From NCBI GenBank assembly GCA_015680905.1, contig CM027377.1, forward strand, positions 60,533,501-60,597,500: a stretch of DNA of 64,000 nt. The letters run 5' to 3'. The translations under genes and the position numbers were made by a program. This stretch comes from Coptis chinensis. Taxonomy: Eukaryota > Streptophyta > Magnoliopsida > Ranunculales > Ranunculaceae. This document shows, piece by piece, positions 1 through 64,000 of the stretch (position 1 is its first letter; each line of letters starts with the position of its first letter). Below the pieces are notes generated by a model that saw nothing but the letters and a program-made list of their open reading frames with translations, was not told where the DNA came from and searched no databases.

Positions 1-1587
1 CAATACAATCGACTCAAATAAACGAGTAGATAGAACTCCATTTTGGTCACTTATTCTAATTTCTCATCTTTGCTTGAGGACAAGCAAAATGTTGTTTGGG
101 GGTAGTTTGATAAGAGCCAAAACTGTAGTTTTAACCCTAGAATGATCATACTTTTAGACCAATTATGTGAGTAATAATTAAGAGTTAACACTGATTACGT
201 GTTTTTATGCATTTCAGGTTTCAAAGTCCATTTTGTGTAGAAATGTGCCACTTTAGCGAGATAAAGGAGCAAAGGTCAGTTACTAAGGAGTTCCGTGATT
301 AAAGGCCAAGATTCAAGAAGACAAAGCCTTTCTAAAGCCCGGTCAAAAGCTGAAAAGTCGACGCGGGCAGAAACAGCCACACAAGTCAGCAAAACTTCCA
401 AAGGCCGTATCTTTGGACTCGGACCTCGAATTGGGCCTACCTTATGTCAAAACGACCGGCTCGGAAAGAGTTTTCCAATGGTCTAAGCCTTGACCCAATC
501 AGAGGAGCAGAAGTGGACGAAAAGTCTGTTGAAGCCAACTGCAGCTGAAGAGGCCTTTTTAGACTGAAAGAATTGGGTTTTGGGCCTGATTCTCTAGCCC
601 AAAATATGGCTCCAAGCCCATGCACGATTTTTGGATCTGAGAGTATAAAAACCAAAGTTTAGCTCTTTGTTAATGGTAGCTAGTTAGACCTAAAACAATA
701 TAGATAATTCTAGATCTAGTTTTCAGTAGATTAATTAAGTTTTAGTTCCATTTTCAATTTTTGTTTTAGATTAAGTATTTGAATCATTGTTCTTGATTGA
801 TTAGATAAATAAAATAGTTATTTTTTCAATTTCGATTTTTGTCATCTCAATTTATAGATCTAGTTTTAATTCTTGTTGATTATCATTTCGTAGTTTAAGT
901 AGATTGAAACATTGTTAGTTAATTTAGTTAAGTTAGAATTTTAATATGATGTGTAGTTATAATTCAATGGGAAATGATGGTTTGATGACTCAAGGCTAAA
1001 ACCTCCATTAGAGGGGTTGATGAAGCTTTGATGAAAACTTAGTGGTATAGTGTAGAAGCATTGTAGAATCTATTCAAATCTAGAAGGTCGTGATTCGCCA
1101 TGAGAATGGGTGGACGACCTCACATGCTAGTTAGTATTCGGTAGAAATGCCATGAACACTAGGGATTAGAACTCGAATTTCTTGCCGTAAGAACGTAAGA
1201 ATCGAGATACAAGAATCTATGCTAGGTTATTAAGTTGGATTCGAGGTGGATTCAATTCCCCTCTAATCCTTTATCTAGATTTAAAAACAATTATATTTCC
1301 GTAGCATTCGTAGTTAAATTCAACATAATAAATTTCATATAGGTATCATAGTATAACACCCTTCGTAAAACTCTCATTAGACTTAAGACCGATTAATTAG
1401 ACTAGAAAACATTCTATGCTAGAGATCTAGGAGTGGAACGAATTTGTTACTCCACACTATTTCGATAGAATTGAGAGTAGAAACTTTGATAAATATAGAC
1501 ACATTAAATTAGTTTTAGTTTACTTACGTTTTGAGTTCATCGTTCATTTCGTAGGTAGACTAAACTATTAAATTTTATGATTTATCA
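1..1587 (+). mobile_element. 3' end of a Ty3/gypsy (Athila/Tat-like) element with its 3' LTR
   Basis: The last 107 bp of an internal region end in a purine-rich tract (TTTGGGGGTAG, about 95-105). The LTR runs from TGATAAGAGCC at 108 to TTATCA at 1587, about 1.48 kb. The U3 half (about 240-660) matches, in opposite orientation, the LTRs at 50515-51574 and 58940-60053, so it is the same broad family. The U5 half is clearly diverged from those. The sequence after 1587 is Helitron helicase, so this element inserted into a Helitron; the first flanking bases are ATCAT. The body of the element lies left of the window. It is a fossil fragment; nothing in it reads as an intact gene. Confidence 0.8.
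644..650 (+). promoter_or_regulatory. TATA box of the LTR promoter
   Basis: TATAAAA sits at the U3/R junction. The equivalent TATA lies in the same context, on the opposite strand, in the LTRs near 51140 and 59490. The first transcribed base would be about 30 bp downstream. Function is inferred from position only. Confidence 0.55.
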
Positions 1588-2567
1588 ATCATTGAGAAGG
1601 TCTTTACTCTGGAAACACATCAATGTTTTATCTTTGGTGCAAAATATGAGATTAGATAGTGACTTGCCAGAGAACGTGTTGTTCTCCAATTTCTTGATGG
1701 ATGTATTACTTAATTTCTTGAAAAAAATAATGTTTTTTGCTGACCATTTTAAATTATACACAATCACTCATCTCATATGCTCTCATTTGAAATTTTCAGG
1801 TTAGAATGAAACCAGAAGAAAGTGTTCAATTGCCGTCAGAGATTCAAAATTGTAGCAATCTTCATGACTTGCTAAATAATGTATATCCCGGCCTAAAGTG
1901 GGGCGATGAAGTCGACCCAAATTATTTGACCGAGTGGACTATCCTTTCAGCACGCAACGATGATGTTAACACTATAAATGAAACTGCACTAGATATGTTT
2001 CCTGGGGAAGAAATTGTTTGCTTAGGTGCTGACAAGTTAGGCGCTGCCAGTGTTGTTGATAGTGGAAATGCAAATAGCTATCCGACAGAGTACTTGAACT
2101 CACTCGATCCTTCTAGGTTGCCTCCATTCAAGCTTACTCTCAAGAAGGGATGCCCAGTAATGTTGCTGAGAAATATAGCACCAACAGATGGACTTTGTAA
2201 CGGCATGCGCCTGATGATTGTGTGCACAAAGCCACATGTGGTGCAAGTTCTAATCTTAACTGGAGAAAAAGCAGGGAATGTACGCTTTATCCCGAGAATA
2301 TCATTAACGCCTTCGACTAATGAAATACCATTTCAAATGACCAGACGACAGTTTCCAATTCAATTGTCGTTTGCAATGACGATAAACAAATCACAAGGGC
2401 AGTCTGTTAAGTACGTTGGTATTGATTTGCGAAACCAGGTATTTAGCCATGAACAATTATATGTGGCGTTATCAAGATGCACTTCTTCAAAACGAATCAG
2501 TGTCATCCTCCTTTCTGATTCTTCAAACCACACAACTAATATCGTGTATCCTGAAGTCCTACTTTAG
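1588..2567 (+). pseudogene. Helitron helicase, C-terminal part
   Basis: This is the 3' end of a Helitron RepHel gene (the PIF1-type SF1 helicase half). The first exon (1588-1702) reads the LLWKHINVLSLVQNMRL segment that follows Walker B in these proteins. A GT-AG intron (1703-1799, phase 0) follows. The second exon (1800-2567) is open to its stop and ends in NIVYPEVLL. Visible helicase motifs are [12 protein letters not shown] and the motif-VI-like YVALSRCTS. The same intron position and the same ending occur in the second Helitron copy at 38490-38597 and 39352. The Rep half is missing because an LTR element interrupts it at 1587. About 295 codons are uninterrupted, so this copy decayed less than the one at 34.8-39.4 kb. 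No Helitron 3' hairpin was found downstream. Confidence 0.85.
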
Positions 2568-3030
2568 TTTGAGAGAAGGTGTATTTCGTAACTTTTGAGT
2601 TTTGATGTTTATTTCTCAATTTCTTTTTATACATATGGTTAGGAAATAAGGAACCCTTCATTGTATGTGAGGATTTGAATCTAGATCTTTTTAGATAAAA
2701 AAAATATAATATTTGATAGGATAATGACTTCTTAAATTTTCTGATAAATGAATGAATTTGATGCATATATTTATATAACAAAGGTCATTCTAATCCAAAA
2801 CAATCTAAGTAGCATACACCCTCCATAAGCACTCAATATTAATTTTGTAAATAATAGTTATTAGATTTTTGTATTTTTTTTTTGTAGCTTTTAATTTAAT
2901 TAATAAAAAAAAAATGAATAGCGTGAGTGGCGTAGCCATGGGTTAATTTCTAGGAAATAAATAAATAAATAAAATGTCATTCAAGAAAAGTGCGTCAACA
3001 TCAGTCAAATCAAGAGAAGTCAAAATTGGT
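2568..3030. other. Intergenic, A+T-rich
   Basis: This lies between the Helitron helicase stop and the SEC61 promoter. It has homopolymer A and T runs and no recognisable gene. The boundary between transposon-derived and host sequence could not be placed. Confidence 0.5.
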
Positions 3031-3036
3031 AACAGT

Positions 3037-3155
3037 TGGGCCCATTGGCAAGTGGCCGACTTCTGACGTCACCTAAAAAGACTACTCTACGCTCCACCGA
3101 AAGGGTACATTTGGAAAACAATACTTCATTTTGTCCTCGTTAAGAACGGAGTGAG
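3037..3155 (+). promoter_or_regulatory. SEC61 alpha promoter with palindromic TGACGTCA
   Basis: Upstream of the SEC61 transcript are a site-II-like TGGGCC (3037-3042), an inverted CCAAT box (ATTGG, 3044-3048), a perfect 8-bp palindrome TGACGTCA (3064-3071), and a TATA-like ATTTATAGA near 3147-3155. Plant bZIP factors bind ACGT-core sites, and ER-stress elements combine a CCAAT box with a bZIP site, so this arrangement fits control by ER-stress bZIPs. It is not a consensus ERSE. The sites are seen directly; the regulation is inferred. Confidence 0.5.
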
Positions 3156-3732
3156 ATTTATAGACGAGCCACAAAAAGGAAAAATAAAAACACGATTCTT
3201 CTGTGTTTCTCTATTTTTAGGGTAAGCCTTTTTTTTTTTTTTTTTGAATCTGAAATCTTTCAATCTTATTACTTGAGAGAGTTTTATATAGATCAGATTA
3301 TCTTCTGTTTGTTATTTTATAGATCTGGATTTCAAGATTTAGTTGTTTTAAAACGAGATCGATCTATTGTTTTTTGTTTCGAGATGTGGATCTGATATTG
3401 ATGTTGTAGATCTGTTTGTATAATTAGGTATTGTGTAAATATTGATGAATCATTTGTGCTAGTAATTTGGATATTTAATTGCTAACTTTATTTTATTTTT
3501 TTTATTGTTGGAGGTAACATGATATGATTAGAGATTAAATCTTGTAATAAAAGTGTGATTTAACATCAATAACCTGTTTAGACAAGCATGTTTTGAGATA
3601 TAATAGATTGTAGTCGGTAAACCATGTGCAATGCAGCTATGAATTGTATTCTTTTGGTAAAAGATTAAATAGTTAGGGTAATAATTAATGTTGTCGTGTA
3701 TGCAGATTGGATAAACTTTTGGGCAAGTTAGG

Positions 3733-6151
3733 ATGGGAGGAGGATTTAGAGTTTTGCATTTGGTTAGACCGTTTTTGTCATTTCTGCCAGAGGTTCAGAG
3801 CGCTGACCGGAAGGTACCCTTTAGAGAGAAGGTTATATACACTGTGATATCTCTTTTCATTTTCCTTGTATGCAGTCAGCTACCTCTGTATGGCATACAC
3901 TCGACAACGGGTGCAGATCCATTCTATTGGATGCGTGTCATTCTTGCATCCAATCGTGGTACTGTCATGGAACTTGGGATCACTCCTATCGTGACTTCTG
4001 GACTTGTTATGCAACTTTTGGCTGGTTCGAAAATCATTGAGGTGGACAACAGTGTCCGAGAGGATCGTGCTCTTCTGTAAGTTTATATCAGTCTAAATTT
4101 GTCTAAATGTATTTTTTTGGTACATTGCTTGTGGGTTGTGACCAATGGGCCTCTGTAATTGTATTTCTATCCGTTACATCTTCAGTGTATGGTCTGTTGC
4201 ATTATAGTGTTCAAGTTTGACATTTGCGTATGGTCCTCCAGGAATGGAGCTCAGAAGTTGTTGGGAATTTTGATAGCTATTGGTGAGGCCGTCGCCTATG
4301 TTCTGTCTGGAATGTATGGCAGTGTCAACCAACTCGGAGTTGGGAATGCTATTCTCATCATTGTTCAGCTTTGCTTTGCCGGTATCATTGTGATTTGTCT
4401 TGATGAACTTTTGCAGAAAGGTTATGGCCTTGGTTCTGGTATTTCACTATTTATAGCAACCAATATCTGGTAAGCAATTCTATTTTCCTTATAGCTTTTA
4501 TGTTTACAAACCTTTGAAGGTGGGGGCTCATGTTTTATGATGCTCCTTGTAGTGAAAGCATCATTTGGAAGGCATTCAGCCCGACAACCATAAACAGTGG
4601 GAGAGGTGCTGAATTCGAAGGTGCTGTTATTGCTTTGTTCCATCTCCTTATTACTCGGACAGACAAGGTTCGGGCTCTTCGGGAGGCTTTCTATCGACAA
4701 AACCTTCCGAACGTGACGAATTTACTTGCTACAGTCTTGATATTTCTGATTGTTATATACTTCCAAGGGTTCCGTGTTGTTTTACCTGTGAGGTCGAAGA
4801 ATGCACGTGGACAACAAGGTTCATATCCAATCAAATTGTTCTACACTTCCAACATGCCCATCATTCTACAGTCTGCACTTGTGTCCAATCTATACTTCAT
4901 TTCCCAGGTATGCAGTTTCGAAACTTGAAGGTAAAATTTCATATTTCCTAAATAGCACAAAATGTTTGATATCATGTTTGTTTGTGCAGCTGCTATACAG
5001 GAGGTATAGTGGAAATTTCCTTGTTAATCTTCTTGGTAAGTGGAAGGAGTCTGAATATTCAGGTGGCCAGTTCATCCCAGTTGGTGGTATTGCATACTAC
5101 ATAACTGCTCCATCTAGGTAACTGAACTCCCCACGTTCCCTCTCTTGTTTTTTTTTTAATGTTATCCTGTCCATTAGATGGAAGACATATGTGCTTATCA
5201 TCCCGGTTTGGTGGTTGATCTTTTTATGTTTTTACTCTTCAGCTTGGCGGATATGGCAGCAAATCCTTTCCATGCGCTCTTTTATCTTGTTTTCATGCTG
5301 TCAGCTTGTGCTCTGTTCTCAAAAACTTGGATTGAAGTGTCAGGTTCCTCTGCTAGAGATGTAGCTAAGCAGCTTAAGGTATTTTTTTTTTCTTAGATTT
5401 CTTACATCCCATATTTGTTATTTGATATTTTCTGGCACTCTAGTGTATGATGTATTTGCTCTACCATAACTTATCAACCGAATTAAAGTTCTAGACAAGG
5501 GATCTTCTGTTTGACAAACATCATGTGGTGGTTGGTGAGATATGTTTTGGGAAATAGATTGCTCTTGTAATGTGCAAAGACAGTAATTTGCATCTTCCAT
5601 GTTGAGTACCGTTTACTTAGTTTGAGCATCTTTTTACAGGACTTAGCTATACGAAATTGTTTTATAATATGTATTACAATATGTAAGTTATTGATTCTGT
5701 CACCCTTCCAGTACATGTGTGTGTGTTGTGCAAAAGTTTGGATGTAAAGCTTACATTTGGGTGTTTGCTTGCTTAAGTTTTTTCCCCAAGGCTTTCTTAG
5801 TTATTGAAAGTGTGTCCTCAAAACACATTTTTATTATCATCAAAATAAAACTGGTTTGAATTTTTAACATTTTTGGCTGTTAGTCTTATTTCCTCCTTTG
5901 TTTATCTGCAGGAGCAACAAATGGTGATGCCTGGACACCGAGAGTCAAATTTGCAGAAGGAATTGAACCGCTACATACCCACAGCAGCAGCTTTTGGAGG
6001 CATGTGTATTGGCGCCTTGACGGTCTTGGCAGACTTCATGGGAGCAATAGGTTCTGGCACAGGAATCCTGCTTGCTGTCACAATCATCTATCAGTACTTT
6101 GAGACATTTGAGAAGGAGAGAGCAAGTGAACTCGGTTTCTTTGGTCTCTGA
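3733..6151 (+). CDS. SEC61A: Protein transport protein Sec61 subunit alpha
   Basis: Pore-forming subunit of the ER translocon, a roughly ten-pass membrane protein through which secretory and membrane proteins enter the ER. Coding exons are 3733-4076, 4242-4469, 4553-4907, 4990-5117, 5243-5378 and 5912-6151. All have GT-AG borders in matching phase and give 476 residues, the normal family length. A non-coding first exon ends near 3221 (donor GTAAGC at 3222) and joins the coding leader at 3706, so the 5' UTR has a 484 bp intron. The N terminus reads [19 protein letters not shown], then the first membrane helix and the plug region. The cytosolic loops, with [20 protein letters not shown], are intact, and the end is ASELGFFGL. 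The start is fixed by the conserved N terminus. The 3' UTR probably runs to about 6450-6550. This is the one clearly functional host gene here. Several long opposite-strand frames across it are shadows. Confidence 0.97.
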
Positions 6152-6469
6152 ATCAGACTGTTTATGTGGAACTTTTGATAATGTCAAGCAGCTACCTGGC
6201 AGTTTTCGTGAGCTGAGAGGTGTACGTAGATTCCCCATTTAGCGCACTAATCGTTGGAGATTGCAGGGTAGTTAGCCTTTTTGTTTTTTTTGTTCTAGTT
6301 CACTTTCTTTTACGGAATTTGGATATGTTGGGAACACTTGGAAACCGATGTGTAGTAGTTTTGGTGAGGAAAAAAAGAAGAAAATTCTATATGATGTTAC
6401 TTTTTAAGTGTATCTTGAGTTATAATGTCACGGTTCCTTGGTAAATGGGATATATGTACCCAATTTGTT

Positions 6470-6740
6470 ATTTTCTTTTTCTAGTTTTTACTAGTTTTTG
6501 CCTGCATATATGTACTCCCAGTCAAATTTGGCAGATTAGCAATGTAGATGACTTGTAACTGTGACTTAGAGAGGCCTGATAATCTGATATGGCCATACAG
6601 GTCTGAAAATTTTCTAGTGATCAGATGATTCTTTTTCTACATGGTGGATTGCCCTAAATACAAATTGGTGCGAGTGTCTTCTGATAATCTATGAACTACT
6701 CAAACAACTAACGCCGTGAGTTAAGATTGATGACTTAGAC
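6470..6740 (+). repeat. SEC61 3' flank, similar to 31875-32185
   Basis: This end of the 3' UTR and its flank share a diverged direct repeat with the sequence after the SRP68 remnant. Common blocks include TTTTTACTA, TGTAC..CCAGT, GATATGGCCATAC and ACAAATTGGTG in the same order and orientation. It may be a duplicated gene flank or an unrecognised dispersed repeat. Confidence 0.5.
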
Positions 6741-8135
6741 CGAGTCTGATTCCTTTAATCAGCAAACGTTCAAAAACCCATAGCCATGCAAGTCACTATG
6801 AACGGAAATTGAGGGTGACAATAATGGTTACTTATAACTAAGTCACAACTCGTGTGTTCTTTTATATTTTTTGGGTTTTTTTTCGGACAGAATGTCTGAG
6901 CGTGTTTTTTCAACTTTTTTTTTTTTTTCTTTTTAATGAGATTTTTCATTCTATCCGCCCCTTTTTTTTGTTTTTATATTCAGACGGAATCAAAACATTC
7001 CGTCTGAGGTTTAAAGTCACCTCTGCATTGGGCAACATTTTCTTGTTTTTCACCACAAAGGCATAACTAGTAAATTCATGGACGACAAAAGTTCGATACG
7101 GAAATTATTCGCCCAAGATTCGAAATGTTTAACAATAATATTTTTAAATATTCGATCCAATAAAATGCTATTTTAAACGGGTATAATAAGAATGCATTTC
7201 TTTAAAATTCGGCTATATATTTTACATTTAAAACTTTGATATATAAGTATATAACGTTTTTATTTTTATTTTTCCAATTTTATTCATGAAAAAAATAATA
7301 CAAATGTCAAATTTTTGGTTCTACTTACTATTACTAACACAAATAAAATTAAAAATGTACAACCAACACATCCATTCCTGGTAAACAAGATTGTTTTTGA
7401 GTTTTGATTTTCAACTCTATGGCTTCAAAAACTAAAAAATGGTGGAATCTATGTTTCTAGCTATGACTTAAAGCCTTCAAAAACTAAACACATGTTTTTC
7501 AAAATTTTAGTCTAAGAATTTAGGGGTTCTTTCATCTCTACTTTTTAAGTCCGTTGAGTTTTTCCAAGTATTAAAGTACGAGAGTTTCCATTTCCAGTTT
7601 CCAATTTTTACAATAAAAGCCCTGTTTTTTTTTTAATTTCAATCATTCGGACATTATAATTCCGCAATAATAAGCTCAGTCCAAAAAATTCGTGTATTAA
7701 ACGGCCATTTTTCAAATATTTTCCGTCTTGTTCGTTTTATATGGGAATCCTTATAATAGTGAATAATTCTGCAAATTAAACGGCGAATTATTAGCTATGC
7801 ACAAAGGTAGTAAAAAGGAGAAATAGTCCTAGGTGGAGGTGAAAAAAAGTGACTTGCATTCGGAATGCCCTAACTGTAGTCGATGTTCTAAAAGAAAGAA
7901 AGTAAAATATTTGATGTGGGGTCGGTCTTGCGGTCTTATTTCAAGACAGAGTAGACGCAGACATATGTGTAATGGGGATACCAAACTTGGGTCCTCTCTG
8001 TGCGGACAAATGATAATGCCAGAATTTTGGATGTGTAATTGGTTTTTCACCTCCTTGATAGCTCGAGCTTTTGAGATTGCTTAACATTTGCTACCATAAC
8101 CAATACGATGACTAAAATTCGAGCGTCAGGAGAAG
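6741..8135. other. Intergenic, A+T-rich, with one strong hairpin
   Basis: No gene is recognised. At 6981-7006 there is a perfect inverted repeat, CAGACGGAAT / ATTCCGTCTG with a 6-nt loop, which looks like a remnant of a terminal inverted repeat. The frames at 7829-8084 on both strands have no recognisable domain. Confidence 0.5.
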
Positions 8136-8153
8136 TCTATATATATATATATT

Positions 8154-8237
8154 ATAGCTCTCCCCTCATCAATTGAGGGAGAGTTTTGAGAGTGTCCACG
8201 TGGGCAAAACTAATTACAATAAAATAGGGAGAGCTAT
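8154..8237. repeat. 84-bp inverted-repeat unit with a G-box
   Basis: ATAGCTCTCCC (8154-8164) is perfectly inverted at 8227-8237. Inside are a second hairpin (about 8158-8184) and a palindromic G-box CCACGTGG (8196-8203). It follows a TA microsatellite that starts TCTATATATATA at 8136, the look of a plant Helitron 5' end, although the preceding base is G rather than A. It could be a tiny MITE or the 5' end of an element carrying the ATR and PARP1 pieces. Confidence 0.45.
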
Positions 8238-8319
8238 TTTTTTTGTGCCCGAATCTAACCCCAACAAAACCCCCAAACTCTCTCACAAACTCCAAAAAAA
8301 AAAAAAAAAAAAAAAACAC

Positions 8320-8677
8320 GGAAAATTGTCGAACTCAATAGACCTTTGCCAATCAAGAAGATACAATATCTCTTTTTCGATCTTCTCTATGATGAGTCAT
8401 CAGAAGAAGTTCAACTTGCCTGTGTGGAAACTCTGCCTAGGGTGCTTATGCATGGAACTGAAGATATCTTGCTCAAATCAAGGAAGCAATGGATTCAATG
8501 TATTGAAGTTCTGTTGCTTCACAAAAAGAAAATTATAAGAGAAGCATTTTGCACACAGATCAGTTGCTTCCTCGAGGTCCCCATTTTAAATGGCTTATTT
8601 GGAGATGATGAAGCATTAGAGAAAACTAAAGAACAAAGATTCAGCTTTTCTTTTATTAAATTTGCAGAAGAGGAGAG
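8320..8677 (+). pseudogene. ATR kinase gene fragment (helical/UME-region exon)
   Basis: The frame at 8346-8677 reads LLYDESSEEVQLACVETLP, then a LLLHKKKIIREAFCTQIS block and KTKEQRF. I recognise this as the conserved mid-region of plant ATR, the PI3K-like DNA-damage checkpoint kinase. The family protein is about 2,700 residues; only about 115 are present here. The exon ends at a good splice donor (GAG|GTAAGT, 8678). No kinase or FAT domain is nearby, so this is a displaced exon fragment. An A-rich run of more than 20 bases precedes it. The preserved splice site argues for DNA-level capture rather than a processed copy. Identification rests on motif memory, not a search. Confidence 0.7.
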
Positions 8678-9025
8678 GTAAGTCATATTTTCCCCGACAA
8701 TAAAAAACCATATTAGTGCTAATCTTAGAAAGTCACATATGAAAAAGGACCTACTTCTTAGGGTACCTGAAAGTTGAAAAAGATTCATTGTAGTATATGT
8801 TTATGGTAATAGGGTTTAGTGTCCTGATATGATTGGTACTAAATGTACTCAAAAGTTTAGAAAGGAAGGTTTATATAACACCCTGTGTTTTATTTATATA
8901 TACGTATTTTTCTATTTAATTAATTAATTTAATTATTTATTTTAAAAATTCGTCGGATTGGACTCGGGATACGTGGGCTTGGTTTTGGGCCCGAGTCGGT
9001 GTTGGGTTTGGGTTTCGGACCCAAG

Positions 9026-9033
9026 TATATAAA
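9026..9033 (+). promoter_or_regulatory. TATA box in the solo LTR
   Basis: TATATAAA about 150 bp inside the LTR suggests a short U3 and a very long R-U5. Inferred from position. Confidence 0.45.
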
Positions 9034-10234
9034 CACATTGTTCTAGAGAATAGGGTTTTGAAGATAATAAAATAATGAAAATGGAGGCAGAGCTTAAAGC
9101 TGGATTTCTGGAGGGTGGAGCGCAACGGCTCGGACTCGGAGGAATTCGTGGAGCTGTTAAGACAGGTGAGTAGCTATTTTGCTATTTCACCGAAAGTTAT
9201 AGTTTTCGTATATCGATGTATAGGTTTCTGTTTTATATTTTGGTTAAACTGTTAAACTGTTGAACCGTTGATTAAAACCGTTGGAACGGTTCAAGCTTGA
9301 ACTCTGTTAATGGAGGCCTTGAGCTCCATGAACTGGCTATCTTTTTATTATAGTTGTGGTTTTGACTGTGGTAGCTCGCTCACGAATAATAGCGCGCTTA
9401 ATGGCGTCGAGGAAGCGCCAGCTTTTTGTTTGAAACCATCCGGATGGTGGTTGTGAAACCGTACTGAGGGCGGCGGGTTGAACTTGTTTTTGTGTTGTGA
9501 TTTGGTTGTATCGTGTGCTGTTGAACTGATGAGGGTCGAGTGGGGGCAGGGAAGCTTGGAGAAAACTTGAGCCATCGTTAATGGCGTTACTGCCATTACT
9601 GGGAATTGGGTACTTATGCATTCTTACAATCGTTTGAACGGTTTTTGTATAAATTTAGTGGGTTGTTGATGTGGGATGGTGTGGGGCTGTCGAGTGAGGG
9701 CTGTAAGAGCTTGTAGCAAGCATTAATGGCGGTCGCCATTTGTAGATCTAGATTTAGAAGAGTTTTGATGTTATGATTTTCGATTTTCGCTTTTATTAAA
9801 GTTGGAGGGGTTTTCTTGAGGAGAAAAATCGGTGGGTCAAAATTGGTGGTTGTGTGGAGGTGGTGGTGGCCGGATTTGGGCTGCTGTAGGTGGAGGGAGA
9901 TGATGAACAGGGATTTCGGTTTGGGCCTGGGGCTTGGGCCGGACCAGTTCAACTAAGTTGGACCAATTTGGTTTAAGTCTTTGGGCCATTTTGTATTTCT
10001 TTTGTTTTAGTTTTGGGCCCGATTTTGGTTGTTTAATTTGGGCCAGTTTAAATTAAAGTTTTTGGACCGAACCACTTAACTGTTTTGGGCCCGTTTCTGA
10101 TATTGCTTGGGCCAGTCCATTGGACTTAAAATAGATCTTTCTGGGTCTTTACATGTTTGGACTTTCGGGTTCTAAGGTTTGGGTTTGGCCAGTTGGGTCC
10201 GAACTATGGCCTTAACCATGAGCCCATGAGCCAT

Positions 10235-10400
10235 GCACTTTTGACCTTAGCCATGAACCATGGCTATGACCATGAACCTGTTGAATATAGAAACGACAGT
10301 TTGACTTCGACCATGATGGTTGACTTTGACTTCGACCATGATGGTTGACTTTGACTTTGACCAGGGTTGACTTTGACCAGTTGACCCAATTTGACCTTTT
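10235..10400 (+). repeat. Cluster of TTGAC[C/T] (W-box-like) motifs
   Basis: About a dozen TTGACC or TTGACT motifs, many as TTGACTTTGAC, fall within about 165 bp of the solo LTR. W-boxes bind WRKY factors. The cluster probably grew by short tandem duplication, so regulatory meaning is uncertain. Confidence 0.6.
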
Positions 10401-10729
10401 AACTCGGATTATGATTTGGGTTATTAAGATAGGTCTAGAACTATTAGCATACTTGATTTTAGGCTAAGACCTCTATATATACGTGTGTATGTGTATTAAC
10501 TACTATGTGATTTTGCAGTATTTTATGATATGCAACGTTATGACACTAAGACATCCCTGAAATTAATAACGCATAAATCAAAAATACAAGAATCAAGATA
10601 CTCATTCGTTCTCTAAAATGATATATAAAATAAATTTCAATAATGCGTAAACAAAATTTACCGCACCCTTTTAGAACTCTCCACGCCTCAAGTTTTGGAA
10701 TTGAGTTTTATGACTGATGATGTCATATG

Positions 10730-11075
10730 TAGGTGGGCATTTATTGAATGTGCCATAAATGGCCCGTTAGTGTTATATAAGGGTATTCATTGAATGTGCC
10801 ATGAATGACCCGGGTATTCATTGAATGTGCCATGAATGACCAGATTGTAGTTGACTGCCCTAAAGAGGAACTAAGGTATTCGCCTTGCGGGTTAGTTGTA
10901 TTCCTTGAGTGTACGGGAATGTAGGATTGGGTATTCCTTGAATGTGGCAGGAATGACCCAAGGCATTCATTGAATGTGTCATGAATGGCCCGTTAGTGAT
11001 ATGATAGGTATTCCTTGAATGTGGCGGGAATGACCTAAGGTATTCATTGAATGTGCCATGAATGACCTGAGTTTT
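10730..11075 (+). repeat. Degenerate 29-bp-type repeats in the solo LTR
   Basis: The phrase GGTATTCATTGAATGTGCC followed by ATGAATGACC recurs about eight times, alternating with a variant GGTATTCCTTGAATGTGGC. The partial reverse copy near 47260-47330 has the same motif. Confidence 0.65.
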
Positions 11076-12175
11076 TGTGCCCAAAGAGGCTGTGAAATAT
11101 GTGTATGAAAGCCCAGAGATGGCTATGATATTGTGGTATTCGGTGGGAGAGAGGCACACAGGAATGTGTGATTTGGCAAATGTGTGAAGTGCAAATCGTG
11201 GAGTAGGTACTAAAGGGTGGGTGTATAAGAAAAGTAATTGAGTAATTGACAAGAGAAATTGATTTGTTTATACGAGTGTGCTTGGGTTTACTTTTGAATA
11301 CCTAATATAATATATACATATGATATATAGAAGTTCTAACTTTCTTTTGCAGGAGGGTAGGACTTAATAACATTTTGTCTTGAGGACGCCGGGTCCTACC
11401 CTTTATACTGGCATGAAATGGATATCGGTAAGTTTTAATTCAATGGTTTAGATATTAAAATGAGGTATTATAATGAGTTATATAATGGAAGTCTTGCTTG
11501 GGAAGAAATTATGCCGGTTAAAATGACGGAACTACCTGTCTTCCAAGCTGTGAATGATTAAGTTATGGGATAATATAAAGTGATTGTTTGAGTAATTAAA
11601 GTATGATAATGTTTATATGTAGTTAGTCTACTCATACCAGCAAATTCCATTTTGCTGACCCATGTTTGCTTTGTTTTGGCAACGTGGGTGTGTTCTTGGG
11701 AACATAGGTGGAAGGCAGTGGAACCATGGCGTGTGATTGGGATTCTTGCCTGGAGCAGTTCGTTAGTTTTCTTTTAGGTCTGATTCCTATTGTAAGGATG
11801 TAATAACGTAGGTTACATTTTTATATGACATGAGAATACGATGTTGGAAATTGTTATTCTTAGAGTGGTTTGATATTTTATTGGGATGGAAGAAAGTCTT
11901 TTAATAATATGATAGTTGAGGAATTTGGAGATTTTTGTTGTTAAGTTGATCCTGTTGTGATGTGGGTTAGGTTTTGACATGTGTTGTATCCCCCCGTCAT
12001 AGCCTGGGTTTTTAGACAATTGAATATAGTGATGTTTGAGATATTTATATTTCAAATATTCATTATTTTAATTGTTTAGAAAATCGGGCTGTTATAGTTT
12101 AGTAGACCTTAAGATCCATATATTTCAATTGTCTTCTTTACCATTTTTTTGAGATGGTTTATTGTTTTTTTTTAG

Positions 12176-12770
12176 GTTCGCATATCAACCAAGCCAGAAG
12201 AGCAAGGTGCAAGGGGGGTGGCATGGCACAATGCAAGCTGTTTTGTGGAATCATCTCCATCTACCCAAGTAGAGAACGAAGTTATTAGGGTGGGAGAGCC
12301 TTTATGTTTCAGATCAGGAAGTTGTTAGTTCCCTGACTAGACCAACAAAAACGGTATGAATTCATCCAATTTTGTGAAAGTATTGCTAATGTTAGTTTAA
12401 AGTTTGAGGCTTCATCATTTTAGTTTACTAAAACTTAAATGCCCTCTTCAGATTTGAATTCTGAGGCACATGTGAATGATGAACTTTTGAAAAAACCTTC
12501 CAAAGGTGGAATGAAACGTAAAATTAGTACCAGTGATGGTCAAAAAATCAAAAGTCCATAAATCTGAAGAACATGTTCCCGTAGGGAATGTACCAAATAA
12601 ATCTGATCTGAAAAGTAAGTTGGAAGCTCAGAGCAAAAAGTTGTGGGCAATACAAGATGATCTTCAAAAGCATGTGACAATGACAGAGATGCGTGCGATG
12701 CTTGAGGCCAATCACTCATACTTAAGAGGATCATAGCTCGAACTGCGAGATCATTGGTAAATCTCTTCAA
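12176..12770 (+). pseudogene. PARP1 gene fragment (second zinc finger and linker exons)
   Basis: After a splice acceptor (TTTTTTTTAG|GTTCGC, about 12175) the sequence reads VRISTKPEEQGARG, WHNASCF and SSPSTQVE, the second PARP-type zinc finger of plant PARP1. A further exon region (about 12430-12770) reads KSKLEAQSKKLWAIQDDL and KHVTMTEMRAMLEAN, the PADR1-linker segment. PARP1 is the poly(ADP-ribose) polymerase that senses DNA breaks; the catalytic domain is absent. The reading frame is broken after the zinc finger and near 12736. Without the solo LTR, this fragment would sit about 270 bp after the ATR exon on the same strand. Identification by motif, good confidence. Confidence 0.75.
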
Positions 12771-15640
12771 GAACTATGTCGTTATCGGTTCATACATAGG
12801 CTTAGACTCATTGTCTCATTTTCATTTCTAAGACATTCTCTGGCTTCGGACTGTGATACATTTCAGTTCGTAACTAATAAACCATAGTTTTTTTACTTTT
12901 TGAGGTGTATATCTGTTCTAATTAGGGGTAACTTCAGATAAACTCTAACAGAGTTTTTATTTTTGTTTTAGTTTTTAAAATTTTTCCCCATTTGGAAGGA
13001 TCAGAAGTTCCACAAAGAAAATGAGTTTTTCATGGGACGTTGTTTGGAGATGGAGGAAGAAATGAAAATGCTAAAAAAACCACATCTATCCAACCAGATG
13101 GGTGGATGAAAATCAGTAAGGCTAGGTAAAAGGGACACTGCGCAAGCAATCTCCCAATAATTAAGGTTTCAAATCAACCCGCGAATCTGAGATACCTCAT
13201 AGAGGGAAGACACATAAAAGTGTTTGAATTCGGGATGCCAAGAATGAGGTATGATAATCAACTAACATAATATAATAAGAGCCTAATACTGTTTAGGCAA
13301 ACTAAATAAGGGAGTTCATGGATGTCATTGCGCAAGACAACTGACCTACCATAACATTTTACAGTTAGAACTAGTTATATTATTAAACTTCATTCCCATA
13401 TTGTTAAGAAAATAAAAAACCATAAATTAATTACAGGTGAAAACTGATAGACAGTTGCACCTTCAGTCGACTCAACTACGACAGACAAATATGAAGATGG
13501 AGATACTTCAGGTCAGTTCATCTTATCTATTTCCTTTGCTCGAGACTAGGTATCTCTTTCAGATTCATCAAGTATAAAATTTGCAGGCACATCTTGGATT
13601 TGGAATTGCGGTATCTTCTTTGCAACCTCAGGAATTCCCTTTCTTGAGGAGTTGAGAAAGAGGGTCGTATATATGAACCTAACTATGGCAGGCCAATAGT
13701 CAGAAAGAATTAGCTGAGGTTAGTTTATCTCATATATTTTGTTCTTATAACCATTACTTAAGTCCCAAGTAAATTAATTTCACTACCAAACTGCAATGCT
13801 TTGTTTTGCTGATTATGAATTTCTACATTGGGAACTTGCACAGTTGCACTCTGTCCTTCATGATGTTAGCCTGTTAAATTACACGAAACAAGCAAAAAAA
13901 AAAGCTTGAAGATTCTTTCAAACATGATGGAAGTTTGAAGTCTCAAGAGATTTGCTCATATTGAAGAAAGACAGCACATTTAGCCATTGATCCCACCTCT
14001 TAAGCCGATGAACTGCTACGGTTTCGAGTCTCAAGTCAAGTCCTGTCACCAAGGTGGAGGGAAGAGACCCCTAACTTTGTTTTGACATCATTTGATTCAA
14101 ACTTATCCTGTCAAAAGTACAATAATTCCTGAATGATTCCTGTTATGTGTCCTGTTGTCTGCCGAGTTCCAATCCTATTGTTTTATGAGAGTAAAAACCT
14201 CCAATTGAAACGAGTGTTTCTCGATTTACCCACCAGAAATATTTTTGTAATGCTTGGTGAAATTAAAATGACATGTAAAGTTTCATGGATCTCACGGTTC
14301 TTCCTTTCGAATTTTACAGGGTCAAATGGTAACATTAGTTGAATATATGCTGCTTCTGTATCATGCATTTCATTAATGGAACTTGCAGAATGAGAATTCA
14401 AGAAAAGATTATACGTATATAGCCAACTAGAGATGGAGTTCAGATATCCTCCTTTAATCAGTGGTGGACCCACATTACTACCAGGATAAAATTGGGGCTT
14501 ATTTATGTTACGACTTCAAAATTCAAATAGTAATTGTGGATTTTGGTGGTCCTAATTCCTAAACAATTGGAAGGCTATAAATGGCGAATCAACATTTGGC
14601 ACTTACTGTTACATAGTTCCATTACCTACAAATAAAACAGCAGCAAAGACCACGCTTTTCTACAAATTCTAAGTAGAACATTTGATGTTACAGACTTGAG
14701 AGCATATGTAAGCGCCAACACCGCAGAGTGTCAAAAGTCATTCATCGATTTAAGTTAAACAGATGAAGATTTTTCATTATGGCGTAATGATAAATGAAAG
14801 CATCTAGACTGGAAAAAAAAATGTCACATTCTCTTACTAGGAGTTCATGAATTTGAATTTATACCAATTGACAATGGCTACTACAGGCCATGTTACAAGC
14901 ATGACTAAAAGAAAATAAAGAACCACATTGTTCAAATCTCTATACAAAATCATATCTCTTCAAGATGAAGAAATGACCACCAAACTGATCACATAATTTC
15001 ACCCTAAGCTCGGAAAATCATTAGTGTATGCGAAATGATGATCTAGCACCATGCATATATGCAGCGAAACAACCAAACCAAAAAAGATACCCTAATGCAT
15101 AATTTTGCTTTGTTGTGATCCATTAAAATGCACAACTTATTCCGTGCTATAGTGCTATAATGGATTAGTTAATTGATATGTATTAGTTATTGTATATGGA
15201 TATGGATTAGTTAATTGATATGTATTAGTTATTGTATATGGATATGGATTAGTTAATAGATATGGATACGAATTAGTTAATGGATCAACAACAGAATTCT
15301 TATGTTATACAACTGCTGTCATATTAAAATATATATAAAGACATCAATATTCATGAAACATTCAACAAAAACCTATTGAAAGCATACGCCAATATACAGA
15401 AAGAAATCCTAAGAAAACACATCAATATTCACAAAGCACACACCATCATTGAAAGGCTTACTAATTCCTTCCACTTTCTTCTACTGAAGGTTCGTTTTTT
15501 TTCCTGGACTGAAGGTTTTTTCCTGGTACGTACACCATCTTTGAAAGGACTCCAAATTCTTTCCACTGAAGGTTAGTATTTTTTTACTATTAGTACATAT
15601 TTTTTGGTACATAAGAAATACAAACACACTTAATCACACA
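12771..15640. other. No recognised gene; possible orphan exons
   Basis: About 13436-13511 looks like a small exon with acceptor and donor, reading KTDRQLHLQSTQLRQ, perhaps coiled coil, and about 13588-13680 may be another. Neither was identified. The rest is A+T-rich without long frames or known repeat ends. Confidence 0.4.
15161..15285. repeat. 42-bp tandem repeat, two full units and a partial third
   Basis: The unit begins TGGATTAGTTAATTGATATG. Units 15161-15202 and 15203-15244 are essentially identical, followed by a diverged partial copy. Confidence 0.8.
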
Positions 15641-17510
15641 GCAGTGTATTTTTGTAACTGTGGGGAGCATTTGACTAACATCATATAGTTGCAAGGAGCC
15701 ATTATCGGAGCCAACAATGAGCTGTTATTTCAATTAAATCAAAATAATGTCAGCAAGGATTCATAAAGTTAAAAAAATCTACAAACCTTTTCTGTTTCTG
15801 GATAAGAAAACTTCAGAATTTGAACAGCAAGGAAGAAAAATTCTAAACATCAACATGTCTACCAAACATTCAACAACGGTTTAAACTATAAACAGGCGGA
15901 ACTAGAAAGCACAGATGCACGTCATAGGTCATGATTTGATGTGCTACATTAAGATCTCCTATGCAAATTCAACAGGTTATATCATAGTAAGATGATACAC
16001 CTCATTCAATAGAATGAAGGAGGTCAGATACTCAGAAGTAATATAGTACGGTTGGCTACCAGTTGCAAGATTTTCGAAAGTGTACTACAGTGGATTGTGT
16101 CTCACACATTTGCATTTAGCATGATAAAATTCCTCCTTGAGTTGGTCATTAGCCTAAAAAACATAGATATCTCCTTTAAACTAGGGATTTCTGCTTAAAC
16201 AAAGAGGGTGTCCAAATTATAATGAGTGCTAAACAACAAAATTTCTTATAACTGTTATGTAGATCATTTTATAGATCACAAGTTGTTCACAAACCTTTGA
16301 TGGATGTATTTTAAGCCAACAGAGCGCTACCACACTGTTCAGTGTTTCTGAAGACCTACAACCAACAACACTTCCATTCTCATGGCTCATGGCAACTATT
16401 TCACCATCCAAAGTACCAAAAACCATGAGACTAGGATCAGATGGATGGTACTCAAATTGCCTTGGACGAAATCTTTTAATTTCTTCCCCAGTCACGCTGC
16501 TTAGCTTTGGCACCGGATCAATAGACGGCCATGCCGAAGAACCCACTTTAGCAGCAGATATTGACGTGGAGAAGAAATATTGACTTTTACAAAGAGGAAA
16601 TTGTGACTTTACATTGGAACATTGTCTCGACTGGCCTATAAATGATCCTTTCTCACGCTTCTGCAATATACTAACAAGATTCTCCTTACTCTGCCGGTTG
16701 TAAGGTAAGCATTCATAGTACTGAGCACAAATAACTTTGGGCCTCTCTATCTCAGATCGGTTATGGACAAGTTGTCCAAAACTTCCAAACGAGGCAAAGA
16801 TGCTACCATGTATTCTCTGTAGTGTTTCTCAAAACAAATTGGAGAAGGATGATGTGGCACATACTTCTTTGAAGTGGCATCTGCATCACCTACAGTTTGT
16901 CTTGAATTGAATGGGCCAGCCAAAACCGATCCTTCTGTAGGAAAGAACATGCTGGAGTTTTCCTGCTAACCAAAAAAAAAGATCCATCAGCCAAATGCAA
17001 TGCTGTATATAGTTCTGCTGAAATAATCGAATGTACTATACCTCATTCTCCCAAATAAAGATGTGTACTCAACTCGGGAAACATATTGGACAATAGATCG
17101 CCTAATCCTGGTCTCTGCTGTGGACTTGAAAATTCCACTTCACTATCATCGGATGATTCCTCGGTTGGGTTTTCAAGGAGATTCTGGCCCATAATCAAGG
17201 CATCCAAAAATAAATGCCTAAATCTTCCCTATCTAAGATGATATTGTGAATTTTGAGTTTCTCGACCGTTATTAGCAAGGGATGGTCTACCAGGAGAACA
17301 ATTTCCTAGATGATCCAAATAACTAGAGTTAGAAGCAAGAGGATTTGGTCTATCAATGGATGATTTAGAACATGGTCCAGTATCATTGCAACACAAACAA
17401 TTCTGGAACCGGAGTTCCACCAGAGAATGTAGCTTTGATAGTGCAGCACTGGTTGTCCAGAGAATATTCATGTAGCAATTCAAATTGAAAGAACACCCTC
17501 CTGCATCTTA
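15640..17510 (-). pseudogene. LRR plus WD40 protein gene fragment
   Basis: Read on the minus strand, exons appear in order. About 17480-17240 has a leucine-rich segment (LSKLHSLVELRFQNCLCC). About 17160-17060 reads GLGDLLSNMFPELSTHLYL. About 16960-16760 has [18 protein letters not shown] and [11 protein letters not shown]. About 16660-16300 has FRPRQFEYHPSDPSLMVFGT and LDGEIVAMSHENGS. About 15725-15645 has LIVGSDNGSLQLYDVSQM, a WD40 blade. The order LRR then WD40 matches a plant transducin/WD40 family with N-terminal LRRs; I do not name the gene. Introns are retained, so it derives from genomic DNA. The remaining WD40 blades are missing and frame breaks occur between blocks. Confidence 0.6.
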
Positions 17511-17852
17511 GTTCTCAGCTTCTTCAACCTCTTCAACCTCTACAAAATTCAAAGTCCTATCAAAATTCTCAGTTATCCATGTTAAAAATAAAGACAAACT
17601 CCAAAACAAGAAAGAAAAAGATCTTGATAACATACTGCTGCAATGCAAGCAACCATGATAGGACCAAGAATTCTTTCAACTCTTGGATATAGAAGAGTTT
17701 GAGAGATTAGAAGTCCAGCACCTAATAATAGATAAATAAGTAAGTAACACTACCACGTGCACAAGAAATATCACTAAATTCACATATTTGTTTGATTATC
17801 TGCTTTAACTGACTCCTTTTCTTTCCAGGCTTCCAGTAGTATTCTGTTCTAC

Positions 17853-19383
17853 ATGATTTCGGTTGACGAGAATTTATCCAGCAGAAAGCGATGGACACCA
17901 ACAACAATCCAACTTGAAAAATTGCATCAAGTATTTGATCAATTCAATGGAAGTCCAAATAAAGAGATAATTAACAATTTGAAAGCTGAACTAAATCAAC
18001 ACCGTAATGTTTCAGAAAAAAACATAGTTACTTGGTTTTGCAACATGCGTGCTAACTTGAAAAGAAAAGCACTCATTAATGCAGAGAAAGATTCGGATGA
18101 AATTCAAGTAGAGATTCAAATTTCTCCAAAGAAGACCAAGCTTAATAATATGGAAGAAACTTCTGGTGACATTGTTCCTTCACAAGAAAGTATGTCTTAA
18201 CTTACAACAATTCTGACAAGTACTTTATATATTCATCATACTAATATTACTCTTAAATTGCAGGTCAACATCAAGTATCAGTTAGAAAAACAACAACTAC
18301 AAAGTCTACCCCAGTCAAAAGAAAACAGAGGAGGAAAACACAGAAGAGAAGTTATAAATCTAATCGTCTTAGTAGAATGAAACATTTTGGTAAATATTTT
18401 CTTCTTATGTATTCAATTTATTGTTCTTATAGCATCAAATACTTTATTAAATGACATATTATTATTTTTTAAACAGTATCTATGCCCGGAACAAGTGAAG
18501 AAGAAGCTAAAATAAATAGAGCTAAACGAAAAGAGATGCTGAATTTGAAGAGCATTGGAAACGATAATTACATTGACGATGAAAGTGATGATGATTACCT
18601 ATCACAAATGAGTGGATCAGATTCCGACATTGAAGTGGACAATAAAACTGAAGTTTCCATTTCACGTGGAATAGATGTCTTACTTAAAAGTAATTTTCTT
18701 ACATCAATGTTTTATATTCTTATTATAATTAAATTATTTAATTTTAATTAACTTTTTGCCTTATAGGAAGTTGTTTTAAGCCTTTGGATTTTGGATGTCC
18801 AACATCCATATGTTCTCACTGTGGAGCTATTGTCTGGTACGAAGAAATGAATGATAGGAGCAAAAAACCTATTAATCCTAAATTCTCCATATGTTGTCAG
18901 AATGGAAAAGTTCAATTGCCTCTTCTAAAAGATACTCCATAATTTTTGAAGAATCTTTTGGATTGCAATGGAGGGTCAAAATCGTTAAATTACATAGAAA
19001 ACATCAGCATTTACAACTCAATGTTCGCGTTCATATCTACTGGTGGACAAGTTCAGAGCTCAGTTAATGATGGAAATGCACCCTTTGTTTATAAAATAAA
19101 AGGGCAAAATCACCACAAAATTGGAACATTGCTTCCATCTGAAGGAGTACGTCTAAGGTTTGCACAGTTGTACATACATGATACTAAAAATGAAGTCACC
19201 CACAGGTTGAACTCTCTTAGTAAGAAAATTGTTAAGAGGAATCCAAAATATGCTTTAGATTCTAGCATTGTTCAAGGATTGATAAATATGTTGAATGTTA
19301 CCAACGAACTCACCAAGACTTATAGAATGGCAAGGGATAGATTTAAAGAATGTCATGATCTTGCAAACCTAGAATTGAAATAA
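17853..19383 (+). pseudogene. WOX13-type homeodomain fused to Helitron replicase N-terminus
   Basis: Four exons (17853-18189, 18264-18389, 18477-18689, 18767-19383) join through three short GT-AG introns of 74, 87 and 77 bp, all in phase 1, keeping one frame. Exon 1 encodes a homeodomain: RKRWTPTTIQLEKLHQVFDQ, FNGSP and helix 3 NIVTWFCNMRANLKRK, closest to the WOX13 clade. Trp48, Phe49, Asn51 and Arg53 are kept, but position 50, usually Gln, is Cys. Exon 2 is Lys/Arg-rich, like a nuclear signal; exon 3 is acidic. Exon 4 is the region before the Helitron_like_N domain: CSHCGAIVWYEE, FSICCQNGKVQLPLL, GQNHHKIGTLLP, FAQLYIHDTKNE. One stop codon (18940-18942) lies in exon 4, and the frame ends at 19381 before the HUH domain. 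The Helitron copy at 34.8 kb has no homeodomain. A captured DNA-binding domain is the best reading. Confidence 0.75.
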
Positions 19384-20277
19384 AATAATTCAAGAACCTT
19401 AATAAATGAGCAAGCAAAACAAAAGTCGACAGAAAATCTTAGATTTTCTCACTTTGTATTGATATCTTCATCGGTGCTATCTTATCATAATCATCACATT
19501 GATAGTTTGAGCCTATAGTAATATGATTACTCTGGCTTTCAATAGACTGCCTAAGGAGACTACAGTCTACACAGAGGGAGCAACAAGGTTCATCTATGGA
19601 TATGCATTAGTTCCTTGGGATGTGAGCAGGGGCTAGAGCTGAACTATGGAGTAATAGTACTTAGACTTGAGAATTAACTTTAGAAAGGGGTACGTGGGGA
19701 GGTGTCTGAGGCATTTTGAACGGAGTTTCTACTTTTGTCATAATTAGAACTTAGAAATGTGCAGTCCAAAAGTTCTCTATCATAACTTATTTCTAATAAC
19801 ACCGCCTTTTCATGGGTTTTTCAAAAAAGTTGCTATTTCTCAAACTGAAAGTTTAAGTATTCCGCAATAACTATCTTATTGCTTACTGTATTAGGGTTTT
19901 TCTATCATTGCTATCTGCCTATCTAATAATAAGCTTGGTGCTTTTAGAGTATCAGTGTTGTTTTTGCACGTACTAGACATTCATTTTGCCTGATGCATGG
20001 ATTCTTTCTTCTTTCCTTTTATTTTCTTTACTTTAGATATTTTTGTATATCACAAGAATGTATTATCTTACACAGACCTTTCATAAAGTGTCTATCAACT
20101 TTGTACCCAAACTTCACTGCCTAAGGAAGATACCAATGTGATTTGTTTTAATCTCCTGGACTACCAAGGAAGTATAAAGCACACAAGTTCCTTCATATGA
20201 AAAGGGTGAATATATAACTGACTGAGTCTCTCTCTCTTTCTCTCTTAAAATCTCTAAAGTACTAATCGACAACTTCA
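19384..20277. other. No recognised gene
   Basis: This follows the truncated replicase. The HUH and helicase domains that should come next are not here. A short CT microsatellite lies at about 20225-20247. A 27-bp phrase, CTCCTGGACTA.CAAGGAAG with its flanks (about 20149-20175), recurs at 22623-22648. Confidence 0.45.
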
Positions 20278-21065
20278 TCAAAATTGCTCGATGGGGATAC
20301 AATCCCACTCCGACTCACGCCATAACTCTAACCATGGGACACAACATTCTTGAGAAGCAATAGAAGACTCACCATTAGATTGTTCTGAATTTGAAATGTC
20401 AACCATCTTCTGAATTGAATCAACATCCCCAGCTTCAGAGAGCGTGTGTGTCTGAAGAGTAACTGCGCCCTCGCTACGTATGAGAAAATTATAGATCAAT
20501 ATAGATAACCTAGGATGGCTCAATTAGATTGTACAAGAGTTCCAGCAAAGGACCATACTCTGTAACTCCAAATATCTCCTTGATGATTAAGGAGCTCTCC
20601 CTTAAACAAAATTCTGGCAACTGGTCCACAATCCCCAACAAAAGGAATCAGTTCAATATGTGATATACACAGAAGATGCTTTTCAGTTCAATGTCGTCCA
20701 AAATAAACTAAATCAAGCAACTCAAGAATGAAAACCAAGATCCAGTATCCATGACGGAGTGTGACTTTGAACACAGCTTGAGCACATTTACTCAGAATGA
20801 GTCGTTAGGAGAATCTAACTACAATCAAATGACATCTCTACCCAAGGACCCAACTAATAATTAAAATTTCAACTACTATGGTCTATGGCCAAATTGATAG
20901 AGTCCAATAAGTTTTATCAATGTAATTACAAACTTCAAAAAGCAGATGTATTCACACAGTTACCTCAGATAGATAAAATATCTTCCCAAAGATTGCCTGC
21001 ACATCAAGTTTTCTCTTAAAACCCTTCTCTGAGTATCCTCAAATATACATGACAACTGGACCTGA
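20278..21065 (-). other. Unidentified minus-strand exon set
   Basis: Three blocks read as exons of one unknown gene: about 21060-20965 (FEDTQRRVLRENLMCRQSLG), about 20640-20525 (GPVARILFKGELLNHQGDIW), and 20465-20278 (LQTHTLSEAGDVDSIQKMV with ASQECCVPWLELWRESEWD). The last block is open to a stop, and the sequence is well-composed protein rather than noise. No known domain was recognised. It may be the C-terminal part of a conserved plant protein captured by a transposon. Confidence 0.4.
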
Positions 21066-21956
21066 AATGGATAGCAAGTTGTGATCAGAACACCATTACA
21101 ATAATCCTTGAGCATTCATGTTATTATGTCACCCTTACTAAATTCTGAAGTAAATCATCTTTTTATATGAGATATTTCTGTTAAGATATCCAACAACATT
21201 CCTTCATTTCATTAAATCAAACTTATTTACTGATACCGTCTGACGTATTCTATTGTCTACTGTCAAACCATATACCAGGTGTTTTATTCACTTTTCTAGG
21301 ATTTTTCATATTTTCAACAGATGTGTTCACCTCAACAAGTTCAGCTGGTAACATCATATTCCAAAACAACATCCCGCATTTGATGCTTCTATATCTCCAT
21401 TTTGTGCCAAACACAATAAGTGGTATCATATTGGTCGGTGATCACAACTCACTAGAAAGAATAATGATACGTACAACCATACCCCAAGTATACCATTCAA
21501 AATAATATACTACAAAACAAAAAATGTACCAACCCTTTTCAACTGCTGTCTCTTATAAACAATAGGGTAGCCAAGTAGGATAGTACATTAAAGAACAAAG
21601 TATTATACCTGATATTTGTTTGATATGCCTATATAGTTTCTCTTAATACATAAAGATGCAAATAATCCTCTTAGTGCACCCAAAAGTACAACACATAGTA
21701 GTGGGTGAATTCACTATACAAATTTTAAATTATTTACAGCTTGCCACTTCACAAGGCTGAAGGCTATTACATTTTTTCAATACAGAAGGTTATGGCCCCT
21801 TATTGATGCACCATAATCCGTGAGTGCTTTGGACTTTAATTACAACTTGGCTAATGGATCACTTCTAATATTTGGCTTTTGGGCTTTTGTAGATTATTTC
21901 TGTGATTGTGCCATGGTCAGTCTTTACAGATTATGCCAGCTCCATCGTCTAAAGGA

Positions 21957-22600
21957 TCTTTGAAGGTTATGCTCTTACATGGGAATTTGAATATTTGGGC
22001 AACATGGATATGTTTCATAAGACCTTAACCAATATGTTTGCGAAGCGGCTTGGGAATGTTACAAACAAAATTGAAGGGCATGTATCAAAGGTAAACAGTG
22101 ATCCTTATGTCACTGTTTGAGTGGCCAATGCTGTCGTCAGCAGAACTTACGTTATTAGTAATAACGATAACCCAGTTTGGACACAACATTTTAGTGGTCC
22201 TGTTGCGCATCACGCTGCAGAAGCGCATTTTGTTGTTAAAGACAGTGATATTGTGGGGTCCCAAGTTATTGGAGTCGTGGCAATCACAGTAGAAAATATA
22301 ATATCAGGAAACAAAATTGAAAGATCTTTTCAAGTCCTTAATATGTCAAATAGGAAGCCATGTAACCCTGGAGCTTTTACACAGGAGTTCTAGGTACATA
22401 CTTCCCTCAGACAAGGAGGGAAGCTAACATTATACAAAGATGCCCATGTTCCTGACGGTTGACTTCCAGCTTTGAAGCTCGAAGGTGGGGTGCCTTATGA
22501 GTACGGGAAATGTTGGTATGACATATTCAATGCAATTAGTCAAGCCAGGCGCTTGATTTATATTACTGGCTGGACAGTGTACCACAAAGTATGATTAATT
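21957..22600 (+). pseudogene. Phospholipase D delta-like gene fragment (C2 domain and start of catalytic region)
   Basis: The frame reads a short start (MLLHGNLNIW), NMDMFHKTL, SDPYVTV, then VANAVVSRTYVISNNDNPVW, VAHHAAEAHFVVKDSDIVGS, then KLTLYKDAHVPDG, GKCWYDIF and ARRLIYITGW. This is the Ca2+-binding C2 domain and the run into the first half of a plant PLD of the delta group, which hydrolyses membrane phospholipids to phosphatidic acid. At least four in-frame stops occur (for example after SDPYVTV and after GAFTQEF), and neither HKD active-site motif is present. Length is about 210 of some 860 residues. No intron is seen, which may reflect a long first exon or a processed copy. Confidence 0.8.
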
Positions 22601-22965
22601 CGAGATGTTGCTGCTTGAGGAAGATCTCCTGGACTAGCAAGGAAGTATACGGTCTAATTCCCAGGCCTACATAAGACTTCTTTTACCAAAAGAATCCTAT
22701 TTATACTTAACTTCCTAAACAAACCTATCTAATAAGAATCCTATTAATACTAAACTTCTAATGACATAAGAAAACCTAAACAAACCTATATATATAAAAA
22801 AACCCACGATCCTCCTAACACAAAACAAAAAACAAAGGTAAACTTTCAATTTTTTCTTTTAGCCTGATTTACATTAGTTTTACATATATAACTGAGTTCT
22901 TTTTCTTTTTTTCATTGCATACAATATAAGATATTCAATCAAGGCTTCAGAAAGAGTTAACAAAA

Positions 22966-24237
22966 ATGGATAAGGTAAACTATTTCTTTTCCAGTATCTT
23001 ATTTAATAATTTTGTTGATTTCTCTTTTATGATTCAACTGATGATAAAAAAACAATAATAATAATAATAATATTAAAGTTTAAACACATGAGATATTAGC
23101 GTAAGCCTGTAACGGTTTGTTTTTTATGATTCTTTTAATTCAAAATTATATTGAACTTAAGACCTATATTAGTGTAACAACCACTCACTATTAACTGTTC
23201 CTGGAACCCCTCTTACCCCTCCTCTTTATAATTTTTCTTAATATTGTGAAATCAGTGGGACTATGGGAGAGACAAGTCTCGAGTTGAAGCTATTGAGTCA
23301 ATCAATCCAACACGACAATTATTGATGAAATTATATGAAATATAAGAGCAGACCTAAGGAGAACATATCAACTTTCAAATCATCCATATGCTTTAAAATT
23401 TATTTCAAGGGGGAAAGGTGTGTGTGTATAAGGTACGGTATAGTATATATATGTAACTAGAGTATAAGAAAATGCATGTTTTTATATCAAAATTATGTAA
23501 TGCTGGAACCAAGTTTAGTGGTATATATATACCTGCACTTATTCGCTATAGCCCACTTTCACACACATTTGGTATCCTCCCACAAAGCCTACAAAACAAT
23601 AAAAGATCCATCAATAAAACAAAACCTAAAATTTGCATGTTCTAAAAATACCAAATTACTATATGCCCTGACAATGGTGAGATTGTATATTTCTGGATTA
23701 TATAAACTAATTTAATTTTTAAAATGCAGCTCATGGAGTATGAAACCAAACACAAAATTTCACTCAAGACAGCGTTGAGGGAAATTCTAATCAAGGAAAA
23801 AATTCAGGGAGAACCAGTTTACATATCAAAGATTGAAAACAACCGATACGCTGCAGATGTCATAATAGATTTGCCGATAATGAGAGAAATCTTCAAAAAT
23901 CCGAATTATCCTATAAGCCAATCATTTCCGGGGACGTATCAAACTAAGAAAGTGGACTCAAAAAATGCGGCTGCAGGAAACGCTATCTGCTTTCTACAGC
24001 AGATCAATATACAAATTTGAGGTTTTAGACGTCAACCACAAAGAAGTCATTACTAAACGTGAAGAGCTACATGAAGCAAATACTAGAGAAAAACAACTTC
24101 ATCAATATATTGAAAACTTGAGAAAAGAAAATGCCTATTTGAAGTCAATAAATGAAGCATTGCTTATAGGAGGACCAAATTGGGATATGGACTACCTAAG
24201 CATCCCAAATAATTCATCAGATTTGGATGAGGATTAA
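22966..24237 (+). CDS. dsRBD-like small protein, paralogue 1
   Basis: A short first exon (22966-22974, MDK) meets a donor GTAAAC; the acceptor at 23729 opens the main exon in frame (LMEYE). Residues about 10-98 have the double-stranded-RNA-binding-domain pattern: a helix (LKTALREILIKEKI), GEPVY, three strands (RYAADVIIDLP), a loop (FPGTYQT), then KKVDSKNAAAGNAICFLQQ, which resembles the KKxAK-AA helix that grips RNA. A linker EVLDVNHKEV and a coiled coil (REELHEANTREKQLHQ, IENLRKENAYLKSINEA) follow, ending in an acidic tail. The linker and coiled coil are in the +1 frame relative to the dsRBD (junction near 24017), so the copy is shifted by one base or uses an unrecognised splice. Of the four copies this one best keeps the RNA-contact residues. 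Function is inferred; the fold assignment is by pattern only. Confidence 0.6.
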
Positions 24238-24959
24238 CGTAGTGTTTTTCAAGCTGAATTCTATATTGAATGAGGATTAGCACAGTGTTAGATCCATCAA
24301 ATTTATGTTTTTGTTTTTTCAATTTGAATTATCTATAGTTCATCATAACTTAATGAAATATTTATTTTAGGACATATATAGCGCCTCATTGATGGACGAC
24401 AAGTATTAAGTGTGTCAATAACAGATCAAAAGTCACAAGAATAAAAAGTCAAACAACAATAAGAAGAGAATATGACAGAGTGGCAACATTATTGATTAAA
24501 CTAGACTCGACCAAAGTAGAGAACGTTGTGTAGATAAAACCCAACGAGAAAGGAAATAGAAAATCTTACAGTGAAGAATACGTAAACTAGCAAGCACTCT
24601 CTTTGGGCATTTCTACAAGGGCGAACACTGCTAGGTAAATTTGTAAAATAACACACTCACTCTCTCAAGTATAGATCGAGAGTAAGACCAAATTGAAAGG
24701 AAATAACCTATTGTCAAGGCATATGCATTTTGTTAAGTGGGTTTCAATGGTCACAAATACGTATCCTGCAACCACAGAAGTTTAAGCTGAGGGGTTGGGG
24801 AAAGACATTGCTTGAGCTACACAGTTCAAACAATACTCAGAGGAATCACAACACAGGAAACGGAAACAGCTCAATACGAGAAGAAATAGCATAGTTATAT
24901 AAATAGGTAACATTCGAAACTGACACCTCACAAACGGTTTCATCAGCTTTTTACCACCT

Positions 24960-25066
24960 CTCAGAAAAACGATGCTTACAGTTCTCATGAAGATAAGCAA
25001 TTCCACGAGCTGAACAAGCAGCAACTTTAGACGTGGTTCCCCATTCCATAACAGGCCTCCCCTAGC
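24960..25066 (-). pseudogene. PERK-type receptor kinase fragment
   Basis: The minus strand reads GRPVMEWGTTSKVAACSARG followed by IAYLHENCKH, the segment just before the catalytic loop in proline-rich extensin-like receptor kinases (usually SARGIAYLHEDCHPRI). Frame and similarity stop before HRD. About 35 residues only, with an acceptor-like TAG upstream. A captured exon scrap. Confidence 0.6.
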
Positions 25067-25859
25067 CTGAAAAATGTGAATGACAAAATTAAGAGAAAAG
25101 CTAAAGATACAATTCTTGAGAACATATCCACATAATCAGATACATATCTTACCATGAAGATTGGAGCAATTTAGTTGAAAGGAAGCTGCGTGGGAAAAAT
25201 AGGTAGCAATTCAAATTTGAATTGAATTTGAGATACAATACCCACTTAAAACATATGTTATAATTTGTTCGTCCCAGGCCCAACAGTAATGGTATACTTA
25301 TAGGTTTCTAAACCCAATAGCTTCTACCTATTTTTTTTTTAAAAAAAATCTAATTTAAAGTAAGGCGATTTAGCTTTAGGTCGTCCCAATAATATGGGTA
25401 TTTGCATTGGACCAAAGTTTTATGTTTTTTAGCTTTAGGAAACCCTATCGTTAGTTAACGATTCATTTACCAAGTTTGACCATCTATTGTGGTGTGTCTG
25501 GTGTTATGCCCTTTCAAAATGCAACAACTACCCCTCACACGTTTTGCACGTACCCACACCATAAAACTCAAAAACCAAATTTCAAAATACCTGACACATG
25601 TTATAATCCATGCTTCTAATAGAGTGGAGGCTGCAAAAAAGGAGAACCTCGCTATTCCAAAATATCAAAATTTAAGAGATATACAGAACTAAAAACATAC
25701 GAAAAGTGAACTTCCAATCACTTAGTAAAACATAATCTATTAACCTAAAAAAAACAATTTAACTACACATATCGAAAAACCAGGTAGCCTATTTTTTTTC
25801 CTCTTCTCTATTATTTACAATTATTTATTGACTTCATTTTATTATGTATATTGCAGATA

Positions 25860-26293
25860 ATGGCATATGAAAATTACAGCTTATGTAAAAAAAAATGCTA
25901 AAGGAAATTCTAGAAGCAGGACTTAACATTCAACAAGATCCAGTCTACAACACAGAATTAGAGAGCGGACGATTCAAAAGCACTGTAACATTAAAGGTAC
26001 CAAAAGACTTATTCTTTAACAATGAAGACGTCATAGTTAAAGAAATTGATGGAAACCCAACATATTCTGTTGCAAAAGCAGAGGATTCAGCAGCTTTTCA
26101 TGCAATACAGTTTATAAATGATGAACGTGATATGGAAATTGAAGACTTCAATTTCAAAGAACTTATGAAGAAAAGAATAGAAGTTGAAGAGAAACAGAAT
26201 CAACTCGATATCCTCAAAAATATTATGCTAGATTGTTTGGTTGATGATAAACACAACAAAGATAAAATATATTATCTGGAAGAAAAAAATTAA
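25860..26293 (+). CDS. dsRBD-like small protein, paralogue 2
   Basis: An acceptor (TATTGCAG, about 25856) precedes ATGGCATATGAAAA, which parallels the start of paralogue 1 (ATGGAGTATGAAAC). The main frame (25895-26293) reads MLKEILEAGLNIQQDPVYNT, strands ESGRFKSTVTLKVP, and the last helix AKAEDSAAFHAIQFI. It then has the shared linker EIEDFNFKELMKK and a charged coiled coil to a stop. The upstream ATG and main frame differ by one base at an A9 run (25887-25895), a likely slippage or assembly error site. The basic residues at the RNA-contact helix are mostly lost (KAED for KKxxK), so dsRNA binding is less likely than for copy 1. Confidence 0.6.
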
Positions 26294-26910
26294 AGGAATG
26301 AAGGGAATGGAGAGTTCCATAATAAAGAAAAGAAAACCATGAGGATTAGTACTTTAATAACAAAACTTTATTATGTTGGTCACATAGTATTTTTTTAATG
26401 GCCAAGGTTTAACGCTTCTTATTTATGAAAGTTTGTAACTATTGAGTCCATTAATTTTTAGTTTAAATTTATAATATTAGCACGCTCGCTTTTCCAATTT
26501 GACTACTTTAAGTTTTATTGTGTTCGATATCGAAAAAAATATAAGTCATTTGTCACCTTTGGAGTAGGTATTCGTATCATAACATTATTTCGTTTGCTGA
26601 CCTTCTAAAAGAAGTGAGTAATTGTAAATAAGTGGATGCCCTGAACATTCAACAATGTAAATACTGGACAGTGTCTTCCAAATATTAATGAGATAGTGAG
26701 TTCTTCTTTCAGTATTCTAATGCCAAATACCAGATGTTTTAAAAAAAAAAAAAAACACCATTGGGAGTGCGAAAGAATTAGGCAGTCAGCAACATTCTTA
26801 GATGTCTAGATTTTTTTAGTATTATCAGGGCAGTTTTGCAACTCCATTATATAAAGTCTCCTAAATTACCACAAGAGCACAATCGATTATGAAAATGGTG
26901 AAACCTCATG

Positions 26911-27294
26911 TTATCCCTCAACAATCTCTCTCCTCATAATCAGAGACGCACCACACATCACAGTGTGGAAATCCTCACACACTCTGAGTTTCTTTACAAT
27001 CCTAATGGGGATTCCAGCAGTCGTAGTAAATAGTCCAAATGATGTCTGTAAAAGATCCTCTAGTGCTTCCTTGATCTCTTTTGACTTTGGGTGCGTAATG
27101 TCACCAACAAATAACTCATCCTCTGCTTCCATTAAGCTGTAGCCAGGGTTCTTTCTGACTCCTTTTTCTCTAATAAGGATTTCCATGGATCCGACAAGCA
27201 CCAAAGAGTGCTCCACACACGCCTCAATAGGCATCGTCGCTGCAAGGTTTAAAGCTTCTTCCAAGTGTCCAACACGACCAAGAAGATCTACCAT
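26911..27294 (-). pseudogene. PPR protein fragment, E/DYW subclass
   Basis: The minus strand reads MVDLLGRVGHLEEALNLAAT, MPIEAC, EKGVRKNPGYSLMEAEDELF, GDITHPKSKEI, then GIPIRIVKKLRVCEDFHTVM and REIV. This is the last PPR, the E motifs and the start of a DYW domain of an organelle RNA-editing PPR protein. Spacing between the PPR and E motifs is shortened, and the DYW end is replaced by a stop after REIVEG. The zinc-binding site CxxCH is altered (CEDFH). A pseudogene inside the dsRBD-bearing element, opposite in strand to its genes. Confidence 0.75.
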
Positions 27295-27369
27295 TACTAC
27301 ATCAAAAAAAACACCAAGAAAATTAATATCTAGATTTTGGGCATATTAGATTTTGGGCACTGCCTAGCC

Positions 27370-27504
27370 AAATGACTCATTCAGACAATCACGACCCAGG
27401 TGGCCAATCTTCCTGCAATTGTTGTATGCCTTATCATTTGTGCAGTTAACACCTATATGGCCAATCTTATAGCAGTTGTTGCAAACCATGAGGTCACCAG
27501 GTGG
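27370..27504 (-). pseudogene. CCHC zinc-knuckle fragment (GIS2/CNBP-like)
   Basis: The minus strand reads CNNCYKIGHIGVNC, a perfect CX2CX4HX4C knuckle, then NDKAYNNCRKIGHLGRDC, a second knuckle whose first Cys is Tyr, then LNE. Order and spacing match plant CCHC proteins of the CNBP/GIS2 type, which bind single-stranded nucleic acid. Only two of the usual six or seven knuckles are present. The surrounding frame is not conserved. Confidence 0.6.
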
Positions 27505-27998
27505 TAGGAATACCAGTGACCGCAATAAGCAGAAAATAAAACAGTCATACCCAAATTTCACTAATCCCACAATATTTAACTAATAAATCATTCATACCCA
27601 ATGTTTCGTTGCCATACCTTTCAGCCTAAAACAAATTAGAATTAGCTTCAAAGGCAATAACAATATGGTCACCCATTCATTTTTACTACAAATGCCACAT
27701 CCATAAAGCAGAGTAATTTTAACAATACATGAATCAAATAAAGTTTTCCAATATTGCCTATCAAATTTTTATAATTATGTCATATCATGTCTAATAAGTT
27801 GATATATTGTTCTAAATATGGATATACAAGAAGCATAAAAGGTACAATTTTTTAAAACAAGTATCTTTTTTTTTTTCCCCTGAATGTGTATTGCTACATT
27901 TAGTTATTTCGATTAAAAAAATAATCTTCTACTTACTACAATGTGAACATAACATTTTTTCTTGGCTATCTTATACAAAAACACATAAAAGGATCACT

Positions 27999-28640
27999 AT
28001 GGAGATGAGAACAGAGCAATATTCAGGAGGGATTGAAGTGTCATTCAAACCTATGCTAGAAGAAATAATGAAAAAGCTAAATCTGGATCAACCTATTTAC
28101 GAAAGTTCATTACATAACGAAATGTACAATGCAAGCATTAGGGTGAGAAATGATGTTGGTGTGGAAGGTGCGTCTGAAATCATAAGTTTTAAAGGAGTAC
28201 CATCAAAATTCATTGAAGAGACTGAAAACACTACAGCAAGACGGACAATTGAATTTACACAAAAAGTTAATGAATTCAAAGTTGTTGACTACAACTTTAA
28301 GGAGTTGAAATATCAAACAACGAACAACAAGAAAGGTACTCAAACAACAAGAAAGAATCGAATTCCTCGAGAAATCAATGAATATCAAACAACGAACAGA
28401 GGCAAGTTTTTTTTATTTAATATGATTTTTCATATGTTATATATCACTAACTTTTTAAAGTTTAGGTTGGAAGAATTGAAGCACGTCGCGGAATATCCAG
28501 TACAGATATTATAAGTATTATTTTAGACAATACCAAACTCATGATCAAGGAGAATAAAGAACGGTACTCGACTCTCAACAAATTCAATAAAAAGGCAAAC
28601 AGATTTAATATTCATATTTTTTTAGTAAATTGTAATTTTT
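27999..28640 (+). CDS. dsRBD-like small protein, paralogue 3
   Basis: Starting at MEMRTEQYSGG (27999), the frame reads FKPMLEEIMKKLNLDQPIYE, strands MYNASIRVRNDVG, FKGVPSKF, a helix ETENTTARRTIEFTQ, and the family linker FKVVDYNFKELKYQ. In the dsRBD frame the open frame continues to 28514 (171 aa). In the +1 frame, as in paralogue 1, a coiled coil appears (LKQQERIEFLEKSMNI), ends in phase at an AG|GCAAGT donor (28402), and joins an acceptor at 28465 to a second exon, VGRIEARRGISSTD onward, to about 28638. The RNA-contact basics are largely lost in this copy. Paralogue 4 follows at once, so the two may be halves of a two-domain gene. Confidence 0.55.
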
Positions 28641-28661
28641 AAGTGTTTTACTAACAATAAA

Positions 28662-29006
28662 TTGATCTATAAATTTCAAAAACTTATCCCTCTAAAATTC
28701 AAAGATATGCTGATGCACTGCACCAAAATATTAAAGATAGATGACCAAGAATTTCTCAATGAAATATTGGGAGAAAATCAATACAGATGTCAAATATTAA
28801 TTGACGTTCCAATCTTTAACATGAAAGACAATCACAAATTCGAAGGAAATTCAACAACTCGAGAAGATTCACAAAATTCAGCATCGAAGAAAGCAATTAA
28901 TTTTCTGCGCAGTGAGATAGGCTTTGAAGTAGTAGACTATAACTACAAACAAATAGAAGAAATTTGCAACAAACTTGAGATTGTAGAAAAGATATTGATT
29001 ATCTAA
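28662..29006 (+). CDS. dsRBD-like small protein, paralogue 4
   Basis: A 114-residue frame reads LKFKDMLMHCTKILKIDDQE, strands QYRCQILIDVPIF, HKFEGNSTTRE, the last helix SQNSASKKAINFLRS, then the shared linker FEVVDYNYKQIEEI and the start of a coiled coil (CNKLEIVEK). The dsRBD-like topology and linker match the other three. It lacks the ATGGA-type leader of copies 1-3 and begins within 40 bp of copy 3's last exon, so it may be a second domain of that gene. The contact helix has TREDSQNSASKK, with basics displaced to its end. The frame is unbroken. Confidence 0.55.
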   Translation: MIYKFQKLIPLKFKDMLMHCTKILKIDDQEFLNEILGENQYRCQILIDVPIFNMKDNHKFEGNSTTREDSQNSASKKAINFLRSEIGFEVVDYNYKQIEEICNKLEIVEKILII

Positions 29007-29390
29007 AGACAATTATAAATAGGGAATGGTAGAGTTATGATTCTCTCTACGTAATTATATGTTCGATCTTGGAGATGAGATGACTTATCAAACATTTTTA
29101 TATATATGAAATCATATTTTTAGTAATAAACGTATTCATTTTTTAGCCAAGATTTTGTGTACAAATGGAGTTTAAAAGCTATCCCCAATCATCAAACCAC
29201 AAGGAAAGAATGACAGGTATCTTTGAAGAGATAAATTGCTCTAATCATATATATTACAAAAATAAAATCAAAGATTAATAATGAATTTTATTAATGTCTG
29301 CTGCTCCCTTTTAATTTGAATGAGTGATTAAAATAATTTTCATATGTTATAGCTATGCATAGTTATTAATATTTTTTAATATAACAGCAC

Positions 29391-29418
29391 CCGTTCGTAG
29401 AACGGATTCGAAAACTAG
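29391..29418 (+). other. Helitron 3' terminus: hairpin, 9 nt, CTAG
   Basis: Perfect 6-bp stem CCGTTC/GAACGG with a 3-nt loop, spacer ATTCGAAAA, then CTAG followed by T, as expected for insertion between A and T. The same architecture and 9-nt spacer occur at 40229-40255. Confidence 0.85.
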
Positions 29419-30257
29419 TGACTGCTTATAGCAGAGTCGATAGAGTGGGCAAGGTGGTTGTTAACCATGGGCTTTTCTCAAGTCTGAAACTCCCAATAAA
29501 AACGCTAAAAAAAAAAGCGCATTTGGTGAGAACTGAGAAGTCCAATCCTAGATGTTCCAGAGTTGCAAAAATAGATCTGTTTCTTCCGCTACAAGAAACA
29601 GTAAAAACCTTTTTACCTTTTCACAAAGAAGAGGAAAAAAACACGAATTCAGTAATGAAGGATCAAAATGCGGAAAGACAGCAATGCTCAAATGGAAATC
29701 GACGACAAGAATCTTCAATTGAATGACCAAATTCTCCATCAATGGTATTTCTTTAGTATTGCAATTGTTGAAATCTTATTTCTCAGGAATTTAATAATCT
29801 ATAAAACGGTACATATTTTGGCTTTTGTAGGAGATACTGCACAGCGCGATTGAGAAGTTTACTCATAGTCGTGGGAAATATAAACGCAAGGCCATAACGG
29901 AGTCGACTATCACTCAAGTGAGGTATATGTTTTTAAGTCTTTGTTATTCCGTGTTCACGTAGTTTTCTCATCACACATTTAAGCTTAATGTACTTAATCT
30001 TTTTACTTTTGAAATAGGTATCTCCATGTGGTTCTTTATATGGCTGACAGGGCTTGGAGTCATGCCATGGAGAAAAGACAGCTTCCAGGTGCTCTATTTA
30101 CTTATTTGTTTGTTTTTCGTATATCATGCTCTACAGAATTGCAAAGAAATTGTCTCTTTACGATCTCGAAAGTGTTGTGGTTTGTAGAACTTGCAGCCTT
30201 TTATTGCGAGACATCTCTATCTGTACCTCTTATTTGCTTAGTTGGGCTGTTAAGATT

Positions 30258-30446
30258 TACTTTGTAGCTGTTTGACATCGGGTGATGGTGGAGTTCTTGA
30301 TTTTTTCTTATGTAGTTTCTTTTATTGTAAATGTTTTTGGTTCTTGTTTCTTTCTTGTAATGTAGGCCTTCTCAGCCTACTTCTCCTTTATTAATGATAT
30401 TTCACTTTACCGAGCCAAAAAAAAAAGTACTTTGTAGCTGTTTGAC
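30258..30446 (+). mobile_element. 5'-truncated LINE with 19-bp target duplication
   Basis: TACTTTGTAGCTGTTTGAC occurs at 30258-30276 and again at 30428-30446. Between them is about 150 bp ending TTTACCGAGCC and a poly-A run, the usual 3' end of plant L1-type LINEs. The perfect duplication suggests a fairly recent insertion. No coding part remains. Confidence 0.85.
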
Positions 30447-31459
30447 GCATGGTTATAACAGCTGTTAGAGGCATAATGGTGTCTGTGTTACGTCATACCT
30501 CAAAACCCCCTTCTCTATTGTATTGCTCGTAGGAGTCGTAGCTGCCTTTTGAAGCACAAAGCTGGCCTGGCCTTTATGCATTATTGTATTCTCTATTGTA
30601 TTGCGCGTAGGAGTCGTGTAATGGTTATGTTAGTTACGTATGGAGCTGAATCATTACAATGTGAATTGAAGATTAGTGATAGGCTATATTCATCATGTGG
30701 TAAAACTTCATTCAACAAAGGAGGTTGGCAGAAGCTCAAAAGTCACAATACAAGACCCTAAATATAAGGATTCAAATTCAACAATAAAGGCTACAACTAT
30801 TTGCAACTATTTGAAGGTAAATGAAAAGCCTATAAATATGTGCTTTATCATTCGTGAATTGTATCAGATTGAGGGTGAGAATCAATATTTGTTTGAGTGA
30901 TTTTGTGCCTGATTTCAATTAAGGAAATCAAGGCTTTGAGTGAGAGGCAGAGAGCTAATTGTAGGAGCTTCCATCTTTAAATAGTGAAATTGGTGTGCTT
31001 TGGAGGACGTAGGCAATATTGCCGAACCTCGTTAAATTCTTAGTGTTATTCGGTTATTTTGTTGCAGTTATTTAATTTCGTTTGTAACGTTCTTGTTACA
31101 TTGCTTTTAAGATCTTAATTATTCTTTGGGTTGTGTTAATTACACCATAACAGGTTCTACGGTTCTACCAGTAACACCCACTGGGGTGTCGCTGTGATAC
31201 TGTCTAACTGACCTTTGAAACCATGCAGTTGATCACCAGTTCACCACCATTTAAACATTTTTCTTTTTGAAACCAGAGATGATATATTTAGAATCTTTCA
31301 GTTCATATTTCTTATCTGATTTAATTCGTATAATAGCTGGATAACACTCTTTAGATTTGTAGGGCTGTTTATGAGGAACTTGGGAAAGATGGAGACATGG
31401 AGAATCAAGTTTTGTGCTGTGAGCGAGTTGAAGAGCTGGAGCCAAGCATTCCATACTGC

Positions 31460-31567
31460 CTCCACAAAGTTGGTGAACCAAATCTACAAACTTCCCTCCA
31501 CAAAGTTGGTGAAACAAATGTACAAACTTCCCTCCACAAAGTTGGTGAACCAAACGTACAAACTGCA
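31460..31567 (+). repeat. 36-bp tandem triplication inside an SRP68 exon
   Basis: Three near-identical 36-bp units starting CTCCACAAAGTTGGTGAA (31460, 31496, 31532) encode LHKVGEPNLQTS, LHKVGETNVQTS and LHKVGEPNVQTA. The length is a multiple of three, so the frame is kept. Confidence 0.9.
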
Positions 31568-31874
31568 GGGCTTTTAGATATTGGTAAAATGGAAGGATCG
31601 GCAGTGGACCTATTTGAAGCTAAACTAGAGATGGGATTGGTTGCTCATTAAGATTAAAAGCAAGTGATGATGTGGAAGCATCTATTTGCATTGTTGCAGC
31701 GGTTTTTTTATCTGAATTCCTAAATATATTTCCTCAATTTGCCTAAAATTTGCATATTGGTGGTTTCTTAAGCAGGCTGTCATGGATGAGGCAAGATCCC
31801 AGCAGGCGGCATCAACGACCAAATCTCACCGGCTTGGTCAGAGATTTCTTATTTCTAATGCTAAGACCCGAGTG

Positions 31875-32185
31875 GCCTTTCTTTTCTTATTAGTTTTTAC
31901 TATTTTGTGTGTGCATTTTTGTACATCCAGTTAAATTCAGGAGAATAGCAAGACATGCTTTATGGCAGTAACTTGGAGAGGTCAGATATGGCCATACGGG
32001 GATGAAAGTTTTATAGTGTTTTGGTGCCTTTGCGTTCTCGCAGTATCTGCTCAATGTCATTTTACTTGCTCACAGATTTAAGGTTGATGACTTTTAATCT
32101 TCAATTCTACATTTTGTGTTTATATTATTAATTGTTCTTATAGAAGGTGTTTTGTTTTTTTTCTACCATACAAATTGGTGATAGC
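31875..32185 (+). repeat. Sequence similar to the SEC61 3' flank
   Basis: Aligns in the same direction with 6470-6740, best at GAGAGGTCAGATATGGCCAT. It directly follows the SRP68 remnant and ends just before the Helitron start at 32280. Confidence 0.5.
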
Positions 32186-32399
32186 CGCGATCATCGTACT
32201 GTGCTGGGGCTCTGTTTTTTGTGAGTTAAAAGTAGGGTGGGCTGGGGCTTCACCACTTGTGGCGGATCACTTTTGCTTATCTATCTATATAATAAGCTAA
32301 GGGTTTTTTTAGCACTACAGGACAAAATTACAAACAAAGGACGGTCCAGATCTATTTTAAGAAAATCTAACGGCTGTTGAGTTTGAACCCTTCGTCATT

Positions 32400-32913
32400 T
32401 CTACCGACTTCTTCCCTCACTGCATTATTTTCAACAACACCCAGTTGAAACACTACTCTTCCCCGCTGCAACAACTTTAACCATAATGACACCATTTCAA
32501 GAAACCCACCTAGAGTTAAGACACCAAGTTCAGCTCAGTACCACTCATTTGATTCCAAAGAGACTCATGTTATAAAACTCCTTAACCGATCTTGCAAAGA
32601 AGGTAACTACACTGAAGCACTTTATATTCTTGAGTCTAATGTGAGTAATGGCTACAAACCACATGTTATTTTTTGTACAAAACTCATGAAAGGCTTCTTT
32701 AATTCAAGAAATGTCTCAAAAGCTGTTCGGGTCATGGAGATTTTGGAGTTATACAGAGAGCCTGATGTGTTTGCGTTAATTAGCGGGCCATGTAAGGCAA
32801 ATAGGATTGAGTTTGCAACCAAAGTTTTAGACCGAGGATATTTGCTTGATGTGGTTACTTATAATATACTCATAGGTAGTCTTTGTAGTAGGGGGGAAAA
32901 ACAGTGGTTTTGA
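32400..32913 (+). pseudogene. P-type PPR protein fragment captured by the Helitron
   Basis: The frame reads RNPPRVKTPSSAQYHSFD, then KETHVIKLLNRSCKEGNY, GYKPHVIFCTKLMKGFFNSR, KAVRVMEILE, EPDVFALISGPCKANRIEFA, LLDVVTYNILIGSLCSRG. This is the N-terminal part and first three or four repeats of a P-class PPR protein, close in pattern to the Arabidopsis At3g04760 type. The third and fourth repeats are short by several residues, and similarity stops at 32890. No intron. It lies about 120 bp inside the Helitron 5' end, a common place for captured sequence. Confidence 0.8.
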
Positions 32914-34401
32914 AGCAGTGGTTATGATAATGATAAGTACTGTGTCTCTTCGTTCTACATATTCTTCTGCAAGTGCTCACTAATGAAAACTGTAATGTGA
33001 GTATGAATCGGAAGTAGGTTTTATATCTTTCTCTTACTTGGAATTGGTTAATATGAATTTTCCAAAGCAGAATGCCTTATTTTTCACATCTTTGTAGTTC
33101 ATTGTATATCTTGGAATTTAGTGTGCGATTGATCAAATAGTTTGATTGCTTTTAAGCTTTCTCTTTGCTCTTTCCATTTCTCACTCACATTTCAAGTAGG
33201 CCCATGGCATTGTTTTTCTCTTCTTTTTCAACATGGCGAGCTTGGGCCTCTGCTTCACTTTGCTTCCTATCACCATTTTACTTCGGTCGATTGCACTTTT
33301 TATTGCTATATAGAAATGCTATTACCTTCTAAAGATAGTAAGAAACAAGGATGTTGTAAATATCTATCCTTCGAAAAACTGAAAAGTGAAATTTCTTATC
33401 TTGAAATCACAAGTAACCTCTCGTAGACTTACGTCTCTATTAATTCCCGCTAACCGATAGGGGGAACCATTTACTGGTGAACATCGATAACTCGCTCCCA
33501 TGGTTTACAATTCCGAATTAGGAGAAGGTTTTATATTTTTTGTCTAGGTTCGGTTTTGATGTCTTTAGGCGAGAATTTAAAGTGGTATTGGAAGTCAGAT
33601 GTTATTCAGTGTGGTATAAATTATTTGGATTTGTCACTATGCTTATAACCACTGTTAAGGAGGTACTCAGTCTCACAGTGGACATGGGTCATGGGGAGCA
33701 ATTTGGACTGCTTTATATTGGTGCTGCTTTCATTAGATATTTGTCAATTATTTATCAAACCTAAATAGAAAACTGTTTTACTTCATGTTGTTAGTCAACA
33801 CCATTTTTTAGGTAGTATTTGAATTTTATTTTTTACTTCCAAGTGAGAGGATTGTAGTGGTGTGGTTTTGTTCATGGTATTCATGGTTTTGTTCAGGAGG
33901 ATATTCATGAGCTTCTCTTGAGTTTCACAGAATTTGGTTAGAGCTCCCATAAACCAATATTCCAGGTAAAATATTTCACCCGCTTTTGTTCTTAGAACTC
34001 TCCTTATTAAACCATCATTTCAGTTATGATACTATTTAACTTTCTGCATAATTTCCTTCCTAGGCAATCATGGTGAAAGAGTTTAATTCAGGCCGCGGCA
34101 AGAGTTTAATTGCAACAAAGATGAAATACTATTATGTGATTTCACTTTGTGTCATAACCACTTTTAAATATCACTTGAACATAGTCCGGAGTAACGAAAT
34201 TGTGTTTTTTTTACATAGATTTACACACACCCACACACATATATATTTGTCCAGTTACATATCTATCAACATATTAACGGGCGTATCTTAGGTCGCAACT
34301 TCATTACCACAAACTGGAGAAATGAAAGAGGGGAAAGGAGTCGTTAATTCACACAGTCAATTCCATAGCACGACATCCTATTACGCCTCCCAATCCAATA
34401 T

Positions 34402-34788
34402 ATGTGCCTCCCCATCGAAGATATGCTACGCCCCCGAATCTGGTATATGTGCATCTTAATCGAAGATCTACTCCTTCTCCATTTGATGTGCTTCATAATC
34501 GAAGATCTACGTATTCCTTCTCCATCTGTTGTGCCTCATAATCGAAGATCTCCTCCTTCTCTATCTGTTGTGCCTCCTAATCGAAGATCTAATGCAGCTC
34601 CCAAAAGGCTATCTGTTGTGCCTCCTAATCGAAAATTTACTGCAGCTCCCAATAGGCTATATGTTGTGCCTCCTAATCGAAGATCCACTGCAGTTCCCAC
34701 TAGGCTATATGTTGTGCCTCCTAATCGAAGTTCTATTGCGGTTCCCAATATGTTATCTGTTGTGCCTCCCAGTCAAAGATCTATATAA
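34402..34788 (+). repeat. 48-bp tandem repeats coding a 16-residue Pro/Arg motif
   Basis: Four good units (about 34612-34790), and shorter relatives from 34402, each contain GTGCCTCCTAATCGAAGAT. They encode SVVPPNRRSTA with a variable tail. They sit just before the replicase frame and may be its low-complexity N terminus, with nucleic-acid or nuclear-import character suggested only by the Arg content. Confidence 0.75.
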
Positions 34789-34809
34789 AATCGAAGACAG
34801 AGAGAAAAA

Positions 34810-37334
34810 GATGTTATGTCTGATTACATAGCAGATTCCTTTAAGAAGACGAGGTCAATGTATGAAGTTGGGTCCTCTTCATCAATGTATGATATCTCTC
34901 ACAGAGAAAACCAACCTCCAGTCACAAAAGATGTAACAATGCAAAGTTATGAGGATAACACTATGTAAGTCAAGTGTTTAAATTTTCACTCTTATGTTAG
35001 GTTTTAACATATCGTAAAGCGTGATATATCATAGGTCTATTTTTGCAGTGATCATGATATGACTGGATTTGACGAAAGTGAAGAAGAAATTCTTAATCCT
35101 CATAGTGGCCATGCGCTTCCAGTTCCAAATTGCCGTCACTTTTTAGGAAAGATGGATGTTCTTTGTCTATTTTGTTCGGCCCTTCATTGGAAAGATGAAC
35201 AGTTATCGAAATCAAGGCGCAATCGACCTTTATTTGGAACTTGCTGTTTACAAGGAAAAGTTAAGCTACCGCTTCTTTCTCCACTGCCTCCGGCACTTAA
35301 ATCTTTATTCGAAGGATCTAATAAACGTGCAAGATTATTTCGTGAGCAGATTCGGCAATACAACGTGTGTAATGCCTTTACCAATCTTGGTTGCAAATTT
35401 AATGATCGTGTGTTACATGGACGTGGTCCTACCTCATTCACTGTTCATGGAGAGTTGCAGCATTAAATCGGTTCATTGTTGCCTGATCCAGAGATGGAAC
35501 CTAAGTTTTCACAGCTTTATATTTATGATCCCCTAGCTGCTTTGGATCACCGCCACAATCGTAATCCGAATTTGTCAAGGGAAGTGTTGAAAACTGTATA
35601 AGAAACTCTTCTGCAGACCCACAAGTTTCGTGATATTTATAAGCAAGCATTTGAGGTTTTAACTGAAAATGCTTCTGAGAATAACAATGTTCCGGTCCAT
35701 CTACACTATGATCCACGTTCGGATAGACGAAGGTACAATCTTCCGACAACTGATGAGATTGCAGTGATATTGCCTGGAGATGGGAGTAAGGTTGATGCCA
35801 TGCGTGATATTTTACTTCACTTGAGAGGATGGCATGAGTTGGAACGGATAAGCGAATGTCATCCCGCTTATTTGCCTTTGCATTATGTTCTTTTGTTTCC
35901 TTATGGGGATTTGGGTTGGTCACCTGATTTGAAGTTGTAGGACATCAAGAGAAATGCTCCAAGCAATACAAGACTCACCCAATTATTGTATTACGCCTAC
36001 CGTTTGTTTAAACGACCCATAGAGTACTCATCCATCTTGCTGGGGTGTAAATTGTTGCATGAATTTTTGGTTGATGCTTGGGCTGCATATGAACAGAACC
36101 GGCTGCGATACATTAGACTAAATCAAGACACCATCCGTTCGGATGTGTACAAGTGCTTGATAGATGTTGCACTTGAGGGATTAAGTCCTGATCAAATTGG
36201 CCAACGGTTCATTTTGCCTTCCTCGCATGTTGGAAGTCCAAGGCACATGTACGAGATTTTTCAGGATTCAATGGCTATCACCCGGCACTATAAGCACCCA
36301 GATATTTTTCTTACGGTGATTGCAAACCCTAATTGGTAGGAAATTAAAGATGCGCTCAAAGAACACCAAACTTCGACACTTCGGCCTGAAATAGTTGCAT
36401 GGGTATTCGAGCTGAAACGAAAAACAATTATGAAAGAAATCTTGAAGAATGATATCTTCGGCTGGGTGGTTGCATATGTCTATACCATTGAATTTCAGAA
36501 GCGCGGTCTTCCACACATGCATTGCCTTTTATTTCTCGCGTATGATGACAAGATCTGAAACAGTGAGCAAGTGGATAAATTTGTATGTGCTGAATTCCCA
36601 GATCCCGACACCCACCCTGCATTGTTTGAAACAGTGAAGAAGTGCATGGTTCATGACCCCTGTGGTGATCGAGATCCGAGTACTTCATGTATGGAAAATG
36701 GTTGATGCACCAAAGGCTATCTAAAAGAGTTTGTGGAGGAAACAATTATGGATAAAAAATGGTACTCCATTTACCGAAGGCGCGACACTAGCAAGAAATA
36801 TTTTGTGAAGAGGAAGAATAAAATGGTTAAAGTTGATAATGGAGATGTTGTTCCCTACAATGCATATCTGTATGAAATGTTTGACTGCCATATCAATGTT
36901 GAAGTTTGTGCATCGTGTCAAGCTGTTAAATATATTAACAAGTACATCTACAAAGGCTATGACAAAGCAACAGTGGTGGCGGCAGGAACAAATGATGAGA
37001 TTCAGCAATATATCGATGCAAGGTATATTGGACCAACAGAAGCTGCATGACCTCTATTTCAGAATCCAATGCATAAAGAGTTTTCAAGTGTCCAACGATT
37101 GGCGCTTCATTTGGAAGGCATGCATAGGGTTGTTTTCAATAGCAAAGAGCCCATGGATGCAATTCTTGCCCGAGCCAGAGACCAAACTTCAAAGATCGTG
37201 ACTTTCTTTTAAGCGTTGTCTTTGAAGATCCAGATGCACGAGCATATACCTATCAAGAATTTCCACGACACTATGTTTTCCACAAAAACTCTCAAGAGTG
37301 GACTCCTAGGACTCAGGGACCTTTCATTGGTAGG
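34810..37334 (+). pseudogene. Helitron replicase (HUH endonuclease) half of RepHel
   Basis: An N-terminal exon (MSDYIADSFKKTRSMYE) meets a donor at about 34974 and an acceptor at about 35048. The next part has a zinc-binding region, CLFCSALHWKDE ... GTCCLQGKVKLPLL, then IGSLLPDPEMEPKFSQLYIY and the Helitron_like_N block. The HUH-type motif reads GLPHMHCL (36505-36528). The catalytic two-tyrosine motif reads KYINKYIYKGYDKA (about 36927-36968). The enzyme would nick and join DNA strands in rolling-circle transposition. About eight in-frame stops (for example 35464-35466, 35938-35940, 36338-36340) and at least one frame change make it non-functional. Its N terminus differs from the homeodomain-bearing replicase at 17.85 kb. 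Confidence 0.85.
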
Positions 37335-39352
37335 ATGTATTTTGCAAGCCCTAATGCCGGGGAGAGGTTTTATCTACGCTTGTTACTTACTGTTGTAAAA
37401 GGGCCTACCTCCTTTGCATATCTTTATAAAGTCGGTGATACCGTGTACAACACATACAAAGAAGCATGTTTTGCCCATGGGCTGTTGGAAGCTGATGATG
37501 AGTGGATACAATGCCTAGAAGAGGCGGCGATAATGAAAACTGGATATCAACTGCGGAGGTTGTTTTATGTAATTCTTTTAGAGTGTCATCCGTTACGACC
37601 AGATCTACTTTGGAGCAAATTTGCATCAAGTATATGTGATGATTTTGGACACTGGCTTCGAACAAAACATGGCATCCCAGATCCAACTGATGAGCAAATA
37701 ACAGATTACGGCTTATATCTGGTGGAACAAATCCTTTTAGAATTTGGGAAGACATTGGAAGATTTCCCGCCCATGCCAAAGCAAAAAGAGGATTGGAGCA
37801 AAATTGTTGGCAATAGGCTCATTTGGGAGCAACGCCAACTTCAGCATGAAGGCATAGGAGAAGAGACTGCAGTTGATGTGAGTCGTCTTAATGACGAACA
37901 ACTTCATGCTTACACTGTTGTGACTGATTCAGTATATGGTGACAAGGGCAAACTTTTCTTTTTGAATGGAGCAGCTGGTACAGGGAAAACTTTTTTGTAT
38001 AAAACAATTGCAAAGGCCTGCAGCATGGGTCTTATTGTCATCATGGTGGCATCATCGGGAATTGCATCTTTGTTATTGTCTGGTGGACGCACTGCTCATT
38101 CTACATTTAAGATTCCAATTGATGTGATGGATACCACTTTTTGCGGCTTTGCTAAACATTCCGACCTTGCTAACCTATTTAAAGAAACAAAACTAATTGT
38201 TTGGGACGAGATGCCCATGCAACATAGATACTGTGTTGAGGCTGTGGATAGAACACTTCAAGATATTTGCGGAAACAAGAAGATATTTGGTGGTATCACT
38301 ACAGTTCTTGGTGGTGATTTTCGACAAACACTACCTATTATACCGTTAGGCCAGAGAGAGCAATTTGTTGGTGCATTACTACGGCGCTCTTTCCTTTAGA
38401 GTTATTTAGAAGTTTTGCACTTGGTACAGAACATGCGGCTTGAAATGGCGGAGTTCGAGAATGTCGAATTCGCTGATTTTTTGTTGGAGGTGTGCTATTA
38501 ATGCCTTCTAATTAGAATGTTTTTTCTCTATCAGTTTCATATATAAACGAACTATTTTAGAAACTAATGAATTCATTTTTTGTTTTGATTCATTTAGATT
38601 GGTTCGAATCCCAAAGAATGCGTACAATTGCCGAATGGAATCTGCAAGTGTACCAATATCCAAGAACTCATCTTCTTTGTCTATCCCCAATTGGATGTTA
38701 TGGACACACCGTCTCCAACTTTCTTAACTGATCGTACTATTCTTGTTGCCCGTAATGATGATGTGAGTGCAATTAATGAGGTTGCACTGAATTTGTTCCC
38801 TGGTGAAGCGCTCGAGTATTTGGCTGCAGATAAAATTATCGAAGATGATATTGATAATCCCAGTGGGGCTCACTATCTCATCGAGTTTCTCAACTCCCTC
38901 GACCTTACCACCTTTCAATCTCAAGTTAAAACCTGGATGCCCTATAATGTTGCTCAGGAACATAGCACCTAAAGATGGCCTTTGCAATGGGACACGACTT
39001 ATGGTGCTTCAATGTGCGAGTAAAGTCCTTCAAGCCAAAATTTTGATCGAGAGAAATTCGGAAACCGGTACTCATCCCAAGAATATCTCCGGCTCTCTCA
39101 AATTCAGAGTTGCCTTTCAAACTATCAAGGCGACAATTCCCTGTTCGACTAGCTTATGCCATGACAATTAATAAGTCGCAAGGTCAGTCAGTGAAATATG
39201 TTGGCATTGATTTGAGGACACCGGTTTTCAGTCATGGATAACTCTATGTGGCCATGTCCAGATGTACTTCTTCAAAAAGAATATCTGTTTTTCTTCCACC
39301 TAATGCAAAAAATTGTATCACAAATGTCGTGTACCCAGAAGTTCTTCTCTAA
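37335..39352 (+). pseudogene. Helitron helicase (PIF1-like) half of RepHel
   Basis: The longest frame of the window (37335-38399) carries Walker A GAAGTGKT (about 37970-37993), then [20 protein letters not shown], the Walker B region [12 protein letters not shown], and [12 protein letters not shown]. After a stop at 38397-38399, the QNMRL segment continues to a GT-AG intron (38490-38597). The last exon has a further frame break near 38950 and ends in NVVYPEVLL at 39352. The intron matches the one in the copy at 1703-1799. The enzyme would unwind DNA 5'-to-3' for rolling-circle transposition. Broken by a few stops and frame changes, but less so than the replicase half. Confidence 0.9.
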
Positions 39353-40228
39353 AGACATCGATACCAATGACAAAAGGCGAGTAAGAATTAAAGAATGCTA
39401 CTTTTATTGATTTAGAAATTAAAGAATATGTTGTATCTATATATATACTATGTAAGTTTTTTTTTTATGATAGCGTGGATACTTAAAAGTAAGAATAGAG
39501 ATTATTTCATTTTGAGAATCATCTCTTTTGTAAACAATATGCTAAATGTATCAAGTCTAAAAAAATCATGTGTATGTGGTTTGCTTGCAGGTACCAAGTT
39601 AAATTGTCAGAATTTTTCAGCGACCTGATTGCAATCACTGCTCCATGGCGCATTTATCCATATGGTAGCAGAATGGTGTAAACAGTATGCATAGAGGGGA
39701 GAATGAGAGAAATGAAGAACTTGATCAGTGGGTTGGAGTATTTATTTTATTTTATTTTATTTTTCCCTTTTGTTACTAGAATTAGCCCCAGGTGAAAATT
39801 TATGTAAAGTTTTTTTTAATGTTTAATGAGTTGTCTTTTAGTTTTAGAAATAATTTGTGTTATGTATAAATATGAAGTTATATATTTTGGTATGGTTGAT
39901 CTATGAGAATTGTATTATTTGATTTTCAAGTTATGCCAGGATTTAGGTTTTTGAAATGTTGAAAATACAAAGGAGACTCTGCTGGATTTTTCCTCCCCTT
40001 ATTTTCCTCATTCTCATTCTGATATGTGTTGAATTAATGAATGTGTAAGAATATGTGTAATGAGTTGGTTTGTGAGAAATGAAATGCATAGAATTGCAAT
40101 CATTAAGCTCACTTGAGTATGTGTATGAAATGATTATGAAGTATAAAACTGTTGGAAATTGTTATATAATGGATCCAATGCTACTATAGAGATGGTCTCT
40201 TAGGGTGTTGAAAAACAATGTGTTTAGA

Positions 40229-40255
40229 GTGCCGACTGGCACGGGCATTCACTAG
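40229..40255 (+). other. Helitron 3' terminus of the 8 kb element
   Basis: Stem GTGCC/GGCAC with a 4-nt loop, GGGCATTCA spacer, then CTAG, followed by T. Same layout as at 29391-29418, though the stem is shorter. Confidence 0.65.
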
Positions 40256-41417
40256 TAGAAGAATAGTGGACAGTGTCATTAGTCCCTATTTTGACCAGAG
40301 CAGTACATACTAATGGATATTGATAATTGACAAAATAGTCAATATAGACTAAGCACTCAGTGTGCGAGTGAGTAACTAAATCACTGGTTCAATCAAGAAT
40401 ACTTCAAATCTTTTAAGACGAGGCAGTCAATCACTAATTTTGTCTCTCAGGTTCATTAGTAAATCCCCTGGAACTCCTCTTAATAGGATATTCAAAACAG
40501 CGAAGTGTAAATAATCTGGCCATATATTGTCTTTACGGTCTCAGAAGGTTGTAGGTGTAAACGGGTTTGGTTAGATACAACTTTGCGATAAAGGTTTCAG
40601 GCTTTCAGCATCAAACAAAATCTACAATGTGAAATGTTAGGATTATTATTATGACCACCCAAATTCAGCAAAACAAATCCGTAGAATAACAAATTATCTC
40701 GTGCCAAACCTTCACCAACTCCATTGTCCTGAACTGTTTAGTTATGTCACAAACAACAAATTCTTTCATCCCTATTAACACGCTTGGGTCTCCTAGTAAT
40801 AGAATGGGCCAAGAAAGACTTTTGGGTTTGTCTAAAAGAGGAAAGTCCATTAATTATGTATACAAAAATGTATCACTTCTTTTCTTACAAAAATAGTCTC
40901 TTTACACCCCACTTTATGGGATTAGCACCCATTTGGTAAAAAGTAGAAACAAATAGTTATTTCATCTATGTTCTTCTTCAATACCGGTTTGCACCCCATT
41001 ATGCATGGAAACGAGGTGTCGAGAATTTCACATTTCACGGCAGCGAAATGCCGTGAGAGAAAAGCATCGACGATAGTGAGGTGCCGTGAAAACAAAGAAA
41101 CCACGACATGAAATGACCTTGCCGCGAATGTTTCTAATCCAAAAAAAAAAAGAGAAAAAATCATTAATAGAACTTTAGCAGTTCAGTAACACTTCAAAAG
41201 CTTTGACCTCTGAGACACCATCCGATTCTCTACTTGAAAATTTCTTATACTATTATTTCTACCTCTACATTTTATTTTTATTTTTATATTTTTTTATATT
41301 TTTTATTTTTAAACCAATCATTGAATTACTTGTTTTCGATATTGGTCAAATTTAATTAGTTGCGTTCTCGATAAAAAATCAATATGAGAAACTCATCCAG
41401 TCAATGGTTTTCTCATT
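40256..41417. other. Intergenic, no recognised gene
   Basis: A minus-strand frame at 41164-40922 with a repeated SRH(F/L) phrase has no known domain. Otherwise A+T-rich. Confidence 0.5.
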
Positions 41418-42599
41418 TAATTAGGGTTTTTTGCATTTTGATCCTAGTGATAATAGTGATATTAGGGTTTGGTCCACAATTAATTGTTTATTGCACTTTG
41501 GTCCAAAATTGTTGTTAGCCTGTCAAAAAAATTCATAATACCACTTTTACTCTTAAAATTATTGGCCATCACTTAACTGGTATTTTGCAGTTTGGTCCTA
41601 TGTGATAATAGTGATATTATTTATTGCACTTTGGCCTCGTCAGCCCATCTAAAATTTCATAATACTATATTTACCCTTAAAATCATTGGCCATCATTTAA
41701 TAATTTGTTTTTAATCAACGGCTCGTTTTACACCATCTGTATCTCACTAACCGAGTCCCAAACTTACATTTTATCTTCTTCATATCTTAATACCACAACC
41801 ACCACTACCTTCTGCTCTACCACTCAATTATCACTTCATTCATTACCATTCAACAATCACCGTCATCTAGCTCTCTCAACTTTATACAAAGATAAAAATC
41901 ATTTGTCCTATTGAACTTAAACCTATATAGGACTACAAAAATTAACTTTGAATTAAAAAAAAAAAAAAATAAGATTGGGTATTTGAAATTTCAACTTAAA
42001 CTCCCTAATAAATGAGACAAAAATCTTAACAACCCTTATCTTAACTCGAAATCTAAAAAAAATGAGTATCAAAGATCAACATCAGACTTGAATATTCAAA
42101 GATTGCCAACTAACAAACTTGAAAATATGGTCGTAAAGTGAAAATGTGAGAAATGGGTTTTTGATTGGTAGTTGATTGTGTTAATGGCGGCCATTGCTTT
42201 TGGATGGTGGTGGTGGTGGTGATGATGATTCAGATTATTATGGAGGGTGGAAGTGGTGATGGAGTGGTGTTCAAGAAAAAAAATATTAAATGTCTAAACT
42301 CCACTATTGGATTGAATGAATGAGATGATGTCATGTGTAGTTTTTAGTAATTGGTCCTACTTTTAATAGCAATATTTGCAGTTTGGTCCTCAAGTAGGTC
42401 ACGTGTACGATATGTGCAGGGTATTATGGGAATTTCAAAAAATATATGGACAGAATAGATGTGGGCCGTTCGGTCAACTCATAGTCAACACACTTTAACG
42501 ACAATTTTGGACTAAAGTGCAATAAACGATTAATTGTGGATCAAACTCTAATATCACTATATATTATCACTAGGACCAAAATGCAAAAAACCCTAATTA
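41418..42599. mobile_element. Non-autonomous DNA transposon with about 100-bp terminal inverted repeats (Mutator-like)
   Basis: The left end (41418-41516, TAATTAGGGTTTTTTGCATT) is inverted at the right end (about 42497-42599) with about 90% identity over roughly 100 bp. Long TIRs and about 1.18 kb size fit a non-autonomous MULE or large MITE. No transposase is present. An internal direct repeat links about 41521-41610 with about 41648-41705. A clear target duplication was not found. Confidence 0.8.
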
Positions 42600-43860
42600 T
42601 ATCAAACCGATCTATTTGCGTACAATTCATTCATTTTTAATCTACCCATCACATTTATTTGACTTGCCAATTTTACAATTTTTAAACCTGCTAAGTTTGC
42701 ACTATCTTCTTCATTTTATCTTTAAGTTGTTTCATTTTCTACCTATAAAAAAGACCACTCTCATTTTCTTTGCCAAACATGCCTTGTCTAAGAATTTCTA
42801 ATGGCTTTCGTTTAACTAAAGTTGAAAATGCTCGACAACATCGTAGTGGAATTTGAAAAATCACAGGCCAATGATAAAACAAGACTAAGACTGATTGTTT
42901 TTTCAATTTCTTCGACTTGTGTTTCAAAAGCATAAACACTTCGCAAAACAAAAAAAAAAAAATACATTACTCAATGACTCTGCAAGGTGACAAGAAGCAT
43001 TGGCCAAGTCCAAAGCGTGGATGGATACATGCTTGATCACTTCGTTGTGTTTCAATAACATCCCTCACTCCATCAATCGTCTCATTACCATACTGGCCAC
43101 TTCATCATTCGTTGACCATCATGTCCTCTCTTCTTTAACAATCAGTAGTTTAAACTCTTTTTCATTGACCCACCATATATCATCTCACATACTACAACAC
43201 TTTTCCTACTCTTGGCAAATTCTATTTCTGACTTTTTATCACTACAATCAATGGTAAACATCACAAACAATCAACAATTCATTTATTTTCACCTTCTTTG
43301 CCCATGTAACAAAGAGGGGGTGATGTTCCGGCCCCCACAAATGTGGCCTAATAAATGCCTAATTCAATACAAGCCCAAGCTCAGAATCTACCTACCCACC
43401 TTCCTACAATAAAGCCCATACTCAGAATCTACCTGCCTACGACCTACCTACCTACCACGTAAAATATATATCAATTACACTCATGTTAAATAACTTCCAC
43501 ATTCATTCGAATAACTTCAATTCCATCACACCACTTTCATCAGATTATGTGATAGTTCTCCAACAATTCATCCCACAATTGGAGAACGAGGAAGTAACTG
43601 CACCAACCATGTCTATAAAAGCAGAACTACGTCGAGACTTGATCCCAGCTCCATTTGTTGTGTACATAGGCAGCAATTCAGCTCAGTGGTCTCATCCTCA
43701 AACCAAAACCCTTCCCCACTTTTAATATATTTCTCGATCAATCACAAAATATTACTTCCGACTTAACTAGTGTGTTTTGGCAAATCTTGCTGAAACAGAA
43801 ACCTCCACCATTTTTTTTTTTAATTTTTTTTATGGTACACATCATTCTTAGTGTAATTCA
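42600..43860. other. No recognised gene
   Basis: Several short frames (for example 43000-43257 and 43483-43725) lack any domain. Base composition is A+T-rich with many CA/TC runs. Confidence 0.45.
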
Positions 43861-43865
43861 CTTTG

Positions 43866-44065
43866 CATTCATCAATATAGTGCCTCTCCCCGTTGTAATG
43901 GTTGTAGTATTAGGAAGGTTTTCCCTTCACGGCAATATAGTGCCTCTCCCCGTTGCAATGGTTATGTAACCAAGCTAGTTTTAAGTTTAATAAAATAGGG
44001 GTAAGGGACCTCTCAAAAACCCTACTTGCCTTTCAAAAAAAATAAAAAAAATAAAAAAATAAAGC
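43866..44065 (+). mobile_element. Possible LINE 3' end
   Basis: The tail AAATAGGGGTAAGGGACC, followed by ACTTGCCTTTC and a broken poly-A (about 44035-44063), resembles a plant LINE 3' end. A 31-bp phrase CAATATAGTGCCTCTCCCC is present twice (43873 and 43932). No target duplication was established. Confidence 0.35.
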
Positions 44066-44329
44066 ATAGAAGCTGAAAATACAAGGGAAATTGTTCACCA
44101 CCTTCAGAAGTTTTCATGAAGAACTCATTCGTAAGAGTTCCCTATCCAACTTTTCTCAATAAAACTATTCTTGAAAGATTGAGTTTGTCATATGTCATTG
44201 CCAACAACCTGGTCTCATTTTCCTCCTCTTTAACACAAAGTTTTTCTTGCTTAAAAAAAAAACTTTTTATAAGTCTTCTCTTGCTTCAATTTCATCATAG
44301 CTTGAAATTGCCCATCTAGAATCTCTTCT

Positions 44330-45205
44330 CTATATCTGCAGCTTTCTTTAAATTACTCAACAAAAGCATCCAGATTTTTTGCAATGGATGCAACATTACC
44401 ATTGACAATAGAAGCAACTTTCTTGTTATTCTTGATTTCTTTGCTTTGCTTCCTGCTAATAGACCTCTCCAAAAAACCTTCAGTAATGCTAAGGTTATAT
44501 TCCGAATAAAATGAAGGGCCAGTCTTAGAAGTTGAAAGAAAATGAAGCGTTGAGGGGGTTGATGGTAAGAAATCAAAGCCTTCTAGATCTCCTGATCTTG
44601 CTTTCTTTCTTGGTATTGATGCAAGAGTTTCGTTGCGTAACTGAGTTCTTTGCCACTTTGGCGTATCTTTGACTGGGTTATAACAATCTTGCCATGTCCT
44701 CGCGTCTCCACCCGCTTGGAGGTTGTTCTTTAAGCTTTCTTAGTATGACATGATATTTGTCCAAGAACAGGAAAAAATGCTCCCAATGTTGTCAGACTCC
44801 CTTCCACTTGCGGTTTTTGTTAAAACCTTAAATTTCACACATCCTAGCCATAATTCGTTCCCAATAAACTTATCCTGATTGATCATTTCCTACTATTGGA
44901 TATTCTCCAATCTCAACTCACGCTCTAGTAAGAGCAATGTTTTCTTCATTTGTCCAACTTTGGCACCTACCTTGCTTTTGTGACATTGAGAGTGTAGTTG
45001 TGTGTGAGTTGAGTTGTTTTCACACATCCTAGCCATAATTCGTTCCCAATAAACTTATCCTGATTGATCATTTCCTATTATTGGATCTTCTCCAATCTCA
45101 ACTCACGCTCTAGTAAGAGCAATGTTTTCTTCATTTGTCCAACTTTGGCGCATACCTTGCTTTTGTGACATTGAGAGTGTAGTTGTGTGTGAGTTGAGTT
45201 GTTTG
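44330..45205 (-). pseudogene. PIF/Harbinger-type Myb-like (ORF1) gene fragment
   Basis: The minus strand reads MSQKQG, then SWTNEENIALTRA, EIGEDPIIGNDQSG, VYWERIMARM, the trihelix/Myb-like domain of plant proteins linked to PIF/Harbinger transposons. Downstream are KLKEQPPSG-type linker residues (about 44735) and a lysine-rich SKAKKSR region. Stops interrupt the domain at the W after ALTRA and elsewhere. The N-terminal domain is present twice because of a 185-bp tandem duplication. Confidence 0.5.
44836..45205. repeat. 185-bp tandem duplication
   Basis: Units 44836-45020 and 45021-45205 differ at only about five positions. The unit starts CACACATCCTAGCCATAATT and contains the whole Myb-like segment, so duplication came after the fragment formed and is recent. 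Confidence 0.95.
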
Positions 45206-46663
45206 AGTAGAGTGTTAGTGTTGAGTGTATGTAAAATGAAGAAGGAAATGAGTATAGATATAAGGAGGTAGAATTCCGCCCATTTTTTGCCAATTTTTTT
45301 TTTATTTCGTTGGAGCATGCAGTAGTGGGAGTGTCGCACAACACTATTAGTAATGTCGCGGATGTTCTGGTAAAAAAAAAATTGTGCGACATTAGAAGTG
45401 GTGCACGACATATTGGGAGTGTTGTGCCGCATCCGAAACGTCAAATTTGCCTCTACGGATGTAGCTAGACACTTGATGCCACCATGTTTGCCTCCACCTA
45501 GAGATGGTTTTTGCCAAAATTCGTAGAGGCAAATTGACACTTGATGCCTCCACCTAGATGCTCTAAATGATTGTCCCTTAAACCAGTAGATAAATTAAAT
45601 ACTATCACCTACCCCCAAATTTCTTTCTTAAATAAGTTTCTTTAAATCTGTTTAGTAGTATAGAAAATACAGAGGAGATCAACTTTGTTGTTTGTGTATG
45701 GCGTTAGCAATATTTTCTACAAAATATGTGAGATATTGTGAGGAAACCAAAAAAATATGAAAAAGCGAAAGAAAAAAAATTACCGAACCTGTTAATAGAA
45801 ACTAATTAACGAAGTAATGTCTAGTATACGGTTCCTAAAGTTCACAATTCATGGGCTTTGGCCAGGAGATAATACTAACCCAAAGACCAAAGTGAATGGA
45901 AGAAACATGGGACTTGGAGTGCACTTCCTCAATTTCACTAACTTAAATTAGGCATTAGATATACAAATTGCATTCATTTTAGGGTAATATTCTAAACAAG
46001 GCAAGAAAAGTGTCATTTCTTCTCAATCCAGGCAAAACACTCAATTTTGACTAATCCAACGGAAATTTGACACTTTTGCCCTTTGTACTTGAGAGACAAA
46101 CTCTCTTTCTCTTCTTACACAACCTGCAACACACTCTCTCTCTCATATGATGTGACCTTATAGTCAACATATACCACAAGATGATCTTAAAGATTCCCAC
46201 TAAAAAATCCGGACCGTTAGATTAAGGTCAAATTAGAGGAAATAAATGGTAGTCTTTTGTTCAATGTAGAGAAGTGGCTATCACATATTGAAGGTAGCAA
46301 TAAATTAAATAACTATCAACAACTTTAATGTCATTACCACACAGACAGCTTATACCTCGGTTTCCGCACTCCCAAACTCCAAAACTTTGTACCAACCTCA
46401 AAAACACAAAAACCTAGTACTTTCTTCTTCTTTCTCATTGTCTTCCCCATTTTCAATTTGTTTATGAAATAATAGAAGAAAACAATAACGCAAACATCAA
46501 CAAAGGTAAAGGTTAAGGTCTCTAAAGGTTATTCCTGTTTTCTTCTTATTGTATAGATGTTGCTTTGCATGGGTTATTGTTGTTGTGGTTCTACAATGTT
46601 TTTGAGGTGGTCCAAAAGTTTCCTTTTGATTGTTTACTATCAAGTATTTACTATCTAGTATTT
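45206..46663. other. No recognised gene; small inverted repeat
   Basis: ATTTGCCTCTACG (45445-45457) is inverted at 45522-45534, and the phrase CACTTGATGCC recurs beside each arm, which looks like a decayed MITE. The remainder is A+T-rich. Confidence 0.45.
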
Positions 46664-47340
46664 TGTCACACCCCAAATTTCCAGACAACAAAAAACAATG
46701 ATATTCAATAATCTGGAAACCTAGGATGAAACGAAAACCTAATACCCTGTAGGTTATCAAACAGGATAAAAAAAACCCAAAATCAAATGAAACCAAAAGA
46801 AACAACTCTTCATTCACAAATAAAAATATTACAATCATTTCAACTTGGAAGGCAAATTAGTTCTGTTTTCTCAAAACAACATGTAGTTTCTTCCCAAGTA
46901 AGATTTCAATCCCAATATACATTTCTAAGAAACTCATATAATAGTACCCATCATTCCCATTTTCCAAATTAACTCACAATATAATACCACTTACCTTCCA
47001 CTTATTAAATGCACATATGATAACTTATTTAAATATGAGTTTGATACAATTTACCTTTACATGCCAGCACATCGTCTTAGGATAGGATATTTACGTCCCT
47101 GCATACAAGATTAACGGATCCTACCCTCCTGTAAAAACAGAGTTAGACATCACAATAAAAAGATTTATCTCAACTAGTCAAATTTCCATTCATAATCAAA
47201 ACATCATTTAATACATTGAATCCTATTTGATACCACATGGTTCGTCCCGCATAGTAGGGAATACCACTTATCCTTACAATAACAGGTCATTCATGGAACA
47301 TTTCATGAATACCTTGGGTCATTCTGACATGCGCTCCTTT
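46664..47340 (-). mobile_element. Partial LTR, same family as the solo LTR at 8874-12096
   Basis: On the plus strand it begins TGTCACACCCCAAATTTCCA, matching the reverse complement of the solo LTR's 3' end. It includes the GATCCTACCCTCCTG segment (about 47117) and the CATTCATGGAACATTTCATG type repeat (about 47290). It stops near 47340. A truncated fossil. Confidence 0.65.
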
Positions 47341-47399
47341 TTGTGTGTGAGATGATATATAGATGATATAGATAGATGATGTAGATGGATGATGGTCGT

Positions 47400-50300
47400 T
47401 GAACAAAATAGAAGCGTATCAAAACCTAATTATCCCTCAATAAGTAAAGGATGAGTAGGGTATCGTTCCACTTTTAAGTGTATGTTATGTGAAGGACAGG
47501 ACTGGAAAGAGGTTTAAGAGATTAAAAACTATGATTGTAGAGATTTTAGATTCTAATGCTAAACTAAACTAAATTAACTAAACTATTGGGAATTTATAAG
47601 AGAGGGAATTCAAGAGATTAGAATCCACTAATACTTTTAATCTATAACCTTCTGCTTCATGGTTGTTCTTACAAGTAGACTACAATTAGGCAATCGAGCG
47701 AGTGTCGATGCCCTCTTGAACGAAACATCGTTAACAATTAACTCTACTTAAGGTTGTTTCTATGTTTATGCTATTAGTATCTTCTTTCCTTTTATGTAAG
47801 CTCAGGCAGCCATTCAATGTATTATCGAGAGCAACATCAAGGAGTACTTCCTAATAGGGTGGTCATTCAATGAATCACCACTTAAGGCAAACACAAAGAA
47901 TACTTCCCCTAGGCAGCCACTCCCTGAGCTACCCCTTCTAAGGCAACACAAAGAATACTTCCCTAACTCTAAAGAACTATACTACTAGAAGAAAAGTAAA
48001 GAACACTAGCATGATATTAATATTGCAAAACATAAACCCTATTCTATACTTCCATCCCCTGGTGTGGGCAATGGAACTAATAACTAAAAACATAAAGAAC
48101 TAACCTGATTGAAGAACACCATGAACCAGAAGAATCATTAAACCTTAAGCATTGGCTTCATCTCCTCCTTTGAAAGAGAAGATTAACATTCCATAAAGAC
48201 GGAAGAACACGAAGAACGAGAAGAAGAAGAGTCGAAGAACATAAGACTAGAAAGACTAATTTATTAAGACTCAGCTAGTTAAAACTGAATTTTTTATTAT
48301 TAATCTCTCTCTGCCTCAAGTTCTAGAGACAAGAATATAAGTGAATTGGCAAATTACATGAGGCACTTAGGTCCTCTATTTATAGGGGTTACAATGAGTT
48401 CTAGAAGCATTCCAACCCGTCATTTGTTTCCTAATACAAATAGATTTCTTTCAGAGTCCGACTCTCTCTCCAAAACTGAGAAGGAATTGGCTACAGTGTC
48501 ATTTCATGCGTCTGGATGCACGATCCATGCATCTCAGACGCGAGCAATGCGTCTGGACGTGCGATCCATGTGTCCCAAACGTGAGCAATGCGTCTGGATG
48601 CGCGATCCATGCGTCCCAGACGAGGAAGTATATTTTGTCTCTTCTACTCTATCCTTCTATCCTCTTTTGCGGGATTTGGTCCAAGCAACGAATCCTTTGG
48701 CCTTGGGCTTCCAAATAGGCTTTAAAATAGGTCCAAGTCGTATCTTTAATAGCTTTAATTCCTTGGCTTCTCCATGATTGTCCATAGGCTTCCCATGTGA
48801 TCCTTAATGCTCCGAATTGCTCCGTTTTACCCCTTTTTCTCTAATATTCTACAAAACTTTCTCTTTCACCTGTAGAATCATAAAACATAACTTACAAACA
48901 CTATTAGTCTACTAAGATAGCTAAACAAGAGGCATAATCGAGGGTTAAATTGCACTTTTTGAGCACTTATCACAACTCCCAACTAGCCTTTTGCTAGTCT
49001 CTTAGCAAATAAGATAAAATATAGATAAGTGATCAAAATCACATCCTAATAACAAAAATATAATCCTAACTCATTTTCGCAGGCATCGCGATTGTATTTA
49101 CCATATGCAACAAGACTTTAAACCTTTAAGTTCCCCAAAAAGGACGAGTTATAGTCTCGTGAGGGTTTTCAGGTGATATACTTACAAAATCAATCAATAG
49201 CATGTTCAAGAATGATAGTATTTTTCAGAGAGAGAAATTCCTTACCCACTTAGTGCTTACTCCAACAGATGGTCTCCATTGCTAACTACATTGCTGCAAA
49301 GACTCATAGATTATGATGGGAGATAGTAAAAATTGACAAAATTCTCAATCAAGGCTTATGTGTGTACTTAGTCAATCTCCTATACTCTCTTATCCAAGAA
49401 ACGGAATCCCTAGTTTAACATAGGTAGATAATCTCGACTTTTAATCCTCACCGGTCATACTCTCAGAAAAGAATCTCTTAAAAGATGGTCTACTATTTTA
49501 CCTCATGTATGTGGGGAAAATAATAATGAATACGAACATCCCACATACTACCTTGAAAAACAGACTTCTAGATGACAGTAGTCTCATGGAAAGAATGTCA
49601 ATCACATATGAAGTGTCGGGTCCTTCACTTTAGCATCCTCTCACCTATTCTAGGCTTCGTATCATACTATAGTGATAAGACATGGGTTGTAACTTGGCTT
49701 GGGTATTGGTTTATGAAGGAAAGGTAAAAAGGATTCTAAGGTTGTTTATGAAAACACTAAGGGTTTTACTTCATTCTTTGGAAGATTTCTTCAAATTCTA
49801 TATTGCAGAGAAAATTCTTCCTTTGTCTTAGCTTTTCCATCTATTCTGTTCAACTTATTTTATTTTTTTAGTTTTTTTTTTTTTTTTTTTTTTAACTCAG
49901 TGGTATATCCTTGATTAGTACTGGATATGCTTGTTTTCCACTAGCTTCTTTCACTTAGAATAGAATGATGGTTTTCATTGTATCTTTCTGATATTTCCTT
50001 GTAATCTTCCTTTTGTGCTCTTTCTTCCTCCTTGTTCCCCTCGTATTCTCATAAACATATGGGTATGGCTGATAAAGGTTTTTGGCTATACTGCTTGTCT
50101 GGAGTTGGGTAAAGGGTAAAGGGTTTTATGAAAGAAAATAGCTTATTGTAAGGTTCAAAAGGGTTTAACATGATGGTCCTACTAGGTGGGATAAAGGCTG
50201 AATGGGTTCACTACTTGACTTATCAGTATGATACTCTGTTTCGAATAGAGTACAAGACCTAATGGCTATCTCCCCAGTTGATGTCACTTCGTGATTAACC

Positions 50301-50514
50301 AAATTAACAAATAATGAGACTATATTACAACGACATAAATAACTGAAAGATGTTGAGTCACTATGACTCGGATTTTTCGTAAGAACTCTCCAAAGAATGG
50401 GTATAAAGCTCAAGTCTCACGGGCTAAGTCTAAAAAAAATATACTTCCAGTTTACTAGGGGTTAAATCTCTCTTCTAGCAAAAGTACACAAAACTGACCA
50501 AGTACTATGGTGGT
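47400..50514 (-). mobile_element. 3' LTR and 3' internal part of a second Ty3/gypsy family
   Basis: Read on the minus strand, a purine-rich tract at about 48975-48990 precedes the LTR start TGATAAGTGCTC (ends at 48972 on the plus strand). The LTR extends to about 47400 (end approximate). The internal part (48973-50514) resembles the corresponding non-coding 3' region of the neighbouring family (for example ACCATATGCAACAAG and CTCGTGAG blocks), but the LTRs differ. It is interrupted at 50515 by another LTR element, so it is older than that insertion. No gag or pol is visible here. Confidence 0.65.
48508..48625. repeat. 41-bp tandem repeats with internal palindromes in an LTR
   Basis: Units start GCGTCTGGATGCACGATCCA at 48508, 48549 and 48590 (last one partial). 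Each has CGTCTGG facing CCAGACG or a close variant, so each unit can fold. The G+C content is well above the surroundings. Located in the U3 of the minus-strand LTR, where enhancer repeats are common. Confidence 0.85.
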
Positions 50515-51574
50515 TGATAACCCGTAAAAACAATAGAATCCTAAATATTAATGCTACAAGAACACTAATACGTAATCCTACCGTTCTTACGTTTAAATCA
50601 ATTCTTCTTACTCTCAAAACATAATCATGCAATACAACGAGTAAGGATTTCGTTCCACTCTTAAACCTCAAGACTTAAACAAATTCAACTAATCAAACCC
50701 AAAGGGAACAATGGTGAGAGTAATGATTTGATGTGAAATTTCTATTCTACCATTCCCAACAATTGAATCTAAACAAGACATAATATAAAGATTTGAACTT
50801 TATGAAATTTAACTAATCTAAATTAAACAATAAAAAAAAAATCTAATTAATAACTAAGCATTGAATAACAAGTAAATAATGAAATTAGATCTAAGAATTG
50901 TAATTGACAAATCGAAATTGAATCAATAACAACTATTTTATTATCTAATTCAAGGGAGAACAATCATTCAATACTAAATTTAAAACAAGAATAAAAACTA
51001 ATTACTTTACTCTAAAACTAGATCTAGAACTAAGGTTTAATGGAGGCTAACTAATCTAGGTCTAACTTTTTCTAACCCTAAACTCCATTAACATTAGCTT
51101 CCTAACCTAACTGCCATTAACAAAGAATGAAGCTTTTGTTTTTATACATCCAGATCCAAAAATCGTGCATGGGCTTGGAGCCATGCTTTGGGCCAGAGAA
51201 TCAGGCCCAAAACCCAATTCTTTCGGTCCAAAAAGGCCTCTTCAGCTGCAGTTCGCTTCAACAGACTTTTCGTCCACTTCTGCTCCTCTGATTGGGTCAA
51301 GGCTCAGACCATTGGAAAGCTCTTTCCGAGCCGGTCGTTTTGACATAAGGTAGGCCCAATTCCGAGGTCTGAGTCCAAAGATATGGCATTCGGAAGTTCT
51401 TCTCGATTTGCTGCTCCTTTATCTCGCTAAAAGGGGCGCAGTTCCGCACATAATGGACTTTGAAGCCTGAAATGCATAAAACACGTATCAGTATTAACTC
51501 TTACTTATTATTCACATAATTGGTCTAACAGTATGATTATTAAGGGGTTAAAACTACAGTTTTGGGCTCTTATC
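50515..51574 (-). mobile_element. LTR (3' LTR of the minus-strand gypsy array)
   Basis: Bounded by TGATAACCCG (50515) and GGGCTCTTATCA (51574), 1,060 bp. Immediately right is the purine-rich tract of the element (reverse complement of ACCACCCCAAAC), as expected for a 3' LTR read on the minus strand. The left flank is GTGGT and the other flank should lie beyond 64000. Confidence 0.85.
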
Positions 51575-54500
51575 AAACCACCCCAAACAAAGATTTTGCT
51601 TGTCCTCAAGCAAAGATGAGAAATTAGAATAAGTGACCAAAAATGGAGTTCTAACTACTCTCGTTTTAGCTGAGTGCGATTGCATTGACCATATGCAACA
51701 AGGCCTTAAACCACTAGGAATTCCCCTAGTGGACGAAGTTATAGCCTCGTGAGAGTTTTCCAATGAAGGTACTCACAAACTTCGCGTCTATACTACAACG
51801 ACTTCGAAATAAAACTATTGTTTTCTCATTCATGTCTCAACTATCTATACATCTCACTAGCAAATACATAAGAATAACCCAAATGGAACCCTAAGCTAAT
51901 ATATGCATAATAATCAATCATCTATAATAAACATATAACAATGAGTAATACTATGAAATGTAATAGCAGGTCCGTTTTCAAAACTTCGGATTAAGCGTCC
52001 TTAAGTAGGTCCTCACATAAATGTCAAGACAAAAATCACTCGATTTTTCGCTCAAGTTTTCGCTACTCTCCGGTGTGCGGTGGGCACACTTTACCTTACA
52101 ATCTCAATGACACACAAGGAAGCCTGAGTCGATCAAACACAACCGCCACTTACTATCACACTAACCTATTCCTAATCGAGCTAGAGGTCTTTTATTAGGT
52201 GTTGCGGGGATTAGGAGATGGTTTAAGAAGGAAGGAAATGGATATACAAAAGGACAAGTCTGAGATAATAGAGTCTTCATATTATATAACTTAGAGAAAA
52301 CCTTGTTATTTTCTTTTGCTTCTATACTTTGTTTCCATCATTAGCCATATTTTTCTTTTTCTTTTCTTTGGCTTTTGACTCCCTTTTATTCTATTTTTGG
52401 AGTTTTTTATTTATTTCTATTTTTCTTTTTCTTTTCTTTTCTTTGGATGGAAACTTCTTTTCTTTTTCTGAAGCAACTAACTAATTTTTGTTTACACAGG
52501 TTTTTCTCTTCTTCTTTCTTCACTCATTCTATTCTCAGACTTATTCTAGATTGGGTAAGTTGAATTTTTTATTTTGTTTTGTTTTTGTAAAAGGGTAAAG
52601 GAATTGTGGTTTATGGAAGGCTAAAGAAAGGCTCAGAGGGGCGACTAGCGGAAAATAATTTATAGGTTTGAATTTCTGGCTATATCGATCCAAAGAGGGC
52701 CTAAATTCTCGCTTAGGATATGGCATAGTGATCAAGCAAGTGGACGTGTGATTTCTCTATCGGATTTTACTTCTCCCTTGTGTCATTTTCAAATATTTCG
52801 CTCATATAAGGCTTTAGGCTATATTCTCACAGGATTTGTAGAATAAGTACTCTAGCCTAGATTTGAAACTTACTACTAACAATCATAGATACTCATGTAA
52901 TATATTTATAGAGAGATGCAAAGATTATTACCTACATATTAACCTAAGTTTCTAACAATTATTCTCGATGCAAAAGCTTCATTGAGACTTCTAGATTGTT
53001 AAGAGCATAGAAAGAAAACAATACCAATATTCCTAAGTGTATAGCATAAACTTATTTATTTATATTTTTGAAATTTTTAACTTGAAAACAAATGCATATT
53101 ATACATATCTATATCCTAACAGATGCCTTTTAATTACACGTGATTTCTATGCCCCCCAAACAAGAAGAATGCTTTGTCCTCAAAGCATTTAAATAAAGAG
53201 GGTAGAAAAATACCATGGAAATGCGTGAAATTCGGAACATCCGCAAAAAAAAGGTTAGAATATACTAATATAGGAAATAAAACCGACGAACTCTATAAGA
53301 GTTCCACCCATTATGGGGTTAAGCAATTAAATTGCTTGGGACATAAGCGGACACTAACCGAAACTAAAAACTTACCTCCATTCGTTTTTTTCGTCATCCT
53401 CCTCTTCTATAAAGAAGTGAGGTTCCTTCGCATCCTGCCATGCCATTATAATTTGCCAAGCTTGCCGCCATTTATCATCTACGGATCCTAACTTGTTAAA
53501 GCCACTTGGTCGGATGGGGTGTAAGGGGTGCAACGATGAGGTTGTATCCTCCACCCTCGCCAAGTCATTACCGCGGAAAGATCGAATAATAGAATTGGTG
53601 GGTCTCACAATGTCGACCCCAACCCAAATCAGTGAAACGGGCACAAAACAGGGAAGAAACATAGTATAATACGGCAAACTAATATAGGCATAAGAAGATA
53701 CTTATGCCTCATGCTATGGGCTCGTGCTAAACTAGACATTAAGGTCTTAGGAAGGTCATATAGCAGCGTTCCTCGCTAAAGCAAGGAAAACATCGCAAAG
53801 TGGCATCATTCGCGAGAAGAAAAATGCCACTCCTTTTAATATGTTTAGCATGATAACGAACATTACCGTATCACATTAAGGGACAAGCTACCAAGGGCTA
53901 CGTTATATGTCCCTTGGTCCTCTACACGGAAAATCTTGGGACCCATAAGCCTCATGCAAAAGTCATAAGTGTAGACATGCATATTATCTACCCAATAGCA
54001 TCATGGGTCTTGTATTTCACCGGGCATGGCAAGTCCAAGAACAAATGCTAGCAAGAACCATAAGCGGTTCCCGAAAACTACGCGTGTGATCACCTCACAA
54101 AACCAAGCACCATAAGTAGTGCTTTGCAACAAATCTTTTGAAAGACTGTTCCGGTATTATTATAGGAGATGTCATCTCGAACTACGCTCCGAACAGCTCT
54201 GCGAATGAACGGGAACAACCCGCTGAAAACTGGAATTTTTCTGGTCGGTCGACGGAATCGGCCAGTGGCGCTTCAACTAGAAGGGCTGGCGAGTCGCGCT
54301 CGCGGTATTTAGAATCGGTGTTTGTTTGAGTCGCCGAGTCGTTGGTATGGGCGAGGGATGGTCGCACTCTAGGTCCGAAAGGCTGAGGGTGGTCGCGGTT
54401 CGACAAAATTCTTCAAAAAAAAGTAAAGGCAGGCGGCAGCGCTCGACAAAGCCTTGGCCGGCCGTAGTACCGAAACCGGAGTTTAGAGCAAAAAGAAGGT

Positions 54501-54687
54501 AAAACTTGGAGTGGAAAGCGTTTTTTTTTTTTTTTTTTTTACAAGGGAGTGAGGTGGGGGTAAGAATAGGAAGTTTAGTGATCAAGCATGGAAAAACCAA
54601 ACACCCCACCCCCAAACAAATTTTTGAAAACAGGTTTGTAAAAATTTGTTTTAAAACGTGGGTCTTTTAAAGTCAGATTCCCTAGAC

Positions 54688-55410
54688 TTAAAGTGATATA
54701 TATGTATTTACATGCAGTTTCCCATATATCAATAATCTAAACAATTGTGGATCTTTCCATAAATAGTTAACATGGAATGCACCATCAAACAGAATTAAGC
54801 TCCAAGATTTCCTATGACGTAGCTTAGTGGAATGAGAGTAAAGCCTTATAGATCTAAAACCTAATCGAGCATACAGTTTCTTCTTTGTCCTCCTACGAAG
54901 GGAATGCCAAGTAAATGAACATGAGAAAATTGATGGTTGTGGAAAATACGTAGGATGTGGATAATTTTGAGAAGGGAAAAATGGAAAAAATGAAAAAGTG
55001 TTCGGTGGCTTGTCCTTGGGTGTTACTTCTTCACTAGTTGGTTTTAGATAGTTATGAAGCATAGGAGAAACACCAAGGTCAAGTACAAACTCAATGGTTC
55101 TTTGAAAAGGTAGAGGGCGAGGAACATTCATGATGGAAGGTGAATGAGTGACATGAGGATGTGAGGTGGGTGAATGGTGTTCAACTAGTGTTCTTAGGTC
55201 TATATCATCAGAGGCCTTGAGATATGCAAGACATTCCTCAATAGGTGGGTAAGAAGAATCACTGGGATAAAGGGCAAAAAATTCTTCTTCCATCATGGCG
55301 TCAAGAGATGAATGGATGTCAATAGGAGAGAACTCAAGGAGTCGAAGGAAATCTTCCTCGATGTTATCTACGCCTAGGGAGTAGAAATTGTGATCCTTGT
55401 CTTCTTCCAT
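54688..55410 (-). CDS. 240-residue frame of unknown function in the gypsy element
   Basis: A long uninterrupted frame starting MEEDKDHNFYSLGVDNIEED, rich in acidic residues at first and Pro/Ser/His in the middle, ending basic. No domain recognised. A related segment reappears in the next element near 63700-64000. It lies after the protease, where many plant gypsy elements have a poorly conserved spacer before reverse transcriptase. Treated as part of a retroelement fossil. Confidence 0.4.
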   Translation of the reverse strand: MEEDKDHNFYSLGVDNIEEDFLRLLEFSPIDIHSSLDAMMEEEFFALYPSDSSYPPIEECLAYLKASDDIDLRTLVEHHSPTSHPHVTHSPSIMNVPRPLPFQRTIEFVLDLGVSPMLHNYLKPTSEEVTPKDKPPNTFSFFPFFPSQNYPHPTYFPQPSIFSCSFTWHSLRRRTKKKLYARLGFRSIRLYSHSTKLRHRKSWSLILFDGAFHVNYLWKDPQLFRLLIYGKLHVNTYISL

Positions 55411-55483
55411 AAGAGGGTATCTACTAGTGTGGGGACTAAAGTGTCACCGCGACTAATGTGAGGTACAAAACTCTCAATGGACT

Positions 55484-55681
55484 TCACTTCCCCCCTTCTA
55501 CAGGCAAATCTAGTTGTCCCCGTGTTTGTCTAAACATGTTAACTTCTACGTAAAGATTTCCAAAAGTAAGAGTCATTGAGCCATCCCGACAATTAATTTG
55601 GGCATTGGCGGTTGCCAAGAAAGGACGCCCTAAGATGATAGGAATGGAATCATGAGCAACTTCTCGTGTCAAGAATAACAA
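55484..55681 (-). pseudogene. Retroelement aspartic-protease remnant
   Basis: Reads PIILGRPFLATANAQINCRD and MTLTFGN, the C-terminal half of a Ty3/gypsy protease. Part of the fossil element at 51575-58939. Confidence 0.7.
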
Positions 55682-56427
55682 AGTCTATTTGGATAGTAAA
55701 AATCCCGAACTTTAACGAGAATATTTTCAACTACACCCCCTTGGAATACTTAATAGAACGATCGGCTAACCGCAAAGTCATTTTGGTTGGTTGAAGTTTT
55801 GTTAGACCTAGTTGTTTATATAAATAAAAAGGGAGTAAGTTAACTTTTCGCCCCGTGTCTAATAAAGCGGTTGTTATGAAGGTATCACCTAAGGTGCATT
55901 GTCTGATAGGATCGACCAGTGGTCCTTGTACTTAACAATTCCGTTATGTTCGAGGATAAAAGGGATATTGTTGGAGTTAAGAATGCTTCGGGGGTATGTT
56001 GGTTTTCCTCTTCTTGGTGCACAACTCTTTTAGAAACTTAGCGTGTCCAGTAGACTTTTTATAGCTTCTAGAAAAGGTAGGTTTATAGTCAAATTTTTAA
56101 ACACTTCCCTAATCTCATCAAAATTCTCGTCCTTTTTAAACACAACTAGTCTTTGGGGATATGGTGCTTTATCACTATTTTTAGCGAAGGGATAAAAGTT
56201 TTATTAGTCTTTGCTTTATCTCTAGCCGTTTTCCAACTAGGTGTCCATATTGGAACCTCTGGTGTAGGGTCTTCACTTTCTATTATTGGGTCTTGTAATG
56301 TTTTCCCTTTTGGTTGTGGTTTAACCGGTATTTCTACGGTTGTAGGGTCTTGAGTTTCTATTATAGTATTTGGTATGGTATCATTTTTAGTTTTTGCGGG
56401 TAATCTTTAGGCATAGTCACTTGGTTA

Positions 56428-57650
56428 TCAACTACTGCATACGAGCGAAGGGTAGTGGATCACCAGTAGGTCCCCTTGGTTTATATTACCATTACACTGA
56501 ATACTTTTTATTTCGAAGGTGGTGTTTGTTGACTTAGGATTAGGCATTGCTTGACTTGGAAACACGCCGGTTTGGTTATTATTTTGGTTAGAAGACATGT
56601 CAATAACCTTTTGGCACAAAGACTGCATCATTTGCATCGTTTGTTTCATCATATTAGAGTTTTGATCATGCTGATCTTTCATCAAGTTGGAGTTTTGTTG
56701 CATAATTTGATTTTGTTTCTCCAACAAGGTCACTACTACTTTGTCTGTAGATGGTTGTATTGGAATTAAAGCTTGTTGAGCATTCATGTCTTGATGTTGA
56801 TAGTTCTGGGTACTAAACCTCTATTCTGGTCACCTAAGTTCCCTTGTCCTTGATGTTGAGTTAACTGGTTGAAGTGTGATGGTTGTGGTGGTGTTTGTGC
56901 ATAGAAAAAGAGGACAATAGAAGTCGGAATGCTCAAGACTACAATGACATTACAACGAAAGTAGAGTTAATGTTCATGGTGGAGTGGGTTGTTGTTGAAC
57001 AGAGATGGCATCTACCTTTTTAGTGAGGGCATCGATAAGAGTTTTAAGCTTCGGGATCATGTTTAACCTCACGAGAAGAAAGAGAGGAGCGGGAGGAATC
57101 GTTACCTCCCCAATTGTTGTTCCTCTTAGATTGATCTTCTAAGAATGTATAAGCCTCCAAGGCTCCTTTACTAAGAAAACTACCCCGGACATGATATCTA
57201 GAACCTCCTTATGATAATGTGAAAGCCCCTTGAAGAAAGAACGAACAAAGCGTGTCTTTTCAAGATTATTATGATGGGCATTCAACGAGAGAAGATCGCT
57301 GAAACGATTCCGTGCCTCCTCGAAAAGGATTCATGAGGATTACGGGTGAAGAAATGAATCTTGTGAAGCATTTCATCTGTCTTTAGTGGTGGGTAAAATT
57401 GTTCCATGAACAATTGAACAAGTTGAGCCCATGAGTCCACAGAGTTTGGCGTTTGGGCAAGTTAACCAAGACGCCCCTTTGTCGGCTAGGGTGAAAGGAA
57501 ACACCCTAAGTTTAACTTGTTTCGGACTTACGCTAGGATGATGGAATGTAGTGAGAACTTGGTCTATCCTACGATGTCTTTGGTAAGGCTTCTCATGGTC
57601 TAAACCATGAAAAACCGGTAACAAGTTAAATATATTAGGGGGATTGAAAA
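56428..57650 (-). pseudogene. Retroelement gag remnant
   Basis: The N-terminal part (57373-57624) has the capsid-like pattern KLRVFPFTLADKGASWL. The C-terminal part (56428-56787) is Gln/Asn/Met-rich. Broken in a few places; part of the fossil element. Confidence 0.7.
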
Positions 57651-58921
57651 TCCCCCACTAGGTCGGCAAGAACGATGCGACTTAGGGCCATCGTTTAGGG
57701 CTTTATAAAAATCGAGAGAGAGGAGTCTCTTGTTCTTTAGCCATTGATGTAAGTGTAGTGTGTGAAAATTCTAGATAGGCGTGTTGTATTTATTTCTATG
57801 AAAAACAAGCCCGATTATACTAGAATTAAAACTCCTCCCGGACGTAAGAGGCGAGGTGGAAGAAGGAGTACTGAATGCCTCCCTTGCTACGCGTTTGAAT
57901 AGCGTCTTGTATCACAGCGATTTCAGTGTATTTAACAAGTTAGAAACACTAAATAACTTTAAGGAATAAAAATTTGCATTTTTCTGTGAAAATTGGGCTA
58001 TTCACACTGAATTTTCCCTTGAGGGCGCGAGTGGGCGCGAGTTGGGCGCGAGTGCCCTCTGTTTTGTCGAATGTCCAGTGTTTTGGGCGCGGGTCGCGCT
58101 CCAGGGTTTTCAAGTTTTAGGCCTTTTATCGTACTCTAAAAAATCTGAAATTTTTACAGTAATTTGCTAAGACGCCTATCAAGTAGTCTGTAAAATTTCA
58201 GATCAATCGGAGCTGTGAAAGTCCCTCTACAGCCCTTCAAAGTTTGCGAAACGGTTTTCGGACACAATACAAACAACCGAATGGTTAACCCATCAAAAAA
58301 AATCCAAAAATTGCCAAATTTTTACTGGAGACTTCTGACAGATCCTACTTGTTCCTGTAAAAAATTTAGAGCGATTGGAGTTCTACAACCTCTCCTTATT
58401 GGCTGGTGTTTCAGATAATAAGTGTTTGCAACACTGCAGAAACACACTGGAAACACTCTACTATTTAGGAGGTCAAAACAAATCAAAAACTCATCAAATT
58501 TTTACTAAAAACTCCTTAGTTAGGATAGATACTCCTGTAAAAATTATAGAATTTTTAGAACTCCCTAAGTAACCTTACTCGTCTGTTTTTCAAGAACATA
58601 CGGTGTGAAAACTGAAATGCAGCACTGTAAAGATCGTATTTTTTTCACAAGGTAAAACAACTTTGAAAAATCTGAAAATATTCCAGTAAATCAACAACAC
58701 ATTAAATAATATGTATGAAAATTTTCAGAATTTTCGAAAATTTAGAAATACCTTCACCGCAGTGTTTTTCTCTGTGAATCCGAGCCCCTATGCCTGAAAA
58801 AAATTGAGCGGTTCCGAAAATTCAAGAAACAAGAATGAAAAATTAAAAGGGTGGGTGGGTAGAGAATGGGGGATTGCCCCTTGGATTCAAGCAATTGAAT
58901 TCTTGTCATGAACGAGATTAA

Positions 58922-58937
58922 GATGGCAGCGGCGCCA
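58922..58937 (-). other. Primer-binding site, tRNA-Asp type
   Basis: On the minus strand TGGCGCCGCTGCC begins two bases after the LTR end at 58940. It differs by one base in 13 from the complement of the plant tRNA-Asp 3' end (TGGCGCCGTTGCC), the primer used by Athila-type elements. Confidence 0.75.
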
Positions 58938-58939
58938 TT

Positions 58940-60053
58940 TGATAACCCGAAAAAATAATAGAATCCTAATATTAATGTTAACAACACTAATACGTAATCC
59001 TACCGTTCTTACGTTTAAATCAATTCTTCTTACTCTCAAAACATAATCATGCAATACAACGAGTAAGGATTTCGTTCCACTCTTAAACCTCAAGACTTAA
59101 ACAAATTCAACTAATCAAACCCAAAGGGAACAATGGTGAGAGTAATGATTTGATGTGAAATTTCTATTCTACCATTCCCAACAATTGTTAAATAATAAAA
59201 ATCTAACATCAATAACTACGAAATGACTAACAACCAAGAAATGAAATTAGATCTAAGCAATAGTTAAATGACAAAATCGAATTTGATCAATAATAACTAC
59301 TTGATTTATCTAATGAAGCAATAATAATATTTTAATACTTTAAATTAAAACAAGGGAAATGAAAACTAATTAAAATGGAGATTTAATTCTAGATCTAAAA
59401 ATTATTCTAGATCTATCTTTTTCTAATCCTAAACTCCATTAACATTAGCTTCCTAACCTAACTGCCATTAACAAAGAGTCAACCTTTTGTTTTTATACTT
59501 CCAGATCCAAAAATCGTGCATGGGCTTGGAGCCATGTTTTGGGCCAGAGAATCAGGCCCAAAACCCAATTCTTTCAGTCCAAAAAGGCCTCTTCAGCTGT
59601 AGTTGACTTCGACAGACTTTTCGTCCACTTCTACTCCTCTGATTGGGCCAAGGCTTGGACCATTGGAAAGCTCTTTCCGAGTCGGTCGTTTTGACGTAAG
59701 GTAGGCCCAATTCCGAGGTCTGAGTCCAAAGATATGGTCTTCGGAAGTTCTATTGACTTTGTGCAATCAAGCTTTACGTTTACAACTGCGTGGACTTTGA
59801 CTTTTCATCTTTTCACCGGGCTTTACAGAGGCTTTGTCTTCTTGAATCTTGGCCTTTAATCACAGAACTCCTTAGCAACCGACCTTTGCTCCTTTATCTC
59901 GCTAAAGTGGCACATTTCTGCACATAATGGACTTTGAAGCCCCGAAATGCATAAAACACGTAATCGGTATTAACTCTTACTTATTATTCACATAATTGGT
60001 CTAAAAGTACGCGATTGTTAAGGGGTTAAAACTATAGTTTTGGGCTCTTATCA
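58940..60053 (-). mobile_element. Shared middle LTR of the gypsy array
   Basis: TGATAACCCG (58940) to GCTCTTATCA (60053), 1,114 bp. It has a primer-binding site on its left and a purine-rich tract on its right, so it serves as 5' LTR of the left element and 3' LTR of the right one. About 240 bp at its left end are nearly identical to the LTR at 50515; the middle is much more different. Confidence 0.85.
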
Positions 60054-63000
60054 AACCACCCCCAAACAGCATTTTGCTTGTCCTCAAGCAAATATGAGAA
60101 ATTAGAATAAGTGACCAAAATGGAGTTCTATCTACTACCGTTTATTTGAGTGCGATTGCATTGACCATATGCAACAAGGCCTTAAACCACTAGGAATTCC
60201 CTAGTGGACGAAGTTATAACCTCGTGAGAGTTTTTTCAGTGAAGGTACTCACAAACTTCATCTATACTACAACGACTAAGAAATAAAACTATTGTTTCCT
60301 CATTCATGTCTCAACTATCTATACATCTCACTAGCAAATGAATAAGAATAACCAAGTCAAAACCTAAACTAATATATGCATAATAATCAATCATCTATTA
60401 TAGAAATATATATACTATGAGTAATACTATGAAATTCCTAGCGAGGTTCAAGTTTCTCAAACTTCGAATAAGCGTCCTTAAGTAGGTCCTCACATAAATG
60501 TCAAGACAAAACCACTCACGATTTTTCGCTCAAGTTTTTCACTACTCCAAGTGTGCGGTGGGCACACTTTACCTTACAATCTCAATGACAAACAAGGAAG
60601 CCGGAGTCGATCAAACACATCTGCCACTTACTATCACACTAACCTATTCCTAATTGAGCTAGAGGTCTTTATTAGGTGTCATGGGATTAGGAGATGGTTT
60701 AAGAAGGAAGGAAATGGATATTCAAAAGGACAAGTCCGAGATAATAGAGTCTTCATATTATGTAACTTAGAGAAAACCTGTTGTTATTTTCTTTTGCTTC
60801 TATACTTTGTTTCCATCCTTAGCCATATTTTTTTTTTCTTTTCTTTGGCTTTTGACTCCCTTTTATTCTATTTTTGGAGTTTTTATTTATTTCTTTTTTT
60901 TTTCTTTTCCTTGGATGGAAACTTATTTTTTTTCCTGAAGCAACTAACTAATTTTTTTTGTTTACGGGTTTTCTCTTCTTTTTTCTTCACTCATTCTATT
61001 CTCGGACTTATTCTAAATTTGGTAGTTTTTTTTTTTTTTTTTTTATTTTATTTTGTTTTGTTTTTGTAACAGGGTAAAAGAATTGTGGTTTATGGAAGGC
61101 TAAAAGAAAGGCTCGAGAGGGGCGACTAGCGGAACATAATTCATAGGTTTGAATTTCTGGCTATATCGATCCAAAGAGGGCCTAAATTCTCGCTTAGGAT
61201 ATGGCATAGTGATCAAGCAAGTGGACGTGTGATTTCTCCATCCAGATTTTACTTCTCCCTTGTGTCATTTCTCAAATGTTTTGGCTTCATATAAGGCTTT
61301 AGGCTATATTCTCACAGGATTTGTAGAATAAGTACTCTAGCCTAGATTTGAAGAAACTTATCGCTAACAATCATAGCTACTCATGTAATATATTTATAGA
61401 TAGATGCAAAGATTATTACCTACATATTAACCTAAGTTTCTAACAATTATTCCGATGCAAAAGCTAATTGAGACTTCTAGATTGTTAAGAGCATGAGAAA
61501 GAAAACAATACCAATATTTCTAAGTGTATAGCATAAACTTATTTATTTATATTTTTTGAAATTTTAACTTGAAAACAAATGCATATTATACATATCTATA
61601 TCCTAACAGATGCCTTAATTACACGTGTTTCTATGCCCCCAAACAAGAAGCATGCTTTGTCCTCAAAGCATTTAAATAAAGAGGGTAGAAAAAAAATACC
61701 ATGGAAATGCGTGAAATTCGGAACATCCGCAAAACAAGGTTAGAACATACTAATATAGGAAATAAAAAAACTGACGCAACTCTATAAGAGTTCCACCCAT
61801 TATGGGGTTAACAGAATTAAATTGCTTGGGACATAAGCAGACACTAACTGAAATTAAAAACTTACCTCCACTCTAGCGTTTACTCATCATCCTCCTCTTC
61901 TATAAAGAAGTGAGGTTCCTTCGCATCCTGCCATGCCATTATAATTTGCCAAGCTTGCCGCTTTTATCATCTACGGATGCTAACCTGTTAAGCGCCACTT
62001 GGTCGGATGGGGTGTAAGGTGCAACCCGATGAGGTTGTATCCTCCACCCTTGCCAAGTCATTTGCGGAAAGATCGAATAATAGAATTGGTGGGTCTCACA
62101 ATGTCGTAACTCCCAACCTAGTCCGTGAAAGGGGCACAAAAACAGGGAAGAAACAAAATTATAATACGGCAAACTAATATAGGCATAAGAAGATACTTAT
62201 GCCTCATGCTATGGGCTCGTGCTAAACTAGACATTAAGGTCTTAGGAAGGTCATATAGCAGGCATTCCTCAGCTAAAGCAAGGAAAACATCGCAAGTGGC
62301 ATCATTCGTGAGAAGAAAAAATGTCACCCCCTAATATGTTTAGCATGATAAAGAACATTACCGTATCACATTAAGGGACAAGCTACCAAGGGCTACATTA
62401 TATGTCCCTTGGTCCTCTACACGGAAAATGTCGGACCCATAAGCCTCATGCAAAAAGTCATAAGTGTAGACATGCATATTATCTACCCAATAGCATCATG
62501 GGTCTTGTATTTCAGCGGGCATGGCAAGTCCAAGAACAAATGCTAGCAAGAACCATAAGCGGTTCCAAACCACGTGTGTGATCACCTCATGAAACCAAGC
62601 ACCATAAGTAGTGCTTTGAAACAAATCTTCGAAAGATTGTTCGGTATCAATGTAGGAGATGTCATCTCAAAATTACGCCGGAATAGCCGTGAATGATCCG
62701 AAACTACCCGTGAGAAAACTGGAATTTTTCTGGTCCACGGAAGTCGAGAAATGAAAGTGCGCTTCGATAGCGGGGGGCCTCGAAGTTTTAGAATTCCGTG
62801 TTTTTGAGCTGGTCGCGCCATCTTTGAATGGCGGCTTCTAGGTCCAAGATAAGGGTATGGTCGCTCAAGATGAGGGCGGTCGCTCGACTAAATTTTCAAA
62901 AAAATGTGAAGGCGCAGCTCGATGAAGGTATGGCGCTCGGGCGGCTGAAACCGGAGTTTAGATGAAAAAAAGAAAGTAAAACTTGGAGTGGATGGTGCGG

Positions 63001-64000
63001 GATGATGGTGGAATGTATTGTGGTTTGTTAGTGTAGAAAGAAGCGGAGTTTATATAGGTTTTGAATTGTTAAAACGAATCGGTAGGTTGCCAAAAAGCTT
63101 TTAAGGCAATTTCGGAAACAATAAAATTTCGAACCGATAACGGAAACAACTCATATTCTTGATTCTATAACAACCCTAATATCTTTCATTAATCTGGATT
63201 TAGACTAGTAACTTCTAAACTCTCTTAGATTTCATCCTACCACCACATCTAATCATAGGTATGCCAATTACGACAATATTCTCAACCTTCACTTCAAAAC
63301 AAACTCTAAAATGGAGGATCTTCTACAAATCATGATATAATAAATAATACCACCCCCAAACAAGTCGGGAAGGTGGGATTAACAATAAAATCCATGCACA
63401 ATTTGAAAAGAACAACATTATATTAAAATTGAAATTCAAACAACATTTAACTACCAAATTCAAAGTTAACTACGGAATTTAACAACGTAACATCCTATCT
63501 ACTAAAAATAATAAAAAACAACATCAAAACGACAAACAAGAAGAAATCTAACTACTCTTCAAGGGAGTGAGGTGGGGGTAAGAATAGGAATTTGAGTGAT
63601 CAAGAATGGAAAAACTAAACACCCCACCCCCAAACAAATTTTTGAAAACAGGTTTGTAAAAATTTGTTTTAAAACGCTGGTCTTTAAAGTCGATTCCTAG
63701 ACTTAAAGTGATATATATGTATTTACATGCAGTTTTCCATATATCAATAATCTAAACAATTGTGGATCTTTCCATAAATAGTTAACATGGAATGCACCAC
63801 CAAACAGAATCAAGCTCCAAAACTTTCTCTGACTTGAACTTAGTTGAATAAGAAGGTGTCCAAGTGAATGATCGTGAGTAAATGAATGGTTTTGGAAAAT
63901 ACTTGGAATGTGGATAAGTGTTAGAAGAAAAGGGTGGGAAGAAATGAAAAAGTGTCGGTGGCTTATCCTTGGGTGTTACTTCTTCACTTGTTGGTTTTAG
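60054..64000 (-). mobile_element. 3' internal part of a second gypsy copy in the array
   Basis: Starts with the purine-rich tract next to the middle LTR and parallels 51575-55000 of the left copy block by block (for example ACCATATGCAACAAGGCC, AAACAAGAAGCATGCTTTGT, CAATAGCATCATGGGTCTTG). It runs off the window inside the equivalent of the 240-residue frame. Poly-T and Phe-rich frames at 60551-61069 are non-coding. Fossil. Confidence 0.8.

Follow-up and report, generated by a model that had tools for sequence, protein, structure and literature searches.

Interaction modules with the dsRBD fold but little or no RNA binding are already known from Dicers and DRB proteins. The DUF283 domain of Dicer is reported to bind HYL1 and DRB4, its dsRNA binding being given as a trace at most (PMC7827160). 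In canonical domains, the contacts with dsRNA are described as a glutamate in helix 1, a GPxH motif and a KKxAK motif (PMC11309768), and RNA binding is reported to persist in MLE domains whose KKxAK is imperfect (PMC6486548). We have analysed a stretch of 64,000 nucleotides from Coptis chinensis (here called the window), in which an earlier note, made from the sequence letters, had described four tandem paralogues of a small dsRBD-like, coiled-coil protein that might interfere with small-RNA silencing and be carried by a transposon. The reading to which we tentatively lean, with somewhat less than even confidence, is that the locus holds a partly decayed, old tandem family of dsRBD-fold protein-interaction modules.

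Results

Homology and age of the four copies

The proposal that four plus-strand tandem frames (23724-24017, 25889-26290, 27999-28322 within an ORF reaching 28511, and 28629-29003) are homologous was borne out. Pairwise alignments scored above 500 of 500 shuffles in all six copy pairs (z 7.2 to 14.8), and a leave-one-out profile built from any three copies recovered the fourth among 2062 six-frame segments, with E values of 3.2e-12, 1.2e-12, 4.2e-13 and 1.1e-11 for copies 1 to 4, respectively. Stop to stop, the four frames measure 232, 134, 125 and 104 aa; when the bases of this 6.2 kb region were shuffled 300 times, the largest frames by rank were 154, 101, 84 and 78 aa, so that all four copies are longer, rank by rank, and copy 3 is the only one to exceed the longest shuffle frame overall.

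Residues shared between copies are encoded by the same synonymous codon in 59 of 138 cases, compared with 60.5 expected by chance, a sharing no greater than chance that marks the copies as old. Identity at codon positions 1, 2 and 3 was 0.42, 0.59 and 0.35, as against 0.29, 0.32 and 0.30 in re-paired codons (z 6.7, 14.2 and 2.9); second codon positions are conserved between the copies. The NG86 dN/dS ratios, which we did not rely on, were 0.26 to 0.57 in four of six pairs, with dS above 1.2, and the other two pairs were saturated. The pattern is thus one of a conserved protein with saturated synonymous sites, and not the dN/dS near 1 that had been named as evidence against the family. The four copies are old, very diverged paralogues.

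Layout and decay of the array

The features of the array are collected in Table 1. In copy 1 the domain and the tail are in different frames, as are the leader and the domain of copy 2; each domain is flanked by a frame break or lacks a start codon, yet in all four copies the domain itself is open across its 70-86 codons, the breaks lying outside. The first in-frame ATG of copy 2 is at 25895, and the ORF of copy 3 begins at the ATG at 27999. Two pieces in other frames may once have formed part of the copy 3 tail. By eye, the tgcag acceptor-like site before the copy 2 leader resembles one before copy 1 (23730). On this reading of its frames, the locus appears partly decayed.

Table 1. Features of the array and its surroundings, by position in the window
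Feature	Position	Strand	Basis or remark
Candidate tiny first exon, copy 1 (ATG GAT AAG, then GT)	22966..22974	+	Sequence alone
Copy 1 predicted dsRBD-fold domain, 86 aa, net charge +5	23748..24005	+	Leave-one-out HMM; inside ORF 23724-24017
Copy 1 linker motif, with tail resembling a coiled coil	24013..24234	+	Different frame from copy 1 domain
Copy 2 leader, another frame	25859..25888	+	By eye; after tgcag acceptor-like site
Copy 2 predicted dsRBD-fold domain, 78 aa, net charge -4	25889..26122	+	Leave-one-out HMM, model
Copy 2 linker EIEDFNFKEL, then charged tail	26123..26290	+	No heptad signal
Copy 3 predicted dsRBD-fold domain, 76 aa, net charge -2	28041..28268	+	HMM, model, Foldseek
Copy 3 linker FKVVDYNFKEL, then first part of tail	28269..28322	+	
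Copy 3 possible tail pieces, two other frames	28309..28639 (28309-28422, 28466-28639)	+	
Copy 4 predicted dsRBD-fold domain, 70 aa, net charge -2	28698..28907	+	Leave-one-out HMM
Copy 4 linker FEVVDYNYKQI, then short tail	28908..29003	+	
Candidate Helitron 3' end	29389..29418	+	Hairpin with arms of 8 bases and a single mismatch, followed by 7 nt, CTAG and T

It is possible, though we think it doubtful, that the array is now a graveyard, i.e. four pseudogenes left by a dsRBD-fold gene that was formerly functional, with no product today. The frame changes in copies 1 and 2 would fit such a view, as would the broken tail of copy 3, the very short tail of copy 4 and its lack of an in-frame ATG upstream of 28707, and the presence nearby of further gene fragments, one of them a DYW piece and another a PLD-like C2 piece surrounded by stops. 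However, the breaks spare the domains, the frames outrun the shuffles at every rank, and some of the breaks could be introns. If the copies are dead, the locus would represent a small, possibly silencing-related family decaying amid transposon debris.

Shared motifs and the tail

The motifs said to be common to the copies were only partly so. A Pro-aromatic turn after helix 1 is present in three of the four (EPVY, DPVY, QPIY) and gives way to QEFL in copy 4; a helix 2 close to AA..AI.FL occurs in copies 1, 2 and 4 and is degenerate in copy 3 (TARRTIEFT); and the linker (E/K)(V/I).D.N.K(E/Q) is found in every copy, that of copy 1 being off the domain frame. A common coiled coil, by contrast, was not supported. 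A crude home-made heptad score singles out copy 1 alone, its value there being reached by 14 of 500 shuffles, as against 386 for copy 2, 179 for copy 4, and 348 and 257 for two readings of copy 3, whose tail splits into other frames; the stop of copy 4 comes 16 residues past the linker. A DUF5094 match to the copy 1 tail was under the cut-off and was set aside.

Evidence for the dsRBD fold

The helix-strand-strand-strand-helix order read from the letters reappears in the best of five models of copy 3 (pLDDT 73.2, pTM 0.66; the five at 73, 65, 45, 37 and 34), whereas the best of five for copy 2, a weaker model (pLDDT 65.5; the five at 66, 48, 46, 43 and 42), runs helix-strand-strand and then helices, without a third strand. 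When the copy 3 model was compared with the PDB by Foldseek, the first-ranked entry was 8igd_B (DRB7.2:DRB4; E 0.0065, prob 1.00, TM 0.75 on the target) and the second 8z49 (DRB7.2), with 9k9p (DCL4 dsRBD2:DRB4 CTD) at rank 16 and several Dicer entries also among the matches. By title, 27 of the first 30 were dsRBD-protein or Dicer entries, the top entries often being repeats of one protein and eight being DUS2 domain entries. The copy 2 matches were weak, with dsRBD entries by title in 11 of the first 30 and dsRBD-protein or Dicer entries in nine of the first 11, and neither copy gave a PDB Foldseek match at E <= 0.001. The rank of DRB7.2:DRB4 is not specific, because the near neighbours include DRB3 dsRBD2 and RDE-4, which we take to be ordinary RNA-binding dsRBDs.

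In sequence, an RNase III dsRBD HMM did not detect the copies, placing copies 3, 1, 2 and 4 at 12th, 24th, 54th and 217th of the 2062 segments, and the link therefore rests on profile comparison. Against RNase III dsRBDs the profile of the copies aligned colinearly with a score of 19.3, reached by none of 300 column shuffles, at an HH-suite probability of only 6%; the score was 12.7-13.8 when copy 1, 2 or 3 was left out, values that lie among those of the 300 shuffles, whose maximum was 17.2, and it rose to 21.1 without copy 4. None of the copies matched PF00035, even when the limit was relaxed to E 10, a setting at which most weak matches are still removed by the filters, and searches of PDB sequences returned nothing for copy 1, copy 3 or the profile. 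The only dsRBD-fold Pfam family with any signal was Dicer_dimer/DUF283 (PF03368), in copy 2 only (E 0.0058, 17.1 bits as against a cut-off of 23.7). A match of copy 2 to the MTR4 beta-barrel (E 1.1e-4, 23 bits, cut-off 26.4), covering residues 31-108 and hence partly linker and tail, was taken as spurious.

The empty PF00035 and PDB searches, the low HMM ranks and the weak copy 2 matches would suit some other small alpha-beta fold of similar look, which the titles of the Foldseek matches of both copies and the colinearity of a profile match equalled by no shuffle render extremely improbable. Of the domain assignment originally proposed, the fold was thus upheld and the Pfam family was not: placement in the dsRBD fold superfamily is supported by the predicted model for copy 3 and incompletely for copy 2, and copies 1 and 4 would share the fold through homology.

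RNA-contact residues

None of the copies has a complete GPxH in the beta1-beta2 loop. The profile alignment with RNase III shows a five-residue gap there, and in the copy 3 model the turn is two residues long. A histidine of copy 3 aligns with the RNase III loop histidine; as a control, 22 of 32 RNase III domains carried a loose histidine pattern. Read by hand, the KKxAK position holds KVDSK, VAKAE, IEETE and REDSQ in copies 1 to 4, so that copy 1 has K at two of the three lysine positions; the pattern [KR][KR]xA[EKQ] is absent from all four and present in 30 of the 32 RNase III domains, even with an extra basic or Ser/Thr residue required before it. The helix-1 glutamate, also read by hand, is present in copies 1-3 and absent from copy 4. 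Two of the three canonical contacts are therefore missing or incomplete in every copy and, judged by these residues, the suggestion of a dsRNA-binding protein finds no support in copies 2-4 and describes no more than a possible property of copy 1.

That the locus encodes a genuine dsRNA binder, sequestering or steering small-RNA precursors at least through copy 1, is in our view distinctly unlikely. Copy 1 is basic and has two of the lysines and the glutamate, copy 3 retains the loop histidine, and the DRB7.2 domains that head the structural matches of copy 3 belong to a protein for which sequestration of endo-IR dsRNA precursors, jointly with DRB4, has been reported (PMC8138440). Against this, GPxH is nowhere complete, the loop is five residues short, and copies 2-4 are acidic and devoid of the lysine patch.

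Helitron context

The candidate Helitron 3' end lies about 0.4 kb downstream of the copy 4 stop and fits the published rules for such ends (PMC6591975); a fragment of a Helitron transposase N terminus lies upstream on the same strand (18808-19380), with gene fragments in between. From these, the copies might be cargo of a Helitron ending at 29418, but we hold this to be highly improbable. No convincing 5' end was found, a pattern for such ends giving six matches with 2-3 mismatches where 4.75 are expected by chance; the plus strand of the window has two such 3' ends, the second at 33474, and even five shuffles gave 0 to 1 per strand; and the divergence of the copies, at synonymous saturation, is far older than a recent capture. 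Nor did the interval from 21 to 31 kb reveal a transposon whose terminal repeats enclose the array; the repeats there were all short and weak, at 40 nt or less.

Discussion

Our working hypothesis is that the product would comprise one dsRBD-fold domain, then a short linker common to the copies and a tail that differs between them. Because the dsRNA-gripping beta1-beta2 loop and lysine patch are shortened, missing or altered, the domain would most likely bind proteins, in the manner of Dicer DUF283 or the DRB7.2:DRB4 interaction domains, and might act on a Dicer-like/DRB complex as a modulator that occupies or bridges its dsRBD-type interfaces. The family is probably linked to Dicer/DRB complexes, and the small gene that makes up the array is probably a flowering-plant one. 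The frame breaks beside the domains, which may mean that no protein is made, count against this hypothesis. A bolder version, in which the copies are plant-lineage-specific, tandemly expanded stand-alone dsRBD-fold proteins that have shed RNA binding and act as pure decoys or bridges at Dicer-like/DRB interfaces, diverging fast like conflict genes, seems to us unlikely. No relatives of copy 3 were confirmed in viral and GTDB contigs, neither of which is a plant collection, and a literature search by title found no plant arrays of this kind, from which we do not claim absence from print.

A stand-alone, tandemly duplicated and strongly diverged set of such domains would be a natural source of regulators, or of conflict genes, that act on the small-RNA machinery of plants. 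With the canonical dsRBD (PF00035; RNase III and DRB proteins) the copies have in common the order of elements in the copy 3 model, the Pro-aromatic pair after helix 1 in three of four, a helix 2 of the AA..A(I/L)..L kind and the colinear profile, but their beta1-beta2 loop is some five residues shorter and GPxH and KKxAK are incomplete or lost. Dicer DUF283 has a dsRBD-like fold and is weakly matched by copy 2, under the PF03368 cut-off and in one copy of four; unlike Dicer, the copies have no helicase or RNase III domain attached. The closest structural counterparts of copy 3, the DRB7.2/DRB4 interaction domains of Arabidopsis (8igd, 8z49), combine a dsRBD fold with an interaction role, as we propose here, but have no PDB sequence match to the copies and only 13-16% identity in structural alignments, and the Coptis copies differ from them in forming a tandem array with linker and tail and in that any partner would be conjectural.

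Divergence and integrity of the four copies

The earlier note had proposed that the four plus-strand frames of the array (copies 1–4, each a dsRBD-fold domain followed by a short conserved linker and a variable tail) are paralogues, and this is borne out: all six pairwise alignments beat 500 of 500 shuffles, and a profile built from three copies recovered the fourth among 2062 six-frame segments of at least 20 aa (E 3.2e-12, 1.2e-12, 4.2e-13 and 1.1e-11 for copies 1–4, respectively). In such profile searches no fifth copy rose above noise, and the tail of copy 1, read in its own frame, gave E 0.015. When the window was compared with itself by blastn (E up to 1e-4), no copy-to-copy matches were found. 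With the six pairs taken together, first, second and third codon positions were identical at rates of 0.418, 0.590 and 0.352, against 0.290, 0.315 and 0.299 in 1000 random re-pairings of the codons (z 6.7, 14.2 and 2.9), and an identical codon was used at 59 of 138 shared degenerate residues, where codon usage alone predicts 60.5. Synonymous sites are saturated and the protein is still recognisable, which argues for long divergence of the copies under purifying selection.

All four domains are open, spanning 70–86 codons, and the stop-to-stop frames of 232, 134, 125 and 104 aa compare, rank by rank, with maxima of 154, 101, 84 and 78 in 300 base shuffles. Frame breaks are located outside the domains: the frame shifts ahead of the linker and tail in copy 1, between leader and domain in copy 2 and inside the tail in copy 3. 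The first in-frame ATG of copy 4 (28707) lies three codons into its domain. That the array is wholly decayed is nearly as likely as the protein-interaction role favoured below. An acceptor-like tgcag directly 5' of an ATGGxxTATGAA leader, common by eye to copies 1 and 2, suggests a conserved intron, and copies 3 and 4, whose domains are ~0.4 kb apart, could constitute a single candidate two-domain gene.

Possible association with Helitron sequences

Carriage of the array by a Helitron is possible but unproven. The candidate 3' end beyond copy 4 agrees with the Helitron end rule as given in PMC6591975, and a transposase fragment lies on the same strand as the array. The age of the copies argues against recent capture and duplication. 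A 3'-end scan of both strands found two ends, both of them plus-strand (the second at 33474); in five shuffles each strand yielded at most one. As the follow-up end pattern was built in part from the 29389–29418 hairpin, it provides no independent test. No 5' end could be distinguished from chance.

The window also includes DYW and PPR pieces, a homeodomain, Sec61 and Helitron transposase/helicase remnants at three sites, a gene content that points to a probable flowering-plant origin. The homeodomain ORF, which we take to be WOX-like, may represent a homeobox gene, either captured or flanking. The region 50514–64000 may be a retrotransposon whose LTRs are very long; a Pfam scan of 56431–56820, the one frame scanned there, gave no matches.

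Positions of the array and of other features in the window
Feature	Position	Strand	Remarks
Helitron remnant	1791–2564	+	
Homeodomain ORF	17796–18197	+	PF00046, E 6.3e-11; ~0.6 kb 5' of transposase fragment
Helitron transposase N-terminal fragment	18808–19380	+	
Phospholipase-D-like fragment	21960–22600	+	Stops seen by eye; C2 domain at 22121–22390, E 1.3e-7
Copy 1 frame	23724–24017	+	
Copy 2 frame	25889–26290	+	
E+ and DYW deaminase motifs	26914–27345	−	Fragment; E 1.7e-9, 4.1e-11; antisense, between copies 2 and 3
Copy 3 frame	27999–28322	+	
Copy 4 frame	28629–29003	+	
Candidate Helitron 3' end	29389–29418	+	Hairpin, 7 nt, CTAG, T; ~0.4 kb beyond copy 4
Helitron remnant	35035–39349	+	Helitron_like_N (2e-26), PIF1 (2.6e-60); several frames
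187-nt tandem duplication	44833–45204		97.9% identity
Direct copies, ~4.5–5 kb	50514–55047, 58939–64000		82–93% identity across four blocks
Frames between direct copies	56431–57657	−	Gag-like by eye

Relation to known dsRBDs

AlphaFold2 was supplied with four-row alignments for copies 2 and 3, and the best of five models is reported (the remainder were lower in pLDDT, down to 42 and 34, respectively). The proposed helix–strand–strand–strand–helix order is present in the copy 3 model (pLDDT 73.2; H13–23, E30–36, E39–47, E58–62, H69–88, then two further strands in the linker, a poorly modelled region) but not in that of copy 2 (pLDDT 65.5), which has a helix, two strands and then helices. Foldseek searches of the PDB with copy 3 gave no matches at E <= 0.001; among the best 30 (E 0.0065 to 0.078, the same proteins recurring often), 27 were titled dsRBD, DRB, RDE-4, MLE, DGCR8, DCL or Dicer, led by the DRB7.2:DRB4 interaction domains (8igd, TM 0.75 on target) and DRB7.2 (8z49), the other three being two DHX29 complexes and a mitoribosome. 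For copy 2, dsRBD-type titles made up 9 of the best 11 and 11 of the best 30 matches, all with E > 0.6. In a viral structure library the one match under 0.001 was an unnamed protein, and three DRBM-named proteins were among the 50 matches listed.

The likeness to PF00035 did not extend to sequence search, which found no match to that family in the copies. Their profile was colinear with 32 RNase III dsRBDs over the whole domain (columns 13–86 with 5–72), scoring 19.3 against a maximum of 17.2 in 300 column shuffles and 9.1 for the reversed profile; this score relies on three of the copies being combined, and HH-suite probability was just 6%.

The dsRBD contact regions described in PMC11309768 are a helix 1 glutamate, GPxH between β1 and β2, and KKxAK opening helix 2. 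The glutamate is kept in copies 1–3. None of the four copies has GPxH. In the copy 3 model just two residues form the turn joining β1 to β2, and in the profile alignment this connection is 5 residues shorter than its RNase III counterpart, a copy 3 histidine lining up with the RNase III loop histidine. At the KKxAK position copies 1–4 have KVDSK, VAKAE, IEETE and REDSQ (hand-read), with net charges of +5, −4, −2 and −2. Of the 32 RNase III control domains, 30 carry a basic pattern at this position; a loose loop-histidine pattern occurs in 22. Copies 2–4 thus seem ill suited to binding dsRNA in the canonical way, and it is doubtful that copy 1 does so. According to PMC6486548, MLE domains whose motif is imperfect still bind RNA, aided by a helix-1 lysine, so loss of binding in the copies is a prediction rather than proof.

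Proposed function

Since the fold is kept, most of the RNA grip is absent and a conserved linker adjoins it, the domain is most readily interpreted as a module for protein interaction. It would act by binding proteins, both the partner and the effect being what we infer. The nearest functional analogues would be DUF283 of plant Dicers, reported in PMC7827160 to bind HYL1 and DRB4, with only trace dsRNA binding for that of DCL4, and the DRB7.2:DRB4 pair, which according to PMC8138440 sequesters endogenous inverted-repeat precursors.
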